Shown: in pieces, positions 1-64,000 of the stretch
Layout: each line of letters opens with the position of its first letter
How positions within the stretch are numbered: position 1 is the first letter of the stretch
Assembly (NCBI GenBank): GCA_027531565.1
Contig: JAPZSB010000010.1
Span: 124,001 to 188,000 of the forward strand
Direction: 5' to 3'
DNA length: 64,000 nucleotides
DNA from: Beijerinckiaceae bacterium
Lineage (GTDB): Bacteria > Pseudomonadota > Alphaproteobacteria > Rhizobiales > Beijerinckiaceae
Program-made: the position numbers and the translations under genes
Notes under the pieces: model-generated
Told to the model about the DNA's origin: nothing
Databases searched by the model: none
The model's input: only the letters and a program-made list of their open reading frames with translations

Positions 1-1
1 C

Positions 2-1273
2 CTGCGCAATCTCGGCTTCTTCAAGACGGTCCGCATCAGCAACGAGCCGGGCTCCGCGCCGGACCGCGTGATCATCAATGTCGATGTCGAGGACCAGGCG
101 ACCGGCAGCTTCTCGATCGCCGGCGGCTTCTCGACGTCGGAAGGTTTCCTGGCCGAGGCCTCGCTGCAGGAAACCAACTTCCAGGGTCGTGGCCAGTTCG
201 TCCGCATCTCGGCCTCGAACGGCCAGAAGTCGCGCGGCGGTGAATTCTCCTTCACCGAGCCGTTCTTCCTCGGCCGCCGCATCGCTGCGGGCTTCGACAT
301 CTTCACGAAGTTCACCGATGTGACGAGCTATTCGCGCTATCAGTCGCGCAATACCGGCTTCACGATCCGTGCGGGTATCCCGCTGACCGAGGAAATCTCG
401 ATCGGCACGCGCTATTCGCTCTACCAGCAGCGTATTCGTGTGCCCAACTCGGCCAGCTACCCGTACAACAACTGCGATGGCTTGCCTTTCGCCCCGGCGC
501 TGTCCAATACCTGTCTGGCGGATGGCGAAGCGTCTGTGGCGATCAAGGAAGCGCGCGGGAATACCGTCACGTCGCTGGTCGGCCTGACGCTCGCCTACAA
601 CACGCTGGATAACATCTCGAACCCGACCCAGGGCACGTTCGCCGAACTCAAGCCGGAAATCGCCGGCCTTGGCGGGGATTCCCGCTTCGTCCGTGCGGTG
701 GCCTCGGCCCGCTATTACCAGACCCTCTGGGATGATGTGGTCGGCATGGTCAAGCTGCAGGGCGGCCACATGTTCGCCTATGGCGACCAGAAGCTTCGCG
801 TGCTTGACCATTTCAACCTGGGTCCGGACCTCGTCCGTGGCTTTGGTCCGTCGGGAATCGGTCCTCGCGACCGGAACAGTGACTCGTCGGCCAACGCAAT
901 CGGCGGTACGACCTATTTCGGTGCGACGGCGGAAATGACTTTTCCGATCTTCGGCATTCCCAAGGAATTCGGCCTCCGCGGTGCGGTCTTCGCCGATGCC
1001 GGCACGCTGTTCGGCTATAAAGGCCGGAAGAATTTCGACCTTAACGGGAATGGCGTGTCGGATTGCGTGGATCCCGGCAATACCCGGTTCCAGTCTGAAT
1101 GCCTGAACGTGCGGGATGAATCGAAGATCCGCTCGTCGGTCGGTGCCGGCCTGCTCTGGGCTTCGCCGCTCGGTCCGATCCGCATCGACTATGCCTATGC
1201 GCTTACCCGGGTTCGCGGGGCCGGCGGCGACCGCCTCCAGGCGTTCCGCTTCTCCGGCGGCGCCCGGTTCTAA
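2..1273 (+). CDS. bamA: Outer membrane protein assembly factor BamA (5'-truncated by window edge)
   Basis: BamA is the beta-barrel core of the complex that folds and inserts outer-membrane proteins. The reading frame is already open at the left edge. The visible 423 residues begin in the end of the last POTRA domain (LGFFKTVRISNEPGSAPDRV, followed by a VDVED stretch) and continue through the C-terminal 16-strand barrel. The barrel carries the conserved LVRGF motif of loop 6 and ends in a terminal Phe (SGGARF), the usual signal for insertion. POTRA1-4 and the signal peptide lie outside the window. It is followed by lpxD, fabZ, lpxA and lpxB, the standard bacterial envelope cluster. The internal ATG at 68 is not a start, because homology continues upstream of it. 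Confidence 0.95.
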   Translation: MRNLGFFKTVRISNEPGSAPDRVIINVDVEDQATGSFSIAGGFSTSEGFLAEASLQETNFQGRGQFVRISASNGQKSRGGEFSFTEPFFLGRRIAAGFDIFTKFTDVTSYSRYQSRNTGFTIRAGIPLTEEISIGTRYSLYQQRIRVPNSASYPYNNCDGLPFAPALSNTCLADGEASVAIKEARGNTVTSLVGLTLAYNTLDNISNPTQGTFAELKPEIAGLGGDSRFVRAVASARYYQTLWDDVVGMVKLQGGHMFAYGDQKLRVLDHFNLGPDLVRGFGPSGIGPRDRNSDSSANAIGGTTYFGATAEMTFPIFGIPKEFGLRGAVFADAGTLFGYKGRKNFDLNGNGVSDCVDPGNTRFQSECLNVRDESKIRSSVGAGLLWASPLGPIRIDYAYALTRVRGAGGDRLQAFRFSGGARF

Positions 1274-1279
1274 GGAAAC

Positions 1280-1302
1280 AGGCGGGCTCCGGCCCGCCTT
1301 TT
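1280..1302 (+). terminator. Hairpin with T-run between bamA and lpxD
   Basis: Perfect 8-bp stem AGGCGGGC / GCCCGCCT with a TCCG tetraloop, followed directly by TTTT. It lies 7 bases after the bamA stop and ends 1-2 bases before the lpxD ATG. It has the form of an intrinsic terminator, perhaps a partial one that lowers read-through into the lipid A genes. Confidence 0.6.
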
Positions 1303-1303
1303 C

Positions 1304-2368
1304 ATGATGTCCAGCGTCCAGTTCTTTTCCTCACCCTCGCCGGTCACGCCGCGCCAGCTGGCGGAAGCGACGGGGGCCAAGCTGGCCGGTGGCGGTGATC
1401 CGGATGGCGTGCTGACGGGGATTGCCCCGCTCGAAAGCGCCGAAGCCGGGGCCCTGGCCTTCCTCGACAATCCTTCCTATGCGCGCTTTGCCGCCGGGAC
1501 GCGGGCTTCGGCCTGCCTGATCGCGCCGCGCTTTGCGGAAGCGCTGGCGGCGGATTGCGTGGCCCTTGTCACGCCGGAGCCGTACCGCGCCTTTGCGAAG
1601 GCGGCGACGCTGATGTTTCCTGCGGCGCAGCGCCCGCAGCCGATCTTCAACAGCCGCGGCGTGGCGCCGGGCTGTTTCGTCCATCCCGATGCCAGGCTTG
1701 AATCCGGTGTCATCGTCGATCCCGGCGTGGTGATCGGAGCCGGCGCGGAAATCGGCCGCGGAACGATCATTGCCGCCAATGCGGTGATCGGCCCCGGCGT
1801 GCGGATCGGCCGGGATTGCGCGATCGGCCCCTCGGCGACGATTGTCCATGCGCTGATCGGCAACCGCGTCATCATCCATACCGGCGCGCGGATCGGGCAG
1901 GACGGGTTCGGCTTCGCGATGGGACCGCAGGGGCATCTCAAGGTGCCGCAGATCGGCCGCGTCATCCTGCAGGACGATGTCGATATCGGCGCCAACACGA
2001 CGATCGATCGTGGCGCCAACCGCGACACGATCATCGGCGAGGGCACGAAGATCGATAACCTCGTCCAGATCGGGCATAACGTGCAGATCGGCCGGCATTG
2101 CGTGATTGTCGGACAGGTCGGAATTTCCGGTTCGACCGTGCTGCAGGATTATGTCGTGCTGGCCGGGCAGGTCGGCGTGGCCGGCCATCTCACGATCGGG
2201 ATGGCGGCGCAGGTCGGGGCGAAATCCGGCGTGATGGCCGATATTCCGGCCGGGCAGAAATATTTCGGCATCCCGGCCAAGCCGGCGAAACAGCATTTTC
2301 GCGAGGTTGCCACGCTCGGCAAGCTTGCATCCCGCCCCGATAAGGGACAGAAGTCCGGCCAGGACTAG
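1304..2368 (+). CDS. lpxD: UDP-3-O-(3-hydroxyacyl)glucosamine N-acyltransferase LpxD
   Basis: LpxD adds the second 3-hydroxyacyl chain, onto the 2-amino group of UDP-3-O-acyl-glucosamine, in lipid A synthesis. The 354 residues match the family length. An N-terminal uridine-binding domain (about 1-115) precedes a left-handed parallel beta-helix made of repeated hexapeptides (IGxGxxI type, about 120-330). The expected catalytic His is H258 in QIGHNV. Two ATGs lie in tandem (1304 and 1307). No Shine-Dalgarno is seen, because the region where it should be is taken up by the hairpin after bamA. Confidence 0.95.
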
Positions 2369-2382
2369 GGACGCGGTATGAA

Positions 2383-2396
2383 CGGCCTCCGGGCCG
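2383..2396 (+). repeat. Small GC hairpin between lpxD and fabZ
   Basis: CGGCC-TCCG-GGCCG stem-loop in the 58-base lpxD-fabZ gap, with no following T-run. It may be an mRNA-processing or stability element rather than a terminator. Confidence 0.3.
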
Positions 2397-2426
2397 CCCG
2401 CGGTTTGATGACCGGAGAATTGACTG

Positions 2427-2909
2427 ATGAGCGAGACTGCCGTGCCCGCTGAAGGAACGCCGCGCGAGATCCAGACGCTGGACATCCTCAAGCTGATGGA
2501 ATGCCTGCCGCATCGCTATCCCTTCCTCATGGTGGACAGGATCACCTATATGGATGGGACCGCGAAGATCGTCGGTGTGAAGAACGTGACGTTCAACGAG
2601 CCGCATTTCCTCGGCCATTTTCCCGGGCAGCCGGTCATGCCGGGCGTATTGATCGTCGAGGGCATGGCCCAGACGGCGGGGGCGGCCTGCGTGGCTTCCG
2701 GCGAGGCCGGCGGCCGCGCGAAGGTCGTCTATTTCATGACGGTCGACAAGTGCAAGTTCCGCAAGCCCGTCGTTCCGGGGGATCGGCTCGAATACCACAT
2801 GACGCGGCTCAATCGCCGGCGCAATATGTGGTGGTTCAAGGGTGAGGCGAAGGTGGATGGCCAGCTCGTGGCCGAAGCCGAACTCGGCGCCATGATCGTG
2901 ATTGACTGA
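2427..2909 (+). CDS. fabZ: 3-hydroxyacyl-[ACP] dehydratase FabZ
   Basis: FabZ dehydrates 3-hydroxyacyl-ACP to trans-2-enoyl-ACP in fatty-acid elongation and competes with LpxA and LpxD for the hydroxyacyl-ACP pool. It is a 160-residue single hot-dog domain. The catalytic pair is visible: H64 in [12 protein letters not shown] and E78 in [16 protein letters not shown] near residues 29-37 is also typical. GGAG at 2414-2417 lies 9 bases before the ATG and supports this start. Its place between lpxD and lpxA is the classical arrangement. Confidence 0.97.
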
Positions 2910-2924
2910 GGAGTATCGGGTTTC

Positions 2925-3740
2925 GTGAGCATTCATCCTTCCTCGATCATCGATCCCGGCGCGAAGCTCGGTGCCGGCGTCAAGATCGGCCCGTTCTGCG
3001 TGGTCGGGCCCCATGTCGAACTCGGCGACGGCGTCGAACTGAAGAGCCATGTGGCGATTGCCGGCCATACGTCGATCGGGGCCGGCACGCGCGTCTTCCC
3101 GTTCGCCTCCCTCGGTCACGAGCCGCAGGACCTGAAATTCAAGGGCGAGGTCACGCGGCTGGAGATCGGGGCGCGCTGCACGATCCGCGAGGGCGTGACG
3201 ATGAATCCGGGTACGGGCGGTGGCGGGGCGCTGACCAAGGTCGGCGATGACTGCACCTTCCTGGCCTACAGCCATGTCGCGCATGATTGCATCGTGGGCA
3301 ACCATGTCATCTTCTCCAACAATGTGATGCTCGCCGGGCATTGCCGGGTGGGTGACTTCGTCATCATCGGCGGCGGTGCCGGGGTGCACCAGTTCGTCCG
3401 GCTGGGCGACCATGCCTTTGTCGGCGCGATGTCCGGTGTCGGCAACGACGTGATCCCCTATGGCATGGCCGTGGGCGAGAGCCGCGCGGCCCAGCTTTCC
3501 GGCCTGAACATTGTCGGCCTGAAGCGCCGCGGCTTCTCGCTCGAGCAGGTCCATGACCTCCGGCGGGCCTATCGCCTGCTTTTCGCACCGGAAGGCACGT
3601 TGAAAGAGCGCGTGGAGGATGTCGCCAGCGAGTTCGAGGCCCATCCGCTCGTGCACGAGATCCTCGATTTCATCCGCGAGGGCGGCGACCGCTCGATCTG
3701 CACCCCGCGCGACGTCCGGTCGAACGAGCCAGCCAGTTGA
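2925..3740 (+). CDS. lpxA: Acyl-[ACP]--UDP-N-acetylglucosamine O-acyltransferase LpxA
   Basis: LpxA catalyses the first step of lipid A synthesis, 3-O-acylation of UDP-GlcNAc. The protein is 271 residues, a hexapeptide-repeat left-handed beta-helix (about 1-190) with a C-terminal helical domain. The catalytic His is H120 in AYSHVAHDC. The start is GTG, preceded by GAGGAG at 2908-2913, which overlaps the fabZ stop. Its last 4 bases overlap the TTG proposed as the start of lpxB. In most alphaproteobacteria lpxI stands between the two; here it is missing. Confidence 0.96.
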   Translation: MSIHPSSIIDPGAKLGAGVKIGPFCVVGPHVELGDGVELKSHVAIAGHTSIGAGTRVFPFASLGHEPQDLKFKGEVTRLEIGARCTIREGVTMNPGTGGGGALTKVGDDCTFLAYSHVAHDCIVGNHVIFSNNVMLAGHCRVGDFVIIGGGAGVHQFVRLGDHAFVGAMSGVGNDVIPYGMAVGESRAAQLSGLNIVGLKRRGFSLEQVHDLRRAYRLLFAPEGTLKERVEDVASEFEAHPLVHEILDFIREGGDRSICTPRDVRSNEPAS

Positions 3741-4915
3741 GCCCGATGGCGCCGCTGCGCATCGCCATCGTTGCCGGCGAGGCTTCGGGGGATGAGCTCG
3801 GCGCCAGCCTGCTGCAGGCGCTGGCCAGCCGGGGTGTCGTGGTCGAGGCGCGCGGTGTCGGCGGTCCGGTGCTCAAGGCGGCCGGGCTGGAAAGCCTTTT
3901 CGATCAATCCGATATCGCTGTGATGGGCTTCGGTCCGGTGATCCGCCGTCTGCCGCTTCTGCTGCGGCGGATCCGCGAGACGGCGGACAGCCTCATCGCC
4001 TGGCGGCCGGACCTCGTGCTGACCATCGATTCCCCCGATTTCTGCAAGCGCGTGGCGCGCCGCATCCGTGCCGGGGCGGCAGAGATCCCGATCATCCACT
4101 GGGTCTGCCCGAGCGTCTGGGCCTGGCGGCCGGGGCGGGCACCGGCGATGAAGCCCTATATCGACGATGTTCTCTGCCTGCTGCCCTTCGAGCCGGCGGC
4201 CCTGGCGCGGCTCGGCGGCCCGACGGGCCATTATGTCGGGCATCCGCTGATCGAGCGCCTCGGCGATTACCGGCCCCGGGACGCGGCAGAGGCGGGCGCC
4301 CGGAACGAGACGGACCGGGCGCTGGCGCTGCTCCTGCCGGGATCGCGCCAGGCGGAGCTGCACCACCTCCTGCCGGTCTTCCTCGAGACCGTGCGCGAAA
4401 GCCTGCGGCAACGGCCCGGCCTGCGCTGGGTGCTGCCGACGCTGAAGCGCCTCGAACCGGAGGTGCGCCGCCGGATCGAGGCGGCCAACCTGCCGGTCGA
4501 GATCATCGCCGACGATGCGGCCAAGCGGGCGGCGTTCCGGCAGGCGCGGGTGGCGCTGGCGGCATCCGGCACGGTGACGCTGGAACTCGCGCTGGCGGGG
4601 ATCCCCACGGTCGCGGCCTATCGCGTGGCCGGCTGGGAGGCCTTCATCGCCCGGCGCCTGATCAAGGTTCCTTCGGTCATCCTGCCCAACCTGATTCTCG
4701 AGGAGCGGGCGGTGCCCGAATTCCTGCAGGAGGAGGCCGAGATCGCCGGGCTGGTGCCGGCGGTGCTGGCCCTCGTTGATGAAACGCCGGCCCGGGCTGC
4801 CCAGATCAAGGCTTTCGCCCGGCTGGAACAGCGCATGCGCGATGACGGGACGAGCCCGAGCGAGAAAGCGGCACGGCTTGTGCTTGACGTTGTGGCGAAA
4901 CGTCGAGAGACATGA
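3737..4915 (+). CDS. lpxB: Lipid-A-disaccharide synthase LpxB
   Basis: LpxB condenses lipid X with UDP-2,3-diacylglucosamine to give the lipid A disaccharide, at the inner face of the cytoplasmic membrane. The 392 residues fit the GT19 family. AGEASGD is at residues 13-19, HWVCPSVWAWRPGR in the middle, and the donor-site region ASGTVTLELAL in the C-terminal half. The start is either TTG at 3737, which overlaps the lpxA stop by 4 bases, or ATG at 3746 (MAPLRIAIVAGEASGD). Both keep the full domain. Confidence 0.95.
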   Translation: MSPMAPLRIAIVAGEASGDELGASLLQALASRGVVVEARGVGGPVLKAAGLESLFDQSDIAVMGFGPVIRRLPLLLRRIRETADSLIAWRPDLVLTIDSPDFCKRVARRIRAGAAEIPIIHWVCPSVWAWRPGRAPAMKPYIDDVLCLLPFEPAALARLGGPTGHYVGHPLIERLGDYRPRDAAEAGARNETDRALALLLPGSRQAELHHLLPVFLETVRESLRQRPGLRWVLPTLKRLEPEVRRRIEAANLPVEIIADDAAKRAAFRQARVALAASGTVTLELALAGIPTVAAYRVAGWEAFIARRLIKVPSVILPNLILEERAVPEFLQEEAEIAGLVPAVLALVDETPARAAQIKAFARLEQRMRDDGTSPSEKAARLVLDVVAKRRET

Positions 4916-4918
4916 ACC

Positions 4919-5686
4919 ATGAGCGGATTGATGCCTGACCCCGATGCGCCGTTGCCAAGCAGCGCCAAACGGCTGACTGCCGGGCAACGCCTGCGGAACT
5001 ATTTCCTGACCGGCATTGTCGTCAGCGGCCCCGTGGTCATCACGATCTACCTGTCCTTCTGGATCATCAACTGGGTCGACGGCTGGGTGAAGCCGATCAT
5101 TCCCCAGATCTACCTGCCGGAAACCTATCTGCCCTTCGCGATTCCCGGCTTCGGGATCCTCGTGCTCGTTCTCGGCCTGACGATGCTGGGCTTCCTCACG
5201 GCCAACCTCGTCGGGCGGACCTTGCTCGATTTCGGCGAGACCTTGCTCGCCCGGATGCCAGTGGTGCGCGGGCTCTACCGCTCGACCAAGCAGATCTTCG
5301 AGACGATCTTCTCGCAGAGCGGCACGTCGTTCCGCACGGTCGGGCTGGTCGAATATCCCGCGCCGGGCTGCTGGTCGATCGTGTTCCTGTCCACGCCGCC
5401 GATCCCCGATATCCAGGGTGGCCTGCCGCAGGACCAGGAGTTCATTTCGGTTTTCCTGCCCTGTGCGCCGAACCCGACAACCGGGTTCTTCTTCTATGTC
5501 GCGAAGGACCGCGTGATCGAGGTGCCGATCTCGGTCGATGACGCGGCGAAGATCGTGATGTCGCTCGGCCTGCTGCGCCCGGGTGACGAGGAGCCGCGCA
5601 AGGCGGCGCTCGATGCGGTCGAGCGGCTCAAGGCCTCGGGGCGGCGGAAGAAGCCGGCCTCGCTGCCGCCGCCGGATCCGGCCTGA
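4919..5686 (+). CDS. DUF502 family membrane protein
   Basis: This 255-residue protein belongs to the DUF502 family, whose function is unknown. After a hydrophilic N-terminus there are two strongly hydrophobic segments (about 31-51 and 77-97), then a conserved soluble part. That part has MPVVRGLYRSTKQIFET, the hallmark of the family, and VFLPCAPNPTTGFFF. The C-terminal tail is basic and Pro-rich. The ATG is 3 bases after the lpxB stop, so it should belong to the same transcript. It converges on recG with a 6-base gap. Confidence 0.85.
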   Translation: MSGLMPDPDAPLPSSAKRLTAGQRLRNYFLTGIVVSGPVVITIYLSFWIINWVDGWVKPIIPQIYLPETYLPFAIPGFGILVLVLGLTMLGFLTANLVGRTLLDFGETLLARMPVVRGLYRSTKQIFETIFSQSGTSFRTVGLVEYPAPGCWSIVFLSTPPIPDIQGGLPQDQEFISVFLPCAPNPTTGFFFYVAKDRVIEVPISVDDAAKIVMSLGLLRPGDEEPRKAALDAVERLKASGRRKKPASLPPPDPA

Positions 5687-5692
5687 CGGCCC

Positions 5693-7795
<2,103 letters not shown>

Positions 7796-7952
7796 CCTCT
7801 TCCGATAGACCAAGGCGCTGCCGGGGCCAAGGACCCGCTGGCGCCTCGTCCAGCCGGCCCCGCCGTCGCAGGGGCGCGGAAACGGCTTGACTTCACACCG
7901 CTTCCCCCTTCATTCGGACGGAGTTTTCCGACCAAATCCTTCCGGAGCCGCC

Positions 7953-8249
7953 ATGACCGGCCTTTCCCGTTCCACTGCGGGCCTCGAACCGCGCCGCAAG
8001 CGCCTGCTCTTCCGCGCCTGGCATCGCGGGACGCGCGAGATGGACCTGCTGATGGGCCGCTATGCCGAATCCGTCATCGAAACGCTGACCGAAGGCGAGA
8101 TGGACCTGTTCGAGGCGCTGATCGAGGTGCCGGACCGTGATCTGTTCTCGTGGATCGCGCAGGGCGAGCCGGTGCCGGAAAATTACGATACGCCGGTCTT
8201 CCGGGGCCTGAAAGCGTATCACACCCATGACAAGCCGATCGATCTCTGA
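7953..8249 (+). CDS. sdhE: FAD assembly factor SdhE (succinate dehydrogenase assembly)
   Basis: SdhE helps attach FAD covalently to the flavoprotein subunit of succinate dehydrogenase. From ATG 7953 it is 98 residues. The diagnostic RGxxE motif is visible as RGTREMD (R25 to E29), followed by an LLMGRYAE helix and an acidic half with WIxxGEPVP. GGAG at 7944-7947 lies 5 bases before this ATG. An in-frame TTG at 7887 would add 22 residues without homology. It is divergent from recG and 43 bases upstream of mfd, probably in the same transcript. Confidence 0.92.
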   Translation: MTGLSRSTAGLEPRRKRLLFRAWHRGTREMDLLMGRYAESVIETLTEGEMDLFEALIEVPDRDLFSWIAQGEPVPENYDTPVFRGLKAYHTHDKPIDL

Positions 8250-8292
8250 CCGGCGCTGAGGGCATGGCCCCCCGGCCTCCGACCCTATCGAG

Positions 8293-11200
8293 TTGATCCG
8301 TATGCTGTTTCCTCCGCTCGTCCAGGCTGGCCTCGACCATGCTCTCCAGAAGGCCTCGCCCGTCCTGCTGTCGGATGTGGCCGATGGCGCGACGGGGCTG
8401 CTGCTGGCCGAGCTGGCGCGGCTGCGTTTCGCGCGCGGCGTCGAGACGCCGGCGCTGCTGACCTTCATTGCCCGCGACGGCCTCCGGCAGGCGGAAGTGC
8501 AGGGCGCGATCCAGGCGTTCGCGCCGGAAATCGAGGTGCTTTCGCTCCCGGCCTGGGATTGCCAGCCCTATGACCGCGCCTCGCCAAATGCGAGCCTTGT
8601 CGCGCGGCGGATGGAATGCCTCGCGCGGCTGGTCCGCTCGCGCGGGGGGGCGCGGCCGCGCGTGCTGGTCACCACGGTCAATGCCGTGCTGCAGAAGCTG
8701 CCGCCGGCGGGTTTCGTGGCGCGGCAGAGCTTTTCCGCCGCACCGGGCAATGCGCTCGACCTTGCCGAGATTTCCGCCTGGCTGGAGGCCAATGGCTACC
8801 AGCGCAGCTCCACGGTGCGCGATGTCGGCGAGTATGCGCTGCGGGGCGGCATTGTCGATCTGTTCCCGCCGGGTTTTGCCGAGCCGGTCCGTCTCGATTT
8901 TTTCGGCGATACGCTGGAATCGATCCGCAGCTTCGATCCGGAGACGCAGCGCTCGTCCGCGCAGCTCCGCGCGCTCGAAATGGTGCCGATGAGCGAGTTC
9001 CAGCTCACCTCGGAGGCGATCAAGCGGTTCCGTCAGGGCTATCTCACGCAGTTCGGAGCAAACCTGCGCGGCGACACGCTCTACGAGCATGTCAGCGAAG
9101 GGCGCAAGCATATCGGCATGGAGCATTGGCTGCCGCTGTTCCATGCCGGGCTCGATCCGATCGAGGCCTATCTGCCGGGCACCGTCTTCGTGCTCGATGC
9201 GCAGGCCGATGGCGCGGCGCAGGAACGGCTCAGCCAGATCGAGGATTATTACGAGGCGCGCCGTTCAACCCAGGAGGACGGGCATTCCGTGCCCTACCGG
9301 CCGCTGCCGCCGGGCCTGCTCTATCGCAGCCGCGAGGAATGGCAGGGCCTGCGCGGCGGGGCGATCGAGATTTCGCCCTTCGCGATGGAGGCCGCCACGG
9401 GCCGGACAATCTTCTCCGCGCAGACGCATCGCGGCCGGGATTTCGCGCCGGAACGCACCAACCCGGAGGCGAATGTCTTCCAGGCGGCGGTGGATTACGC
9501 CCGGGCCCGCGCGCGGGACGGGCAGCGCGTCGTGTTCGCTGCCGGCAGCGACGGTGCGCGCGACCGGCTCGGCGGCGTGCTGGCCGATCATGGTCTCGCG
9601 CGGCATCGCGTCCTGCGGTCGCTCAACGATCTCAAGGACTTGTCCGGGGGCGAGGCGGGCCTGCTGACCGTGGCCCTGCAGGAAGGGTTCGAGACGCCGG
9701 ATCTCGTGCTGCTCTCCGAGGAGGATCTGCTCGGCGAGCGGCTGACCCGGCCGAAGCGTTCGAAGAAGCGCGCGAAGGATTTCATCACCGAACTGACCAG
9801 CCTCAAGGCCGGCGATGTGGTGGTGCATGTCGATCACGGGATCGGGCGGTTCATCGGGCTGAAGACGATCAGCGCGGCCGGTGCGCCGCATGATTGCCTC
9901 GAGATCCATTATGCCGGCGGCGACAAGCTGTTCCTGCCGGTCGAGAATATCGAGCTGCTGACGCGCTACGGCTCCGAGGAGACCGATGCCACGCTGGACC
10001 GGCTGGGCGGCGGGGCGTGGCAGGCCCGCAAGGCCAAGCTGAAGCAGCGCATCCGCGACATGGCCCGGGCGCTGATCAAGATCGCCGCGCAGCGGCTGAC
10101 GCGCGAGGCGCCGCGGCTGGTGCCGCCGGAAGGGCTCTACGAGGAATTCGTGGCGCGGTTCCCGTTCGACGAGACCGAGGACCAGCAGAACGCCATTGAT
10201 GCCGTGATCGACGATCTCGGCTCCGGCCGGCCAATGGACCGGCTGGTCTGCGGCGATGTCGGGTTCGGCAAGACCGAAGTGGCGTTGCGGGCGGCTTTCG
10301 TGGTGGCCATGTCGGGCAAGCAGGTGGCGGTGATCGTCCCGACGACGCTGCTCGCCCGGCAGCATTTCCGCACCTTCCAGAACCGCTTTGCCGGACTGCC
10401 GCTGCGTATCGCGCAGGCCTCGAGGCTGGTCACCGCAGCCGATCTCAAGAAGACGCGCGAGGAAATGGCCAACGGCACGGTCGATATCGTGGTCGGCACG
10501 CATGCGCTTCTCGGAAAGGGAAATCATTTCAAGGATCTCGGCCTCGTCATCATCGACGAGGAGCAGCATTTCGGCGTCGCCCACAAGGAGCGGCTGAAGG
10601 AGCTGCGCGCCGAGGTCCATGTGCTGACGCTGTCGGCCACACCGATCCCCCGGACGCTGCAACTCGCCATGACCGGCGTGCGCGAACTCTCGATCATCGC
10701 CACGCCGCCGGTCGACCGGCTGGCCGTGCGCAGCTTCGTGACGCCGTTCGATCCGCTTGTCGTGCGCGAGGCCTTGCTGCGCGAGCGCTATCGCGGCGGG
10801 CAATCCTTCTATGTCGTGCCGCGGATCGATGATCTCGCCGAGGTGAAGGCTTTCCTCGAAAAGGACGTGCCGGAAGTGCGGGTCGGCATCGGCCATGGCC
10901 AGATGTCGGCGACAGAACTCGAATCCGTCATGAGCGATTTCTATGACGGCAAGTTCGACGTGCTGCTCTCGACGACGATTGTCGAATCCGGCCTCGACAT
11001 TCCCGCCGCCAATACGCTGATCGTGCATCGCGCCGACATGTTCGGGCTGTCGCAGCTCTATCAGCTGCGCGGGCGTGTCGGCCGCTCGAAGACGCGCGCC
11101 TACGCGCTTTTCACGCTGCCGGTCAACCGGACGTTGACGCCCAATGCCGAGCGCCGGCTCAAGGTGCTGCATTCTCTCGACACTCTGGGCGCGGGCTTCC

Positions 11201-11817
11201 AGCTCGCCAGCCATGATCTCGACATACGCGGCGCCGGCAACCTGCTGGGCGACGAGCAATCCGGGCATATCAAGGAAGTCGGCTACGAACTCTACCAGCA
11301 GATGCTGGAAGAGGCGGTGGCCGCGCTCAAGGCCGGGATCGAACTGCCGGAAGAGGAGGCCTGGTCGCCGACCATCGCCATCGGCACGCCGGTGCTCATT
11401 CCGGAAGACTATATCGCTGATCTCGATCTGCGCATGGCGCTCTATCGCCGGCTGTCGCAGGTGGAAAATGACGGCGATATCGAGGGTTTCGCCGCCGAAC
11501 TGATCGACCGGTTCGGGCCGTTGCCGCCGGAAATCGGCCAGCTGATGAAGATCGTCGCGATCAAGCTGCTCTGCCGCCGCGCCCATGTCGAGAAGGTCGA
11601 TGCCGGGCCGAAAGGCATCATCATCGCGTTCAAGGACAATGCTTTCGCCAATCCGAACGGGCTCGTCCAGTATGTGGCCGAGAAGGGCACGACGGCGAAG
11701 GTCCGGCCGGACATGAAGATCGTCTTTGCCGGGGCTTTCGAGGATCCGGTCGTGCGGCTGGAAGCCACGCGCAAGCTGATGCAGGACATTGCCCGCATCG
11801 CCGAGAAGCGGAAATAA
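8293..11817 (+). CDS. mfd: Transcription-repair coupling factor Mfd
   Basis: Mfd removes RNA polymerase stalled at DNA lesions and recruits UvrA. The 1174 residues are full length. The N-terminal third is the UvrB-homology module. The CarD-like RNA-polymerase interaction domain begins around 505 ([17 protein letters not shown]). The translocase has Walker A GDVGFGKT at about 653-660, the DEEQHFG box near 754, [11 protein letters not shown], and [15 protein letters not shown], and the C-terminal TRCF domain follows. The start is TTG 8293 or ATG 8302 ([11 protein letters not shown]), and no good ribosome-binding site separates them. A run of seven G occurs at 8644-8650, but the frame is intact across it. 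Confidence 0.96.
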
Positions 11818-11822
11818 CGCCC

Positions 11823-11847
11823 GGCCGCCCTGAAATTTCAGGCGGCC
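11823..11847. terminator. Bidirectional hairpin between convergent genes
   Basis: Arms GGCCGCC (11823-11829) and GGCGGCC (11841-11847) enclose the palindrome TGAAATTTCA, with one bulged C. It sits between the mfd stop and the stop of the convergent minus-strand gene, overlapping the latter. No long T-run follows, so termination strength is uncertain. Confidence 0.45.
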
Positions 11848-13025
11848 TGGCTGGCCGTGCCGGCGGCCGGTTCGCCGATCCGGGCCGCGCCGAAACCGAG
11901 CCAGTCACCGCTTTCCGTGGTGCCGAGCCAGAGCGTGTTCGCTGACAGCAGCCCCTTGTGCGGATGGGCCAGCTGGCCGGAAGCGAGCATGTCCGCCACC
12001 TGCGCGTCGGCGGGCAGGGCCAGGGTGGCGCGTTCGTCGACGGCGACGATCCGGGTGACCGCCTGGCCCGGAAGCGGGGCCAGCGCCTCGGTATCGCCGC
12101 GGCGGGAGAAGGCGATCATCGACGGTTCTGCCGGCCCGGAGAAGGCCGAGGCCTCGCCGCGCGTGAAGAAATGGCCGGGCACGAGCAGCAGCGGTGCATC
12201 CGCATGGCTCAGCTGGCTGCGCAGGGTCTCGCGGGTATAGGGCCCGACAAGGCTGACCGGCCGGCCGGCAACCAGCGAGAGCCCGTGGCTGCCGGCAAAG
12301 GTGCTGGCGCTGCCGGGATGCAGCAGGCTGACCAGCGTGCCGAAATCCGCGCCGCCGAGGCCGGCCTGCACGGCAAGCGCCTCCGCGACCAGCTGGGCAT
12401 GGCTGCGCCGCGCCGGAACGAGCAGCCCCTCGGTGCGCATCATCGTGACGAGGGCAATATCGGCCGGGGCGGGCTCCACCGGTTCGGCGGGCATGATGTC
12501 CTCGTCCGACCATCCCTCGAGCGAGACGACGCCATCCGGCAGGTCGAAGCCGAATCCGGCGACGCAGCGGATGGTCAGCACCTTGGCCGCGACCTGCCGG
12601 GCCTTGTCGCCGATCGCGATATCGCCGATCCGCGCGGTGGTGAGGATGGTCGTGACGGCCAGCTTCTCGGCGGCAGCCCGGAGCGTCTCGACCTTTTCAT
12701 CCGCCGGCAGGACCAGCGGCACGGCCCCGGCCAATGCGCAGGCCATCACCGCCATCGGAAACTCGACCAAGTTGGCGAGCAGCAGGAGGACATGGTCGCC
12801 GCGCTGCACGCCGAGGGTCGAAAGCTGGGCCGCGAGGAAGCGCGTGCAGGCCAGCGCGTTGGCGGCGGTGAGATGGCGTGGTTCGACGCCGTTCCAGGCC
12901 TCGCGCTGCGGGCAGTCGGTCCAGAACACCGTTTCAGGATCTTCCGCCGCCTGCCGGGCCAGCAAGGCGGGCAGGGTGACATCGTTCCAGGGGGGCAGCA
13001 GCGCGGGTTCAGTCGTGCGGTCCAT
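11838..13025 (-). CDS. Degenerate AMP-binding (ANL superfamily) protein, C-terminal domain missing
   Basis: 395 residues resembling the N-terminal domain of acyl/aryl-CoA synthetases. It has the opening layout of the family (WNDVTLPALLARQAAEDPE), an ARxLxxLGVQRGDHVLLLLANLVEFPMAVMA-like segment at about 65-100, and a LAGAVPLVLP helix-strand. The ATP-binding loop that should read like TSGTTGxPK is replaced by MMRTEGLLVPARRSH near residue 200. The YGxTE, TGD and terminal-lysine motifs are absent, and the protein stops before the small C-terminal domain. It is therefore probably not an active adenylating enzyme. It could be a pseudoenzyme, a specialised binding protein or a decaying gene, but the frame is open and codon use is like the neighbours. 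Convergent with mfd. Confidence 0.6.
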   Translation of the reverse strand: MDRTTEPALLPPWNDVTLPALLARQAAEDPETVFWTDCPQREAWNGVEPRHLTAANALACTRFLAAQLSTLGVQRGDHVLLLLANLVEFPMAVMACALAGAVPLVLPADEKVETLRAAAEKLAVTTILTTARIGDIAIGDKARQVAAKVLTIRCVAGFGFDLPDGVVSLEGWSDEDIMPAEPVEPAPADIALVTMMRTEGLLVPARRSHAQLVAEALAVQAGLGGADFGTLVSLLHPGSASTFAGSHGLSLVAGRPVSLVGPYTRETLRSQLSHADAPLLLVPGHFFTRGEASAFSGPAEPSMIAFSRRGDTEALAPLPGQAVTRIVAVDERATLALPADAQVADMLASGQLAHPHKGLLSANTLWLGTTESGDWLGFGAARIGEPAAGTASQAA

Positions 13026-13077
13026 GCCGGGGCTCCGGGCGTCTGGCGACGCTCTTCGAAATTCGTGCCGGGACAGT

Positions 13078-14943
13078 CTAGTGATTCGGCGTTAACCAAA
13101 AGCTGTCGTGCAGGAAATCATAGGCGGCCGTCGTTGCGGGCCGGGAAATATGCTTCCAGCGGGCCACCCAGCGATCCGGGACATGGTAGAGCGGCAGCAC
13201 GTAATGGCCGGCCACCAGCAGCCGGTCGAGCGCCCGCACCGAGGCCACGAAATCCTCGCGGCTGCGCGCAGCCAGCAGGCTGGCGATGACCCGGTCGATA
13301 TCCGGTGATCGCACGCCGGCCCAATTCAGCGTGCCCGGCGTTTCGGCCGCGCGGCTCGACCAGCGGTTGCCCTGTTCCTGCCCGGGCGAGGGGCCGACGA
13401 CATAGCCCTCGATGATCATGTCGAACTGGAACTGCCGGACGCGTGACCAGTACTGGCTGGAATCGACCAGCCGGATGGTCGGGAAGATGCCGACCTGTTT
13501 CAGCGTGTCGGCAAAGGCGAGGGCGATCCGCTCCTTCTCGCGGGTGGTGACCATGATCTCGAAGGCCAGCGGCTGTCCGGTCTCGCGCTGGACCATCCGC
13601 CCCTCGCGGATGGCGTAGCCGGCCTCGTTCAGCCGCTCGACTGCCTTGCGCATGACCTGCCTGTCCCGGCCGGAGCCGTCCATGACCGGCGGGCGCCATG
13701 AGCCGTCGCGGATCTCCGGCGGCAGGGTTTCAAGCGCCGCGCCGAGGATCGCCGCCTCGCGCGCATCGACCGGGCCGGAACGGAAGGACAATTCGCTCTC
13801 GTCGAAGAAGCTGCCGGTGCGGCGATACACGCCGGCGAAGAGGTTGCGGTTCAGCCACTCGAAATCGAAGAGGTGGAAAAGCCCCTCGCGGATGCGCCGG
13901 TCGGCGAAGACCGGGCGCCGGGTGTTGAAGATGAAGCCGGTCATGCCCTTGGGCGCGCGGATCGGGATGGTCTCGCGCAGGATGCGGCCGTCCTCGACGG
14001 CAGGAATGGCGTAGCCCTCGCGCCATTTCGTCGGGTCGGTCTCGATGCGGAGATCGAGCAGCCCGGTCTTGAAGGCCTCGAACAGCGTATTGGAATCGCG
14101 GAAGAATTCGAGGCTGATCGTATCGAAGTTATAGAGGCCGCGATGGACAGGGAGATCCTTCGCCCAGTAATCCTGCCGCCGCTTCAGGCTGACGCGGGTG
14201 CCGGGATCGACCTCGTCGATCAGGTAGGGGCCGGAGCCGAGGAAGGGCGTGAAGCCCATCGTCTCGAATTTCTCAGGGTCGGTCGCATGGGCGGCGAGAA
14301 CCGGCATCATCGCGAGGATGAGCGGCAGTTCCTGATCGCCGGCGGAATGGAAGGTGAAACGGATCGTGCGCGCATCCGGCGTCTCGACCTTCGCAACCTT
14401 GGTCTTGTTGGTGCGGTAATTCGGCCGGCCGCGGGTGGTGAACAGGTCCCACGAGAAGAGCACATCCGCCGAGGTGACGGGCCGGCCATCGGAGAAACGC
14501 GCCGCCGGGTTCAGGCGGAACTCCACGAAACGCCGGTCCGGCGGGACGGCGACGGTTTCCGCCAGCAGGCCATAGAGCGTGAAAGGCTCGTCAGCCGAGC
14601 GCATCATCAGCGGCTGGACCACGTAGGGCACCAGGGCCTGCGGCGCATTGCCCTTGATCGCCATGGTATTCAGCGAATCGAACGAGCCGGCGAGGCCGAG
14701 GCGCAGCGCGCCACCCTTCGGCGCGGCCGGGTTGGCATAGGGCAGATGGGCGAAGCCCGGCGGCAGGGCCGGCTCGCCATGCATGGCAAGGCCGTGGCGA
14801 TGCGGGGCCTCCTCGGCGCGGGCCGGGGCGGCGATGGCCAGCATGGCAAGGGCACAGGCCAGAACGTTGGCGGGCAGGGCGCGCAGCCGCATTGCCGCCC
14901 TCCGGCGCGCGGCAGACCCGGGAATGATTCGCCATGCCTTCAT
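13078..14943 (-). CDS. Periplasmic peptide-binding protein of ABC importer (SBP family 5, YejA-like)
   Basis: A periplasmic solute receptor of the DppA/OppA/YejA superfamily. From ATG at 14943 the protein is 621 residues with a basic start and an Ala-rich signal peptide ending in APARA-EE. The open frame extends 98 codons upstream, but that part is not export-like. After the signal, HGLAMHGEPALPPGF and NPAAPKGGxLRLG are typical of the YejA subgroup. The C-terminal half has the binding-protein layout with NWAGVRSPDID and LPLYHVPDRWVA. An alternative start is ATG 14892. The permeases and ATPases that should accompany it are not in this window, so it may be an orphan receptor or serve a transporter elsewhere. 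Confidence 0.85.
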   Translation of the reverse strand: MKAWRIIPGSAARRRAAMRLRALPANVLACALAMLAIAAPARAEEAPHRHGLAMHGEPALPPGFAHLPYANPAAPKGGALRLGLAGSFDSLNTMAIKGNAPQALVPYVVQPLMMRSADEPFTLYGLLAETVAVPPDRRFVEFRLNPAARFSDGRPVTSADVLFSWDLFTTRGRPNYRTNKTKVAKVETPDARTIRFTFHSAGDQELPLILAMMPVLAAHATDPEKFETMGFTPFLGSGPYLIDEVDPGTRVSLKRRQDYWAKDLPVHRGLYNFDTISLEFFRDSNTLFEAFKTGLLDLRIETDPTKWREGYAIPAVEDGRILRETIPIRAPKGMTGFIFNTRRPVFADRRIREGLFHLFDFEWLNRNLFAGVYRRTGSFFDESELSFRSGPVDAREAAILGAALETLPPEIRDGSWRPPVMDGSGRDRQVMRKAVERLNEAGYAIREGRMVQRETGQPLAFEIMVTTREKERIALAFADTLKQVGIFPTIRLVDSSQYWSRVRQFQFDMIIEGYVVGPSPGQEQGNRWSSRAAETPGTLNWAGVRSPDIDRVIASLLAARSREDFVASVRALDRLLVAGHYVLPLYHVPDRWVARWKHISRPATTAAYDFLHDSFWLTPNH

Positions 14944-15236
14944 GGACCGGAAAATAGCAGCCTTGGCGCCCTCCGCCATGGGGAAGCGGCGGATTTTGGC
15001 GGCTCTCGTTGCCAAAACGCGGGCGTGGCGCGGAAGAAGGCGCGGCTCGCCCATCTTCAGCCGCAATCGGGGCCGATCAGCCGATGGCCTTTCCGCCGGT
15101 TTGCCTGCCCGCGGCCGCGCGGTGCGGCTCGTTTTCCGCGGCACGCGCGTGGCCAGCGCCATACGCGCACTTGCGGAAAGGCCGGAAAGGCGCTTAGAGA
15201 GCGCAAGAGAAATCGAGCCCGGATGAGGATGGGACA
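14944..15236. other. Divergent intergenic region, yejA-like / ialB-like
   Basis: 293 bases between two divergent genes. It should hold promoters for both. Apart from GAGGATGGGA just before the ialB-like start, I see no clear palindrome, RNA gene or conserved small ORF. Open frames here are GC-driven extensions of the flanking genes. Confidence 0.4.
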
Positions 15237-15962
15237 ATGATGGTTACGATGAGCAACATGGCCCGGTCTGCCAGCCTTGCGGTGATGGCCCTGGCGGGGC
15301 TCGCCAGCCTGCCGGCATCGGCCCAGGCTCCGCGTCCGGCCCAGCCGGCTCCGGCGCAGCCCGCCGCCCCTCCAGCGCCGCAGGCGGTGAAGGTTCCGCT
15401 CAAGGCCGCTCCGGACCAGGCGGACTGGCTCAAGGTCTGCGGGCTCGATCCGTCCGTGAACAAGACGATCTGCTACACCACGCGCGATTTCGTCGCCGAG
15501 AACAACCAGCCGGTCATGGCGGTGGCTGTCTATTCGATCAAGGAAGAGCCGCGCCGCTTCGTCCGGATCCTCGTGCCGCTGACCTTCCTGATCCAGCCGG
15601 GCATCCGCTTCTCGGCGGAAGGCACGCAGCCGGTCAATGCGCGGTTCCAGATCTGCCTGCCGCAGGGCTGCTTCGTCGAGGGTGAACTCAACGAGGCCAC
15701 GATCGCCGGCCTCAAGAAGGCGACGACGCTGCGCATCGACATGCAGAACCAGATCGGCCAGGAAGTGAATTTCGAGGTTCCGCTCGCCGGTTTCGCCAAG
15801 GCCTATGACAGCGCCGGCATCGACCAGGAAACCCTGCAGCGCATGCAGCAGCAGCAGGTCCAGGGCGCGCAGCCGCAGGCGCCGGCCGGTGGCAGCGCCG
15901 ATGACCTGAAGCGCCGTGGCGAGGAACTGCTCCGCCAGCGCCAGCAGGCGCCGAAGCAGTAA
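15237..15962 (+). CDS. Invasion-associated locus B (IalB) family periplasmic protein
   Basis: 241 residues. A signal peptide is visible (hydrophobic run about 12-28 ending in PASAQA), then a Pro/Ala-rich linker (about 30-55). The IalB domain follows, with WLKVCG, CYTTRDF and QICLPQGCFVEGEL; its Cys residues would form disulfides in the periplasm. The C-terminus is Gln/Arg-rich and likely coiled. IalB was named in Bartonella, but the family is widespread in alphaproteobacteria and its biochemical role is not settled. Starts at 15237, 15240 or 15249 are all possible; GGATGGGA lies just upstream. A strong hairpin terminator follows. Confidence 0.88.
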   Translation: MMVTMSNMARSASLAVMALAGLASLPASAQAPRPAQPAPAQPAAPPAPQAVKVPLKAAPDQADWLKVCGLDPSVNKTICYTTRDFVAENNQPVMAVAVYSIKEEPRRFVRILVPLTFLIQPGIRFSAEGTQPVNARFQICLPQGCFVEGELNEATIAGLKKATTLRIDMQNQIGQEVNFEVPLAGFAKAYDSAGIDQETLQRMQQQQVQGAQPQAPAGGSADDLKRRGEELLRQRQQAPKQ

Positions 15963-15986
15963 CCGGATCTTCCGGTCCAGACATGA

Positions 15987-16014
15987 AAAACCCCGGCCTG
16001 GCCGGGGTTTTTTT
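15987..16014. terminator. Bidirectional rho-independent terminator after ialB-like gene
   Basis: An A-run, then the stem ACCCCGG / CCGGGGT with loop CCTGG, then a T-run. The A and T runs extend the stem and make it functional on both strands, ending the ialB-like transcript (plus) and hspQ (minus). Confidence 0.85.
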
Positions 16015-16047
16015 GTGGGCGGGGCGGCGGAAGCCCCCGGGCTTGGC

Positions 16048-16380
16048 TCAATTCATCAGCGCGTTGCGCTTCACCGCAAATTGCCCGTCCATGCCCGGCT
16101 CGAACATTTCCTCGATCTGCGGGTGGCGGAGCGGGCGACCGGATTCATCCGGCAGCAGGTTCTGCTCGGAGACGTAGGCGATGTATTCGTTCTCCTCGTT
16201 CTCGGCGAAGAGGTGATAGAAGGGCTGGTCCTTGCGCGGCCGCATGTCCTCGGGGATGGCGAGCCACCATTCCTCGGTATTGGCGAATTCGGGATCGACA
16301 TCGAAGATCACGCCCCGGAACGGAAAGATCCGGTGCTTGACAACCTGCCCGATCGTGAACTTGGCCTGACGCGACTTCAT
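16048..16380 (-). CDS. hspQ: Heat shock protein HspQ
   Basis: HspQ (YccV-like, first described as a hemimethylated-DNA-binding protein) modulates Lon-type proteolysis. The 110 residues cover the whole small beta domain: FTIGQVVKHRIFPFRGVIFDVDPEF, EEWWLAIP, then the conserved QPFYHLFAENEENEYIAYVSEQNLL. AAGGG precedes the ATG on the minus strand. It shares the bidirectional terminator with the ialB-like gene. Confidence 0.92.
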   Translation of the reverse strand: MKSRQAKFTIGQVVKHRIFPFRGVIFDVDPEFANTEEWWLAIPEDMRPRKDQPFYHLFAENEENEYIAYVSEQNLLPDESGRPLRHPQIEEMFEPGMDGQFAVKRNALMN

Positions 16381-16424
16381 GCCCTTATGATAGTTCTTTT
16401 TCCCGGCCTCTCAAGATGCCGGGC

Positions 16425-17363
16425 TCATTTCGCCCAGCGGCGATGGCCCCACATCCATTGCTCCGGTGCCTCGCGGATCGACTGCTCGAAACAGGCCTGG
16501 ATGCGCGCCGTCGTCTCCAGCAGGTCAGCATCGCGATCTTGCGTCCGGGCGACGGGGATCTCGATCGTCCGGACGCGGAACGTCGCGCCGCTCTCGCGCA
16601 GCACCATGCCGGCGAAGAGCGGGACATCGCGGCCCCGGGCCAGCAGGGCGGGGAACAGGGTCGAGGGGGCCAGGCGGCCGAAAAAGGGCACGGCCAGCCC
16701 GGTCAGGTCGCGCAGGTCGGCCATGATCGTCACCGTGCCGCCCTGTCCGACCATCCGGAGCAGGTGGCGGGCCGTGTCATGGCCCTTGGAATGGAGGCCG
16801 AGCGCGTAGAAAGGCAGCCGCAATTTCGAGGCCTCGGCCTCGACGAACGGGTTCTGCAGGCGCTGGTAGACGCCGGCCACCGGCAGGCCAAGCCGGTGGA
16901 GGAGGGGCGCTGCCAGTTCCCAGTTGCCCTGATGGAGGGACACGAAGACGGCCCCGCGGGCTTTCGCGCGGGTGACGGCCTCGTGCGTTTCCGCGCCGAT
17001 GCGGAACCGGTCAAGTTCGGCGGTCAGCGCGCCGATATGGAAGGCCTCGGCCGTGGTCCGGCCGAGATTGTCCCACATCGCGTCGAGATGCCGCTCCCGC
17101 GTGGTGGCGTCGATCCCGGGCAGGCTGGCCGCCATCTGCTCGCGGGCGCGGGCATGGCGCTTGTTGAGCGGGGCCGCCTTCCGCCACAATGCGCCGGACA
17201 CGGCGCTCGCCCGGTCCGGACCCAGCGCGTGGATCAGCCCCGCCATGGCCCGGAAGCCGAGGGCCTCGAGCCGGAACCGCATCGCGCGGGCGGGGGGAAG
17301 CGGGGGTGTGGTCACCTGGTTTCCTGATCTCGGGCCGGTTTCTGACGCCACCTCCTTTGCCAT
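16425..17363 (-). CDS. LpxL/HtrB-type lysophospholipid (lauroyl) acyltransferase
   Basis: A 312-residue inner-membrane acyltransferase of the LpxL/LpxM family, which adds secondary acyl chains to the lipid A precursor; relatives acylate other lipids such as ornithine lipids. The catalytic HX4E box is visible as LHQGNWE near residue 144. AVPFFGRLAPS and PEQWMWGHRRW at the C-terminus are family hallmarks. The first 27 residues are hydrophilic and poorly typical. GTG at 17315 or ATG at 17282 (MRFRLEALGF) may be the true start. With only one such gene in the window the acyl position cannot be told. Confidence 0.85.
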   Translation of the reverse strand: MAKEVASETGPRSGNQVTTPPLPPARAMRFRLEALGFRAMAGLIHALGPDRASAVSGALWRKAAPLNKRHARAREQMAASLPGIDATTRERHLDAMWDNLGRTTAEAFHIGALTAELDRFRIGAETHEAVTRAKARGAVFVSLHQGNWELAAPLLHRLGLPVAGVYQRLQNPFVEAEASKLRLPFYALGLHSKGHDTARHLLRMVGQGGTVTIMADLRDLTGLAVPFFGRLAPSTLFPALLARGRDVPLFAGMVLRESGATFRVRTIEIPVARTQDRDADLLETTARIQACFEQSIREAPEQWMWGHRRWAK

Positions 17364-17418
17364 CCGGAGGATTGGACAGCGGGGATGAAGGTGCTATCGA
17401 GGGCTTCATTCCGGAACC

Positions 17419-17437
17419 GTCCTTGATCGTCAAGGAC
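17419..17437. promoter_or_regulatory. Perfect 8-bp inverted repeat between divergent lpxL-like and AEC genes
   Basis: GTCCTTGA-TCG-TCAAGGAC, 25 bases before the AEC start and 56 bases from the lpxL-like start. The symmetry and short spacer suit a dimeric repressor operator. The position would place it in the AEC leader or promoter. Confidence 0.35.
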
Positions 17438-17461
17438 CTCAAGGCCGTCCCTGCTTCCCGC

Positions 17462-18415
17462 ATGAGCCCCGTCGTTTCCCTCGCTTTCCCGTTCTTCGGC
17501 CTGATCCTGCTCGGCTTTGCCTGCGGCCGGTTCATGAAGATCGCGGAAAGCGGGCTGGCCTGGATGAATTTCTTCATTGTCTACATCGCGTTGCCGCCGC
17601 TGTTCTTCAAGCTGATCGGCGCGACGCCGTTCGAGCAGCTGACGAACTGGCGCTTCATCGCCACGACGACCTTCTGTACCTATCTCGCGTTTTTCCTGTC
17701 CTTCGGGATCGGGATCTTCGCCTCGCGCGGGAATATCCGCGAATCGACCATACAGGGCGTGTTCGGCGCCTATTCGAATGTCGGCTATATGGGCCCCGGC
17801 CTGACACTGGCCGCGCTCGGGCCGGGTTCCTCGGTGCCGACGGCGCTGATCTTCGTGTTCGATTCGATGCTGCTCTTCACGATCGTGCCGTTCCTGATGG
17901 CGCTGGGCGGTGGCGAGAAGATCCGCTTCTGGGCGACAACGCGGCTGATCGCCATCCGGATCTTCACCCATCCGTTCAACGTGGCGACCTTCGCAGGCGT
18001 GATCGCGGCCTATTTCAAATGGCAGCCGCCGCAGGCGCTCGACACGATGCTCGTCCTGCTGAAAGGCGCGGCGGCGCCGGTCGCGCTGTTCGCGCTGGGC
18101 GTGACGGTGGCCCTGCGGCCGCTGACGACGATCCCGCGGGAAATGCCGGCCCATCTTTTCGTGAAGCTGATCCTGCACCCGATCCTTGTCTTCACCGTGC
18201 TGAGCCTGATCGGCGGGTTCGAGCGGGTCTGGATCCTCACGGCCACGCTGATGGCCGCGCTGCCGCCGGCGCTCAATGTCTTCGTCATGGCCCGGCAATA
18301 CGACACCTATGTCGAGCGCGCCTCGTCGGGCGTGCTGGTGGGCACGCTGGTCTCGATCGTCACGGTGACGGGTCTGCTCTGGCTGATCGCGGAGAACCGC
18401 CTGCCGGTGCTCTGA
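17462..18415 (+). CDS. AEC family transporter (auxin efflux carrier-like permease)
   Basis: 317-residue integral membrane protein with about ten hydrophobic segments in two repeats of five, typical of the AEC family (bile/arsenite/riboflavin transporter fold). Members export or import malonate, malate and other organic acids; the substrate is not readable here. AYSNVGYMGPGLTL in the first half and ALPPALNVFVMARQYD in the second carry the conserved polar residues in broken helices. ATG 17462 (MSPVVSLAFPFF) is chosen because it starts at the first hydrophobic segment. The open frame upstream overlaps the opposite gene. It ends 3 bases from the convergent monooxygenase gene. Confidence 0.88.
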   Translation: MSPVVSLAFPFFGLILLGFACGRFMKIAESGLAWMNFFIVYIALPPLFFKLIGATPFEQLTNWRFIATTTFCTYLAFFLSFGIGIFASRGNIRESTIQGVFGAYSNVGYMGPGLTLAALGPGSSVPTALIFVFDSMLLFTIVPFLMALGGGEKIRFWATTRLIAIRIFTHPFNVATFAGVIAAYFKWQPPQALDTMLVLLKGAAAPVALFALGVTVALRPLTTIPREMPAHLFVKLILHPILVFTVLSLIGGFERVWILTATLMAALPPALNVFVMARQYDTYVERASSGVLVGTLVSIVTVTGLLWLIAENRLPVL

Positions 18416-18418
18416 GGT

Positions 18419-19603
18419 TCAGGCGCTCCGGCTCTGGCCGAAAGGCGGCGTCCAGCTGCCGATGCGCATGGCGAGCTGGCGCAGGGGGGCGATCTGCTTC
18501 AGCGCTGTCAGGGCGAGGGCGCGGGTGATGTCCAGCGGCAGGAAATCGGCAATCAGCGCGCTGTTCATCAGGTCGACGCCGGTCGCGCGCATGTCCATGT
18601 CGAGCTTGCGGTCCTGCGCATAAAGCGGCAAGGCTGCCGCGGGGTCGCCGCCCTCGCGATGCACGGCGACAAGCCGCCGGACAAGCGATTCCACATCCTT
18701 CAGCCCGAGATTGAGGCCCTGCGCCCCGATGGGCGGGAAGGCATGCGCCGCCTCGCCGATCAGCGCGACGCGGCCGGCCACGAGCCTGTCGGCGACGCGC
18801 TTGCGCATGGGCACGGCGCCGATGGCGCTGATGATCTCGAACGGGCCGAGGAAGGACGAAGCCTTCCGGGTGATCATCTCAGCCAGCCGTTCGCGCGGCA
18901 AAGCGAGCAGGCTTTCGGCCTTGTCCGGCCGCATGATCCAGACCAGAGCGGAAATGCCATCACCCGACGGAACAAAGGTGAAGGGCCCCTCGCGCGTGTG
19001 GAATTCGGTCGAGATGTCCTCGTGGTCCTTCGGATGGCGCAGCCGGCAGGTGAGGGCGGTCTGCGGGTAATCCTTGGTGCGGAAGGCAATGCCCGCCGCC
19101 TCGCGCGTTTTCGAGTTCTGGCCGTCCGCACCGACCAGGAGCGAAGTTTCATGGGTGGTGCCGTCCTCCATCTCGACGACAAGCCCATCTCCTGCCGTGC
19201 GGAAGCCGCGGAACTGCGCGTCGGACAGGGTCAGGCCGGGCTGCTGCCGGGCGGCATCCAGCATCACGGCGAGGATATCGGCATTGGCGATGTTCCAGCC
19301 GAACGCGTCCTGCCCGATCTCGAGGGCGCGGAACGTTGTGGTCGGTGCGCGGACAAGCCCGCCGGTCAGATCGACGATGCGGATCGCCCGCAGGCATGCC
19401 GCCCTGTCCTGCAGGGCCGGGCCGATGCCGAGGGTGGCGAGGAAATCGAGGCTCGTCTGGAAGAGCGCGGCGGAACGGCCATCATCGCGGATGGTCGCGG
19501 GGGCTCCGAGAAGGTGGACCGAGAGGCCCGCCTGCGCCAGGCCGAGCGCGGCGCTGAGCCCGGCCGCACCGCCGCCGACAACCGTGACATCGCTCTTCGA
19601 CAT
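18419..19603 (-). CDS. UbiH/UbiF/COQ6-type FAD-dependent monooxygenase
   Basis: A flavoprotein hydroxylase of the ubiquinone-synthesis family. From ATG 19603 it is 394 residues. The Rossmann FAD motif is at the N-terminus (VTVVGGGAAGLSAAL). The middle has the DG motif region LLVGADGQNSKTREAAGI, and the C-terminal half has ALIGEAAHAFPPIGAQGLNLGLKD, which binds the FAD ribityl chain and is the UbiH-group signature. Which ring carbon it hydroxylates cannot be decided, since alphaproteobacteria use one to three such enzymes with different regioselectivity. The upstream 38 codons of the open frame are not conserved in type. Confidence 0.88.
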   Translation of the reverse strand: MSKSDVTVVGGGAAGLSAALGLAQAGLSVHLLGAPATIRDDGRSAALFQTSLDFLATLGIGPALQDRAACLRAIRIVDLTGGLVRAPTTTFRALEIGQDAFGWNIANADILAVMLDAARQQPGLTLSDAQFRGFRTAGDGLVVEMEDGTTHETSLLVGADGQNSKTREAAGIAFRTKDYPQTALTCRLRHPKDHEDISTEFHTREGPFTFVPSGDGISALVWIMRPDKAESLLALPRERLAEMITRKASSFLGPFEIISAIGAVPMRKRVADRLVAGRVALIGEAAHAFPPIGAQGLNLGLKDVESLVRRLVAVHREGGDPAAALPLYAQDRKLDMDMRATGVDLMNSALIADFLPLDITRALALTALKQIAPLRQLAMRIGSWTPPFGQSRSA

Positions 19604-19809
19604 GGATCCTGCCTCCTCTGGGCCGGCACCATGCGCCGCCCGTGTGGTTCCATCAAGCCTTGTTGCCGGCCCCGGGATTCGACCTTTGGCCTTGTTCCCA
19701 GCCTTCGCCTTCGTCATCTCCGGTTGGTGCTTGAAATCATTCCTGTTTGATGCACGGATGAAGCATGGACAGGCGGCCGCAGGGCCGTCGCACAGGGATG
19801 GAGAATTCG

Positions 19810-20784
19810 ATGGCCAAGGTAGTACGCGTGGCCGCCCATGGCGGACCGGAGGTTCTGACGCTCGAAGATGTCGCAGTGCCCGCGCCGGGCGCCGGCGAGG
19901 TGACGATCGAGCAGAAGGCGATCGGCCTCAACTATATCGACACGTATTTCCGCACCGGGCTTTATCCGGCGCCGTCCATGCCCTTCACGCCGGGCAACGA
20001 GGGGGCGGGCATCGTCAAGGCGGTGGGCAGCGGCGTGACCGGGCTCAAGGCGGGCGACCGGGTCGCCTATGTCGGCACGCTCGGCGCCTATGCGGAGATC
20101 CGCAACATTCCCGCCGGTGCGCTGGTGAAGATCCCGGCCAGGGTGAGTTTCGAGACCGCCGCCGCGATGATGCTGAAGGGCCTGACCGCGGAATATCTGC
20201 TGTTCCGCACCTTTAAGGTGAAGAAGGGCCATACCGTGCTGATCCATGCCGCCGCCGGCGGCACCGGCACCTTGCTGGTGCAATGGGCGAAAGCTCTGGG
20301 TGCAACGGTTATCGGCACGGTCGGCTCGCCGGACAAGGCGAAGCTCGCCAAGAAATACGGCGCGCATCACGTCATCAACTACAATACCGAGGATTTCGCC
20401 GCCCGGGTGAAGGAGATCACCAAGGGCGGGCTCTGCGATGTCGTCTATGACGGTGTCGGCAAGGCAACATTCCCGGCTTCGCTCGACTGCCTCAAGCCGT
20501 TCGGCACCTTCGTCAGCTTCGGCAGCGCGTCGGGCCCGGTCGAAGCCTTCGATATCGGCATCCTCGCCAAGAAGGGCAGCCTCTATGCGACGCGGCCGAC
20601 GCTCTTCACCCATATCGGCAACCCGCAGACCTATGCCGCCATGGCGCGGCGGCTGTTCGGTGCGGTGGCGAAGGGCACGCTGACGGTGCCGATCGACCAG
20701 CGCTTCCCGCTGGCGAAGGTCGCCGATGCGCATCGGGCGCTCGAGGGCCGCAAGACCACCGGCTCGACCGTGCTTGTCCCCTGA
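19810..20784 (+). CDS. qor: NADPH:quinone oxidoreductase (zinc-free MDR family)
   Basis: 324 residues of the QOR branch of medium-chain dehydrogenases, which reduce quinones with NADPH. A GroES-like N-terminal part has GLNYIDTYFRTGLYP and PGNEGAGIV. The NADPH site is AAAGGTGTLLVQWAK. No catalytic zinc ligands are present, as expected for QOR. ATG 19810 has AGGGATGGAG upstream. The stop overlaps the ATG of the ABC ATPase by one base (TGATG), so it is coupled to the nucleoside transporter operon, an uncommon partner. Confidence 0.92.
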   Translation: MAKVVRVAAHGGPEVLTLEDVAVPAPGAGEVTIEQKAIGLNYIDTYFRTGLYPAPSMPFTPGNEGAGIVKAVGSGVTGLKAGDRVAYVGTLGAYAEIRNIPAGALVKIPARVSFETAAAMMLKGLTAEYLLFRTFKVKKGHTVLIHAAAGGTGTLLVQWAKALGATVIGTVGSPDKAKLAKKYGAHHVINYNTEDFAARVKEITKGGLCDVVYDGVGKATFPASLDCLKPFGTFVSFGSASGPVEAFDIGILAKKGSLYATRPTLFTHIGNPQTYAAMARRLFGAVAKGTLTVPIDQRFPLAKVADAHRALEGRKTTGSTVLVP

Positions 20785-22304
20785 TGGGGCCGGAGCGCAT
20801 CCGCCTTGCCGGGATCACCAAGGCCTTCGGCGCGCTGAAGGCCAATGATCATGTCGATCTCACCCTCCATGCCGGCGAGATCCACGCCCTGCTTGGCGAG
20901 AACGGCGCCGGCAAGTCGACGCTGATGAAGATCCTCTACGGCCTGCTGCGGCCTGATTCCGGCGAGATCCGGATCAACGGGCAGCGCGTGACCCTGCCGT
21001 CGCCCCGGGCTGCGCGGGCACAGGGCATCGGCATGGTGTTCCAGCATTTCTCGCTGTTCGAGGATTTCACGGCGCTGGAGAACATCGCCATCCCGCTCGA
21101 CGGCCGGACCGCCGATGCCACGCTCCGGGCCGAGGTCGAGGCCAAGGCACGGCATTTCGGGCTGGCGATCGCGCTTGACCGGCCGGTCCACACGCTCTCG
21201 GCCGGCGAACGGCAGCGGATCGAGATCCTGCGCGCGCTGATGCAGGAGCCGCAGGTGCTGATCCTCGACGAGCCGACCTCGGTGCTGACGCCGGACGAGG
21301 CGGAGGCCCTGTTCGCGACGCTGGAAACCCTTGCCGCGGAGGGGGCGGGCATCCTCTTCATCAGCCACAAGCTGGAGGAGGTGCGGCGGCTCTGTTCGCG
21401 GGCCACGATCCTCCGCGGTGGCAAGGTCGTGGCTGAAACCGATCCCCGCGCCGTCTCGGCGGCGGACCTGGCGGCGCTGATGGTGGGCGAGGGCGTGCTC
21501 GACCTCCGGCCCGTGGCCGAACATGCCCTCGGCGAGCCCCTGCTGGAGCTGCACGGGCTCTCCGTTGCGACGGAGGGCGTGCACGGCGTGACCCTGCGCG
21601 ACATTGATCTCACGGTCCGCGCCGGCGAGGTTGTCGCCATTGCCGGCGTGGCCGGCAACGGGCAGAGCGAGCTCTATGCCGCGATGTCCGGCGAAGGCGG
21701 GCGGGTTCTCTCCGGCGAGATCCGGATCGCCGGGCAGGACGTGACGCGGCGCGACATCAATGCCCGCCGGATGCTCGGTGCGGCCTTCGTGCCGGAGGCG
21801 CGGCTCGGCCAGGCGACGCTGCCGCAGGGGCCACTCTCGGAGAATGTCATCCTCTCCTGGCATGCCACGGGTTCCCTCGGGCGGTGGCTGCTCGATACGG
21901 TCCGGACCGGCGCCGTCGCGCGGAAGGTGATCGAGCGGTTCGATGTGCGCACGCCGTCGCCCGATCCGCAGGCCGCGCAGCTTTCCGGGGGCAACCTGCA
22001 GAAATACGTGGTCGGCCGCGAAATCGAGCGCCAGCCCCGGCTGATGATCGTCGACCAGCCGAGCTGGGGCGTCGATGCGCGGGCGGCGACGCATATCCGC
22101 CAGACCCTGCTGGACCTTGCTGCCTCCGGCGCGGCGGTGCTGGTGATCTCCCAGGATCTCGACGAGGCCATGGCCATGGCAGACCGGATCGCCGTCATGC
22201 ATGGCGGCCATCTCAGCGCCGCGCGGCCGGTTCCGGCGCTGAGCCGGGCCGAGATCGGGCTGCTGATGGTTCAGGGCGAAAACGCAGCGAGGGGGGCGGC
22301 ATGA
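20784..22304 (+). CDS. Nucleoside/BMP-type ABC importer, double ATPase subunit
   Basis: 506-residue ATPase with two fused nucleotide-binding domains, as in ribose/nucleoside importers. Domain 1 has Walker A GENGAGKST at 38-46, LSAGERQRIEILRAL, and ILDEPTSVLTPDEAE. Domain 2 has a degenerate Walker A (GVAGNGQSEL), LSGGNLQKYVVGRE and VDQPSWGVD. The tandem design with a weak second site is normal for this family. Two permeases and a BMP-type receptor follow with overlapping or close starts, so this is a complete transporter for purine nucleosides or similar compounds. Confidence 0.93.
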   Translation: MGPERIRLAGITKAFGALKANDHVDLTLHAGEIHALLGENGAGKSTLMKILYGLLRPDSGEIRINGQRVTLPSPRAARAQGIGMVFQHFSLFEDFTALENIAIPLDGRTADATLRAEVEAKARHFGLAIALDRPVHTLSAGERQRIEILRALMQEPQVLILDEPTSVLTPDEAEALFATLETLAAEGAGILFISHKLEEVRRLCSRATILRGGKVVAETDPRAVSAADLAALMVGEGVLDLRPVAEHALGEPLLELHGLSVATEGVHGVTLRDIDLTVRAGEVVAIAGVAGNGQSELYAAMSGEGGRVLSGEIRIAGQDVTRRDINARRMLGAAFVPEARLGQATLPQGPLSENVILSWHATGSLGRWLLDTVRTGAVARKVIERFDVRTPSPDPQAAQLSGGNLQKYVVGREIERQPRLMIVDQPSWGVDARAATHIRQTLLDLAASGAAVLVISQDLDEAMAMADRIAVMHGGHLSAARPVPALSRAEIGLLMVQGENAARGAA

Positions 22305-23374
22305 GCTTCAACATCGCCCTCGTGCCGAGGCGGGAGATCTCGCTTGTCCGGCAGATGCTGACGCCTTTTCTCGCGCTGGTCGTGGCGCTGCTGATCGGCG
22401 GGCTCATCGTCTGGCTGATGGGCCGTTCGCCGGTGAAGGCGTTCGATGTCTTCCTGCGTGAGCCGCTGACCGATCCGTGGGCGCTGCAGGAGGTTCTGCT
22501 CAAATCCACCCCGCTGATGCTGATCTCGATCGGGCTGATCTTCTGTTTCCGGGCCAATCGCTGGAATATCGGCGCGGAAGGGCAGTTCCTGCTCGGCGGC
22601 ATTCTCGGCGGGGGCGTCGCCATCGCCACGCACGGAATGGCCGGGCCGTGGATCCTGCCGCTGATGATGCTGGCCGGTGCGCTTGGCGGGATGCTGTACG
22701 CGGCCATTCCGGCCGTCCTCCGCAACCGGTTCGGCATCAGCGAGATCCTGACCAGCCTGATGCTGGTCTATGTGGCGGAGCTGCTGCTCGATTATCTCGT
22801 GCGCGGGCCGTGGCGCGACCCCAAGGGCTTCAATTTCCCGCAGAGCGTGCCGTTCTCCGATGCGGCGCAGCTGCAGCCGCTCTTCGAGGGCGGGCGGCTC
22901 CATGCCGGTTTCGTGCTGGCCTTGCTGGCGGTGCTGGTCGCCATTCTCGTGTTCCGGCGCTCGCTGTTCGGCTTTGCCGTCAAGGCGAGCGGCGAGGCGC
23001 CGCGGGCTGCCAATTTCGCCGGATTCAACGAGATGCGCATCACGCTCGTCGTGTTCCTGATTTCCGGCGCGCTGGCCGGCCTCGCGGGGATGATCGAGGT
23101 TTCGGGGCAGGTCGGCCAGCTCCGGCCCGGCTTCGGGCAGGGGCTCGGCTTCACGGCCATCATTGTCGCCTTTCTTGGGCGGCTCTCGCCCGTCGGCGCG
23201 ATGCTGTCCTCGTTCGTCATTGCGGTGCTGCTGATCGGGGCGGAAAGTGCGCAGGTCTCGCTCAAGCTGCCCTTCGACCTGACCCGCTTCTTCATGGGGA
23301 TGCTGCTGATCACCGTTCTGGCCGGCGAGAGCCTGAACCGCTATCGCCTTGAATTCCGGCGGGAAGCGGCCTGA
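22301..23374 (+). CDS. Nucleoside-type ABC transporter permease 1
   Basis: 357-residue inner-membrane permease of the BPD_transp_2 family, with eight or more hydrophobic segments. FRANRWNIGAEGQFLLGG and NRFGISEILTSLMLVYVAELLLDYLV are the conserved segments of the first permease of BMP/nucleoside systems; IPAVLRNRFG is the likely ATPase contact. It starts at ATG 22301, overlapping the ATPase stop (ATGA). Its stop overlaps the ATG of permease 2 (TGATG). Confidence 0.93.
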   Translation: MSFNIALVPRREISLVRQMLTPFLALVVALLIGGLIVWLMGRSPVKAFDVFLREPLTDPWALQEVLLKSTPLMLISIGLIFCFRANRWNIGAEGQFLLGGILGGGVAIATHGMAGPWILPLMMLAGALGGMLYAAIPAVLRNRFGISEILTSLMLVYVAELLLDYLVRGPWRDPKGFNFPQSVPFSDAAQLQPLFEGGRLHAGFVLALLAVLVAILVFRRSLFGFAVKASGEAPRAANFAGFNEMRITLVVFLISGALAGLAGMIEVSGQVGQLRPGFGQGLGFTAIIVAFLGRLSPVGAMLSSFVIAVLLIGAESAQVSLKLPFDLTRFFMGMLLITVLAGESLNRYRLEFRREAA

Positions 23375-24291
23375 TGGAAATGCTGCCCTTCATCCTCGCG
23401 ACCGTCTTCACCGCCGCGACACCGCTGCTGATCGCGGCGCTGGGCGAGCATGTCACCGAGCGCGCCGGCGTGCTCAATCTCGGCGTCGAGGGCATGATGA
23501 TCGTCGGTGCCGCCACCGGATTCGCGGCGGCGGTGCTGACCGATTCGAGCGTGTTCGGCATTTTCGCCGGCGCGCTGGCGGGGATGGCGCTGTCGGCGGT
23601 CTTCGCCTTGATGGTGCTGGTCTTCGCCACCAACCAGGTGGCGACCGGGCTGGCTTTGACCATCATGGGGCTCGGGCTGGCCGGGCTGATCGGGCAGGGC
23701 TTTGTCGGCCAGCCCCGCGCCGCCCTTCCGCCCGTGCAGATTCCCCTGCTCAGCGAGATTCCCGTTCTCGGCAAGGCCCTCTTCACCGGAGATTTCGTGT
23801 TCTTCCTTTCCCTCGCGCTGATCGGCCTGGTCGCCTGGGGCCTCAACCGGACGCGGTTCGGCCTGCTGCTGCGGGCGGTGGGCGAGAACCACGGCTCGGC
23901 CCATGCCCTTGGCCTGCCGGTGAAACGGATCCGGCTGGTGGCGATCCTGTTCGGCGGGCTGCTGGCGGGCCTCGCCGGGGCCTATCTCTCGCTGATCTAC
24001 ACGCGGTTCTGGTCACCCGGCATGAGCGCGGGGCGGGGCTGGATCGCGCTGGCGCTCGTTGTCTTCGCGGGCGGGCATGTCTGGCGGCTGGTCCTCGGGG
24101 CCTATCTCTTCGGCGGCATCACGGTGGCGCAGCTGCATGCGCAGGCCGGCGCCATTGGCCTGCCGTCGCAATTCCTGTCGGCCCTGCCTTACCTGATGAC
24201 CATCGCTGCGCTACTCTTCCTGTCGATTTCGGGACGCAAGGGGGCCGGCGCGGCAGGATCGCTCGGCCAGCCCTTTGTTCCGGAACGATAG
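23374..24291 (+). CDS. Nucleoside-type ABC transporter permease 2
   Basis: 305-residue second permease of the same family. ERAGVLNLGVEGMMIVGA is the family signature. NQVATGLALTIMGLGLAGLIG and GLLLRAVGENHGSAHALGLPV follow, the latter being the usual cytoplasmic loop facing the ATPase. Together with the preceding permease it forms a heterodimeric channel. A 67-base gap with a strong hairpin separates it from the receptor gene. Confidence 0.93.
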   Translation: MEMLPFILATVFTAATPLLIAALGEHVTERAGVLNLGVEGMMIVGAATGFAAAVLTDSSVFGIFAGALAGMALSAVFALMVLVFATNQVATGLALTIMGLGLAGLIGQGFVGQPRAALPPVQIPLLSEIPVLGKALFTGDFVFFLSLALIGLVAWGLNRTRFGLLLRAVGENHGSAHALGLPVKRIRLVAILFGGLLAGLAGAYLSLIYTRFWSPGMSAGRGWIALALVVFAGGHVWRLVLGAYLFGGITVAQLHAQAGAIGLPSQFLSALPYLMTIAALLFLSISGRKGAGAAGSLGQPFVPER

Positions 24292-24308
24292 ATTGACGCT
24301 CGGCCGCT

Positions 24309-24343
24309 GCGATGCCGGTCGGGCTGCGGATAACCGGCATCGC
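24309..24343 (+). repeat. 11-bp stem-loop between permease and receptor genes
   Basis: Arms GCGATGCCGGT (24309-24319) and ACCGGCATCGC (24333-24343) match perfectly around a 13-base loop, followed by ATTTT. It sits inside the operon, 15 bases before the receptor ATG. Such elements can act as partial terminators or mRNA 3'/5' stabilisers that set different levels of receptor and permease. Confidence 0.6.
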
Positions 24344-24358
24344 ATTTTGGGGGTATTC

Positions 24359-25426
24359 ATGTCGAGAACAGGGGTTCTGGCGGCACTGGCTGTGTCTGTC
24401 GGTTTGGCCGTGCCAGCCAATGCGCAGGAAAAGCTGAAGGTCGGCTTCATCTATGTCGGGCCGGTGGGCGATTTCGGCTGGTCCTATCAGCATGATGAAG
24501 GCCGCAAGGCAATCGAGAAGGCCTTTCCGGGCCGGGTCGAGACCACCTTCATCGAGAGCGTGCCGGAAGCGGACAGCGAGCGCTCGATCGAGCAGCTCGC
24601 CCGGACCGGCCACAAGCTGATCTTCACCACCTCGTTCGGCTATATGGAGCCGACGCTGAAGGTGGCGAAGAAATACCCGAACGTGATGTTCGAGCATGCC
24701 ACCGGCTTCAAACGCGACAAGAACGTCGCGACCTATTCGGCCAAGTTCCATGAGGGCCGCTTCATCATCGGCAAGATTGCCGGCAAGATGACAAAGACCA
24801 ATACGCTTGGTTATGTCGGTGCGATGCCGATCCCGGAAGTGATTGCCGGCATCAACGCTTTCTATCTCGGGGCGAAGTCGGTCAATCCCGACGTGAAGAT
24901 CAAGATCGCCTGGGCGAATGCCTGGTTCGATCCGGGCAAGGAGGGCGATGCTGCCAAGGCGCTGCTCGATCAGGGCGCGGATATCATCACCCAGCATACC
25001 GACAGCCCGGCGCCGCTGCAGCAGGCATCGGCCCGGGGCAAGCTGGCTTTCGGCCAGGCCTCGGACATGACGCGTTTCGCGCCGAACCATATCCTCACCT
25101 CGATCATTGACGATTGGGCGCCGTATTATGTCGAGCGCACCCGGGCCGTGCTGGAAGGCAAGTGGCAGAGCCAGGACGTGTTTGATGGCCTGGCCAAGGG
25201 CAAGGTCAAGATGGGCCCCTATGTGAACATGCCCGACGACGTGAAGAAGCTGGCCGAGGAGACCGAGGCGGCGCTGAAGTCGGGCAAGATCGACGCCTTC
25301 ATGTGCCCGATCGTGGCGCAGGACGGGAAGACGGTCGAATGCAAGGGCGGTGACCGGCTGACCGACGAGCAGGTCGTCGGCATGAATTTCTACGTTCAGG
25401 GGATCGAAGGCACGATCCCGAAATAA
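24359..25426 (+). CDS. BMP family substrate-binding protein (nucleoside receptor)
   Basis: 355-residue periplasmic receptor of the BMP/PnrA type. The signal peptide is MSRTGVLAALAVSVGLAVPANA, cut before QEKLKVGFIY. DFGWSYQHDEGRKAIEKAF is the conserved start of the first lobe. IGKIAGKMTKTNTLGYVGAMPIPEV and ADIITQHTDSPAPLQQA line the ligand cleft. No lipobox Cys is present, so it is soluble in the periplasm rather than a lipoprotein. It is the last gene of the importer operon and is followed by a strong terminator. BMP proteins usually bind purine nucleosides; the exact ligand is inferred. Confidence 0.92.
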   Translation: MSRTGVLAALAVSVGLAVPANAQEKLKVGFIYVGPVGDFGWSYQHDEGRKAIEKAFPGRVETTFIESVPEADSERSIEQLARTGHKLIFTTSFGYMEPTLKVAKKYPNVMFEHATGFKRDKNVATYSAKFHEGRFIIGKIAGKMTKTNTLGYVGAMPIPEVIAGINAFYLGAKSVNPDVKIKIAWANAWFDPGKEGDAAKALLDQGADIITQHTDSPAPLQQASARGKLAFGQASDMTRFAPNHILTSIIDDWAPYYVERTRAVLEGKWQSQDVFDGLAKGKVKMGPYVNMPDDVKKLAEETEAALKSGKIDAFMCPIVAQDGKTVECKGGDRLTDEQVVGMNFYVQGIEGTIPK

Positions 25427-25452
25427 GCCCGGGTTTCCGGATCGGGACAGGG

Positions 25453-25480
25453 AAAGCCGGCGTTCCGCGCCGGCTTTTTT
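25453..25480 (+). terminator. Rho-independent terminator after the BMP receptor gene
   Basis: 10-bp stem AAAGCCGGCG / CGCCGGCTTT with loop TTCCG, followed by a T-run. It closes the qor-ABC operon. Confidence 0.9.
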
Positions 25481-25561
25481 ACGGGTGCCGGCCCGTTTTG
25501 CGTGCCGGCATTTCCCTGGGCGTCGCGTTCATGCGTGTCGTCATTGGCCCGGACGGACCGC

Positions 25562-26014
25562 TCACTCCGGCTGCGCGTTGGCGAGGAGCCGCGTACGCAG
25601 GGTCTGCAGGTCTTCCACCATCCGGCCGAGCGACTCGGGATCGAGCCCGGTGGCGCAGGCAATGGCCGGGGGGAGGGCCCGCGCCCTGTCCTTCAGCGCA
25701 AGGCCGGCGGTGCTGGGGCGGACCAGGACCTGCCGCTCGTCGTGGCTGGCGCGCTCGCGGATGATCAGCCCCATCGTCTCCATGCGTTTGAGCAGAGGGG
25801 TCAGTGTGCCTGAATCGAGCATCAGGCGGTCGCCGATCGCCTTGACCGGCACGGGGGCGTTCTCCCACAGCACGAGCAGGACCAGATATTGCGGATAGGT
25901 CAGCCCGAGTGCCGAAAGATGCTGCCGGTACAGGCGGTTGAAGGCATGCGCGGTGGAATAGGCCGCGAAGCAGAGCTGGTTGTCGAGTCCCAGGGGATCG
26001 TGGTCGGCCGTCAT
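25562..26014 (-). CDS. ohrR: Organic hydroperoxide sensor-repressor OhrR (MarR family)
   Basis: 150-residue winged-helix repressor. The peroxide-sensing Cys is C15 in LDNQLCFAAYS, and the two Tyr that hydrogen-bond the oxidised Cys in OhrR are present (Y29, Y40). A second Cys, C120 near the C-terminus, marks it as a 2-Cys OhrR that forms a disulfide between subunits on oxidation. The wing and recognition helix are GDRLMLDSGTLTPLLKRME. It is divergent from ohr with a palindromic operator between them. Confidence 0.93.
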   Translation of the reverse strand: MTADHDPLGLDNQLCFAAYSTAHAFNRLYRQHLSALGLTYPQYLVLLVLWENAPVPVKAIGDRLMLDSGTLTPLLKRMETMGLIIRERASHDERQVLVRPSTAGLALKDRARALPPAIACATGLDPESLGRMVEDLQTLRTRLLANAQPE

Positions 26015-26094
26015 GGTTCTGCCCTCCGGCCCGGCCTGCCCCGCGTCAGAGAGGCGCTGGTCTCACGGGCTTGTGAATTTGATAGGGCAAAATC

Positions 26095-26110
26095 AGATTG
26101 TGCGCAATCT
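26095..26110. promoter_or_regulatory. Palindromic operator, probable OhrR site
   Basis: AGATTG-TGCG-CAATCT, with core ATTGTGCGCAAT, in the ohrR-ohr divergent gap, 45 bases before the ohr ATG. The AT flanks and core fit MarR/OhrR boxes. Its central place could let one repressor dimer control both genes. Confidence 0.65.
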
Positions 26111-26154
26111 AAATTCGATCTAGGGTCGCTTCATCCATCCGAAGGAGAATTTCG

Positions 26155-26577
26155 ATGAACATCCTCTACACCACCCGCGCCACAGCCACCGGCGGTCGTT
26201 CCGGTTCGGCTCGCAGCGAAGACGGCGCGCTCGCCGTCACGCTGACCACGCCGAAGGCTCTTGGTGGCGATGGGGCGCCGGGCACCAACCCAGAGCAGCT
26301 TTTCGCGGCCGGCTATTCCGCCTGCTTCCTCGGTGCGCTGAAGTTTGTCGCCTCGAAGGAAAAGGTCGCGCTGTCGCCGGATACCACGGTGACCGCAACG
26401 GTCGGCATTGGCCCGAGGGATGACGGGCAGGGTTTCGGCATCGACGTGGCGCTGGCCGTTGCCGTTCCGGGCGTCGAGCGCGCAGTCGCGGAATCGCTCG
26501 TCGCCAAGGCGCATGTGGTCTGCCCCTACAGCCATGCAACCAAGGGCAGCCTGGACGTCCGCCTGAGCGTCGTCTGA
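26155..26577 (+). CDS. ohr: Organic hydroperoxide resistance peroxidase Ohr
   Basis: Ohr reduces organic and fatty-acid hydroperoxides to alcohols using a thiol pair re-reduced by lipoylated proteins. At 140 residues it is full length. The two catalytic Cys are C57 in [13 protein letters not shown] and C123 in VVCPYSHAT. The usual Arg and Glu partners are present (R15, E47). GGAG lies about 8 bases before the ATG. Induction should follow oxidation of the divergent OhrR. Confidence 0.97.
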
Positions 26578-26612
26578 GGTCACCAGCCCTCCCTGTCGGC
26601 ACGGGCCTGACT

Positions 26613-27539
26613 TCAGGCCGGTCTCTCTGCGCGAATCCGGGCCCGTGTCACGATCGCCACGCCGACGAGGATGATGATCCCGGCCGCGGCCTCGCGCAGG
26701 CCGATCGCCTCGCCGAGCAGCAACGCCGACAGGATCACCGCCCAGACCGGCATGATATAGCCGGTCAGCGCTGCCTTGGTCGGCCCGGCAGCGCGGAGGA
26801 TGTACATGAAAATCACGATCGGGACGGCCGTGCACAGAATGCCCAGCGCGAGAACCGGGGCTGCGTGCTGCGTGAACGGCGCGTATCCCGCCGGGCCGAC
26901 CAAGGCCAGCGCGATCAGCGTGGCGGCGATGCCGGAAATCACCTGCTGGCCGAGCGCCAGCCGGCGCGGATCCGCCACAGGAAGCCGGCGGACATAGACA
27001 TTCCCGGAGGCATAGCAGCAGGCCACGCCGAGCATGGCAAAGGCGGCTGCAGGCGTGCCGCCGCTGCCCGCGAGGCGCGGGCCGATGAGCAGCCCGACAC
27101 CGGCAAAGCCGATCAGGATGCCGGTCAGGCGCAAGGGCGTCAGCCGCTCGTCGGCAAACATCCGGCTCGCCATCAGCGCCGTGATCAGCGGGCCGCAGGC
27201 CTGGATCATCGCGGCTTGGCCGCCGGGCAGGGATTGCGTGGCGAAGGCCGTCAGGACATTCGGGATCCAGCCATTCAGCGCACCGAGAACCAGCCAGTCC
27301 AGCATTTCCTGGCGGGTGCGCGGCAGGATGCCCTGACGCATCAGCAGGAACCACAGCATGAGGGTGGATCCCCCGAGCATGCCGCGCAGGGAGGCGATTG
27401 CAACGGCGGAAAAATCGGCGCTGACCATTTTCATCAGCGGGAAGCCGAGGCCCCAGAAGAAGCCGGCGGTCAGAAGGGCCACAAGCACCAGTTCCGGGCG
27501 AAGGCGGGCCGCGTCGCCCGCCCCGAGGCCCGGCGTCAC
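26613..27539 (-). CDS. EamA/DMT family transporter
   Basis: 308-residue drug/metabolite transporter with ten hydrophobic segments in two EamA repeats (about 20-155 and 165-300). [13 protein letters not shown] opens repeat 1, and [29 protein letters not shown] is typical of repeat 2. It probably exports amino acids or other metabolites, but the substrate is not readable. It starts with GTG, overlapping the rimO stop by 4 bases, so it is the last gene of a ridA-like/rimO/DMT operon. Confidence 0.88.
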
Positions 27540-28858
27540 GTGGCCACCCCGTGCAGGTCATAGGCGTCGGCACGCTCGATCTTCACCGTGACGATCTCGC
27601 CTGCCCGGAGCGGCCGGCGCGCGGAAACATAGACGGCTCCGTCGATTTCCGGCGCATCCCATTGCGAGCGACCGCGTGCCACGCTGGGGCCGGCCTCATC
27701 GATGATCACCTTGATCCTCTTGCCGACGCGCCGTTGCAGGAGCTTCGCCGAAATCGGCTGCTGATGAGCCATGAACCGGTCATAGCGCCGCTGCTGGATC
27801 TCCGGCGCCACGGCATCGAGCCCGAGGTCATTTGCCGTCGCGCCGCGGACGGGCTCGTACTTGAACGCGCCGACGCGCTCAAGTCGCGCGCGCGTCAGGA
27901 ACGCCAGCAATTCCTCGAAATCCTCCTCCGTCTCGCCGGGAAAGCCGACGATGAAGGTCGAGCGGATGGCGAGATCCGGGCAGATCTCCCGCCATTTCTC
28001 GATGCGCGCCAGCGTCTTTTCCTGATGCGCAGGCCGCCGCATGGCCTTCAGGACGTTCGGCGCGGCGTGCTGGAAGGGAATGTCGAGATACGGCAGGATC
28101 AACCCCTCCGCCATGAGCGGGATGACCTCGTCGACATGCGGATAGGGGTAGACATAGTGCATCCGCACCCACACCCCGAGCGTGGAGAGTGCCTTGGCAA
28201 GATCAAGGAACCGCGTCCGATATTCCGTGTCCTGCCACAGGCTCGGCGCGTATTTCAGGTCCACGCCGTAGGCACTGGTATCCTGGCTGATCACCAGGAT
28301 TTCCTTCACCCCGGCTTTCACCAGCTTTTCTGCCTCGCGCATCACATCGGCCAAAGGGCGCGACACCAGATCACCACGAAGCTTGGGAATGATGCAGAAG
28401 GTGCAGCGGTTGTTGCAGCCTTCCGAAATCTTCAGATAGGCGAAATGCCGGGGTGTCAGCCGGATCCCCTGCTCCGGCACGAGATCAAGGAAGGGATTGT
28501 GCTGCGGCGGAACAACCTCGTGCACCGCCTGCATCACGCTTTCGTAGGCCTGCGGCCCGGTGATGGCCGCAACCTCCGGAAACTTCTCGCGGATCTGCTC
28601 GGGCTCGGCCCCCATGCAGCCCGTCACGATGACCTTGCCGTTTTCCGAGAGGCCCTTGCCGATCGCTTCGAGACTCTCGGCCTTTGCGCTGTCAAGAAAG
28701 CCGCAGGTATTGACGATCACCACATCGGCGCCGGCATGGGTCTTCGTCAGTTCGTAGCCTTCGGCCCGCAGCTTCGTGATGATGCGCTCGCTGTCGACCA
28801 GCGCCTTCGGGCAGCCGAGCGAGACGAAGGAGATCTTGGGCGCAGCGGTTTCGGGCAT
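27536..28858 (-). CDS. rimO: Ribosomal protein uS12 methylthiotransferase RimO
   Basis: RimO adds a methylthio group to an Asp of ribosomal protein S12. From ATG 28858 it is 440 residues. The N-terminal UPF0004 domain holds three cluster Cys (C16, C52, C81). The radical-SAM motif CNNRCTFC supplies C148, C152 and C155. A C-terminal TRAM domain begins around 375. The open frame extends 79 codons upstream over the ridA-like gene, without homology. It starts 14 bases after the ridA-like stop. Confidence 0.96.
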
Positions 28859-28872
28859 CGGGATCCGGACAA

Positions 28873-29259
28873 TCAGGCGACGGCTGTCACCTCGACCTCG
28901 ACCTTGAATTCTGGTCGCGTGAAGCCGGAGACGATGACAAGCGTCGAAGCATAGGCGTTCCCGCTCACATAGCGGCTTCTGACGGCTCCATAAACGGGAA
29001 AATACGCCCTGTCTGTCACAAAGCCGGTAAACCGGACGACATGCGAGAAATCCATCCCGGCCTCGGCGAGAATGGCCCGGATGTTCTCGAAGCACTGAAC
29101 GGCCTGGGCCTCGGCATCCTCGGGAATCCGGTCGTCAGGCCCCATGCCCAACTGGCCGGAAGCGAACAGCATGCGTCGCGGAGCCTCGACAAGAAGGCCA
29201 TGGCTGTAGCGCGCGAAGGGTTCGCGGATCGCTGCGGGATTGACAGGGATTCGATTCAT
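28873..29259 (-). CDS. RidA/YjgF family protein
   Basis: 128 residues with the RidA fold: [38 protein letters not shown], and the C-terminal [12 protein letters not shown]. RidA proteins hydrolyse reactive enamine/imine intermediates made by PLP enzymes, while several subgroups have other or unknown roles. The conserved catalytic-site Arg of true RidA lies in the segment before the C-terminus; here that segment reads [16 protein letters not shown], so the subgroup is uncertain. It heads the operon with rimO. Confidence 0.82.
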
Positions 29260-29807
29260 GGCGGTTTCCGATGCTGGGCCGGTTCCAATCCGGCGAGGCC
29301 TTTGGAGAGGCAGGGGCATGGTCTGGCGTTCGGGGTTGGTCATGCCACGGGACAGTGAAATTGGCGAGGCGACTGCGATCCGGAGTGCACGTCGAGGAAT
29401 AAAATAAGAAAAAAAACCTGTCAATGGAATTTTGTCCTTGACATCGTGACGCTGATGTGGGATCAGGAAGGCACGGTCCAATCCCATGGGCTGGCGGGGC
29501 TTCTCTCTCCAATGGCCCCGATAGCCGGTTTCAGCCGGAACTCTCGTGCCGTCGGGTTGTGCCGGTTGCTCCCTGGTATGCCGGTCGTCGCAAGAGAGCT
29601 CCGGTCAAGGGGTGGCACCTGGGCCTTTCGGTTGGGACGACAGCCGATGTCGCGTTGCTGTTTGACAGGGTGGTGTTTTGGAGCGGACCATTCTTTCGAC
29701 CTTCCCCTCACAGGCCGGTTCTCCGGATCTGTCGCCGCGCTATATGCTGTCGCTCTGGAATCGACTTTGCTAGGCAGGCAAAGCCAATCAGGGGCAGGGG
29801 TGCTGAC
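29260..29807. other. 548-base divergent intergenic region with AT-rich core
   Basis: It separates the minus-strand ridA-like operon from the plus-strand amidohydrolase. Around 29396-29443 it is AT-rich and holds two oppositely directed TTGACA boxes: minus strand 29424-29419, with a weak -10 (TATTCC, 17-base spacing), and plus strand 29438-29443, with no good -10. The part 29460-29807 has open frames of about 120 codons without recognisable domains. I take it as non-coding leader or decayed sequence. Confidence 0.45.
29396..29424 (-). promoter_or_regulatory. Candidate promoter of the ridA-like/rimO/DMT operon
   Basis: On the minus strand TTGACA (29424-29419), 17 bases, then TATTCC (29401-29396), inside an AT-rich patch. 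The -35 is perfect and the -10 matches only about half of the consensus. Confidence 0.4.
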
Positions 29808-31136
29808 GTGACGTTTGAATGGCCGCCGAGGGCGGATGAGTTCTGGCTCGACAATCTGTCCTTGCCGGAGTGTCTGGTCCGTGTTGACGGGCTTTCAGGC
29901 CCTGCGCCGGATGACCGGCTGCGCGCCTATGCGCTGCTGATCCGGGCAGGCCGGATCGCACGCCTTGTCAAGGGAAGGGCCCCTGCGGACGGGCTTCTTG
30001 TTGTCGATGCCGGCCGGCGCCTGGCGATGCCGGCCTTCGTCGATGTTCACACCCATCTCGACAAGGGGCACATTGTCAGCCGCGCCCCCAATCCGGATGG
30101 CACGTTCTTCGGGGCGCGGGAAACCGTCGGGCGGGACCGCGAGGCCCGATGGGATGCCGAGGATGTCCGGGCGCGGATGAGTTTCGCACTCCGTGCCGCC
30201 TATGCCCACGGGACCGGGGCAATCCGCACCCATCTCGATTCCATCGGCAAGCAGATCGAAATTTCCTGGCCGGTCTTCGATGAGGTCCGTGCGGAATGGC
30301 GGGGCCGGATTACGCTTCAGGCCGTCTGCCTGATGCCGATCGTGTCGGTCATCGATCTTCCGGATGAATTCGAGGCCGTTCTGCGCCAGATCCGTCGATA
30401 TGGCGGGGTTCTCGGTGCCGTGACCTTCCTGGGAGAGAGACCGGATGCGAAACTGGATGCCGCGCTCGACCGTATGATCGAGGTTGCGAAGGCCGAGGGT
30501 TTCGATCTCGATTTCCACGTCGACGAGAGTGATTCACCCGATGCCCGCAGTCTCGAGCGAATCGCGGATGCCCTGATCCGCCATCGTTTCACCGGCAAGG
30601 CGCTGGCCGGGCATTGCTGCTCACTGGCACTCATGGAGGATGGTGAACGCGCCCGGGTCATCGGCAAGCTGGCGGAAGCGGGGCTGAACGTGGTCTCTCT
30701 GCCGATGTGCAATCTCTACCTGCAGGACAGGCAAACGGGCCGCACGCCGCGCTGGCGCGGCGTGGCTCCCCTGCATGAACTGGATGCGGCCGGAGTTGCC
30801 ACGATGGTTTCCTCCGACAATACGCGGGACCCCTTTTACGCCTATGGTGATCTGGATGCTGTCGAGGTCTTCCGGGAGGCAACGCGGATCCTGCATTTCG
30901 ACCACGCTGCCCGACCCTGGCTCGAGGCGATCACGACGCGGCCAGCCAGCCAGATGCGGCTCGACGGCGCGGGTGTGTTCGCGGAGGGGCAACCGGCCGA
31001 TTTCGTGCTCTTCGAGGCGCGGACGCTCAATGAATGGCTTTGCCGACCGCAAGCCGACAGGCGCGTCATCCGGGGCGGCAAGCTTGTTGCCGAGCGGCCG
31101 CCAGCCTATTCCGACCTTGATTCCCTCTCGGCCTGA
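29808..31136 (+). CDS. Cytosine deaminase-like metal-dependent amidohydrolase
   Basis: 442 residues from GTG 29808. It has the layout of CodA-type enzymes, which hydrolyse C-N bonds of cyclic amides or amidines. The metal site is complete: H81 and H83 (VDVHTHLDKG), H237 followed by E240 (DFHVDES), H269 (LAGHCCSLA) and D337 (VSSDNTRDPFY). These match the HxH, H-E, H and D of E. coli CodA in order. Substrate-pocket residues differ from CodA enough that cytosine should not be assumed. It is followed after 21 bases by an FAD oxidase and a flavodoxin-fold oxidoreductase, and belongs to the 29.8-39.3 kb block. No start codon other than GTG fits the conserved N-terminus. Confidence 0.85.
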   Translation: MTFEWPPRADEFWLDNLSLPECLVRVDGLSGPAPDDRLRAYALLIRAGRIARLVKGRAPADGLLVVDAGRRLAMPAFVDVHTHLDKGHIVSRAPNPDGTFFGARETVGRDREARWDAEDVRARMSFALRAAYAHGTGAIRTHLDSIGKQIEISWPVFDEVRAEWRGRITLQAVCLMPIVSVIDLPDEFEAVLRQIRRYGGVLGAVTFLGERPDAKLDAALDRMIEVAKAEGFDLDFHVDESDSPDARSLERIADALIRHRFTGKALAGHCCSLALMEDGERARVIGKLAEAGLNVVSLPMCNLYLQDRQTGRTPRWRGVAPLHELDAAGVATMVSSDNTRDPFYAYGDLDAVEVFREATRILHFDHAARPWLEAITTRPASQMRLDGAGVFAEGQPADFVLFEARTLNEWLCRPQADRRVIRGGKLVAERPPAYSDLDSLSA

Positions 31137-31157
31137 CAGACCGGCAAAGGACACGCC

Positions 31158-32570
31158 ATGCGTTACGACATCGCCACGCTCAAGACCCGGCTGGGCGGCA
31201 TCCGGTTCGACGAGAACCCGGCTATCCTCAAGCAGAAGAGCCGGGATTTCTACTGGTATTCGCCACCGCTCAAGCGTCAGCTCGATGCGGTGGTCGGGGA
31301 TATCATCGTCCAGCCGGCCAGTGAGGATGAGTTGGTCGCGGTCCTGTCGGAATGCCACCACCTGGGAATTCCGGTCACGCCGCGGGGGACGGGAACGGGC
31401 AATTACGGCCAGGCCATGCCGCTTTCGGGGGGCGTGGTGCTCGATCTCTCGGCGATGAAAGCCGTCAAATCGATTGGGCCGGGGCGGGTGGTCACCGAAC
31501 CGGGGGCCATCCTGTCGGAAATCGACCATGAGACGCGGGCGCGGTCCGGCCAGGAATTGCGGCTGCATCCTTCGACCTACCATACGGCCACCCTTGGCGG
31601 CTTCATCGCCGGTGGCTCGGGCGGAGTGGGCTCGATCCGCTGGGGCGGGCTTCGGGATTACGGCAACATCATCCGCCTCAAGGTCGTGACAATGGAGGAG
31701 AATCCACGGATTCTCGAATTGTCCGGTGATGATCTGCTCAAGGTGGCGCATGCCTATGGCACCAATGGCATCATTACCGAATGCGAGGTTCCGCTGGCCA
31801 CCGCCTATCCGTGGATCGATGTGCTGGTCGGGTTCGATGACCTGCGGCGGGCCACGGAGTTCGCCAACCTGCTGGGCGAGCAGGATGGCCTCCTCCTGAA
31901 GGAACTCGGCGTCGTGGCCGCACCGATCCCGCATGACACGTTCATGCGGCACAGGAAGTTCCTGCCGCGCGAGAAGCATGTGGTCATGGTCATGGTTGCG
32001 GATTTTGCGCTGCAGCCAATGCTGGCCTTCATGCGGCGGTTCAAGGGTGCAGAATTGCTGATGCAATCCGACCTGCTGGGCGAGGACGAGAAGAAAGGCC
32101 TGCCGCCGGTCTTCGAATTGTCCTGGAACCATACCACGCTTCGCGCATTGCGTGTCGACCCGGCCTGGACCTACCTGCAGGTGCTCTACCCCTTCCCGAA
32201 CCAGGTCGAACTGGTCGAAAGGATCCATGCCCGGTTCGGGGACGAGGTGCCCTGCCATCTCGAATTCGTCCGGTTCGACGGCAAGGTGACCTGTTTCGGG
32301 TTGCCCCTTGTCCGGTTCACGACCGAGGAGCGGCTGGAGGAGATCATGGCCATCCACGAGGAAATGGGAGCGCCGATCTTCAATCCGCATCGCTACACGC
32401 TTGAAGAAGGCGGGATGAAGCAGACGGACGAAACCCAGCTTGCCTTCAAGCGCGAGGCGGATCCGCAGGGCCTGCTGAACCCGGGCAAGATGATTGCCTG
32501 GGAAGATCCGAGCTATGACTACAAGAGTGGGAAAACCTTTTTGTTCAAGGGCCTTGAGACTGGAATCTGA
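31158..32570 (+). CDS. FAD-binding oxidase, GlcD/VAO type (copy 1)
   Basis: 470 residues. The PCMH-type FAD domain covers about 45-220: DIIVQPASEDELVAVL, TPRGTGTGNYGQAMPLSGGVV (pyrophosphate loop), LRLHPSTYHTATLGGFIAGGSGG and YGTNGIITECEVPL. The C-terminal part is substrate-binding and ends in the family signature LLNPGKM. Relatives oxidise 2-hydroxyacids, lactones or cyclic compounds. No covalent-FAD His is evident. It is a clear paralogue of the minus-strand gene ending at 34986: SRDF-WYSP, TGNYGQA-PL and AGGSGGVGS are shared. It lies 8 bases before a flavodoxin-fold oxidoreductase. Confidence 0.85.
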   Translation: MRYDIATLKTRLGGIRFDENPAILKQKSRDFYWYSPPLKRQLDAVVGDIIVQPASEDELVAVLSECHHLGIPVTPRGTGTGNYGQAMPLSGGVVLDLSAMKAVKSIGPGRVVTEPGAILSEIDHETRARSGQELRLHPSTYHTATLGGFIAGGSGGVGSIRWGGLRDYGNIIRLKVVTMEENPRILELSGDDLLKVAHAYGTNGIITECEVPLATAYPWIDVLVGFDDLRRATEFANLLGEQDGLLLKELGVVAAPIPHDTFMRHRKFLPREKHVVMVMVADFALQPMLAFMRRFKGAELLMQSDLLGEDEKKGLPPVFELSWNHTTLRALRVDPAWTYLQVLYPFPNQVELVERIHARFGDEVPCHLEFVRFDGKVTCFGLPLVRFTTEERLEEIMAIHEEMGAPIFNPHRYTLEEGGMKQTDETQLAFKREADPQGLLNPGKMIAWEDPSYDYKSGKTFLFKGLETGI

Positions 32571-32578
32571 GGCGGCGC

Positions 32579-33169
32579 ATGAAGATCCTTCTGGTCTATT
32601 GCCATCCTCGGCGCGGCAGCTTCACGGAGGCCGCGCGGGACGCGGCCATCGCGGCGCTGAAAGGGGCAGGCCACGAGATCGACCTGCTCGATCTCTATGC
32701 CGAAGGGTTCAATCCGGTCATGAGCGAGGCCGAGCGTGCCGGCTACCATACGCGTGGCGAGAACCGGCTGCCGGTGGCCGATCATCTCGACCGGGTGAAG
32801 GCGGCGGACGGGCTGGTCTTTGTCTACCCGACCTGGTGGTATGCCCAGCCGGCAATGCTGAAGGGCTGGCTCGAACGGGTGCTGATCCCGCACGAGACGT
32901 TCACCATGCCGGAGGGAAACCAGCCGATCCGCGGCCTGATGCAGAATATCCGGCTGATTGCGGTGGTGACCAGCCTCGGTTCGCCGAAATGGTGGTGGTG
33001 GCTGGTGGGGCGGCCGGGCCAGCGGATCCTTCTCACCGGCATCCGCGTGCTGTGCCATCCGAAATGCCGGACGATCTGGCTGGCCCTGCACCGGATCGAC
33101 GTGGTCGGCGAGGAAGCACGGAGGTCGCATCTGGAGCGGGTGCGGTCGGTGCTGGGCGCGGTCCGTTGA
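32579..33169 (+). CDS. NAD(P)H dehydrogenase (quinone)-like flavodoxin-fold protein (copy 1)
   Basis: 196 residues of the NQO1/MdaB-like family. The N-terminus KILLVYCHPRRGSF binds the FMN/FAD phosphate. VFVYPTWWYAQPAMLKGW is the flavin-contact loop. An unusual WWWW stretch follows at about 138-141, with a hydrophobic C-terminal half. It could reduce quinones or accept electrons in the pathway of the preceding FAD oxidase, which it follows by 8 bases. It has a paralogue on the opposite strand (34402-34989), also beside an FAD oxidase. Confidence 0.82.
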   Translation: MKILLVYCHPRRGSFTEAARDAAIAALKGAGHEIDLLDLYAEGFNPVMSEAERAGYHTRGENRLPVADHLDRVKAADGLVFVYPTWWYAQPAMLKGWLERVLIPHETFTMPEGNQPIRGLMQNIRLIAVVTSLGSPKWWWWLVGRPGQRILLTGIRVLCHPKCRTIWLALHRIDVVGEEARRSHLERVRSVLGAVR

Positions 33170-33196
33170 GCCGGAACGGTTGTCGAGCCTCAGGGC

Positions 33197-33523
33197 TCAG
33201 CGCTTCAGAAAGGGCGTGACCTTGCGTTCCAGCAAGGCAACGAGTTCCGGCTGCATGAACTGGAAGTCATCGGGGATGTCGAGGCAGACGATGCGCTTCC
33301 CCTTGAGATATCGTGCGTATTTCTGCGAAAGCTTCGAGCGATGGCGTTTTTCCATCACGAAGATGATATCGGCCCATTCCACTTGCTCCGCAGAAAGCAC
33401 GATGTCGGCAGTATTCAGCAGACCGGCCGAATCGGTCTCGATGCCGGGCCGGCCCGCAAAGACCTGTTCGGCGGTGGGGCTTCGCAGACGATTGGCGGAA
33501 CACACGAAAAGCAGGTTTGTCAC
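33197..33523 (-). CDS. Small low-molecular-weight tyrosine phosphatase-like protein
   Basis: 108 residues, shorter than ordinary LMW-PTPs. The phosphate loop is intact: C8 and R14 in VCSANRLRSPTAE (CX5R-S). The candidate general acid is D85 in CLDIPDDF. This matches the predicted-phosphatase group related to arsenate-reductase/LMW-PTP folds. It starts with GTG, overlapping the creatininase stop by 4 bases (GTGA), so it is translated with that gene. The link between a phosphatase and a catabolic amidohydrolase is not obvious. Confidence 0.75.
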   Translation of the reverse strand: MTNLLFVCSANRLRSPTAEQVFAGRPGIETDSAGLLNTADIVLSAEQVEWADIIFVMEKRHRSKLSQKYARYLKGKRIVCLDIPDDFQFMQPELVALLERKVTPFLKR

Positions 33524-34323
33524 GCCAGCTGGTCCAACGGAAACCGCGCGACATCCTCCAGCAGCTCGATGAAGCGGGCGACCTGGAAATCGACGGCGCG
33601 GGCGCCTTTTTCGGCCGTGGCGAGATGGGCTTCGCCGGCGACGCCCTCGGGATGGTTATCCTCGGCGATCCAGGCCATCGAGGTGAAGCCGGTGACGCGC
33701 AACTGCTTGTATTCTCTCGCGTATCGGATCGAGTTCGGAACGAAATCCTGTGCCTTGTCCATGCGGACGCGGCTGCCTGCGAAATGCAGCATCACCGAGG
33801 TTTCGAAATCCCCGCCATGAATGCCATAGGCATTCTCGATATCCGAGAACAACCCTTCCGGCACGCCGAGCCGGCGCCAGGCGGTCTGGGCGACCAGCAT
33901 CTGGCAGCGGACGCGTAATTCCCGGGCGACGATGCCCTGGATCTCGACATTGCCACCATGCGAATTCACGATGACCAGCTTGCGGATGCCAGCCCGGGCC
34001 ACGCTTTCGCCGATCTCTGTCCAGGCGCGGATCAGCGTTTCGGCGCTCATGGTGATCGTGCCCGGCGAACGGAGATGTTCGTTGGATTTGCCCACGCACT
34101 GCAGGGGCAGGAACAGGACCGGGAGGTTATCGGGCAGGCGGGCGGCCACCGTGTCGCACATGCCTTGCGCGATCAGGGAATCGGTGCCGACAGAGAGATG
34201 CGGCCCGTGCTGCTCGACGGCCGCGATGGGCAGGACGGCGATGGTGCGCTCCTTGTCGAGCGCTGCAAAATCCCGTGCGGTCAGGTCGAACCAGTGGGTC
34301 TTGCGGGCGGTCGGGGTGTTCAT
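33520..34323 (-). CDS. Creatininase family amidohydrolase
   Basis: 267 residues from ATG 34323 (GAGG lies about 9 bases upstream). Members open cyclic amides, such as creatinine to creatine, or deformylate pathway intermediates, using two metal ions. The ligand set is visible: E37, H39 and D48 (AVEQHGPHLSVGTD), H122 (VNSHGGNVE) and H169 with E174 (GIHGGDFETS). Exact substrate unknown. Fused in expression with the phosphatase-like gene, and 78 bases downstream of the copy-2 oxidase module. Confidence 0.88.
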   Translation of the reverse strand: MNTPTARKTHWFDLTARDFAALDKERTIAVLPIAAVEQHGPHLSVGTDSLIAQGMCDTVAARLPDNLPVLFLPLQCVGKSNEHLRSPGTITMSAETLIRAWTEIGESVARAGIRKLVIVNSHGGNVEIQGIVARELRVRCQMLVAQTAWRRLGVPEGLFSDIENAYGIHGGDFETSVMLHFAGSRVRMDKAQDFVPNSIRYAREYKQLRVTGFTSMAWIAEDNHPEGVAGEAHLATAEKGARAVDFQVARFIELLEDVARFPLDQLA

Positions 34324-34401
34324 GAAAGCCTCACGGACGGAGAAACCGGGATTCGGGAATGAAAATCGGGCAGGACGGTGCCGCACGCAAGGCCGCGTGG
34401 C

Positions 34402-34989
34402 TCAGGAGAGACGGCCGAGTTCTGTCGAGACCCGGGCGATGAAGCCCTTGCGCTGGGCCTCGGTGGCGACATTCATGTGGTAGAGGGCGAGATAGCGGAT
34501 CCGCGCGCGGCGGGAGACGAACCAGCGCAGGTAGCGGGTGATCATCCTGCGCGGCGGATCGCCGACGACAAAGGCACGCCAGCGATCGCGGCCATAGGTG
34601 GAAATGCCGATGACCTGCCGGATATGGCCGAGCATCGGCTTCACATTCGCAGGATCGGACAGGTCGAAGGTGATGCCGGGCGAGAAGAGGCGGTCGAAGA
34701 AGCCCTTGAGCATGGCCGGAAAGCCGAAACACCAGGTCGGGAACTGCACGACCAGCGCCTCGGCGCGGTGCAGACGTTCGACATAGGTCTCGATGCCTTT
34801 CCGGTTGAGCGTCACGTCGTGGTATTCCCGCCGCATCTCGGCAGTGAGGATGGGCTCGAACCCCTCGGCATAGAGGTCGCAGAGATCGACCTCATGCCCG
34901 GCAGCGCGGAGGGCGGCGATCCCGGCATCGCGGATGGCGGCATGGAAGCTTTCGGCCAGCGGATGGCAATAGAGATAGAGAATTCTCAC
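34402..34989 (-). CDS. NAD(P)H dehydrogenase (quinone)-like flavodoxin-fold protein (copy 2)
   Basis: 195 residues, paralogous to the gene at 32579-33169: both have YCHPxxxSF, an AALxxAGHEIDL-type helix and DLYAEGFxP. The flavin loop is VVQFPTWCFGFPAMLKGFFDRL. A basic C-terminal segment follows. The start ATG overlaps the stop of the copy-2 oxidase by 4 bases (ATGA), so both are translationally coupled. Confidence 0.82.
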   Translation of the reverse strand: MRILYLYCHPLAESFHAAIRDAGIAALRAAGHEVDLCDLYAEGFEPILTAEMRREYHDVTLNRKGIETYVERLHRAEALVVQFPTWCFGFPAMLKGFFDRLFSPGITFDLSDPANVKPMLGHIRQVIGISTYGRDRWRAFVVGDPPRRMITRYLRWFVSRRARIRYLALYHMNVATEAQRKGFIARVSTELGRLS

Positions 34990-36374
34990 GCCTTCACCGG
35001 CACATAGGATCGCATCTTGCCCGGATTGAGCAGGCCATAGGGGTCGATCTCGGCCTTGAAGCCAAGCTGATCCGCATCGGCCCGCTTGTGGCGCGAGCCA
35101 TCCTCGAGGGTGACGACATGCGGATTGGCGATCATCACCCCGCAGGCCTCATGCGCGGCGATGATCTCGTAGAGGCGCTCCTTCGTGGTGTAGCGGATGA
35201 CCGGCAGGGCGGAGCAGGTGAGATGGCCACCGAAGCGGATGAATTCGCAATGCGGGATCATCTCTTCCGGGAAAAGAGCCGCCATTTCGAGGATGCTCTC
35301 GACAAAGCGGGCCTGCGGGAAGAGGCATTGCAGGTAGGTGACCGAGCGATCCGCCTTCAGCATCTGCAGCGTGGTGTGGTTCCAGGTGTACTCGTAGAGC
35401 GGGGTGCTGCCCGGCTCCTCGCGCGTGGGGGTTTCAAGCGTGATCGTGCCGCGCGCGCCGACGATGTCGCGGAAGCTCTCGAGCGACGGTTCGGCGATCA
35501 TGCAGGCCATGACCGGCTGGCCCTCCGGACAATGGGGCTTCAGCTGGCCGAAATAATCAGGCAGGGGCCAGGCAATCGGCGAAAGCAGCTTCTTGATGAC
35601 GCCGTCGGCGCGGGCCACGTCCTGGCCGATGGCGAGGAGCGTGGCGTAATCCGGCGCGGCAACGAGCACATCGACCCACGGATAGGCCGGGGCGAGCGGC
35701 ATTTCGAGCGCGGTGATGATGCCGGTCGTGCCGTAGGCCCGGTTGATCTTCTGGGCAGCATCGCCGCGCAACTCGATCACGCGCGGGGTTTCCTCGACCG
35801 TGACGATACGCGCCGCGAGAATGTTGCCGGGTTCGCGCAGGCCACCATAAGTGACCGAGCCGACGCCGCCGGAGCCGCCGGCGACGAAGCCACCGATCGT
35901 CGCGGTGCGCTTGGTCGAGGGATGCATGCGCAATTCCCAGCCCTGCGGGCGCAATTCGGCGTCGAGCTTGCCCATATTCGCGCCGGCCCCGACCCGGATA
36001 TGGCCAGGCCTGACCCATTCGATGGCCGTCAGCGCCTGCATATCCATCAGGACGCCGCGCTGCAGCGGCACGGCCTGGCCGTAATTGCCGGTCGCGCCGG
36101 CGCGCGGCGTGAGCGGGACACGATGCCGGGCACAGGCGGCGGCGACGCGGATCACCTCGGCCTCGGATTTCGGCGTGACAACGATATCGGCGCTCTTGCC
36201 CGTCAGTTCCTCGTTGAGGATGGGCGAATACCAGAAGAAGTCGCGGCTGCGCTTGCGGACCACCTTCTCCTCGGTCTCGACGGCAATGCCGTCGATCTCG
36301 GCGAGGACCGCGAGGATGGCGGACGGAAGGTCGGTTGCGGCCGGTGTTTCGGCCTTGGCGAGAGCGGCTGTCAT
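34986..36374 (-). CDS. FAD-binding oxidase, GlcD/VAO type (copy 2)
   Basis: 462 residues from ATG 36374, with GGGGA about 5 bases upstream on the minus strand. Same domain order as copy 1: ADIVVTPKSEAEVIRVA, TPRAGATGNYGQAVPLQRG, LRMHPSTKRTATIGGFVAGG, YGTTGIITALEMPL, and the terminal LLNPGKM. The N-terminus is about 20 residues longer than in copy 1. It is divergent from the ABC importer genes, so both may share control from the 253-base gap. Substrate unknown; two copies with the same partner suggest two related or successive oxidations. Confidence 0.85.
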   Translation of the reverse strand: MTAALAKAETPAATDLPSAILAVLAEIDGIAVETEEKVVRKRSRDFFWYSPILNEELTGKSADIVVTPKSEAEVIRVAAACARHRVPLTPRAGATGNYGQAVPLQRGVLMDMQALTAIEWVRPGHIRVGAGANMGKLDAELRPQGWELRMHPSTKRTATIGGFVAGGSGGVGSVTYGGLREPGNILAARIVTVEETPRVIELRGDAAQKINRAYGTTGIITALEMPLAPAYPWVDVLVAAPDYATLLAIGQDVARADGVIKKLLSPIAWPLPDYFGQLKPHCPEGQPVMACMIAEPSLESFRDIVGARGTITLETPTREEPGSTPLYEYTWNHTTLQMLKADRSVTYLQCLFPQARFVESILEMAALFPEEMIPHCEFIRFGGHLTCSALPVIRYTTKERLYEIIAAHEACGVMIANPHVVTLEDGSRHKRADADQLGFKAEIDPYGLLNPGKMRSYVPVKA

Positions 36375-36458
36375 GCATGTCCCCGGGGTCTGAATGTGCT
36401 GATACGCTAGCAATCGTCAGACCAGCCTGCAACGCATTGCCGCAGCGGTTGGTGACAA

Positions 36459-36515
36459 GCCAAAATTGGCCTGCCAGCCGCCTAGGCAGCGTGACGGCTT
36501 GGCGGCATAATGCCG
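36459..36515. promoter_or_regulatory. Two palindromes in the oxidase/importer divergent region
   Basis: GCCAA-AA-TTGGC (36459-36470) and CGGCAT-A-ATGCCG (36503-36515) lie 33 bases apart in the 253-base gap between the copy-2 oxidase and the importer receptor. Either may bind a regulator of the block. No regulator gene is found next to it. I saw no thiamine-riboswitch core in the gap. Confidence 0.4.
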
Positions 36516-36627
36516 AAAACGAAGGCAGGTTGCGCATTCGGTATGTCGCGAAGAAACGGCATAGGCGTTGCTTGGTTTCAGGGGAGCGTGCCGAGGGCAC
36601 GGACAAGCACAAGCGGAGGCGAATTCC

Positions 36628-37647
36628 ATGATGTCGAAATTCCGGATCGATCGCAGGGCGGCCCTTGGCCTCATCGGCGGCTCCATGCTGACGCCGGTTG
36701 TCGGCGGGCGCGTGAGTGCCCAGACCCTCGACAAGGTGAGCTACCAGACGAACTGGCGCGCCCAGGCCGAGCATGGTGGCTTTTATTACGCCGTCGCGAA
36801 CGGCATCTACAAGAAATACGGCATCGATGCGGATATCCGCATGGGCGGCCCGCAACAGAACCCGTCGCAGCTGCTGCTCGGCGGGGCGGTCGACATGATC
36901 ATGTCGAATTCCTTCGAGGCGATCCGCTATGTCGAGCAGAAGCTGCCCTTCCTCTGCATCGCGTCGATCTTCCAGAAGGATCCGCAGGTCATCATCTGCC
37001 ATCCGGGGCAGGGCAATGATGATTTCGCCTCGCTGAAGGGCAAGCCGATCCTCGTCGGCGCCGCCGGCCGGACCTCGTACTGGCCGTTCCTTAAGGCGAA
37101 GTTCGGCTATTCCGACGAGCAGATCCGGCCGTACACGTTCAACATGGCGCCGTTCCTGGCTGACAAGAAGGTGTGCCAGCAGGGCTTCCTCTCGTCGGAG
37201 CCGTTTGCGATCCAGAAGGAAGGCGGCGTGACGCCGCTCGTCCATCTCATCGCCGATGCCGGCTTCGCCAATTACAACACGACGATCAACATCTCCGAGA
37301 AGATGGTGAAGGAGAAGAAGGATGTCGTGCAGCGCTTCGTGACCGCGAGCCTCGAGGGCTGGGCGGCCTACATGAAGAACGGCCCGGAAAATGCGGCCGC
37401 CAATGCGCTGATCAAGAAGGACAACCCGGACATGACCGATGACAAGATCGCCTATGCGATCAAGGTCATGACCGAGCGCGGGATCGTGATGTCGGGCGAT
37501 GCGCTGAAGCTCGGCGTCGGCGCGATGACCGATGCCCGCTGGGAGACCTTCTACAAGGACATGAACGGGGCGGGCGTGTTTCCCTCGGGCATCGACTTCA
37601 AGAAGGCCTACAGCCTGGAATTCATCAACAAGGGCGTCGGCGTTTGA
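36628..37647 (+). CDS. NMT1/THI5-like ABC transporter substrate-binding protein
   Basis: 339-residue periplasmic receptor of the NMT1/THI5-like group (nitrate/taurine/pyrimidine-like). The N-terminus contains DRRAALGLIGG followed by a hydrophobic run and a VSAQ cut site; the Arg pair suggests Tat export. VSYQTNWRAQAEHGGFYYAVANGIYKKYGID is the typical first-lobe opening. GCGGAGGCG precedes ATG 36628. It heads an operon with its ATPase and permease. The family covers several substrates; given the neighbours, an N-heterocycle or cyclic amide is plausible but inferred. Confidence 0.88.
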   Translation: MMSKFRIDRRAALGLIGGSMLTPVVGGRVSAQTLDKVSYQTNWRAQAEHGGFYYAVANGIYKKYGIDADIRMGGPQQNPSQLLLGGAVDMIMSNSFEAIRYVEQKLPFLCIASIFQKDPQVIICHPGQGNDDFASLKGKPILVGAAGRTSYWPFLKAKFGYSDEQIRPYTFNMAPFLADKKVCQQGFLSSEPFAIQKEGGVTPLVHLIADAGFANYNTTINISEKMVKEKKDVVQRFVTASLEGWAAYMKNGPENAAANALIKKDNPDMTDDKIAYAIKVMTERGIVMSGDALKLGVGAMTDARWETFYKDMNGAGVFPSGIDFKKAYSLEFINKGVGV

Positions 37648-38462
37648 TCGTATCCGGCGTGACCGAAGCGCCTCCGCAGGGACGGGCGGGCCAACGCCCG
37701 CTCGTCTCGATCCGGCGTCTCTCGAAGAAGTTCTCCAACGGCACGTTGGCCCTGCGGGATGTCGATCTCGACCTGTTTCCGGGCGAGTTCGTCAGCCTGC
37801 TGGGGCCGTCTGGCTGCGGCAAGTCGACCTTGCTCCGGATCATCTCCGACCTGTCCCAGCCGAGTGCCGGGACGATCGAATGGCCGGGGGCGGAGCGGGC
37901 CGATGCCTATGGCAAGGAAGAGCACAGCCTCGGTTTCGTGTTCCAGGAGCCGACGCTCATGCCCTGGGCGCAGACGCTCGACAACGTGACGCTGCCGCTC
38001 CGGCTGAAGCGCATGGCCACCAGCGAGGCGAATGCCCGCGCCGAGGCGATGCTCGCGCTGGTCGGGCTGAGGGGATTCGAGAAAGCCTATCCGCGCGAGC
38101 TTTCGGGCGGGATGAAGATGCGCGTCTCCATCGCCCGCGCGCTGGTGACCGAGCCGAAGGTGCTGCTGATGGACGAGCCCTTCGCGGCGCTCGACGAGAT
38201 CACGCGGCACAAGCTCAATGACGACCTGCTGGCCGTCTGGGAGCGCAACCGCTTCACCGCCGTCTTCGTCACGCATTCGGTGTTCGAGAGCGTCTATCTC
38301 TCGCAGCGCATCGTGGTGATGGCCGCGCGGCCCGGCCGGGTGATGAGCGAACTGCAGGTCGATGCGCCGTTTCCGCGGGACAACCTGTTCCGCACCTCGG
38401 CCGAATATGCCCATCTCTGCCGCCTCGGCTCCGAGGCGCTGAAGGCTGCCATCGAGGCATGA
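37644..38462 (+). CDS. ABC transporter ATP-binding protein (SsuB/TauB/ThiQ-like)
   Basis: 272-residue ATPase. Walker A is GPSGCGKST (54-62), the Q-loop is FVFQEPTLMPW, the signature is LSGGMKMRVSIARAL, Walker B is LLMDEPFAALDE, and the switch His is in FVTHSVFES. The start is TTG at 37644, overlapping the receptor stop by 4 bases. GTG at 37659 is an alternative. It belongs to the same transporter as the flanking genes. Confidence 0.9.
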   Translation: MIVSGVTEAPPQGRAGQRPLVSIRRLSKKFSNGTLALRDVDLDLFPGEFVSLLGPSGCGKSTLLRIISDLSQPSAGTIEWPGAERADAYGKEEHSLGFVFQEPTLMPWAQTLDNVTLPLRLKRMATSEANARAEAMLALVGLRGFEKAYPRELSGGMKMRVSIARALVTEPKVLLMDEPFAALDEITRHKLNDDLLAVWERNRFTAVFVTHSVFESVYLSQRIVVMAARPGRVMSELQVDAPFPRDNLFRTSAEYAHLCRLGSEALKAAIEA

Positions 38463-39346
38463 CGGGAGTTTCCATGAGCGAGCCCAATCCGGCCTCCGCG
38501 CGAGGCACCGACCAGGATGCCGCGCCGGTTTTCGCAGCCGAGGAGCGCGTTCTCGGCATTCCGAAGAGCCGCTGGCCGGGCATCATCGCGCCGCTGGTCA
38601 TGGGGGCGATCTTCCTCGGCCTGTGGGAGGGCATCGTCCGCTATCGCGGCATTCCCGCCTATATCCTGCCGGGGCCGGTGGAGATTCTCAAAACGCTCGG
38701 CACCGACTGGCCGACGCTGTCGATCGCGCTCTGGGTGACCTTGCGGATCACCTTCGCCGCGCTGATCGCGGCCGTCTCGGTCGGCGTCTCGCTGGCCATT
38801 CTCTTCACCCAGTCGAAATGGCTGGAACGGTCGCTGCTGCCCTATGCCGTGATCCTGCAGGTGACGCCGGTCGTCGCCATCGCGCCGCTGATCATCATCT
38901 GGGTGGGGGACGTCAACCTGTCGTTGCTGATCTGTGCCTGGCTGGTGGCGTTCTTCCCGATCCTGTCGAACACGATCCTCGGGCTCAACTCGGCCGACCA
39001 CAATCTCGTGGCGTTGTTCCAGCTCTATGGCGCCAGCCGCTGGCAGACGATGCGCTACCTGCGCCTGCCGGCCTCGCTGCCCTATTTCCTCGGCGGGCTC
39101 AAGATTTCCGGCGGCCTCGCGCTGATCGGTGCCGTGGTGGCGGAATTCGTGGCCGGCACCGGCGGTTCGGCCTCGGGCCTCGCCTACCGGATCCTCGAAA
39201 GCGGCTACCAGCTCAAGATTCCGCGGATGTTTGCCGCCCTGCTCATGATCTCGATCTCCGGCATCGCGATCTTCCTGGCCACCAGCTATCTCTCGCACCG
39301 GTTGCTGCATCGGTGGCATGAAAGCGCGGTCCGCCGCGAAAGCTGA
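38459..39346 (+). CDS. ABC transporter permease (SsuC/TauC-like)
   Basis: 295-residue permease with six hydrophobic segments and a BPD_transp_1 domain. The conserved EAA-type loop facing the ATPase is LFQLYGASRWQTMRYLRLPASLPYFL. The first about 35 residues are hydrophilic. ATG 38459 overlaps the ATPase stop (ATGA). ATG 38474 with GGGAG before it is an equally good start. It completes the NMT1/THI5-like importer. Confidence 0.9.
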   Translation: MTGVSMSEPNPASARGTDQDAAPVFAAEERVLGIPKSRWPGIIAPLVMGAIFLGLWEGIVRYRGIPAYILPGPVEILKTLGTDWPTLSIALWVTLRITFAALIAAVSVGVSLAILFTQSKWLERSLLPYAVILQVTPVVAIAPLIIIWVGDVNLSLLICAWLVAFFPILSNTILGLNSADHNLVALFQLYGASRWQTMRYLRLPASLPYFLGGLKISGGLALIGAVVAEFVAGTGGSASGLAYRILESGYQLKIPRMFAALLMISISGIAIFLATSYLSHRLLHRWHESAVRRES

Positions 39347-39417
39347 CAGGCCGGGGTATCGGGGGCCGCGCGAATCTCTACGATGGTCCCGTCAACCGGG
39401 AGAACAGGCGGGGCAGC

Positions 39418-41217
39418 GTGGCCGGCAGCATCAATATCGCAGCCTACAGCGACGCACTGGTCGTGCTCGGCACGGCCGGGGTTGTCGTGCCGCTGGTGCG
39501 CCGGTCCGGCGTGTCACCGGTGCTTGGCTATCTCGGCGCCGGAGCGGTGCTCGGGCCGCTCGGGCTCGGCACGTTCGTCAAGGACATCCCGCTTCTTTAC
39601 TGGCTGACGGTGGTCGACGCGAAGAACGTGTCGGCCATTGCCGATCTCGGGATCGTCTTCCTGCTTTTCCTGATCGGGCTGGAAATGTCGTTCCAGCGCC
39701 TGACGAAGATGCGCCGGCTCGTCCTCGGGCTCGGCCTGTCTCAGGTGCTGCTGACGACGACGATCTTCGCCTGGCTGGCCCATATGCTCGGTGCGGGGCC
39801 GACGCCCGCGCTCGTGATCGGCATGGCGCTGGCGCTGTCCTCCACCGCCATCGTGATCGAGCTGCTCTCCGGGCAGGGGCGCCTGAATACCGGCCTCGGC
39901 CGTGCGAGCTTCTCGGTGCTTCTCGCCCAGGATCTCGCGGTTGTGCCGATCCTGCTGTTCGTGTCCATGGCCACCGGCGGGGAGGGCAGCGGCAGCCTTT
40001 CCGGGAAGATCGGGCTCGCGCTGCTTCAGACGGCGGTAGCGCTGACCGCGATTGTCGTGCTCGGCCGGCTGTTCCTGCGGCCGCTTTTCCGCATGGTGGC
40101 CAGCCAGCAATCGAACGAGCTGTTCGTGGCGACCATTCTGTTCGTCATCGTGGCGACCGGCGTGGTGGCGGCCTCGGCGGGCCTCTCTATGGCGCTGGGG
40201 GCCTTCGTCGCCGGTCTGCTCCTTTCGGAAACCGAGTATCGCCGGGCGATCGAGGGGATCGTGGCGCCGTTCAAGGGCCTGCTGCTCGGCATCTTCTTCT
40301 TCACCGTCGGCATGACGATCGATATCCGCGAGATCGTCCGGGATCCGATCCTGCTGCTGGTGGCGGTGGTCGGCCTGATCGCCATCAAGACCGCGATCAT
40401 CCTTCTGCTTTGCCGGCTGTTCTCACTGTCCTGGCCGATTTCGCTGGAGGCGGCGCTGCTGCTGAGTGCCGGCGGCGAATTCGCCTTCGTGGTGATCGAT
40501 ACGGCGGTGAGCGGGCAGGTCATGCCGCAGCCGGTTGCCAGCTTCTGGCTGGCGGTGACGGCGCTGACCATGGCGCTCCTGCCCGGCCTTGCCGCCATCG
40601 GAAAGCGGATCGATGCCTGGGCTGATGCGCAGAAACCGTCGGATCCGGAACTCGAGATCCGGCCGGCAAGCACCGGCAGCCATGCGATCGTCGTCGGCCA
40701 TGGCCGGGTGGGGCAGGTGGTCTGCGCGCTGCTGCGCCGGCACAAGGTGCCATTCATCGTCACCGACAGCGATGCCGGGGCGGTGGGGCGCGACCGCCGC
40801 GCCGGTGTCGATGTCTATTACGGCGATGCGTCAAGCCCGGCCTTCCTTGACAGCTGCGGCATCCGCGAGGCGACGGGGGTGATCATCACCATCCATACGC
40901 AGGCGACGATCGATCTCGTGGTCCAGCGGGTGAGGGCGGTTCGGCCCGATATCCCCATCATTTCCCGCGCCCGCGATGCGGCCCATGCGCGGCATCTCTA
41001 CAGCATCGGCGTGACCGATGCCGTGCCTGAAACCATCGAGGCCAGCCTGCAGCTCTCCGAAGCGTCACTGACCTGGCTTGGCGTGCCGACTGGCAAGGTG
41101 ATCGCCTCCATTCACGAGAAACGCGACGAATTCCGCCACGACATCCAGAGCGCGGCGCAGGAAGCCGGGCGCAGCGCCGTGCTGGGCATCAAGGCGAAGA
41201 GCGACAAGGCGGGGTAA
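39418..41217 (+). CDS. CPA2-family cation:proton antiporter with TrkA-N domain (KefB/KefC-like)
   Basis: 599 residues from GTG. The N-terminal about 390 residues form a CPA2 antiporter domain with about 12 hydrophobic segments: GYLGAGAVLGP, LALSSTAIVIELL, and the ion-site stretch VLLAQDLAVVPILL. A TrkA-N (RCK) domain follows from about 420, with AIVVGHGRVGQVVCALLRR as its NAD-binding motif. It probably exchanges K+ or Na+ for protons under nucleotide or thiol control. The Lys-rich glutathione-gating loop of KefC cannot be confirmed. It lies 71 bases after the ABC permease, likely under its own control. Confidence 0.88.
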   Translation: MAGSINIAAYSDALVVLGTAGVVVPLVRRSGVSPVLGYLGAGAVLGPLGLGTFVKDIPLLYWLTVVDAKNVSAIADLGIVFLLFLIGLEMSFQRLTKMRRLVLGLGLSQVLLTTTIFAWLAHMLGAGPTPALVIGMALALSSTAIVIELLSGQGRLNTGLGRASFSVLLAQDLAVVPILLFVSMATGGEGSGSLSGKIGLALLQTAVALTAIVVLGRLFLRPLFRMVASQQSNELFVATILFVIVATGVVAASAGLSMALGAFVAGLLLSETEYRRAIEGIVAPFKGLLLGIFFFTVGMTIDIREIVRDPILLLVAVVGLIAIKTAIILLLCRLFSLSWPISLEAALLLSAGGEFAFVVIDTAVSGQVMPQPVASFWLAVTALTMALLPGLAAIGKRIDAWADAQKPSDPELEIRPASTGSHAIVVGHGRVGQVVCALLRRHKVPFIVTDSDAGAVGRDRRAGVDVYYGDASSPAFLDSCGIREATGVIITIHTQATIDLVVQRVRAVRPDIPIISRARDAAHARHLYSIGVTDAVPETIEASLQLSEASLTWLGVPTGKVIASIHEKRDEFRHDIQSAAQEAGRSAVLGIKAKSDKAG

Positions 41218-41237
41218 GGGGTAGTTGCGGCGAGTGG

Positions 41238-41254
41238 TGGATGGAATCCATCCA
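41238..41254 (+). repeat. 8-bp inverted repeat after the antiporter gene
   Basis: TGGATGGA-A-TCCATCCA begins 21 bases after the antiporter stop. No T-run follows directly. A second small stem (CAAGT / ACTTG) with T-rich sequence downstream lies at about 41275-41310 and may help end the transcript. Confidence 0.4.
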
Positions 41255-41276
41255 GTCTTGTCGAAGAGACGGTGAC

Positions 41277-41600
41277 AAGTTTACTACTTGGTGGTTTTTG
41301 GTTTTTTGCCAAAGATGGCGATTATCAGAAGCATCGCAGGTATAGGTAACGTCACGGGTGCCGAGATGGCAATATAAAAGATAGCCGGATACTTTCTTGA
41401 CAACGCAGTATATATAGATTCAATTTTGCTTTCAACGTGACCATACGCCATTACATCAATGTAAAAGCAAGATATAATTGTCAAGACAATGAGAGAAAGC
41501 AGGCAAATCCATATAGTTCTTTTAATTTTTTCGTTTTTCAACATTCTTCCATCGCGAATAAATTCTGACTTTCCAAGTTTTTGATTAGGCCGACTGGAAG
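41277..41600. other. AT-rich patch flanking tRNA-Ser (possible integration remnant)
   Basis: This stretch drops to about 35% GC, where the window is otherwise clearly high-GC. It abuts the 3' side of a tRNA-Ser gene, a common target of integrating elements. No integrase, transposase or long direct repeat is seen. It holds one small ORF. Confidence 0.5.
41284..41544 (-). CDS. Small hypothetical membrane protein, AT-rich gene
   Basis: 86 residues with two predicted membrane segments (about 9-32, WICLLSLIVLTIISCFYIDV, and about 56-78, FYIAISAPVTLPIPAMLLII) and a Lys-rich tail. I do not recognise the family. GC content is about 35%, with AAA-rich codons unlike the neighbours, which points to horizontal origin. 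GGAAGA is very close to the ATG, so the start is uncertain. It may be a small inner-membrane protein from a lost mobile element. It could also be a chance ORF, since it lies in AT-rich DNA where stops are frequent. Confidence 0.5.
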   Translation of the reverse strand: MLKNEKIKRTIWICLLSLIVLTIISCFYIDVMAYGHVESKIESIYTALSRKYPAIFYIAISAPVTLPIPAMLLIIAIFGKKPKTTK

Positions 41601-41613
41601 CGCTCGGTCATTC

Positions 41614-41703
41614 TGGCGGATGGGGTGAGATTCGAACTCACGGTAGGCTTGCACCTACGGCGGTTTTCAAGACCGCTGCCTTAAACCACTCGGCCACCCA
41701 TCC
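41614..41703 (-). tRNA. tRNA-Ser (anticodon UGA)
   Basis: 90 bases including encoded CCA. The acceptor stem GGATGGG pairs with CCCATCC. The anticodon loop CTTGAAA carries TGA, reading UCA/UCG codons. A long variable arm (GTAGGTGCAAGCCTAC) is typical of class II tRNA-Ser. The T-arm has GTTCGAATC. The discriminator is G. Confidence 0.97.
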
Positions 41704-41862
41704 ATGCGCAAGGGAATGCCTGTTTCGGCGGGTCGAGGCAAGAGCCTGATCAAAAGACCCTGATCGCAGGCTTCCGCCATGGCTGCGAAAAATTACGGGC
41801 CGGGGTGAACCGCTGCCGCAGCCTCCTGCGTAACTGGATCGGGGCAGACAAGGAGGTTGTTG

Positions 41863-42252
41863 ATGCGGCTGGTACTGGGTTGTCTGGCAGGCTTCATGAC
41901 ATTCGGCATGGCGGTCGCGAACGAGCGCGGTCCGATGACCGGCGAGCAGATCCGCGAGGCCATCACGGCGAATCGCGTCTATCTGGCGACGCCTCTCGGC
42001 GGCGAGCTGCCGATGAATTACCGGCCCGGCGGGCGTGTGGATGCCTCGGGCGAGGCGATCGGCCTGGCGCGGTTCTTCAAGCCGCAGGATTCGGGCCGCT
42101 GGTGGATCAACAACAACCAGCTCTGCCAGCAATGGCAGGAATGGTACAAGGGCCAGCGCATGTGCTTCACGCTCGAGCGCGTCGGGGCCAACCAGCTGAT
42201 CTGGCGCCGGGATAACGGCGAGAGCGGCAAGGCCCGGCTTGCGCCGAATTAA
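41863..42252 (+). CDS. Hypothetical periplasmic protein, Trp-rich
   Basis: 129 residues from ATG 41863; AGGAGG at 41851-41856 lies 6 bases upstream, an ideal site. The signal peptide is MRLVLGCLAGFMTFGMAVA. The mature part begins with MTGEQIREAITANRVYLATPLGG and has two Cys in QLCQQWQEWYKGQRMCF that could form a disulfide. A Trp/Gly-rich half (GRWWIN, LIWRRDNGESG) suggests a small beta-barrel. I do not recognise a named family. A small secreted protein of similar design is common in alphaproteobacteria, but its function is unknown. Confidence 0.7.
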   Translation: MRLVLGCLAGFMTFGMAVANERGPMTGEQIREAITANRVYLATPLGGELPMNYRPGGRVDASGEAIGLARFFKPQDSGRWWINNNQLCQQWQEWYKGQRMCFTLERVGANQLIWRRDNGESGKARLAPN

Positions 42253-42403
42253 CGATTTCGAAAGTCTGGCCCGGGGCTGTGCTTGACCCGGGCGCCACTC
42301 GCCTTTAACCCGCCTTATTCTGGGTTTTGTGTTGCCAGAACGGTTCACATTCTCGTGACTCGGGGGAAGGTTTCCTAACTTTCCCGGTTTGGGTGGGGGG
42401 CAT

Positions 42404-43513
42404 ATGCCGGTTCGGAACGAAAGCAGGGCGTCGGGCCCGGGCAAGCATGGCCGTTCGGTGTCGATCATGACGCGGATCGCCGGCGTTTCCGCCCTTGCGC
42501 TTCTGGCTGCGAATTGCGCCAACCAGCCCACAGGCCCCGGTCGCCAGCATACCTCCAAGGAAATCGGGGCGTTTTCCCATCCGAAATATGGCAAGGCCAG
42601 CCCGCGTGTGGTGGGGCTGGACGACGATGCGCCGAAGGGCGGCGGACGCTACCAGGTCGGCCGGCCCTACACGGTGGCCGGGCGCCGTTACGTGCCGCGC
42701 GAGAAGCCGGAAGGCTACAGCGTGACCGGCCTCGCAAGCTGGTATGGCATCGCCTTCCATGGCCGCAAAACGGCAAATGGCGAAGTCTATGATCGCAACT
42801 CGATTTCCGCCGCGCATCCCACCATGCCGCTGCCCAGCTATGCGCGGGTGACCAACCTCGCCAACAACCATTCGATCATCGTGCGCGTGAATGATCGCGG
42901 GCCCTATCATGCCGGCCGCGTGGTTGATCTGTCGGAAAAGACCGCCAATCTCCTGCAGTTCCGCCATATCGGCACGGCGCGGGTGAAGGTGGATTATCTC
43001 GGCCCGGCCGGCCTCGCCGGATCGGACGATACACGGCTGATCGCCTCGCTTTCGACCAACGGCCCGGCGCGTGCACCGGCCGGCGGCACCTCGACCACGA
43101 TGGTGGCCTCGATCGAGCCGGTGGCCACGGCCCGTCCGCAACGGAATTCGTCCCTGCTGTCCTTCACGTCGCAGCAGGAAGACAGCACGGTGCCGCTCTC
43201 GCGCGCTGCAGCGCCGCAGGAGCCGGCCGTCCTGACGCAGACACGGTTCACGCCGGTGGTCGATGCGCCGCTGCCGCCGGCGCGGCCGTTCGATCTCGAT
43301 ACGATCGGCGGGGCAGCGAGCCCTGTCGTGCCGGGTTCGCTGCCGGCTGCGGGCTCGCAGCGCCTGAGCGGCGCTCCGTTGCCGCCCGCGCGGCCGACCG
43401 ACCTGTCCTTCGTGTCGATGGAGGGCGGATTCTCGCGCTTCGGCGCCGGGCATCCATTCAGCCAGTTCGACCGGTTCGACACGCTCCAGCCCTCGCGCGG
43501 CGCTTCGCGCTGA
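42404..43513 (+). CDS. rlpA: RlpA-like septal ring protein (lytic transglycosylase family)
   Basis: RlpA cuts naked glycan strands at the septum. The protein is 369 residues from ATG 42404. The double-psi beta-barrel is at about 110-200: GLASWYGIAFHGRKTANGE and IVRVNDRGPYHAGRVVDLS hold the Asp expected at the active site. The N-terminus has a hydrophobic run and a Cys (LAANCAN), but the residue before Cys is Asn, not Gly/Ala/Ser, so the lipobox is atypical. The C-terminal 160 residues are Pro/Ala-rich and disordered. The SPOR domain usually found in RlpA is not seen. Confidence 0.82.
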   Translation: MPVRNESRASGPGKHGRSVSIMTRIAGVSALALLAANCANQPTGPGRQHTSKEIGAFSHPKYGKASPRVVGLDDDAPKGGGRYQVGRPYTVAGRRYVPREKPEGYSVTGLASWYGIAFHGRKTANGEVYDRNSISAAHPTMPLPSYARVTNLANNHSIIVRVNDRGPYHAGRVVDLSEKTANLLQFRHIGTARVKVDYLGPAGLAGSDDTRLIASLSTNGPARAPAGGTSTTMVASIEPVATARPQRNSSLLSFTSQQEDSTVPLSRAAAPQEPAVLTQTRFTPVVDAPLPPARPFDLDTIGGAASPVVPGSLPAAGSQRLSGAPLPPARPTDLSFVSMEGGFSRFGAGHPFSQFDRFDTLQPSRGASR

Positions 43514-43519
43514 CTTTCC

Positions 43520-43537
43520 CCGGCGGAAAGCCGCCGG
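43520..43537 (+). terminator. GC hairpin after rlpA
   Basis: CCGGCGG-AAAG-CCGCCGG, a perfect 7-bp stem just after the rlpA stop. No T-run follows, so it may be a Rho-assisted terminator or a 3'-end stabiliser. Confidence 0.45.
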
Positions 43538-43605
43538 ACCGGCCTCCATGGTTTGACCTTGCTGCCTCGCTTTGGCATCAAGAGGGCGGGAGGCCCCACC
43601 GGCAG

Positions 43606-44889
43606 ATGGTCAGGCGTTTTCGGAACTGGGTGATCGGCTTCGCTGCCATCGCGGCGGGCCTGCTGCCTCTTGCCGCGCAGGAACGCGCCGCGCCGTTCGA
43701 AACCGCGGCCAAGCAGGCCTTCCTTTTCGACCATTCCAGCCGGGCCGTGCTGTTCGAGCGCGAGGCCGACCGCAGGATCGCGCCGGCCAGCCTCGCCAAG
43801 CTGATGACGGTGGCGATCGTCTTCCGCGAGATCAAGGAAGGCCGGCTGAAGGCCGAGGATGACATGGTCGTCTCGGTCGATGCCTGGCGGCGGGGCGGGG
43901 CGGTTTCGGGCAATCCGAACATGCTGCTGACGCCGAACCGGGTGATCAAGGTCGGGGAATTGCTCACCGGGCTGATCGTCGGCGGGGCCAACGACGCCGC
44001 CATCACGCTGGCACAGGGCATTGCCGGGCAGGAACCGCGATTCGTCGAGCTGATGAATGCGCAGGCGCAGAGCCTCGGCATGCGGAACTCCGTGTTCCAG
44101 AATGCCACCGGCTATGCCGCGGAAGGACAGGTTGCCACGCTGCGCGATCTCGTGACGCTGGCAGCACATCTGATCGACGCCTATCCCGATCTGTATCCGA
44201 TTTTCGCCCAACGCGATTTCGCGCTCGGACGCGGGCGACAGGTCAGCCGCAACCCTCTGCTGCCGATGGAGATCGGAGCGGATGGCCTCGCCACCGGCTT
44301 CCTGCCGGAGACCGGGCAGGCGATCGTCGGTTCGGCGGTGCAGGATGGCCGCCGCCTGATTGTCGCCATGGCCGGGCTGGAGAGCGTGCAGGAACGCTCT
44401 CTCGAGGCCCGCAAGATGCTGGAATGGGGGTTCCGCCGCTTCGAGATCCGGACGCTGTTCCCGCAGGGAACGCGGATCGGCGACGTCTCGGTCTATGGCG
44501 GCGAGCGCAGTTCGGTGCCGGTCCAGACCGCGCGCGAGGTCCGGCTGCCGTTGCTGCGCGGCACGAATGACGGCACGCAGCTCCGCCTCGTCTATCGCGG
44601 GCCGCTGCCGGCCCCGGTCGAGCCCGGCCGCGAGGTGGCCCGGCTGGAGATCCTGATCGATGGACGGCTGATCCAGTCCGCGCCGCTGGTGGCTGCCGAA
44701 AGGGTGGGGCCCGGCGGCGTGGTGGACCGTGCCCGGGATGCGGCGCTGGAAATCTCGCGGCAGGTGGCGCGGAATGGTATCGGCTGGGTCGTCGCGCAGT
44801 TCGGCTGGCGCAAGAAGCCGGACGTGCCGCCGCCACCGGCCCCTTCGGCACCGGCGACAACAGGCTCCACCGGAACGCGCGTACCATGA
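43606..44889 (+). CDS. D-alanyl-D-alanine carboxypeptidase homologue with altered catalytic motifs
   Basis: 427 residues of the DacA/DacC/DacF type (PBP5 family, S11). A signal-like hydrophobic run (about 8-22) precedes the fold. The SxxK motif is intact (S62-LA-K65). The SxN motif is changed to G127-A-N129, and KTG is changed to A229-T-G231 (GADGLATGF). A C-terminal beta-rich domain (about 270-360) and a Pro-rich end are present. With two of three motifs changed, normal peptidase activity is doubtful, though a beta-lactam or regulatory function cannot be excluded. GGGAGG precedes the start. Its stop overlaps the tmk ATG (ATGA). Confidence 0.85.
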   Translation: MVRRFRNWVIGFAAIAAGLLPLAAQERAAPFETAAKQAFLFDHSSRAVLFEREADRRIAPASLAKLMTVAIVFREIKEGRLKAEDDMVVSVDAWRRGGAVSGNPNMLLTPNRVIKVGELLTGLIVGGANDAAITLAQGIAGQEPRFVELMNAQAQSLGMRNSVFQNATGYAAEGQVATLRDLVTLAAHLIDAYPDLYPIFAQRDFALGRGRQVSRNPLLPMEIGADGLATGFLPETGQAIVGSAVQDGRRLIVAMAGLESVQERSLEARKMLEWGFRRFEIRTLFPQGTRIGDVSVYGGERSSVPVQTAREVRLPLLRGTNDGTQLRLVYRGPLPAPVEPGREVARLEILIDGRLIQSAPLVAAERVGPGGVVDRARDAALEISRQVARNGIGWVVAQFGWRKKPDVPPPPAPSAPATTGSTGTRVP

Positions 44890-45530
44890 TCGATCCGGGA
44901 TACTTCATTACGTTCGAGGGCGGCGAGGGCGCAGGCAAGTCGACGCAGATCCGCCTGCTGGCGGAGACCCTCCGCGCGGCAGGCCACGAGGTTGTCGTCA
45001 CGCGCGAGCCGGGTGGCACGCCGCTGGCGGAGGCGATCCGGGGCCTGCTCCTCAATGCCGGCGATCCGCCCGACGCGATGACGCAGGCGCTGCTTTTCGC
45101 GGCCGCCAGGCACGACCATGTCACCCGGGTGATCCGCCCGGCCATGCGGGCGGGGCAGATCGTGCTCTGCGACCGGTTCACCGATTCCACCCGCGCCTAT
45201 CAGGGCGAAGCGGTGGCCGAGGATGCGCTGGAAGCGACGATCCTGCTCGGGACGGCCGGGCTGGTGCCGGACCTGACGCTGCTGCTCGACCTGTCGCCGG
45301 AAGCCGGGCTGGGCCGGGCGCGGCAGCGCGGGGCGGCCGGCGATGCCTTCGAGCGGGCGGATGCCACCTACCATACGCGGGTGCGCGAGCGGTTCCTGGC
45401 GCTGGCACGCCGCGAGCCGGACCGAATCCTCGTGGTCGAGGCCGACAGGCCGCCCGAGGTGGTAGCGGCCTCCATCCGCGCGCTGGTGGAAGCACATTCC
45501 GCGATCGACCTTGCCGGGGCCGGCGCCTGA
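44886..45530 (+). CDS. tmk: Thymidylate kinase
   Basis: Tmk phosphorylates dTMP to dTDP. It is 214 residues. The P-loop is FEGGEGAGKSTQ at about 10-21. The DR motif is CDRFTDSTRAYQG, and the TREPGGTPL motif is near residue 40. It is coupled on both sides: 4-base overlap with the carboxypeptidase homologue and a 1-base overlap with holB (TGATG). The tmk-holB-metG-tatD order is standard. Confidence 0.96.
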   Translation: MIDPGYFITFEGGEGAGKSTQIRLLAETLRAAGHEVVVTREPGGTPLAEAIRGLLLNAGDPPDAMTQALLFAAARHDHVTRVIRPAMRAGQIVLCDRFTDSTRAYQGEAVAEDALEATILLGTAGLVPDLTLLLDLSPEAGLGRARQRGAAGDAFERADATYHTRVRERFLALARREPDRILVVEADRPPEVVAASIRALVEAHSAIDLAGAGA

Positions 45531-46621
45531 TGGTTCGCCCACCACACCTTTCCCTGCCGCGCCTTGCCCTGCCGCCGCCGGAGGTGCCGGAGATCGACCG
45601 GTCGGCTGACCTGCCGCATCCGCGCGCCATGCTCGGCCTTGTCGGCCACAAAGCCGCGGAGGCGGAGTTCCTGTCGCTCTACCGGGCCGGGACCTTGCAT
45701 CACGCCTTCCTGCTGACCGGGCCGGAGGGGATCGGCAAGGCGACCTTCGCCTATCGCGCCGCGCGGTTCCTGCTGGCGGAAAGCGAACGTGGCTCGGGCC
45801 TGTTCGGCGAGCCGCGCGATCTCGCGGTGGACGAGACCAGCCGGACGGCGCAGCTTGTCGCCAACGAGGCCCATCCCGATCTCGTGGTGTTGAAGCGGCG
45901 CTACCGGACGAAGGACAAGAAGTTCCCGACGGAGATCGGTGTCGAGGAGACACGCTCGGCACTCGGTCTGTTCTCCAAGACCGCGGCCTTCGGCGGCTGG
46001 CGGATCATCATCATCGATTCCGTCGATGACCTGAACGCCGCCAGCGCGAATGCCATTCTCAAGACGCTGGAGGAGCCGCCGGCCCGTGCGATGTTCCTGA
46101 TGGTGTCACACCAGCCCGAGCGGCTGCTGCCGACGATCCGCTCGCGATGCCGGGTGCTGCCCTTCCAGCCGCTGCCGGTGGCCGATCTCGCGGCCATGCT
46201 GCCGGAGTTGATTCCCGGCGCCACGCTCGATCCCGACATGGCGGATTGGGCGGAAGGTTCGGTCCGGCGCGCCCTGCGGCTGGCCGATCCGAAGCTGCGC
46301 GGCTTCCTGGCGCTGGTCGACAGCATCCTGCAGGCGCTGCCGAAGCGGCTCCATCGCGAGATCGACCAGCTGGCCGAGGCGGTGCGGGGCGCCGAGCAGG
46401 CCTTGCCCGACCTGCTGGAGCGGATCGAGCTCTGGCTTCATGCCCGCATCCGCGCGGCCCTTGCGACGGGCGATCTGGCGCCTGCGCAGGATCTCGCCGA
46501 GTTCTGGAGCCGGATGCAGGACAATGCCCGCCAGATGGAGGCGTTCAACCTCGACCGCCGTGCCTTCGTGATCACGCTGGTGGACGAGCTTTCGACGCTG
46601 GTTTCCGGCCGCGGGCGCTGA
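45530..46621 (+). CDS. holB: DNA polymerase III subunit delta'
   Basis: Delta' is a stiff part of the clamp loader. It is 363 residues from ATG 45530. A degenerate P-loop ([14 protein letters not shown]) is followed by HPDLVVLKR, then [14 protein letters not shown] and the conserved sensor region TIRSRCRVL. The usual Cys4 zinc module is not obvious in the N-terminal part, as in other alphaproteobacterial delta'. Start overlaps the tmk stop by 1 base. Confidence 0.93.
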
Positions 46622-46689
46622 TAGAGACAGGAAAGGCGCCGCGCGCGCCCGATTCCGGCAGGGCCTGTCGCGCCAGCCGGCAAGCCAGG

Positions 46690-48255
46690 ATGACCCACGT
46701 GACCGAGCGTTTCTTCATCACCACCGCGATTTCCTATCCGAACGGCGTTCCCCATCTCGGCCATGCCTATGAGCTGATGGCCTCGGATGCGATCGCGCGG
46801 TTCATGCGGCTCGATGGCAGGGACGTCTTCTTCCTCACGGGGACGGACGAGCATGGGCTGAAGATGGCGCAGACGGCCGAACGCGAGGGGTTGACGCCGC
46901 TCCAGCTGGCCGACAGGAACGCTGCCGCATTCCGCGCCATGGGCAAGGCGCTCGATGCCACGAATGACGATTTCATCCGCACGACGGAGCCCCGGCACCA
47001 TGCCGCGAGCCAGGCGATCTGGAAGCGGATGGAGGCGAATGGCGATATCTACCTGTCGAAATATTCCGGCTGGTACTCCGTGCGGGACGAAGCCTTTTTC
47101 GATGAAAAGGAGCTGACGACAGGCGAGGGCGGCAAGCGCTTCGCGCCCAGCGGCGCGCCGGTCGAATGGGTGGAGGAGGAAAGCTATTTCTTCCGCCTCT
47201 CCGCCTATCAGGACAGGCTGCTGGCGCTCTATGCCGGCCAACCGGATTTCATCGGGCCCGACAGCCGCCGGAACGAGGTGGTCAGCTTTGTCGAGCGCGG
47301 GCTGGAAGACCTCTCGATCAGCCGCAAGACCTTCACCTGGGGCATTCCGGTGCCGGGCGACACCAAGCATGTGATGTATGTCTGGGTGGATGCGCTGACG
47401 AACTACATCACGGCGGCGGGGTTCCCGGACGAGCAGGCGCCGCGCTGGAAATACTGGCCCGCCAGCGTGCATATCATCGGCAAGGATATCGTGCGGTTCC
47501 ATGCGGTGATCTGGCCGGCCATGCTGATGTCGGCCGGGCTGCCGCTGCCGAAGCGCGTCTTCGGCCACGGCTTCTTGACCAACCGGGGCGAGAAGATGTC
47601 GAAATCCCTCGGCAACGTGCTCGATCCGATCGCGATGAGCCAGCAATACGGGCTGGATGCGTTCCGCTATTTCTTCCTGCGCGAGATCCCGTTCGGGGCG
47701 GATGGCTCCTACAGCCACGAGGCGATCGTGGGCCGGCTCAATGCCGATCTCGCGAATGATCTCGGGAACCTGGCCCAGCGCTCGCTGTCGATGGTCAACA
47801 AGAACTGCGACGCCAAGGTGCCGCCGCGCAATGCCCTGACGGGCGACGAGGAGGCGCTGCTCGCCAGCGCCTACGCGCTTGCCGGCGGGGGCCGGAAGCA
47901 CATGGACAGCTTCGCGCTCCATGCCATCCTCGCCGATATCTGGCGGGTGGTCGGCGATACCAACCGCTATTTCGCGGCGCAGGCACCCTGGGCGCTCCGC
48001 AAGACCGATCTGGCCCGGATGGAAACCGTGCTCTGGACGACGGCCGAAGTGCTCCGGGTGATCGGCCTGCTGGCCCAGCCCTTCATCCCGCTTGCGGCGC
48101 AGAAGCTGCTCGACCTGCTCGCCGTGCCGGGCGACCGCCGGATGTTCGCCCATGCCGTGCCCGATCATGCGTTGGTGCCCGGCACCGGCCTGCCGGCACC
48201 GACGGCCCTGTTCCCGCGCTATGTCGAGCCGGAAGCGGCAGGAGAGGGGGCGTGA
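46690..48255 (+). CDS. metG: Methionine--tRNA ligase
   Basis: 521 residues, charging tRNA-Met. The HIGH-type motif is HLGH (22-25), and KMSKS is at about 302-306. [11 protein letters not shown] near residue 55 and [23 protein letters not shown] are family signatures. The short form lacks the C-terminal tRNA-binding domain and has no four-Cys zinc knuckle in the connective peptide. The start is ATG 46690, 68 bases after holB. The stop overlaps the tatD start (GTGA). Confidence 0.96.
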
Positions 48256-49046
48256 CGCTGCCAGTTCTCACCGATACGCATTGCCATCTCGATTTCCCGG
48301 ATTTCGCCGAGGAGATCGAGGCGGTGGTCGCGCGTGCTGCCGAGGCCGGCGTGCGGCGGATGATCACGATCTCGACGCGCGTCCGGAAGATCGGGACCTA
48401 TCGCGCGCTGGCGGAGCGGTTCCCGAATGTCTGGTTCACGGCTGGCACGCATCCGCATAACGCGGCCGAGGAAACCGATATCACGCTGGCGGATGTGCTG
48501 AAGGCCGCGGACCATCCGAAATGCGTGGCAATCGGGGAAGGGGGCCTCGACTTTCACTACGACAAGTCTCCGCGCGACCAGCAGGAAGCCTCGTTCCGCA
48601 TGCAGATCGAGGCAGCGCGCCGGACCGGCCTGCCGCTGGTGATCCATGCCCGCGCGGCGGATGACGCCATGATCGCGATCCTCGAGGAGGAGATGGCCCG
48701 CGGGCGGTTCAAGGCCGTGCTGCATTGTTTCTCCTCCGGGCCCGAACTGGCCCGGCGTGGCGTGGCGCTGGGGCTCTATCTCTCGTTCTCCGGAATCCTG
48801 ACCTTCCGCAATTCGGAGGAACTCCGGGCCATCGCTGCCGAAGCGCCGGAAGACCGGCTGCTGGTGGAAACCGACGCGCCCTATCTCGCGCCGGTGCCGC
48901 ATCGCGGCAAGCGGAACGAGCCCGCCTATACGGCGCATACGGCCTCCGTTCTGGCCAGCGTGCGCGGTCGGCCGCTGGAGGCGCTCGCGCCAGTGCTCGA
49001 GGCCAATACCGAACGGCTGTTCAGCCGGCTGGCGGCAGGCGCCTGA
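48252..49046 (+). CDS. tatD: TatD family metal-dependent hydrolase (DNase)
   Basis: 264 residues. Metal ligands are visible: TDTHCHLDF at the N-terminus, [11 protein letters not shown] near 95-105, and [10 protein letters not shown] near 215. VIHARAADD and LHCFSS complete the set. TatD proteins are 3'-5' DNases linked to repair and DNA turnover. The start is GTG, overlapping the metG stop by 4 bases. Next gene starts 3 bases after the stop. Confidence 0.93.
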
Positions 49047-49049
49047 GCC

Positions 49050-49865
49050 ATGGCGATGCGGGTCATCATCCTCGGTTGCGGCTCGTCCGGCGGGGTGCCG
49101 CGGGTCGCGCAGGGCTGGGGCAAGTGTGATCCGTCCGAGCCGCGCAACCGGCGGCGGCGCTGCTCGATCCTGGTCGAGCGGGCGGGGGCCGGCGGCGTCA
49201 CACGCGTGCTGGTCGATACTTCGCCCGACCTTCGCGAACAGCTGATCGATGCCGGCGTGGGCGCGCTGGATGCCGTGGTCTTCACGCATGAACATGCCGA
49301 CCACACCCATGGCATCGACGATCTCCGGCCGCTGGTGCTGGCCATGCGCCGGCGCATCCCGGTTCATGCCGATTCCCGGACGATGGACTTGCTCTATGCC
49401 CGTTTCGGCTATTGCTTCCAGACGCCGGAGGGGAGCGATTATCCGCCGATCTTGACATCTCATCTTATTGATAGTAATAAGGAATTCGAGATAGACGGAG
49501 CGGGCGGGCCGATCCGGTTTCAACCGTTCCCGCTTCAGCATGGCACGATCGAGGCGCTGGGCTTCCGGATCGGCGATCTGGCGTACACGCCGGATGTCAG
49601 CGCCATTCCGCCGGAAAGCGTGCCGCATCTCGAAGGTCTGGGCCACTGGATCATCGATGCGCTGCGGGACCTGCCGCATGGCACGCATTTCAGCCTCGGG
49701 GAGGCGCTGGACTGGATCGACCGGATGCGCCCGAAGCGTGCCGTGCTGACGAACCTCCATACGGATCTTGATTATGGCCGGCTGGTCCGCGAATTGCCGC
49801 CGCATATCCGCCCGGCGCATGACGGCATGATCGTCGAGTTCGGCGAAGGCGGCGGCGCGCGCTGA
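49050..49865 (+). CDS. MBL-fold phosphodiesterase-like hydrolase (PhnP-like)
   Basis: 271 residues of the metallo-beta-lactamase fold. ILGCGSSGGVPR opens the domain, the HxHxDH motif is FTHEHADHTHG, and LHTDLDYGRL at the C-terminus supplies another ligand. The family includes PhnP (cyclic phosphate phosphodiesterase) and RNase-Z-like enzymes; the true substrate is unknown. It is the usual neighbour of tatD in alphaproteobacteria. A short AT-rich patch lies inside the gene (49451-49495), with LTSHLIDSNKEFEIDG coded by codons that are rare here. Confidence 0.88.
   Translation: MAMRVIILGCGSSGGVPRVAQGWGKCDPSEPRNRRRRCSILVERAGAGGVTRVLVDTSPDLREQLIDAGVGALDAVVFTHEHADHTHGIDDLRPLVLAMRRRIPVHADSRTMDLLYARFGYCFQTPEGSDYPPILTSHLIDSNKEFEIDGAGGPIRFQPFPLQHGTIEALGFRIGDLAYTPDVSAIPPESVPHLEGLGHWIIDALRDLPHGTHFSLGEALDWIDRMRPKRAVLTNLHTDLDYGRLVRELPPHIRPAHDGMIVEFGEGGGAR
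49452..49480 (+). promoter_or_regulatory. Promoter-like sequence inside the MBL gene
   Basis: TTGACA (49452-49457), a 17-base spacer, then TAATAA (49475-49480), in an AT-rich patch of an otherwise GC-rich gene. The -35 is perfect, the -10 weak. It may be only an effect of local composition. Confidence 0.25.
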
Positions 49866-50165
49866 GCCGCAAAATTCTTCCGTGAGTTTCGTCGGCCGGT
49901 CCGGAGCGCTCATGCCGGCTCGCATCGCGGCCGGGGAAACCGGAAATTTCTGAAGAACGCTTCGGAAGCGTCTGAATTGAAACGGGAAACAGGATCGCAG
50001 GAAGGGTCGTCGGACGACGCGGCCGCATCGCTGTAAGTTCCATAATATGTCTTATGCGAATCAAGGATCAGGATTGACGCGGGCGTTGCTTCGGCCTCCT
50101 CTTCGCCTTTCCCCGCGCATCGCAGGCCTTGCCGGTGCCCCCGATCTGCCGTCACTGGAGCGACC
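49866..50165. other. 300-base gap before mazG
   Basis: Holds a near-palindrome (see 50038-50060) and GGAG before mazG. No RNA gene or small conserved ORF is seen. Confidence 0.4.
50038..50060. promoter_or_regulatory. Palindromic site upstream of mazG
   Basis: CATAATATGTCTTATG (50041-50056) has 5-bp arms CATAA / TTATG around 6 bases, and the flanks TTC / GAA extend the symmetry with one extra base. It lies in an AT-rich dip about 106 bases before the mazG ATG. It looks like an operator for a dimeric regulator, but which one is unknown. Confidence 0.4.
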
Positions 50166-51011
50166 ATGAAACCCTCCCGCACTATCGACGACCTGCTGGC
50201 GATCATGGCGGCTTTGCGCCATCGGGAGACCGGCTGCCCGTGGGATATCGAACAGGATTTCGCGAGCATCGCGCCGTACACGGTCGAGGAAGCCTATGAA
50301 GTGGCGGATGCGATTGCGCGCGGTGACATGGTCGATCTCTGCGACGAACTGGGCGATCTGCTCCTGCAGGTCGTGTTCCATGCCCGCATGGCCGAGGAAG
50401 CCGGGCATTTCGCCTTTGCCGATGTGGTCGAGGCGATCACGCGGAAGCTCATCCGCCGGCATCCGCATGTCTTCGGGGATCGCTCGGCCGGCAATCCGGG
50501 GCTCGTCAAGGCATTGTGGGAGGCGATCAAGGCCGAGGAACGGGCGGAGAAGCTGGCCCGGAAGGCCGGGGCCGGATCGGATGCCGGCGCTCCGGCACCG
50601 GGCCTGCTCGATGATGTGCCGCGGGTGATGCCCGCCCTCACCCGCGCGGTGAAGCTCCAGAAAAAGGCTGGCACGGTCGGGTTTGACTGGAATGATCCGC
50701 GGGCGGTGCTGGCCAAATTGCGCGAGGAAATCGCGGAGGTCGAGGAGGCGCTCGACCAGGGCGACCGCGCGCATCTGCAGGAGGAAATCGGCGACATGCT
50801 GTTTGTGATCGCCAACCTCGCACGGCATGCCGATATCGAGCCGGAAGCGGCGCTCGGCGATGCCAATGCGAAATTCTGCCGGCGCTTCCGGCATATCGAG
50901 GCCGGCCTGGCGGCGCGCGGCATTCCGCTTGGGGATGCCAGCCTTGAAGAGATGGATGCGCTCTGGCACGAGGCGAAACGGCTAGAAAAGCCGTCGGACG
51001 CGGCGGCCTGA
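50166..51011 (+). CDS. mazG: Nucleoside triphosphate pyrophosphohydrolase MazG
   Basis: 281 residues with two MazG domains. The first has the conserved GCPWDIEQDFASIAPYTVEEAYEV, with the metal-binding EExxE-D pattern and ELGDLLLQVVFHARMAEE. The second has VEEALDQGDRAHLQEEIGDMLFVIANL. MazG hydrolyses NTPs and dNTPs to the monophosphate plus PPi and lowers damaged-nucleotide pools. GGAG precedes the ATG. It is convergent with hflX; only 2 bases separate the stops, spanned by a small hairpin (51006-51019). Confidence 0.95.
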   Translation: MKPSRTIDDLLAIMAALRHRETGCPWDIEQDFASIAPYTVEEAYEVADAIARGDMVDLCDELGDLLLQVVFHARMAEEAGHFAFADVVEAITRKLIRRHPHVFGDRSAGNPGLVKALWEAIKAEERAEKLARKAGAGSDAGAPAPGLLDDVPRVMPALTRAVKLQKKAGTVGFDWNDPRAVLAKLREEIAEVEEALDQGDRAHLQEEIGDMLFVIANLARHADIEPEAALGDANAKFCRRFRHIEAGLAARGIPLGDASLEEMDALWHEAKRLEKPSDAAA

Positions 51012-51019
51012 AATCAGGC
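51006..51019. terminator. Small hairpin spanning the mazG and hflX stops
   Basis: GCCTGA-AA-TCAGGC. It includes both stop codons. The loop must open to at least four bases, and no T-run follows, so termination is weak. Confidence 0.3.
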
Positions 51020-52432
51020 GGGAACCAGCCGCGCCTTCGGATAGCGCCGCAGCAGCCGGCCGGCCTCCTCGCGCCCCACGCGGATGCGCAGCGAGAGCGT
51101 GCCGGATCGATTGGCGCGCCGTGAGAGAACTTCGGCATGGCTGTAGAGCCAGGCGAGGCCGGCGCCGTCCTCGGCCGGCAGGCTGAGCGCGTAGGTGTCA
51201 CGGCCGCCCGAGAGGCGGCGCTCGATCTCCGCCAGCAGGGCGGGCATACCCTGCCCCGTGAGGGCGGAAACCAGCACCGGAGCCCCCTCGCCCCGCCGTT
51301 CCGCGACGCCGGCAAGACGCTGCGCCTCTGCCGCCGGGAGCAGGTCGGCCTTGTTCCAGACCTCGATGATCCGGCGTTCGGCGGCCCCGCTGATGCCGAG
51401 ATCCGCGAGGACCTGCCGGACATCGAGTTCCTGCGCCTCGGTATCCGGGTTCGCGATATCGCGGACATGCAGGATGATCTCGGCCGAGATCACGTCTTCC
51501 AGCGTCGCACGGAAGGCTGCGACGAGCTGCGTCGGCAGGTCGGAAATGAACCCGACCGTATCCGACAGGACAACCTTCAGGCCATGCGGCAGGGCAATGG
51601 CGCGGGTGGTCGGGTCGAGCGTGGCGAAAAGCATGTCCTTCGCGAGGACTTCGGCCGCCGTCAACCGGTTGAAGAGGCTGGATTTTCCAGCATTCGTATA
51701 GCCTACCAGCGCAACCGTCGGATAGGGCACCTTGCTTCGGCTGGCCCGGTGAAGGCCGCGCGTGCGCTTGACCTCCTCCAGATCGCGCTCGATCCGGGTC
51801 ATCCGTTCCTGGATGAGGCGTCGGTCGGTCTCGATCTGGGTTTCACCCGGGCCGCCGAGAAAGCCGAAGCCGCCGCGCTGCCGCTCGAGATGGGTCCAGG
51901 AGCGGACGAGCCGCGATTTCTGGTAGGCGAGATGCGCCAGTTCGACCTGGAGGCGCCCTTCCCGTGTCGAGGCCCGCCGGCCGAAAATCTCGAGGATCAG
52001 GCCCGTCCGGTCGATGACCTTGGCCTTGAAGGCCTGTTCGAGGTTGCGCTGCTGCACGGGGCTGAGCGCGCAATCCACCATGACGAGGCCGATTTCCTCG
52101 GCAGCGATCCGGGCAGCGAGTTCCTCGACCTTGCCCTGGCCGAGATAGGTGGCCGGGCGGGTCTGGCGGAGCGGCACCATGACCGAGCCGATGATGCTGA
52201 GGTCGATCGCCATGGTCAGGCCGATCGCCTCCTCCAGCCGCGCCTCCGGGCTGCGGAGCATCGGCGTGGCGCCGGGAACATTCGCGTTCAGATACGGGCC
52301 GACAACCAGCGTCCGGGTGCGCGTGGCGATGGTCTTTTCCGGCTCGAAGGCAGCCCGCTTCGTGCGCGGGGTTTTCGCGCCGGTCTTGTCTTCAGCCTCG
52401 AGGTCGGGTTCCCGCGCGATGGGATGCGTCAC
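51014..52432 (-). CDS. hflX: GTPase HflX
   Basis: 472-residue ribosome-associated GTPase that splits stalled 70S particles. The N-terminal HflX domain (about 30-200) has the ARIAAEE region and [22 protein letters not shown]. The G domain has G1 [13 protein letters not shown]3 [10 protein letters not shown], and the G4 NKAD motif. It starts with GTG, overlapping the hfq stop by 4 bases. The hfq-hflX pair is standard in proteobacteria. Confidence 0.95.
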
Positions 52433-52671
52433 TCTTCGTCGTTCGGACCGGGCAGATGGATCGGCGAGGCCGGCATGATGGTCGAGATTGCGTGCTTGTA
52501 GACAAGCTGCGACACTCCGTCGCGCTTCAGCAAAACGCAGAAGTTGTCAAACCACGTCACTGCACCCTGAAGTTTCACGCCATTGACCAGGAAGATCGTG
52601 ACCGAAATCTTGTTCTTGCGGACATGATTGAGAAAATTGTCTTGAAGACTCGGTGTACGTTCCGTCGCCAT
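52429..52671 (-). CDS. hfq: RNA chaperone Hfq
   Basis: Hfq forms a hexameric ring that pairs small RNAs with mRNAs. It is 80 residues: [27 protein letters not shown] is Sm1, and [12 protein letters not shown] is Sm2 with the conserved YKH. The C-terminal tail is short, as in alphaproteobacteria. AGGTGAAG precedes the ATG. It stands 212 bases downstream of ntrX on the same strand, and its own promoter is likely in that gap. Confidence 0.97.
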
Positions 52672-52883
52672 TCTTCTTCACCTGCTTATGCGGCGCTCGA
52701 TCCGGCCCCAGGCTTCCCCCCTCCGGACGCCTCGGGCCTTGCCCCCAAGCCAATATCCGCAGCGTGGATATTGCCCCAAATTGCTGCGCTGCAACCTTTG
52801 TCTATATCCTGCATGATTTCGCCGAAATTCCAAGAGCGCGACCCTTGTTTTTTCAACAATCGGATCGCCCCGGGATCACGGCT

Positions 52884-54251
52884 TCAGATGCCGAGGGATT
52901 TCAGTTTCCGGTGCAGGGCGGAGCGCTCCATGCCCACGAACTCGGCCGTGCGGGAGATATTGCCCCCGAAACGGTTGATCTGCGCGATCAGATATTCGCG
53001 CTCGAACACCTCGCGCGCCTCCCGCAGCGCCATGGAGAGCAGGCGCTCGCCCCCTGCCCCGCTGGGCGTCGGCGGCGCCGAGGAACCCACATCCTGCGGC
53101 AGCATCTCGGCCGTGACTTCCTGGCTCGGATCGCCGGCGGCCAGGATCATCAGGCGCTCGACATTGTTGCGCAGCTGCCGGACATTGCCCGGCCAGTCAT
53201 GCGTCTGAAGGATCGCCATCGCATCCATGGCAATCCGCCGCTTGGGCAGGCCCGAGGCAACCGCGATCTGCTGCATGAAATGGTCGATGAGGTCGGGGAT
53301 ATCCTCGCGCCGTTCCGCCAGCGCGGGAACGCGGATCGGGACCACGCCGAGCCGATGGTAGAGATCCTCGCGGAACCGGCCGGCGGCGATTTCCTCCTGC
53401 AGGTCGCGGCTCGTCGACGAGATGATGCGCACATCGACATGGACGCGGGCATTGCCGTCGACGCGCTGGAAATTCTGGTCCACCAGCACGCGCAGGATCT
53501 TGTTCTGGGTTTCGCGCGGCATGTCGGCGATCTCGTCGATGAAGAGCGTGCCGCCATGGGCCTCTTCCAGCGCCCCGATGCGCCGCGCCGCCTTGCCCTT
53601 GCCGCCCTCGACGCCGAACAGCGCCTCTTCCATGCGCTCGGGCGTGATGGCCGCCGCGTTGATGACCACGAAGGGGCCGGCCGAGCGGGCGGAAATCTGG
53701 TGCAGGCTCCGCGCCGCGAGTTCCTTGCCGGCGCCGGGCGGACCGCTGATCATGACGCGGGCATTGGTCGGCGCGACACGCTCGATCTGCTGGCGCAGCT
53801 GCGAGATGACGGTCGAACCGCCGACGATCCCGTCCGGCACGCCGGAGCGGGTCTTCAGGTCCTTGATCTCGCGCTTGAGGGCCATCGCCTCCAGCGCCCG
53901 CCGGGCAACGAGGACGAGGCGGTCTGCCTTGAACGGTTTCTCGATGAAGTCGTAGGCGCCCTGCTTGATGGCGGCGACGGCGGTCTCGATATTGCCATGG
54001 CCGGAGATCATCACGATCGGGATTTCCGGATGCTGCTCCTTGATGACATCGAGCAGTTGCAGCCCGTCCAGCCGGCTGCCCTGGATCCAGATATCGAGGA
54101 AGATCAGGTTGGGACGACGCGCCTCGATCGCGGCGAGCGCTTCGTCTGCGTGCCGGGCCGTGCGCGTCGTATACCCTTCATCGTCGAGGATGCCCGCCAC
54201 GAGATCGCGGATATCGGCTTCGTCGTCGACGATCAGAATATCGCCTGCCAT
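52884..54251 (-). CDS. ntrX: Nitrogen-related response regulator NtrX
   Basis: 455 residues. The receiver domain has the phospho-acceptor D53 in LIFLDIWIQGSR. An AAA+ domain follows, with Walker A GPPGAGKE, and then an HTH of the Fis type (ISRTAEFVGMERSALHRKLKSLG). The GAFTGA loop that NtrC-class activators use to contact sigma54 is missing (the segment reads ALFGVEGGKGKAARR), as is usual for alphaproteobacterial NtrX. It therefore probably works without sigma54. It starts 1 base after the ntrY stop. Confidence 0.95.
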   Translation of the reverse strand: MAGDILIVDDEADIRDLVAGILDDEGYTTRTARHADEALAAIEARRPNLIFLDIWIQGSRLDGLQLLDVIKEQHPEIPIVMISGHGNIETAVAAIKQGAYDFIEKPFKADRLVLVARRALEAMALKREIKDLKTRSGVPDGIVGGSTVISQLRQQIERVAPTNARVMISGPPGAGKELAARSLHQISARSAGPFVVINAAAITPERMEEALFGVEGGKGKAARRIGALEEAHGGTLFIDEIADMPRETQNKILRVLVDQNFQRVDGNARVHVDVRIISSTSRDLQEEIAAGRFREDLYHRLGVVPIRVPALAERREDIPDLIDHFMQQIAVASGLPKRRIAMDAMAILQTHDWPGNVRQLRNNVERLMILAAGDPSQEVTAEMLPQDVGSSAPPTPSGAGGERLLSMALREAREVFEREYLIAQINRFGGNISRTAEFVGMERSALHRKLKSLGI

Positions 54252-54252
54252 G

Positions 54253-56520
54253 TCACTTTCCTTCAATCGGCTTCGGATCCGCCAGGCCGGAAGCGGCCAG
54301 GGTGCGGGGCAGATGGATACGGACCAGCGCGCCGGGGGGCTGGTGACCGTTTTCGGCAGGAGGATCGAGCAGTTCGATCCGTCCGCCATGGTCTTCGAAG
54401 ATCTTCGCGACAATCGGCAGGCCGAGCCCGGTGCCGCCCTCGCGGGTGGTCATGTAGGGTTCGAGCAGGCGCTGGCGGCCCTCGGCGGGGAAGCCCTTGC
54501 CGTTGTCCCGGATGTCAATGGCCACCCATTCCGGGGTGACCGCCGAGAGGCCGAGCAGGATGCGCCCCTGCCCGGCCGCGCCGGCCGGGGATTCGGCGAT
54601 CGACTCGCAGGCATTCTTCATCAGGTTCTGCACGGCCTGCGCGATGAGCCGCCGGTCGAACCGGGCGGACAGCCCCTCCCCCGGCAGATCCTCGTCGAAC
54701 TCGATGCCGGGATTGCCGACCCGCATCATGAAGCTGACCTCGCGGAGGGTTTTCACGAGGTCGTCCTCGACCGGCTGCGGCTTCGGCATCCGCGCGAAGG
54801 AGGAGAATTCGTCCACCATCCGCTTGATGTCATCCACCTGGCGGATGATCGTGTCGGTGCATTGGTCAAAGACGTTGCGGTCCTCGACGATGACCTTGCC
54901 GAATTTCCGCCGGATGCGTTCGGCCGAAAGCTGGATCGGCGTGAGCGGGTTCTTGATCTCGTGCGCGATCCGTCGCGCGACATCGGCCCAGGCCGAGGTG
55001 CGCTGTGCCGTGACGAGCTCGGTGATGTCATCCAGCGTGACGACCTGCCCGCCGGCGGAATCGCCGGTCAGCCGGACGGAGAGGATGCGTTCCTGCGCCT
55101 TGCGCTGGATGCGGATCTCGTCCTGCTGGATGCGGGGTCCGCCCTGGCGGCTCTCCTCGATGAAGCCGGAAATTTCCGGAAAGACCTCGCCGAGCGGCTG
55201 GCCATGGACCTCGCGGTCGCCGATGCCGAGGATCTGGCGGGCCATCGGATTGATCAGGCTGACCCGGCCTTCGAGATCGAGGCCGACCACACCCGCCGGC
55301 ACGCCGGCCAGCACCGCCTCCATGAAGCGGCGCCGGCGGTCGATCAGCGCATTGGCTTCGCTGAGGCTGGAATGCTGTTCGCGCAGGACGGTGGTCATGT
55401 TGTTGAAGGTCGCGCCCAACTGGCTGAGGTCATTCCCCATCTTGGACAGCGGAACCTGAACGTAGAGATTCCCGGCGGAGACCTGATCCGTTGCCTGCAT
55501 CAGCCGGCGGATCGGATCGACCAGCCGGTCGGAAAAGCCGAGGCCGAGCAGGACGGAAGCGAGCAGCCCGATCAGCGTGAGCAGGACGAAGACCAGCGCG
55601 ATGCCGTATTGCGTCGCGTTGCGGCGGGCTTCAAGCACCTGGTACTGCAGCACACCGGACCGGGCGACGACGGGGAATTCCAGCATGCGCGGATCGATGC
55701 CGCGCGCAACCATGAGAAAGGAATCCGGGCCGAAATCCCGCAGCTTGATCAGCCCGCCGATCGCTTCCCGCGTGAAGAGGCAGGGAATCTCGTCGGTTTC
55801 TGCATAGCGGAAATCCTCGGGCGAGACGGTGGGCGGCTCGATCCTGCGCCCCTCCACCTTCGCCTGCTCGACCATCGTCCCGTCATCCTTGAAGATCACG
55901 GCATAGGGAAAGCCGAGGGCGACAGCGCGGGCGTTGAAGAAGGCCTGGAACCCGGCCGTGTTGCCGAGGAAGAAGCCGGAGGCGTTGGTGCGGTCAAGAT
56001 CGTTCGCCATCAGCCGGAGTTCGCGGCCGATATTCTGGCAGATCTGCTGCTGGAAATTCCGCGAGATCAGCTCGGCATTCTGGACAAGGGCGCGCAGGTC
56101 GCCGGAGAACCAGGGCGTCAGGCCGCGTTCCAGCGCAATGATTCCCGCTCCGGCGACAAGCGTGGTCGGAACGGCGGCGACAAGGCTGAACAGGGCGACC
56201 ACGCGCCGGTGCAGCCGCGCGCCGGCCAGCCCGGCCTGGTTGGCCCGGCGGAGCCGGAGAAGCTGGCGGATCACCAGCCCGAACAGAGCGAGGATGAGGA
56301 CGACATCGATTCCGAGCAGCACCAGCACGGCGCTCTCGTCCGGCTCGACGCCAAAGGACCCCAGCAGGAAGAGAAAGGTGCCGATCGCCGCGGCCAGCGC
56401 CACGCCGACGATGGTCGGCGCCCACCAGGATCCGACGGGCTCGTCCACGAGGCCGATCCCCGATGGCGGGGCCGGCTTCGGGCGCACCTCTTCCGGAGCC
56501 GGAGGGGTCTTGTCCGTCAT
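54253..56520 (-). CDS. ntrY: Sensor histidine kinase NtrY
   Basis: 755 residues from ATG 56520. There are three membrane segments near the N-terminus (about 30-130), a periplasmic sensor loop of about 150 residues, and a fourth segment at about 290. HAMP, PAS and the kinase core follow. The phospho-acceptor is H520 in [10 protein letters not shown]. The ATP domain has NLMKNACESI and DNGKGFP. With NtrX it links redox or nitrogen signals to transcription in alphaproteobacteria. Confidence 0.95.
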   Translation of the reverse strand: MTDKTPPAPEEVRPKPAPPSGIGLVDEPVGSWWAPTIVGVALAAAIGTFLFLLGSFGVEPDESAVLVLLGIDVVLILALFGLVIRQLLRLRRANQAGLAGARLHRRVVALFSLVAAVPTTLVAGAGIIALERGLTPWFSGDLRALVQNAELISRNFQQQICQNIGRELRLMANDLDRTNASGFFLGNTAGFQAFFNARAVALGFPYAVIFKDDGTMVEQAKVEGRRIEPPTVSPEDFRYAETDEIPCLFTREAIGGLIKLRDFGPDSFLMVARGIDPRMLEFPVVARSGVLQYQVLEARRNATQYGIALVFVLLTLIGLLASVLLGLGFSDRLVDPIRRLMQATDQVSAGNLYVQVPLSKMGNDLSQLGATFNNMTTVLREQHSSLSEANALIDRRRRFMEAVLAGVPAGVVGLDLEGRVSLINPMARQILGIGDREVHGQPLGEVFPEISGFIEESRQGGPRIQQDEIRIQRKAQERILSVRLTGDSAGGQVVTLDDITELVTAQRTSAWADVARRIAHEIKNPLTPIQLSAERIRRKFGKVIVEDRNVFDQCTDTIIRQVDDIKRMVDEFSSFARMPKPQPVEDDLVKTLREVSFMMRVGNPGIEFDEDLPGEGLSARFDRRLIAQAVQNLMKNACESIAESPAGAAGQGRILLGLSAVTPEWVAIDIRDNGKGFPAEGRQRLLEPYMTTREGGTGLGLPIVAKIFEDHGGRIELLDPPAENGHQPPGALVRIHLPRTLAASGLADPKPIEGK

Positions 56521-56691
56521 GGGTGGGGCTCTCGGAGATCGAATGACGTCACGGCCAATCCTGCTGCAGGCGGCAGGGCCAGCCACAGCAATGCCCCGCG
56601 ACTCACCCGCGCGCAGACCTTAGGCGCGAATGACTCATCTGCGCAACACTGTTGTTGAATTGCGACAAATCCGTGGCGCGATGCCGGGGTG

Positions 56692-58185
56692 TCAGCCCAC
56701 GGCGCTGGTCATCCGGATTCCGAGTTCGCGGATCTTCTTGCGCAGCGTATTCCGGTTGAGTCCCAGCAGGTCGGCGGCACGGACCTGGTTGCCGTTCGTC
56801 GCCGCGAGCGCTGCCGCGACCAGCGGACGCTCGAATTCCACGAGGAAGCGGTCATACAGCCCCGGTGGCGGCAGATCATCCCCGAAGCGCGCGAAATGCG
56901 TCTTCAGGTAGTTGCGGAAGAAGGCTTCCAGCGTCTCGCCCGAGCTCGGCACAGCCTCGACGATCCGCGTCTCGGTCTCGCGCGGGGCGGCCCGCCGGAC
57001 GACCGACAGTTCGTTCTCGATGGCCTGCGGACCGATGACATCATCCGGGTGGAGGGCGGCGAGGCGGCGGACAAGGTTCTCGAGCTCGCGGATATTGCCC
57101 GGCCAGTCATGGCGCTTCATCCGCTCGAGGCCGGCCTGGTCGACGCTCTTGCGCGGCAGGCCCTCCTTCTCGGCGATCGAGAGGAAGTGCCGCACGAGAT
57201 CGGGGACGTCGCCGAGGCGCTCGCGCAGGGGCGGAAGGCGGATCGGGACCACGGAGAGCCGGTAGTAGAGGTCCTCGCGGAACAGGCCCTTCTCGATCAG
57301 CGTGACGAGATCCTTGTTGGTCGCGGCGACGATGCGGACATCGGTCTTGATCGGGGTGCGGCCGCCGACCGTCATGTATTCGCCCTGCTGGAGCACGCGC
57401 AGCAGCCGGGTCTGCGCCTCCATCGGCATGTCGCCGATCTCGTCGAGGAACAGGGTGCCACCCTCGGCCTGCTCGAAACGGCCCTGGCTGCGCTGGTTGG
57501 CGCCGGTAAAGGCGCCTTTCTCGTGGCCGAACAGCTCGCTCTCGATCAGGTCCCGCGGGATCGCCGCCATGTTGATCGCGACGAAGGGGCCACGGCGCCG
57601 GCGGCCGAAATCGTGCAGCGCCCGGGCAACCAGTTCCTTGCCGGTGCCGCTCTCGCCCGTGATCATCACCGTCAGGTCGGTATTCATCAGTCGGGCGAGG
57701 ACACGGTAGACATCCTGCATCGCGGCGGAGCGGCCGACCAGCGGAATTTCCTCGGCCGGCTTCGCGGCTCCCCCGGCCTCGGCCGTTTTCGCCTCGTCCT
57801 CTTCCGGGGTCTTCCGGGCCTCGCTGCCGGCCAGGGCCTGGCCGACGATCCGGACAAGCTGGTCCAGATCGAACGGCTTGGGCAGGTATTCGTAGGCACC
57901 CCGCTCGGAGGCGCGGATCGCCGTCATGAAGGTGTTCTGGGCGCTCATCACCACGATGGGGAGATGGGGCCGCGCCTTCTTCATCCGGGGCAGGACCTCG
58001 AAGATGTTCTCGTCCGGCATCACGACATCGGTGATCACCAGATCCCCGTCCCCCGCCTCCACCCAGCGGGAGAGGATATTGGCGCTGCCGGTCGAGCGCA
58101 CCTCGTAGCCCGCCCGCATCAGCGCCTGGGACACCACGGTCCGGATTGCAAGATCGTCGTCCGCCACAAGGATCATGTGCGCCAT
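56692..58185 (-). CDS. ntrC: Nitrogen regulator NtrC (sigma54 activator)
   Basis: 497 residues from ATG 58185; ATG 58176 (MILVADDD) is an alternative. The receiver has D53 in [11 protein letters not shown]. The AAA+ domain has Walker A GESGTGKE, the sigma54 contact [11 protein letters not shown], and DEIGDMP. The Fis-type HTH is [18 protein letters not shown]. It activates genes for nitrogen assimilation when NtrB phosphorylates it. About 70 bases separate it from ntrB. Confidence 0.96.
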
Positions 58186-58255
58186 GCCTTTTCGGCCCTC
58201 GTCACTGTCACCGGGCCGGCAAGGCCTCGTTGCCATGCCGCCCGGGTTTTCTTTC

Positions 58256-59440
58256 TCAGCCTTCCCGGTGGTGGTGCATCGGCAGGAGGATCCGGAACAG
58301 GGTCTGTCCCTTCAGCCTCTCGCATTCGATGACGCCGCCATGGTCGCTGACCACTTTCGCAACCAGTGCAAGACCGAGGCCAGTTCCGCTCGCCTTGCTG
58401 GTGACGAAAGGTTCGAAGAGATGCGGAACCAGGTGTTCCGGAATGCCCGGGCCGTTATCCAGAATGCCGACTTCGAAGGGCAAGGCCACGCGCCGGCCGC
58501 TCGTGGGAACGACCATCGAGACGCCGGGACGGAAGGCCGTGGTCAGCGTGATGCGCCCGGCCCGGCGCTCGCTGCCAATGGCTTCGGCGGCATTCTTGAC
58601 GAGGTTCAGGATGGCTTGGACCAGGCGGTCGCGGTTGGCGAGGATCGATGGAAGCGAAGGGTCGAACCGGTGTTCGAAGGCGATATGCGCCGCGAAGCCG
58701 CTGCTCGCCAGCCGGCTGACATGGTCGAGGACCTCGTGGATGTTGACCGGCGACATCGGCATCGGCCGCCCATCGGAGAAGACCTCGAACCGTTCGACCA
58801 GCCGCACGATCCGGTCCACCTCGGAGCGGATCAGCGCGGAGAGCGGCTTCTCCGCCTCGGGCAGGGAATGCTCGATCAGCTGCGCCGCGCCCCGGATGCC
58901 GGAAAGCGGGTTCTTGATCTCATGCGCCAGCATGGAGGCCATGGCGCTGACCGAACGCACCGCATCCCGATGGGTAAGCTGGCGGTTCATCTTGTCCATG
59001 ATGGCACGGGGCTGGATCACCAGAAGGATCGAGCCGGCGCTGTCGACCAGCGGCGAGGCATAGAGATCGACCAGCTGCTCGCCCTTGGCGGTCTTGCTGG
59101 GCGAAAGATCGATCCCGTATTCCGTAACGCTCCCGCCCTTCTCCCGCACATGCTCGACCGACTGGATCAGTGGCGAGCCGGGCGGCAGCACTTCGGCGAT
59201 GTCGCGGGCGCGCAGGCGCTCGCGGCCGGCCCCGAAAAGCTGCTCCGCGGCAGTATTGGCGAAGGCGATGCGGTTGTGGCGGTCGACTTCGACCACGGGC
59301 ATCGGCATGGCATCGATGAGATTGCGCAACGAACCGGTTCCATATTCGGCAGCCGCGCCAAGCAGGATCTCAGGCGGCATGAACGAGGGGGGCCCTGCCT
59401 TCCGAAGCCTCTCCGAGGGATTCGAGGAAATGGATGACAT
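58256..59440 (-). CDS. ntrB: Nitrogen sensor kinase NtrB
   Basis: 394 residues from ATG 59440 (GGAAGAAG upstream). An N-terminal PAS domain ([22 protein letters not shown]) is cytosolic. The phospho-acceptor is H173 in [12 protein letters not shown]. The ATP domain has [17 protein letters not shown] and GTGLGLALV. It responds to PII proteins and passes phosphate to NtrC. Its start lies 71 bases inside the dusB coding region, on the same strand. Confidence 0.96.
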
Positions 59441-60392
59441 GACGTGCTTCTTCCGTTTGCAAGATGGTCGCCAACTGCTCCCGCGGGACGGGAATTCCGT
59501 CCGCCATCGCATGGCTGGCAAAGGCCGCGACATGCTTGCGGGCATGCCGCACGCCCTGTCGAACCCCCATGGTTTCAAGGAGATGAGTGTAGTGGAGGAT
59601 CATCGCTGCGGCCTTTTCCGCCGGGCTCGGCGCCTGCCAGGCGCGGCCGGCCAGGCCATGGCCGATCTCGCCGACCAGCCAGGGACGCCCAAGCGCGGCA
59701 CGGCCGATCATCACCCCGTCGGCGCCCGAATGCGCCAAGGCTTCGCGGGCGGCTTCGAGGCTGTCGATATCACCATTGACGATGACCGGCAGTGCGGTGG
59801 CTTCGCGGACGGCCCGCACGGCCTGCCAATCCGCCCGGCCCTTGTAGAATTGCTGCCGCGTCCGGCCGTGGATGGTCACGAGCGAGAGCCCGCACGCCTC
59901 GGCCCGTCGGGCCAGTTCCGGCGCATTCAGGCTGGATTCGTCCCATCCGAGCCGCATCTTGAGCGTCACCGGAACGGAAACGGCCTTTCGCACCGCTTCG
60001 ATCAATGTCTGGGCGTGGTCGAGATCGCGCATCAGGGCGGAGCCGCTCCAGCCATTGGTGACGCGCTTGGCCGGGCAGCCCATATTGATGTCGATCACAT
60101 GCGCGCCCGAGGCTTCCGCCACGCGGGCCCCCTCGCCCATCGGCCCGGCCTCGCAGCCGGCGAGCTGGACGACATGGAGGGCCAGTCCCTCGCCTTCGGC
60201 CCTCAGGCGGGCTTCCTCGTCCCCGGCCGCCAGCTGGTCGGCGGCGACCATCTCGCTCACGACGAGTCCCGCGCCGAAGCGCGCGGCGACGGTGCGCATG
60301 CCGTGATCGGTCACGCCGGACATCGGCGCGAGCAGCGCCGGCGTCTCGATTGCATGCGGTCCGATCCGGAATCCTGTCAAAGAAAGCGCCAT
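59370..60392 (-). CDS. dusB: tRNA-dihydrouridine synthase DusB
   Basis: 340 residues from ATG 60392. DusB is an FMN enzyme that reduces specific uridines of tRNA. The active-site Cys is in DINMGCPAKRV. The FMN-binding MSGVTD region is near residue 24, and VIVNGDI and GVMIGRAALGRPW follow. It is the first gene of the dusB-ntrB-ntrC-ntrY-ntrX set, as in many proteobacteria. Its last 71 bases overlap ntrB in another frame. Divergent from ispDF. Confidence 0.95.
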   Translation of the reverse strand: MALSLTGFRIGPHAIETPALLAPMSGVTDHGMRTVAARFGAGLVVSEMVAADQLAAGDEEARLRAEGEGLALHVVQLAGCEAGPMGEGARVAEASGAHVIDINMGCPAKRVTNGWSGSALMRDLDHAQTLIEAVRKAVSVPVTLKMRLGWDESSLNAPELARRAEACGLSLVTIHGRTRQQFYKGRADWQAVRAVREATALPVIVNGDIDSLEAAREALAHSGADGVMIGRAALGRPWLVGEIGHGLAGRAWQAPSPAEKAAAMILHYTHLLETMGVRQGVRHARKHVAAFASHAMADGIPVPREQLATILQTEEARHVIHFLESLGEASEGRAPLVHAA

Positions 60393-60596
60393 CGTGCCTA
60401 AATTTTCATCATTCCGCTTCCGGGCGGGCAGAGGGGGCGGATTCGCGCCATTCTGCTTCCGGGCGCCTGCCGCTCTTCTCCGGCGGCAGCGTGAAAGGCG
60501 GGTCACCGCCTCTTCCGGCTCTTCCCGCCCGAGCCGGATTGACGGATAGACGAGTTTTCCGCTTTGGTCATGCAGAAACGTGAGATCCCGGCTGCC

Positions 60597-61784
60597 ATGA
60601 CTGATTCCGCCCCCCTTGCCGCCCTTGTCGTCGCTGCCGGGCGGGGAACCCGGCTGGGCGGGCCGGTCCCCAAGCAGTACCGGCGCGTGGCCGGCCGCCC
60701 CGTGCTGACGCATACGCTCGAGCATCTGATCCGTCCGGCCCTGTTCGACCGGGTGCTGGTGGTGATCCATCCGGATGACGGCGCCGCCTTTGCCGAGGCT
60801 GCTGCACTGCTCGGTCGGCAGATCGCCTCCTGTCCGGGCGGCGCCTCGCGCCAGGATTCCGTCCGCCTCGGGCTGGAGGCCCTGGCGGCCACCGGCCTGC
60901 CGGACCATGCCATCGTGCTGATCCATGATGCCGCGCGCCCCTTTGCCAGCGAGGCCGTGCTGATGCGCGCCGTCCTTGCTGCCCAGCGCCATGGCGCGGC
61001 CATTCCCGTTCTTCCTGTGCCGGATACGCTGGCGGTTCTCGACGAGGCCGGGCATCTCGCCGGCAACCCTGACCGGAACAGCGTGCGGCTCGTGCAGACG
61101 CCGCAGGCGTTCCGGCTGGGGCCCATCCTCGCCGCGCATCGGTGCGCGCTCGCCGAGGGACGAACCGATTTCACCGACGATGCCGGGCTGGCGGCGGCCT
61201 ACGGGCAGGCCGTCGGCTCCTTCGCCGGGGATGGCGCGCTGTTCAAGATCACCCGCGAGGAGGATCTCGAACGGGCCGAGCGCCATCTCGCCCCGCAGGC
61301 CGAAACGCGGACCGGCCTCGGCTATGATGTCCATGCCTTCACCGAGGGCGACCATGTCTGGCTCGGCGGGGTCGCGATCCCGCATACGCGGAAACTGCTC
61401 GGTCATTCCGATGCGGATCCCCTGCTCCATGCGCTGACCGATGCCCTGCTCGGCACGATCGGCGACGGCGATATCGGCCAGCATTTTCCGCCCTCGGATC
61501 CGCGCTGGAAGGGCGCGCCCTCGCGGCTGTTCCTTGCCGATGCCGCACGCCGGGTGGCGGAACGCGGCGGGCGCGTGGTCTCGGTCGATTGCACCGTGCT
61601 GGCCGAGGCGCCGAAGGTCGGCCCGCACCGCGCGGCCATGCAGGCGCTGATCGGCGAGGTTCTCGGGATCCCGCCGGAACGTGTGGGGATCAAGGCGACC
61701 ACGTCGGAAAAGCTCGGCTTTGTCGGCCGCAGCGAGGGGATCGCCGCCATGGCGGTCGCCACGGTGATGTTCGGAGGAGGTTGA
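60597..61784 (+). CDS. ispDF: Bifunctional IspD/IspF (MEP pathway)
   Basis: Two enzymes of the MEP pathway in one chain of 395 residues: MEP cytidylyltransferase (IspD) and MEcPP synthase (IspF). The IspD part (about 1-225) has the nucleotide-binding VVAAGRGTRLGGPVPKQY and IHDAARPF. The IspF part starts with RTGLGYDVHAF, with metal ligands in DVH and LLGHSDADPLLHALTDALLG. Such fusions are typical of alphaproteobacteria. In-frame starts exist at 60564 (TTG), 60570 (ATG) and 60597 (ATG). I prefer the last, just before the IspD fold. Confidence 0.95.
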   Translation: MTDSAPLAALVVAAGRGTRLGGPVPKQYRRVAGRPVLTHTLEHLIRPALFDRVLVVIHPDDGAAFAEAAALLGRQIASCPGGASRQDSVRLGLEALAATGLPDHAIVLIHDAARPFASEAVLMRAVLAAQRHGAAIPVLPVPDTLAVLDEAGHLAGNPDRNSVRLVQTPQAFRLGPILAAHRCALAEGRTDFTDDAGLAAAYGQAVGSFAGDGALFKITREEDLERAERHLAPQAETRTGLGYDVHAFTEGDHVWLGGVAIPHTRKLLGHSDADPLLHALTDALLGTIGDGDIGQHFPPSDPRWKGAPSRLFLADAARRVAERGGRVVSVDCTVLAEAPKVGPHRAAMQALIGEVLGIPPERVGIKATTSEKLGFVGRSEGIAAMAVATVMFGGG

Positions 61785-61787
61785 TCC

Positions 61788-62303
61788 ATGCCGCGTGCGC
61801 CCTCGCCTGCCCGCCTCGCCCGCGAGGTTCTCGCCCTCGCCCGTGCCAGCGGGCTGACCATTGCCACCGCGGAATCCTGCACAGGCGGGCTGGTCGCGGC
61901 AGCGCTGACCTCGATTGCCGGCTCGTCGGATGTGATGGATCGCGGCTTCGTGACCTATTCGAACGCGGCCAAGACGGCCATGCTCGGTGTGCCGGCGCCA
62001 TTGATCGCCTCTTCCGGCGCGGTTTCGGCCGAGGTGGCCGCCGCCATGGCGGAAGGCGCGCTCCGGGCCTCCGGAGCCGGGCTGGCGGTCTCGATCACGG
62101 GCATTGCCGGTCCCGGCGGCGGCTCGGCGGAGAAGCCGGTCGGGCTGGTTCATTTCGCCGCCGCCGCGCGGGACGGGCGCGTGAACCGGGTCGAGCGGCG
62201 TTTCGATCCGGCCCTCGGCCGGGCCGGCATCCGCCGTGCCGCCTGCCTGCAGGCGCTGCTGATGCTGCGTGACCTGGCGGGGGAACGCTCGGTGACGGCC
62301 TGA
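61788..62303 (+). CDS. pncC: Nicotinamide-nucleotide amidohydrolase (CinA C-terminal type)
   Basis: 171 residues, equal to the CinA C-terminal domain alone. [26 protein letters not shown] holds the catalytic Ser-type site. It converts nicotinamide mononucleotide to nicotinate mononucleotide, recycling NAD. GGAGGAGG at 61773-61780 precedes the ATG. The N-terminal molybdopterin-like domain of full CinA is absent. Confidence 0.9.
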
Positions 62304-62309
62304 GGACTG

Positions 62310-62768
62310 TCAGCCGCGGGCGCGGGTGGCCAGCAGGTCAGCCCGTGTCTCGAAGGCCTCGGCCATCTTGCGGAAGACCTTTTCGAAGACGGCGCCGGCC
62401 AGCATCTGGAAGGTGCGGCTCCTGAATTCGTAATCGATGAAGAACCGCACATCCGTGCCGCCATCCGGTCGGGCCAGGAAGGTCCAGCGGTTCTCGAGAT
62501 GCCTGAACGGGCCATCGACATAGGTGACGCGGATGGCGTGGTTCGGCCGGTCCAGTTCGACCCGGGTGGTGAAGGTTTCGCGGATCATCTTGTAGCCGAT
62601 CGACATGTCGGCCAGCAGCACCTGCGTCTCGCCGGCCTCGCTGCGCCGGCGGATGGCCAGGGCCTCGCACATGGGCACGAATTCGGGATAACGCTCGATA
62701 TCCGCGACCAGATCGAACATCGTCTCGGGCGAATGGCGCACCACCCGCGTGGTTTCGAAACGCGGCAT
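62310..62768 (-). CDS. Coq10/RatA-like START-domain protein
   Basis: 152-residue START/polyketide-cyclase domain. The sequence begins VVRHSPETMFDLVADIERYPEFVPMCE, the typical opening of the RatA/Coq10 group, with DYEFRSRTF near the C-terminus. In alphaproteobacteria it may bind ubiquinone or aid its use. RatA of E. coli was described as a ribosome-subunit toxin; a partner antitoxin is not seen, so a Coq10-like role is more likely. It starts 2 bases after the lipA stop and is convergent with pncC. Confidence 0.85.
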   Translation of the reverse strand: MPRFETTRVVRHSPETMFDLVADIERYPEFVPMCEALAIRRRSEAGETQVLLADMSIGYKMIRETFTTRVELDRPNHAIRVTYVDGPFRHLENRWTFLARPDGGTDVRFFIDYEFRSRTFQMLAGAVFEKVFRKMAEAFETRADLLATRARG

Positions 62769-62770
62769 GG

Positions 62771-63775
62771 TCAGCCCAAAGCCGCCCGGGCCGCCTTCAG
62801 GCGGGCAAAATCCTCGCCGGCATGGTGCGACGAGCGCGTCAGCGGCGAGGCGGAAACCATCAGGAAGCCCTTGGTATAGGCGATGGTCTCGAAGCCCTTG
62901 AACTCGTCCGGCGGGACGAAGCGGATCACCGCATGGTGCTTTTTCGTCGGCTGGAGATATTGTCCGATCGTCAGGAAGTCGACATCGGCCGAGCGCAGGT
63001 CGTCCATCAGCTGGAGCACCTCGTTCCGCTCCTCGCCGAGGCCGACCATGATGCCGGATTTGGTGAAGATCGTGGAATCCAGCTCCTTCACCCGCTGCAG
63101 CAGCCGGATCGAATGGAAATAGCGCGCGCCGGGCCGCACCTTGAGATATTTCGACGGCACCGTCTCGAGGTTGTGGTTGAACACGTCGGGCCGGGCCTCG
63201 ACGACCACTTCGAGCGCGCCGGGCTTGCGCAGGAAATCCGGTGTCAGGATCTCGATCGTCGTCTTCGGTGACGCCGCGCGGATGGCGCGGATCGTGCGGG
63301 CGAAATGTTCGGCGCCGCCATCCTCGAGATCGTCGCGGTCAACCGAGGTGATCACCACATGTTCGAGGCCCAGCTTCGCCGTGGCCGTGGCGACGTAATC
63401 GGGTTCGTTCGGATCCAGCGGCGCCGGCATGCCTGTCTTCACGTTGCAGAAGGCGCAGGCCCGCGTGCAGGTGTCGCCCATGATCATGAAGGTGGCGTGC
63501 TTCTTCTCCCAGCATTCGCCGATATTGGGGCAGCCCGCCTCCTCACAGACGGTGACGAGGCCGTTCTCCTTGACGATCCGGTGCGTTTCCTTCCAGCCCG
63601 CCGAGCCCGGCGCCTTGACGCGGATCCAGTCCGGCTTGCGCTGGATGGGGTTGTCGGGCCGGTGCGCCTTTTCCGGGTGGCGGACCACGGCCTCGACTCG
63701 CGCCTGCCCTTCGGCCGAAAACACGCTGTCGCGGTTCTTGCGCGGATCGTTCTTCAGAAGATCAATCGTGGCCAT
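62771..63775 (-). CDS. lipA: Lipoyl synthase LipA
   Basis: 334 residues. Radical-SAM enzyme that inserts sulfur into protein-bound octanoate. Two 4Fe-4S clusters are visible: auxiliary Cys 77, 82 and 88 ([13 protein letters not shown]), and the radical-SAM motif C103, C107, C110 (CTRACAFC). The C-terminal RSSHHAGE motif supplies a Ser ligand. It is upstream of the Coq10-like gene on the same strand, as in other alphaproteobacteria. The lipoylated proteins it makes also serve as reductant for Ohr. Confidence 0.97.
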
Positions 63776-63874
63776 GGACGGTTCCGGAAAATGCCTTGCG
63801 GGAAGCCCTTCAACTAGGCTTTGCGCGGTGGAAAAACAAGAACGCTCCGGGAATGGCTATCCTGCACGGATCGG

Positions 63875-64000
63875 CTACCTGACGGTGATCTGCCGGAGCT
63901 GACGCCGCGGCATGAAGGGGCCGCGACAGCGCCCCTGTGCATCCACCACAACCCAGGGATGCGTGAGATAGGTCTGCTGGGTGTAGGACGTTCCCGCCTC
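63875..64000 (-). CDS. 3'-end of a gene, probable VHL-beta-like C-terminus (partial)
   Basis: The minus strand carries an open frame of 41 codons plus stop that runs off the right edge. The visible end reads TSYTQQTYLTHPWVV, then DAQGRC, and stops after QITVR. The run TY-THPW-V-D-G-C is typical of bacterial proteins with a C-terminal VHL-beta-like domain, usually secreted. The main part and start are outside the window, so family assignment is tentative. No strong terminator is seen between it and the lipA start region (63776-63874). Confidence 0.5.
   Translation of the reverse strand, partial: EAGTSYTQQTYLTHPWVVVDAQGRCRGPFMPRRQLRQITVR

Follow-up and report, generated by a model that had tools for sequence, protein, structure and literature searches.

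The window, by which we mean the whole 64,000-nucleotide stretch of DNA analyzed here, carries the following genes, numbered from its first letter.

28873..29259, minus strand: Rid-family (RidA/RutC-like) gene (PF01042, 80.6 bits)
29808..31136, plus strand: CodA-like heterocycle aminohydrolase (NCBIfam PRK07583 'cytosine deaminase', 560.7 bits against a cutoff of 403)
31158..32570, plus strand: oxA, predicted flavin oxygenase of the VAO/GlcD fold, orthologue of PDB 6v42/6v43 (704 bits)
32579..33169, plus strand: flvA, flavodoxin-fold NQO1-like reductase (PF02525, 109.9 bits)
33197..33523, minus strand: short low-molecular-weight phosphatase-like ORF (PF01451, 27.1 bits against a cutoff of 23.2)
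33520..34386, minus strand: creatininase-family metal amidohydrolase (PF02633, 234.5 bits; likelier ATG start at 34323)
34402..34989, minus strand: flvB, second flavodoxin-fold reductase (PF02525, 94.1 bits)
34986..36413, minus strand: oxB, second predicted flavin oxygenase of the oxA family (455.5 bits to 6v42; likelier ATG at 36374)
36628..37647, plus strand: NMT1/THI5-type periplasmic binding protein (PF09084, 86.2 bits against a gathering score of 20.5)
37644..38462, plus strand: ABC importer ATPase (PF00005, 122.2 bits)
38459..39346, plus strand: ABC importer permease (PF00528, 97.3 bits)

Every gene named in an earlier sequence-only reading of this DNA was found, and in the right order, but that reading left out the Rid-family gene, which lies outside its range. 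oxB and flvB overlap by 4 bp, and a GGAGG stands upstream of the binding-protein ATG at 36628. Two paralogous operon types appear to meet head-on here, making the locus a hybrid.

oxA aligned with PDB 6v42 over its full length (66% identity over 460 columns; TM 0.93), and both fell in the same clade of the oxidase tree; on these grounds oxA is an orthologue of that flavin oxygenase. The title of the 6v42 entry, a structure with its cofactor bound, reads "flavin oxygenase ... involved in folate catabolism", and from this title we take the presumed oxygenase activity of oxA and its putative role in folate catabolism. A literature search found no paper on 6v42, on the present operon or on the folate link. 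The exact gene for 6v42 (100% identity) was found in another genome, at locus L152, in an operon of creatininase, Rid, three importer genes (binding protein, ATPase, permease), codA, ox, flvB and flvA. The partner genes are the same as in the window. The 6v42 operon differs in having a single oxidase, with its two flavodoxin genes in tandem; the window has two oxidases, flavodoxin genes that face each other and an oxB-type importer. A GlcD-type hydroxyacid dehydrogenase (TIGR00387) was rejected as the identity of these oxidases, with 72.1 and 66.8 bits against an equivalog cutoff of 567.9; GDGN and EHGxG, presumably the metal motifs of glycolate oxidase GlcD, were present in 0 of the 124 family ORFs.

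oxA and oxB share 44% identity (445 aligned columns), and oxB belongs to a clade separate from that of oxA. flvA and flvB share 37% identity over 193 columns; in the flavodoxin tree they are old paralogues, and flvB of the window groups with flvB from oxB-linked loci. Judged from these trees, which were quick ones under a plain model, with long-branch warnings in the oxidase tree, oxA and oxB are ancient paralogues. The locus is a mosaic: oxA, flvA and RidA fit one operon type; oxB, flvB and the importer fit a second, for which 11 oxB-linked loci, seven of them from a single genus, were compared.

To describe the conservation of the gene set, we surveyed the best 80 of 570 oxA loci, a sample biased to close relatives of oxA, in which truncated contigs were scored as misses. 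Among these 80 loci, the CodA-like gene was present in 79, a flavodoxin gene directly downstream of oxA in 77, the binding protein in 65, the permease in 64, the importer ATPase at 50% identity or more in 63 (a looser count of 70 takes in generic ATPases), the Rid-family gene in 60 and the creatininase-family gene in 54. All seven partners were found together in 52 loci, and in 36 flvA and flvB followed one another on the same strand, next to a single oxidase. In 14 loci, the binding-protein, permease, creatininase and Rid genes were all absent within 10 kb; two of these, L024 and L036, lie on plainly truncated contigs. The phosphatase-like ORF, present in only 2 of the 80 loci, is lineage-specific cargo and not part of the core.

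Twenty control windows of 20 kb, at chosen positions in the same order, gave 0 matches to the CodA-like, flavodoxin, creatininase, Rid and binding-protein genes; they had ABC matches only, to the ATPase in 8 and to the permease in 1. In whole-genome searches, which scored at most four or five candidates per genome, 103 of the 297 genomes sampled from the order had both the oxidase and the CodA-like gene, with five exceptions each way, and 96 of 112 CodA-like places lay within 400 bp of an oxidase. The genes stand together far more often than chance would allow, and the block is no accidental assembly. The flanking ORFs formed clusters consisting mainly of operon genes, antisense shadows and lineage-specific neighbours; by eye, no folate-specific gene, such as one for p-aminobenzoyl-glutamate hydrolase, was recognised in the first 60 of these clusters, in which few ORFs are annotated. 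A MarR-like regulator was seen among the neighbours of 29 loci, and Rhizobium accounted for 109 of the 141 plasmid records that carry the oxidase.

We propose flvA as the redox partner of oxA. Four loci lacked a flavodoxin gene passing the threshold used for the flavodoxin tree, and all had other redox genes close by: a PDR/VanB reductase in Pantoea, an FAD-dependent oxidoreductase in Nitratireductor, and 2Fe-2S proteins in Roseateles and Haematobacter. These neighbours agree with a reductase role for the flavodoxin-fold proteins. In Pseudosulfitobacter, no annotated redox partner adjoined the oxidase.

The creatininase-family hydrolase passed PF02633 and reached 91.9 bits for true creatininase (TIGR04448), below the equivalog cutoff of 235, so that the name creatininase given to it on first reading does not hold; it was also below the MftE cutoff. 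The Rid protein scored 64.2 bits for the RidA imine deaminase (TIGR00004), under the cutoff of 106.25, and 31.2 bits for the RutC equivalog, far under 169.1. At the position of Arg105, which we take to be the canonical Rid arginine, it has Ser106, as did 67 of 67 Rid rows. In the CodA-like protein, the metal site of E. coli cytosine deaminase (ligands presumably His61/63/214/246, Glu217 and Asp313) is kept as H81, H83, H237, E240, H269 and D337, which were at least 95% conserved among 92 rows (90 distinct). Its nearest folds were 5-methylcytosine/cytosine deaminase and AtzC, which are N-heterocycle aminohydrolases.

The conserved genes support the earlier proposal of an uptake and breakdown set for an N-heterocycle. 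An unknown cyclic amide is, however, less likely as the substrate than a pterin-type compound, given the orthology of oxA to an enzyme titled for folate catabolism. On balance, we favour, by a modest measure, a cluster for the catabolism of a pterin-type ring, which probably comes from the breakdown of folate. In favour of it are the orthology of oxA to 6v42, the place of the exact 6v42 gene in this operon, the recurrence of the operon, the co-occurrence of the CodA-like gene with the oxidase, the CodA-like pocket with its metal site kept and its cytosine contacts absent, the aminohydrolase folds nearest to that protein, and the other redox genes in loci that lack a flavodoxin gene. In such a pathway, the ABC importer would take a pterin-type compound into the cell, and the CodA-like enzyme would remove an exocyclic amino group from the heterocycle by hydrolysis, for example converting pterin to lumazine. 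The VAO-fold enzymes oxA and oxB would next oxygenate the ring and open it, flvA and flvB would supply electrons to their flavins, and the creatininase-family hydrolase and the Rid protein may hydrolyse the amide and enamine/imine products. We infer the substrate of each step, the step order, the pairing of flavodoxins with oxidases and the union of both halves in one pathway. Counting against the pterin reading, the folate link is one PDB title, the binding protein is weakly nearest to ThiY, and the Rid protein is without the canonical arginine. The lack of a recognised folate-specific gene among the neighbours, the Pseudosulfitobacter oxidase with no annotated redox partner beside it, and the 14 loci with no binding-protein, permease, creatininase or Rid gene nearby also count against it.

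The half of the locus comprising oxB, flvB, the creatininase-family gene and the importer might instead serve a pathway of its own, acting on a different substrate, and simply adjoin the oxA half. The separate ancestry of oxB, flvB and the importer points this way, as do the sampled genomes of one other genus, where oxB-type loci lie away from the oxA module. We consider it rather unlikely, since the two halves are joined, with one importer, in L011-L014, L025 and L030; L064, L142 and L143 have a second oxidase of another clade adjoining the oxA operon; and of the 19 genomes that have an oxB-clade gene, 15 also have an oxA-type gene (hand count, at most five candidates per genome). In L030, a second CodA-like gene is present as well.

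A pathway of the same kind for another small N-heterocycle, such as the pyrimidine moiety of thiamin or a creatinine- or hydantoin-type ring, is a little less probable still. The binding protein, which has a twin-arginine-like signal as judged by eye, found its closest solved relative by sequence in the thiamin-precursor protein ThiY, at a weak 43.7 bits; ThiY binds a thiamin pyrimidine. Retention of the creatininase-family gene in the survey, and its closeness in R. etli to genes for urea amidolyase and amidase, also speak for this alternative. Against it stand the naming of folate in the 6v42 title, the low TIGR04448 score of the hydrolase and the lack of any NCBIfam match to the binding protein at E 0.001 (the coverage of thiamin models in NCBIfam set aside); for a ThiY-type thiamin pyrimidine route in particular, nothing is in favour beyond the one weak match. 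Homarine, a further candidate, found no support in the literature search.

Genuine cytosine or pyrimidine utilisation is very improbable as the function of the cluster. Although the CodA-like protein passes the PRK07583 equivalog cutoff, the residues we take to be the cytosine contacts of the E. coli enzyme, Gln156 and Asp314, are not kept: the Gln156 equivalent is Ile178 in the window and Ile, Val or Leu in 85 of 92 rows (61, 15 and 9, respectively), Gln is not among the five commonest residues there in the 92 rows, and the Asp314 equivalent is Asn in 91 of 92. The protein thus shares fold and metal site with cytosine/5-methylcytosine deaminase and AtzC, whereas the cytosine contacts are absent, and the original CodA label fails on this point.

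Origin of the locus by recent duplication of an oxidase-flavodoxin module in inverted orientation, for which the convergent layout and the homologous pairs oxA/oxB and flvA/flvB speak, has next to no chance of being right, given the old split of both pairs in the trees, the best matches of 22 oxA-operon loci to oxA (55-73%, against 44-49% to oxB) and the failure of a lineage-specific oxidase clade in the AU test (p 3e-27, under its model; 63 of 67 rows, with L091, L138, L139 and L157 dropped and the clade set after the tree had been viewed). The inverted duplication proposed in the sequence-only reading is not supported; oxA and oxB also have partly different neighbours, and flvA and flvB are frequently found in tandem. 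At the DNA level, too, no inverted duplication was found, by a method blind to repeats under about 65% identity; the longest inverted matches, of 57 nt (79%) and 35 nt (80%), lay within conserved oxidase motifs.

The favoured reading, catabolism of a pterin-type ring, can be set beside known systems. In classical bacterial pterin degradation (pterin deaminase, isoxanthopterin route), deamination comes first, and the deamination proposed here would match that step. The Rut pyrimidine pathway (RutA-G) consists, by role, of a flavin oxygenase, a flavin reductase, an amidohydrolase, a Rid protein and a transporter. The window shares this list of roles and adds a deaminase; by contrast, its oxygenase has the VAO/GlcD fold, its reductase the flavodoxin fold and its hydrolase is of the creatininase family. 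Membership in the Rut pathway itself was rejected, as the RutC cutoff was missed and the oxygenase and reductase are not of the RutA and RutF families. EncM, a VAO-fold flavin-N5-oxide oxygenase that carries its flavin covalently and works in enterocin biosynthesis, is a distant sequence match (25-27 bits, weak similarity). Excerpts of PMC7662398 indicate that flavoproteins of the EncM kind are able to oxygenate; there, RutA is said to open the uracil amide, and RutF to restore reduced flavin. Complete importer-coupled opening of the pteridine ring by Rut-like chemistry, with oxA and then oxB acting successively on one substrate, is a possibility we advance tentatively. With the same reserve, we suggest the VAO-fold oxygenase, flavodoxin-fold reductase, creatininase-family hydrolase, Rid variant and CodA-derived deaminase as parts of such a pathway.

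Our literature search found no description of genes for a pterin breakdown route of this kind. According to the abstract of PMC5082436, it is poorly understood by which genes and steps bacteria catabolise folate. A conserved nine-gene operon tied to a crystallised enzyme makes this gap directly testable. These genes are common in rhizobia, and the labels cytosine deaminase, glycolate oxidase and creatininase mislead when applied to them. If the pterin reading is true, a pteridine-opening pathway would be widespread, its oxidase and deaminase genes being present in about one-third of the sampled genomes of the order.

Eleven genes lie in four strand groups in the window. A Rid-family gene, outside the range given by the sequence-only reading, is divergent from codA-oxA-flvA, on which a phosphatase-like ORF, the creatininase-family gene, flvB and oxB converge; the ABC importer is in turn divergent from oxB.

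28873-29259 (-), Rid-family gene
29808-31136 (+), codA, CodA-like gene
31158-32570 (+), oxA, flavin oxygenase ("oxidase") gene
32579-33169 (+), flvA, flavodoxin-fold gene
33197-33523 (-), short low-molecular-weight phosphatase-like ORF
33520-34386 (-), creatininase-family gene
34402-34989 (-), flvB, flavodoxin-fold gene
34986-36413 (-), oxB, second oxidase gene
36628-39346 (+), importer: binding protein, ATPase and permease

With the start codons as used, the phosphatase-like ORF overlaps the creatininase gene by 4 bp, as does flvB with oxB and each importer gene with the next. Among the matches listed, the closest named relative is Rhabdaerophilum sp. SD176, whose oxA is 96% identical. By eye, families at 20784-25426 (+) indicate a BMP-family ABC importer with an ATPase, two permeases and a binding protein; some 3.4 kb separate it from the Rid gene, and it may or may not be functionally related to the operon.

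A search for related loci that used the two oxidases as queries returned at least 570 relatives, and the best 80 loci were analyzed, with truncated contigs scored as misses. In these 80, a CodA-like gene was present in 79, at least one flavodoxin-fold gene in 77 (a tandem pair in 36, a single gene in 36), the binding-protein gene in 65, the permease in 64, the Rid gene in 60 and the creatininase-family gene in 54; an ATPase of any kind was found in 70, and one at least 50% identical to that of the window in 63. The complete partner set occurred in 52. codA directly preceded oxA in 78 of the 80, and a flavodoxin gene directly followed it in 77. The phosphatase-like ORF lay beside the operon in only two (L011 and L012); by eye, it retains a CX5R-S motif (CSANRLRS). 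The same search, run on 20 control windows of this order, each 20 kb long, matched only ATPases (8 windows) and one permease, with no match to codA, flavodoxin, creatininase, Rid or binding protein. An independent survey of 297 genomes of the order, searched with oxB and with the CodA-like protein at E 1e-60, found the oxidase in 108, the CodA-like protein in 108 and both in 103 (Fisher p 1e-66, uncorrected for kinship); 96 of 112 CodA-like places were within 400 bp of an oxidase. The operon is real, conserved and catabolic, and not a chance grouping. Its import and hydrolase parts can nevertheless be unlinked, because in 14 of the 80 loci (L015-L024, L029 and L034-L036, of which L024 and L036 are plainly truncated) the binding-protein, permease, creatininase and Rid genes are all missing from the 10 kb on either side of the oxidase.

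Across the phylum, the oxidase was found in 32 of 398 genomes at E 1e-60. Closer to the window, a match was absent from G287, of the same genus, and from nine other genomes of the same family in the oxB survey, but present in G082 and G658. Because the cluster is patchy in both genus and family, its insertion as an island is possible. A tRNA-Ser gene lies at 41614-41703 (-), about 2.3 kb past the importer. In the genome that holds the window, the next-best CodA-like and creatininase-like genes are distant (28% and 35% identity).

Among solved structures, 6v42 matches oxA best in both sequence and fold (704 bits, 66% identity, TM 0.93) and is its ortholog. It was released 2020-12-02 as 'Crystal structure of the flavin oxygenase with cofactor bound involved in folate catabolism'; the terms "oxygenase" and "folate" were chosen by the depositors for this title. 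oxB scored 455.5 bits against 6v42. One genome from the same genus as L088 (titled Hoeflea) encodes a protein that agrees with 6v42 at all 461 residues compared, and its gene lies in an operon ordered creatininase, Rid // binding protein, ATPase, permease, CodA-like, 6v42, flvB, flvA; the 6v42 enzyme therefore belongs to this operon family. A GlcD identity was rejected (72.1 and 66.8 bits against a cutoff of 567.9), and the hydroxyacid-dehydrogenase metal motifs occurred in none of 124 oxidase-family ORFs. The family signatures TGNYGQA and WNHTT were present in 119 and 121 of these ORFs, respectively.

The oxidase tree placed oxA and oxB in separate clades, each spanning several families. Forcing the window-lineage oxA and oxB together cost 499.5 log-likelihood units (AU p 3e-27; 63 of 67 rows, with the clade chosen after inspection of the tree). 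flvA and flvB are likewise old paralogs. The inverted duplication of an oxidase/flavodoxin module, proposed from the sequence alone, is thereby rejected. In L064, L142 and L143, a gene of a third oxidase clade, oxC, adjoins the oxA operon; genes of this clade also adjoin oxB loci in one other genus. Comparison with loci of each type indicated instead that the window locus is a mosaic.

Identity of window proteins to two sets of loci: oxB-linked (11, of which seven belong to a single genus) and oxA-operon (22); the number of loci compared is in brackets where given
Binding protein: median 76% oxB-linked (10 loci), 48% oxA-operon
ATPase: median 73% oxB-linked (11 loci), 60% oxA-operon
Permease: median 75% oxB-linked (10 loci), 57% oxA-operon
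flvB: median 63% oxB-linked (7 loci), 47% oxA-operon
oxB: median 66% oxB-linked (11 loci), 46% oxA-operon
oxA: 47% oxB-linked, 66% oxA-operon
flvA: 37% oxB-linked (7 loci), 46% oxA-operon
RidA: none found in oxB-linked loci, 55% oxA-operon (21 loci)
codA: 48% in the 2 oxB-linked loci having codA, 51% oxA-operon (22 loci); not decisive
Creatininase gene: 49% oxB-linked, 53% oxA-operon; not decisive

In one other genus, individual genomes carry the oxA and oxB modules at different positions; in L011-L014, L025 and L030 they are joined in one locus, as in the window. We interpret the window locus as two fused operon types, which would serve one pathway. L030 is of the window type, and an additional CodA-like gene separates its flvA from its importer.

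Other loci vary in content. L205 (G250 C35) has the operon creatininase-Rid-binding protein-ATPase-permease-codA with no oxidase match after codA, and its genome carries an oxB-type oxidase on another contig. L202 and L203, a distant variant, carry a TfdA-like dioxygenase gene (by eye) alongside the Rid, creatininase, CodA-like and oxidase genes, and gave no NMT1-type binding protein match. Genes of the isochorismatase family, to which RutB belongs, lie near the oxidase in L008 (R. etli), L128 and L198 (the latter two by eye); annotation of L008 also shows urea amidolyase, amidase and allophanate hydrolase genes there. Rieske-type oxygenase genes near the operon in L091 (annotated) and L127 (by eye) suggest that some variants act on methylated or ring-hydroxylated substrates.

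The CodA-like protein scores above the NCBIfam PRK07583 'cytosine deaminase' cutoff (560.7 against 403), with conserved metal ligands. Of 92 rows, however, 85 have Ile, Val or Leu at the position of E. coli Gln156 and 91 have Asn at that of Asp314, two residues that contact cytosine; R340 (89 of 92) lies three residues past the catalytic aspartate. The closest folds to its predicted structure are those of three N-heterocycle aminohydrolases: 5-methylcytosine deaminase, cytosine deaminase and AtzC. The creatininase-family protein scores under the creatininase, MftE and IolN cutoffs, and the Rid protein under those of TIGR00004 and RutC; all 67 Rid rows have Ser at the position of Arg105 in canonical RidA. 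The flavodoxin-fold proteins are NQO1/KefF-like. Some distant operons lack a flavodoxin match at the threshold of the flavodoxin tree; nearby are a PDR/VanB reductase gene (Pantoea), an FAD-dependent oxidoreductase gene (Nitratireductor) or 2Fe-2S protein genes (Roseateles and Haematobacter), and no redox gene is annotated near that of Pseudosulfitobacter. The N-terminus of the binding protein (36628-36700) has, by eye, a twin-arginine-like signal, DRRAALGLIGG, so the protein may be exported folded.

Taken together, the importer, deaminase, flavin oxygenase plus reductase, amidohydrolase and Rid protein follow the same logic as the Rut pathway. In that pathway, RutA uses flavin and O2 to cleave the amide of uracil and RutF restores reduced flavin; EncM, a related flavoprotein, can oxygenate via flavin-N5-oxide (PMC7662398). 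The analysis establishes the orthology, the conservation of the operon and its mosaic ancestry, and from these we infer both the substrates and the order of the following steps: deamination of a pterin would give a lumazine-type ring, which holds a uracil unit; oxygenation would open this ring; and the hydrolase and Rid protein would complete the breakdown. No paper on this pathway was found in the open-access literature searched. Against a pterin/folate substrate, no folate-specific partner gene was recognized among the neighboring, mostly unannotated ORFs, the closest solved relative of the binding protein is ThiY (43.7 bits), and import and hydrolase genes can lie apart from the oxidase. 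On balance, we lean modestly toward pterin/folate as the substrate class. The window operon, most likely for pterin-type compounds, has a hybrid, two-oxygenase form and is of a general kind already represented by the solved structure 6v42.
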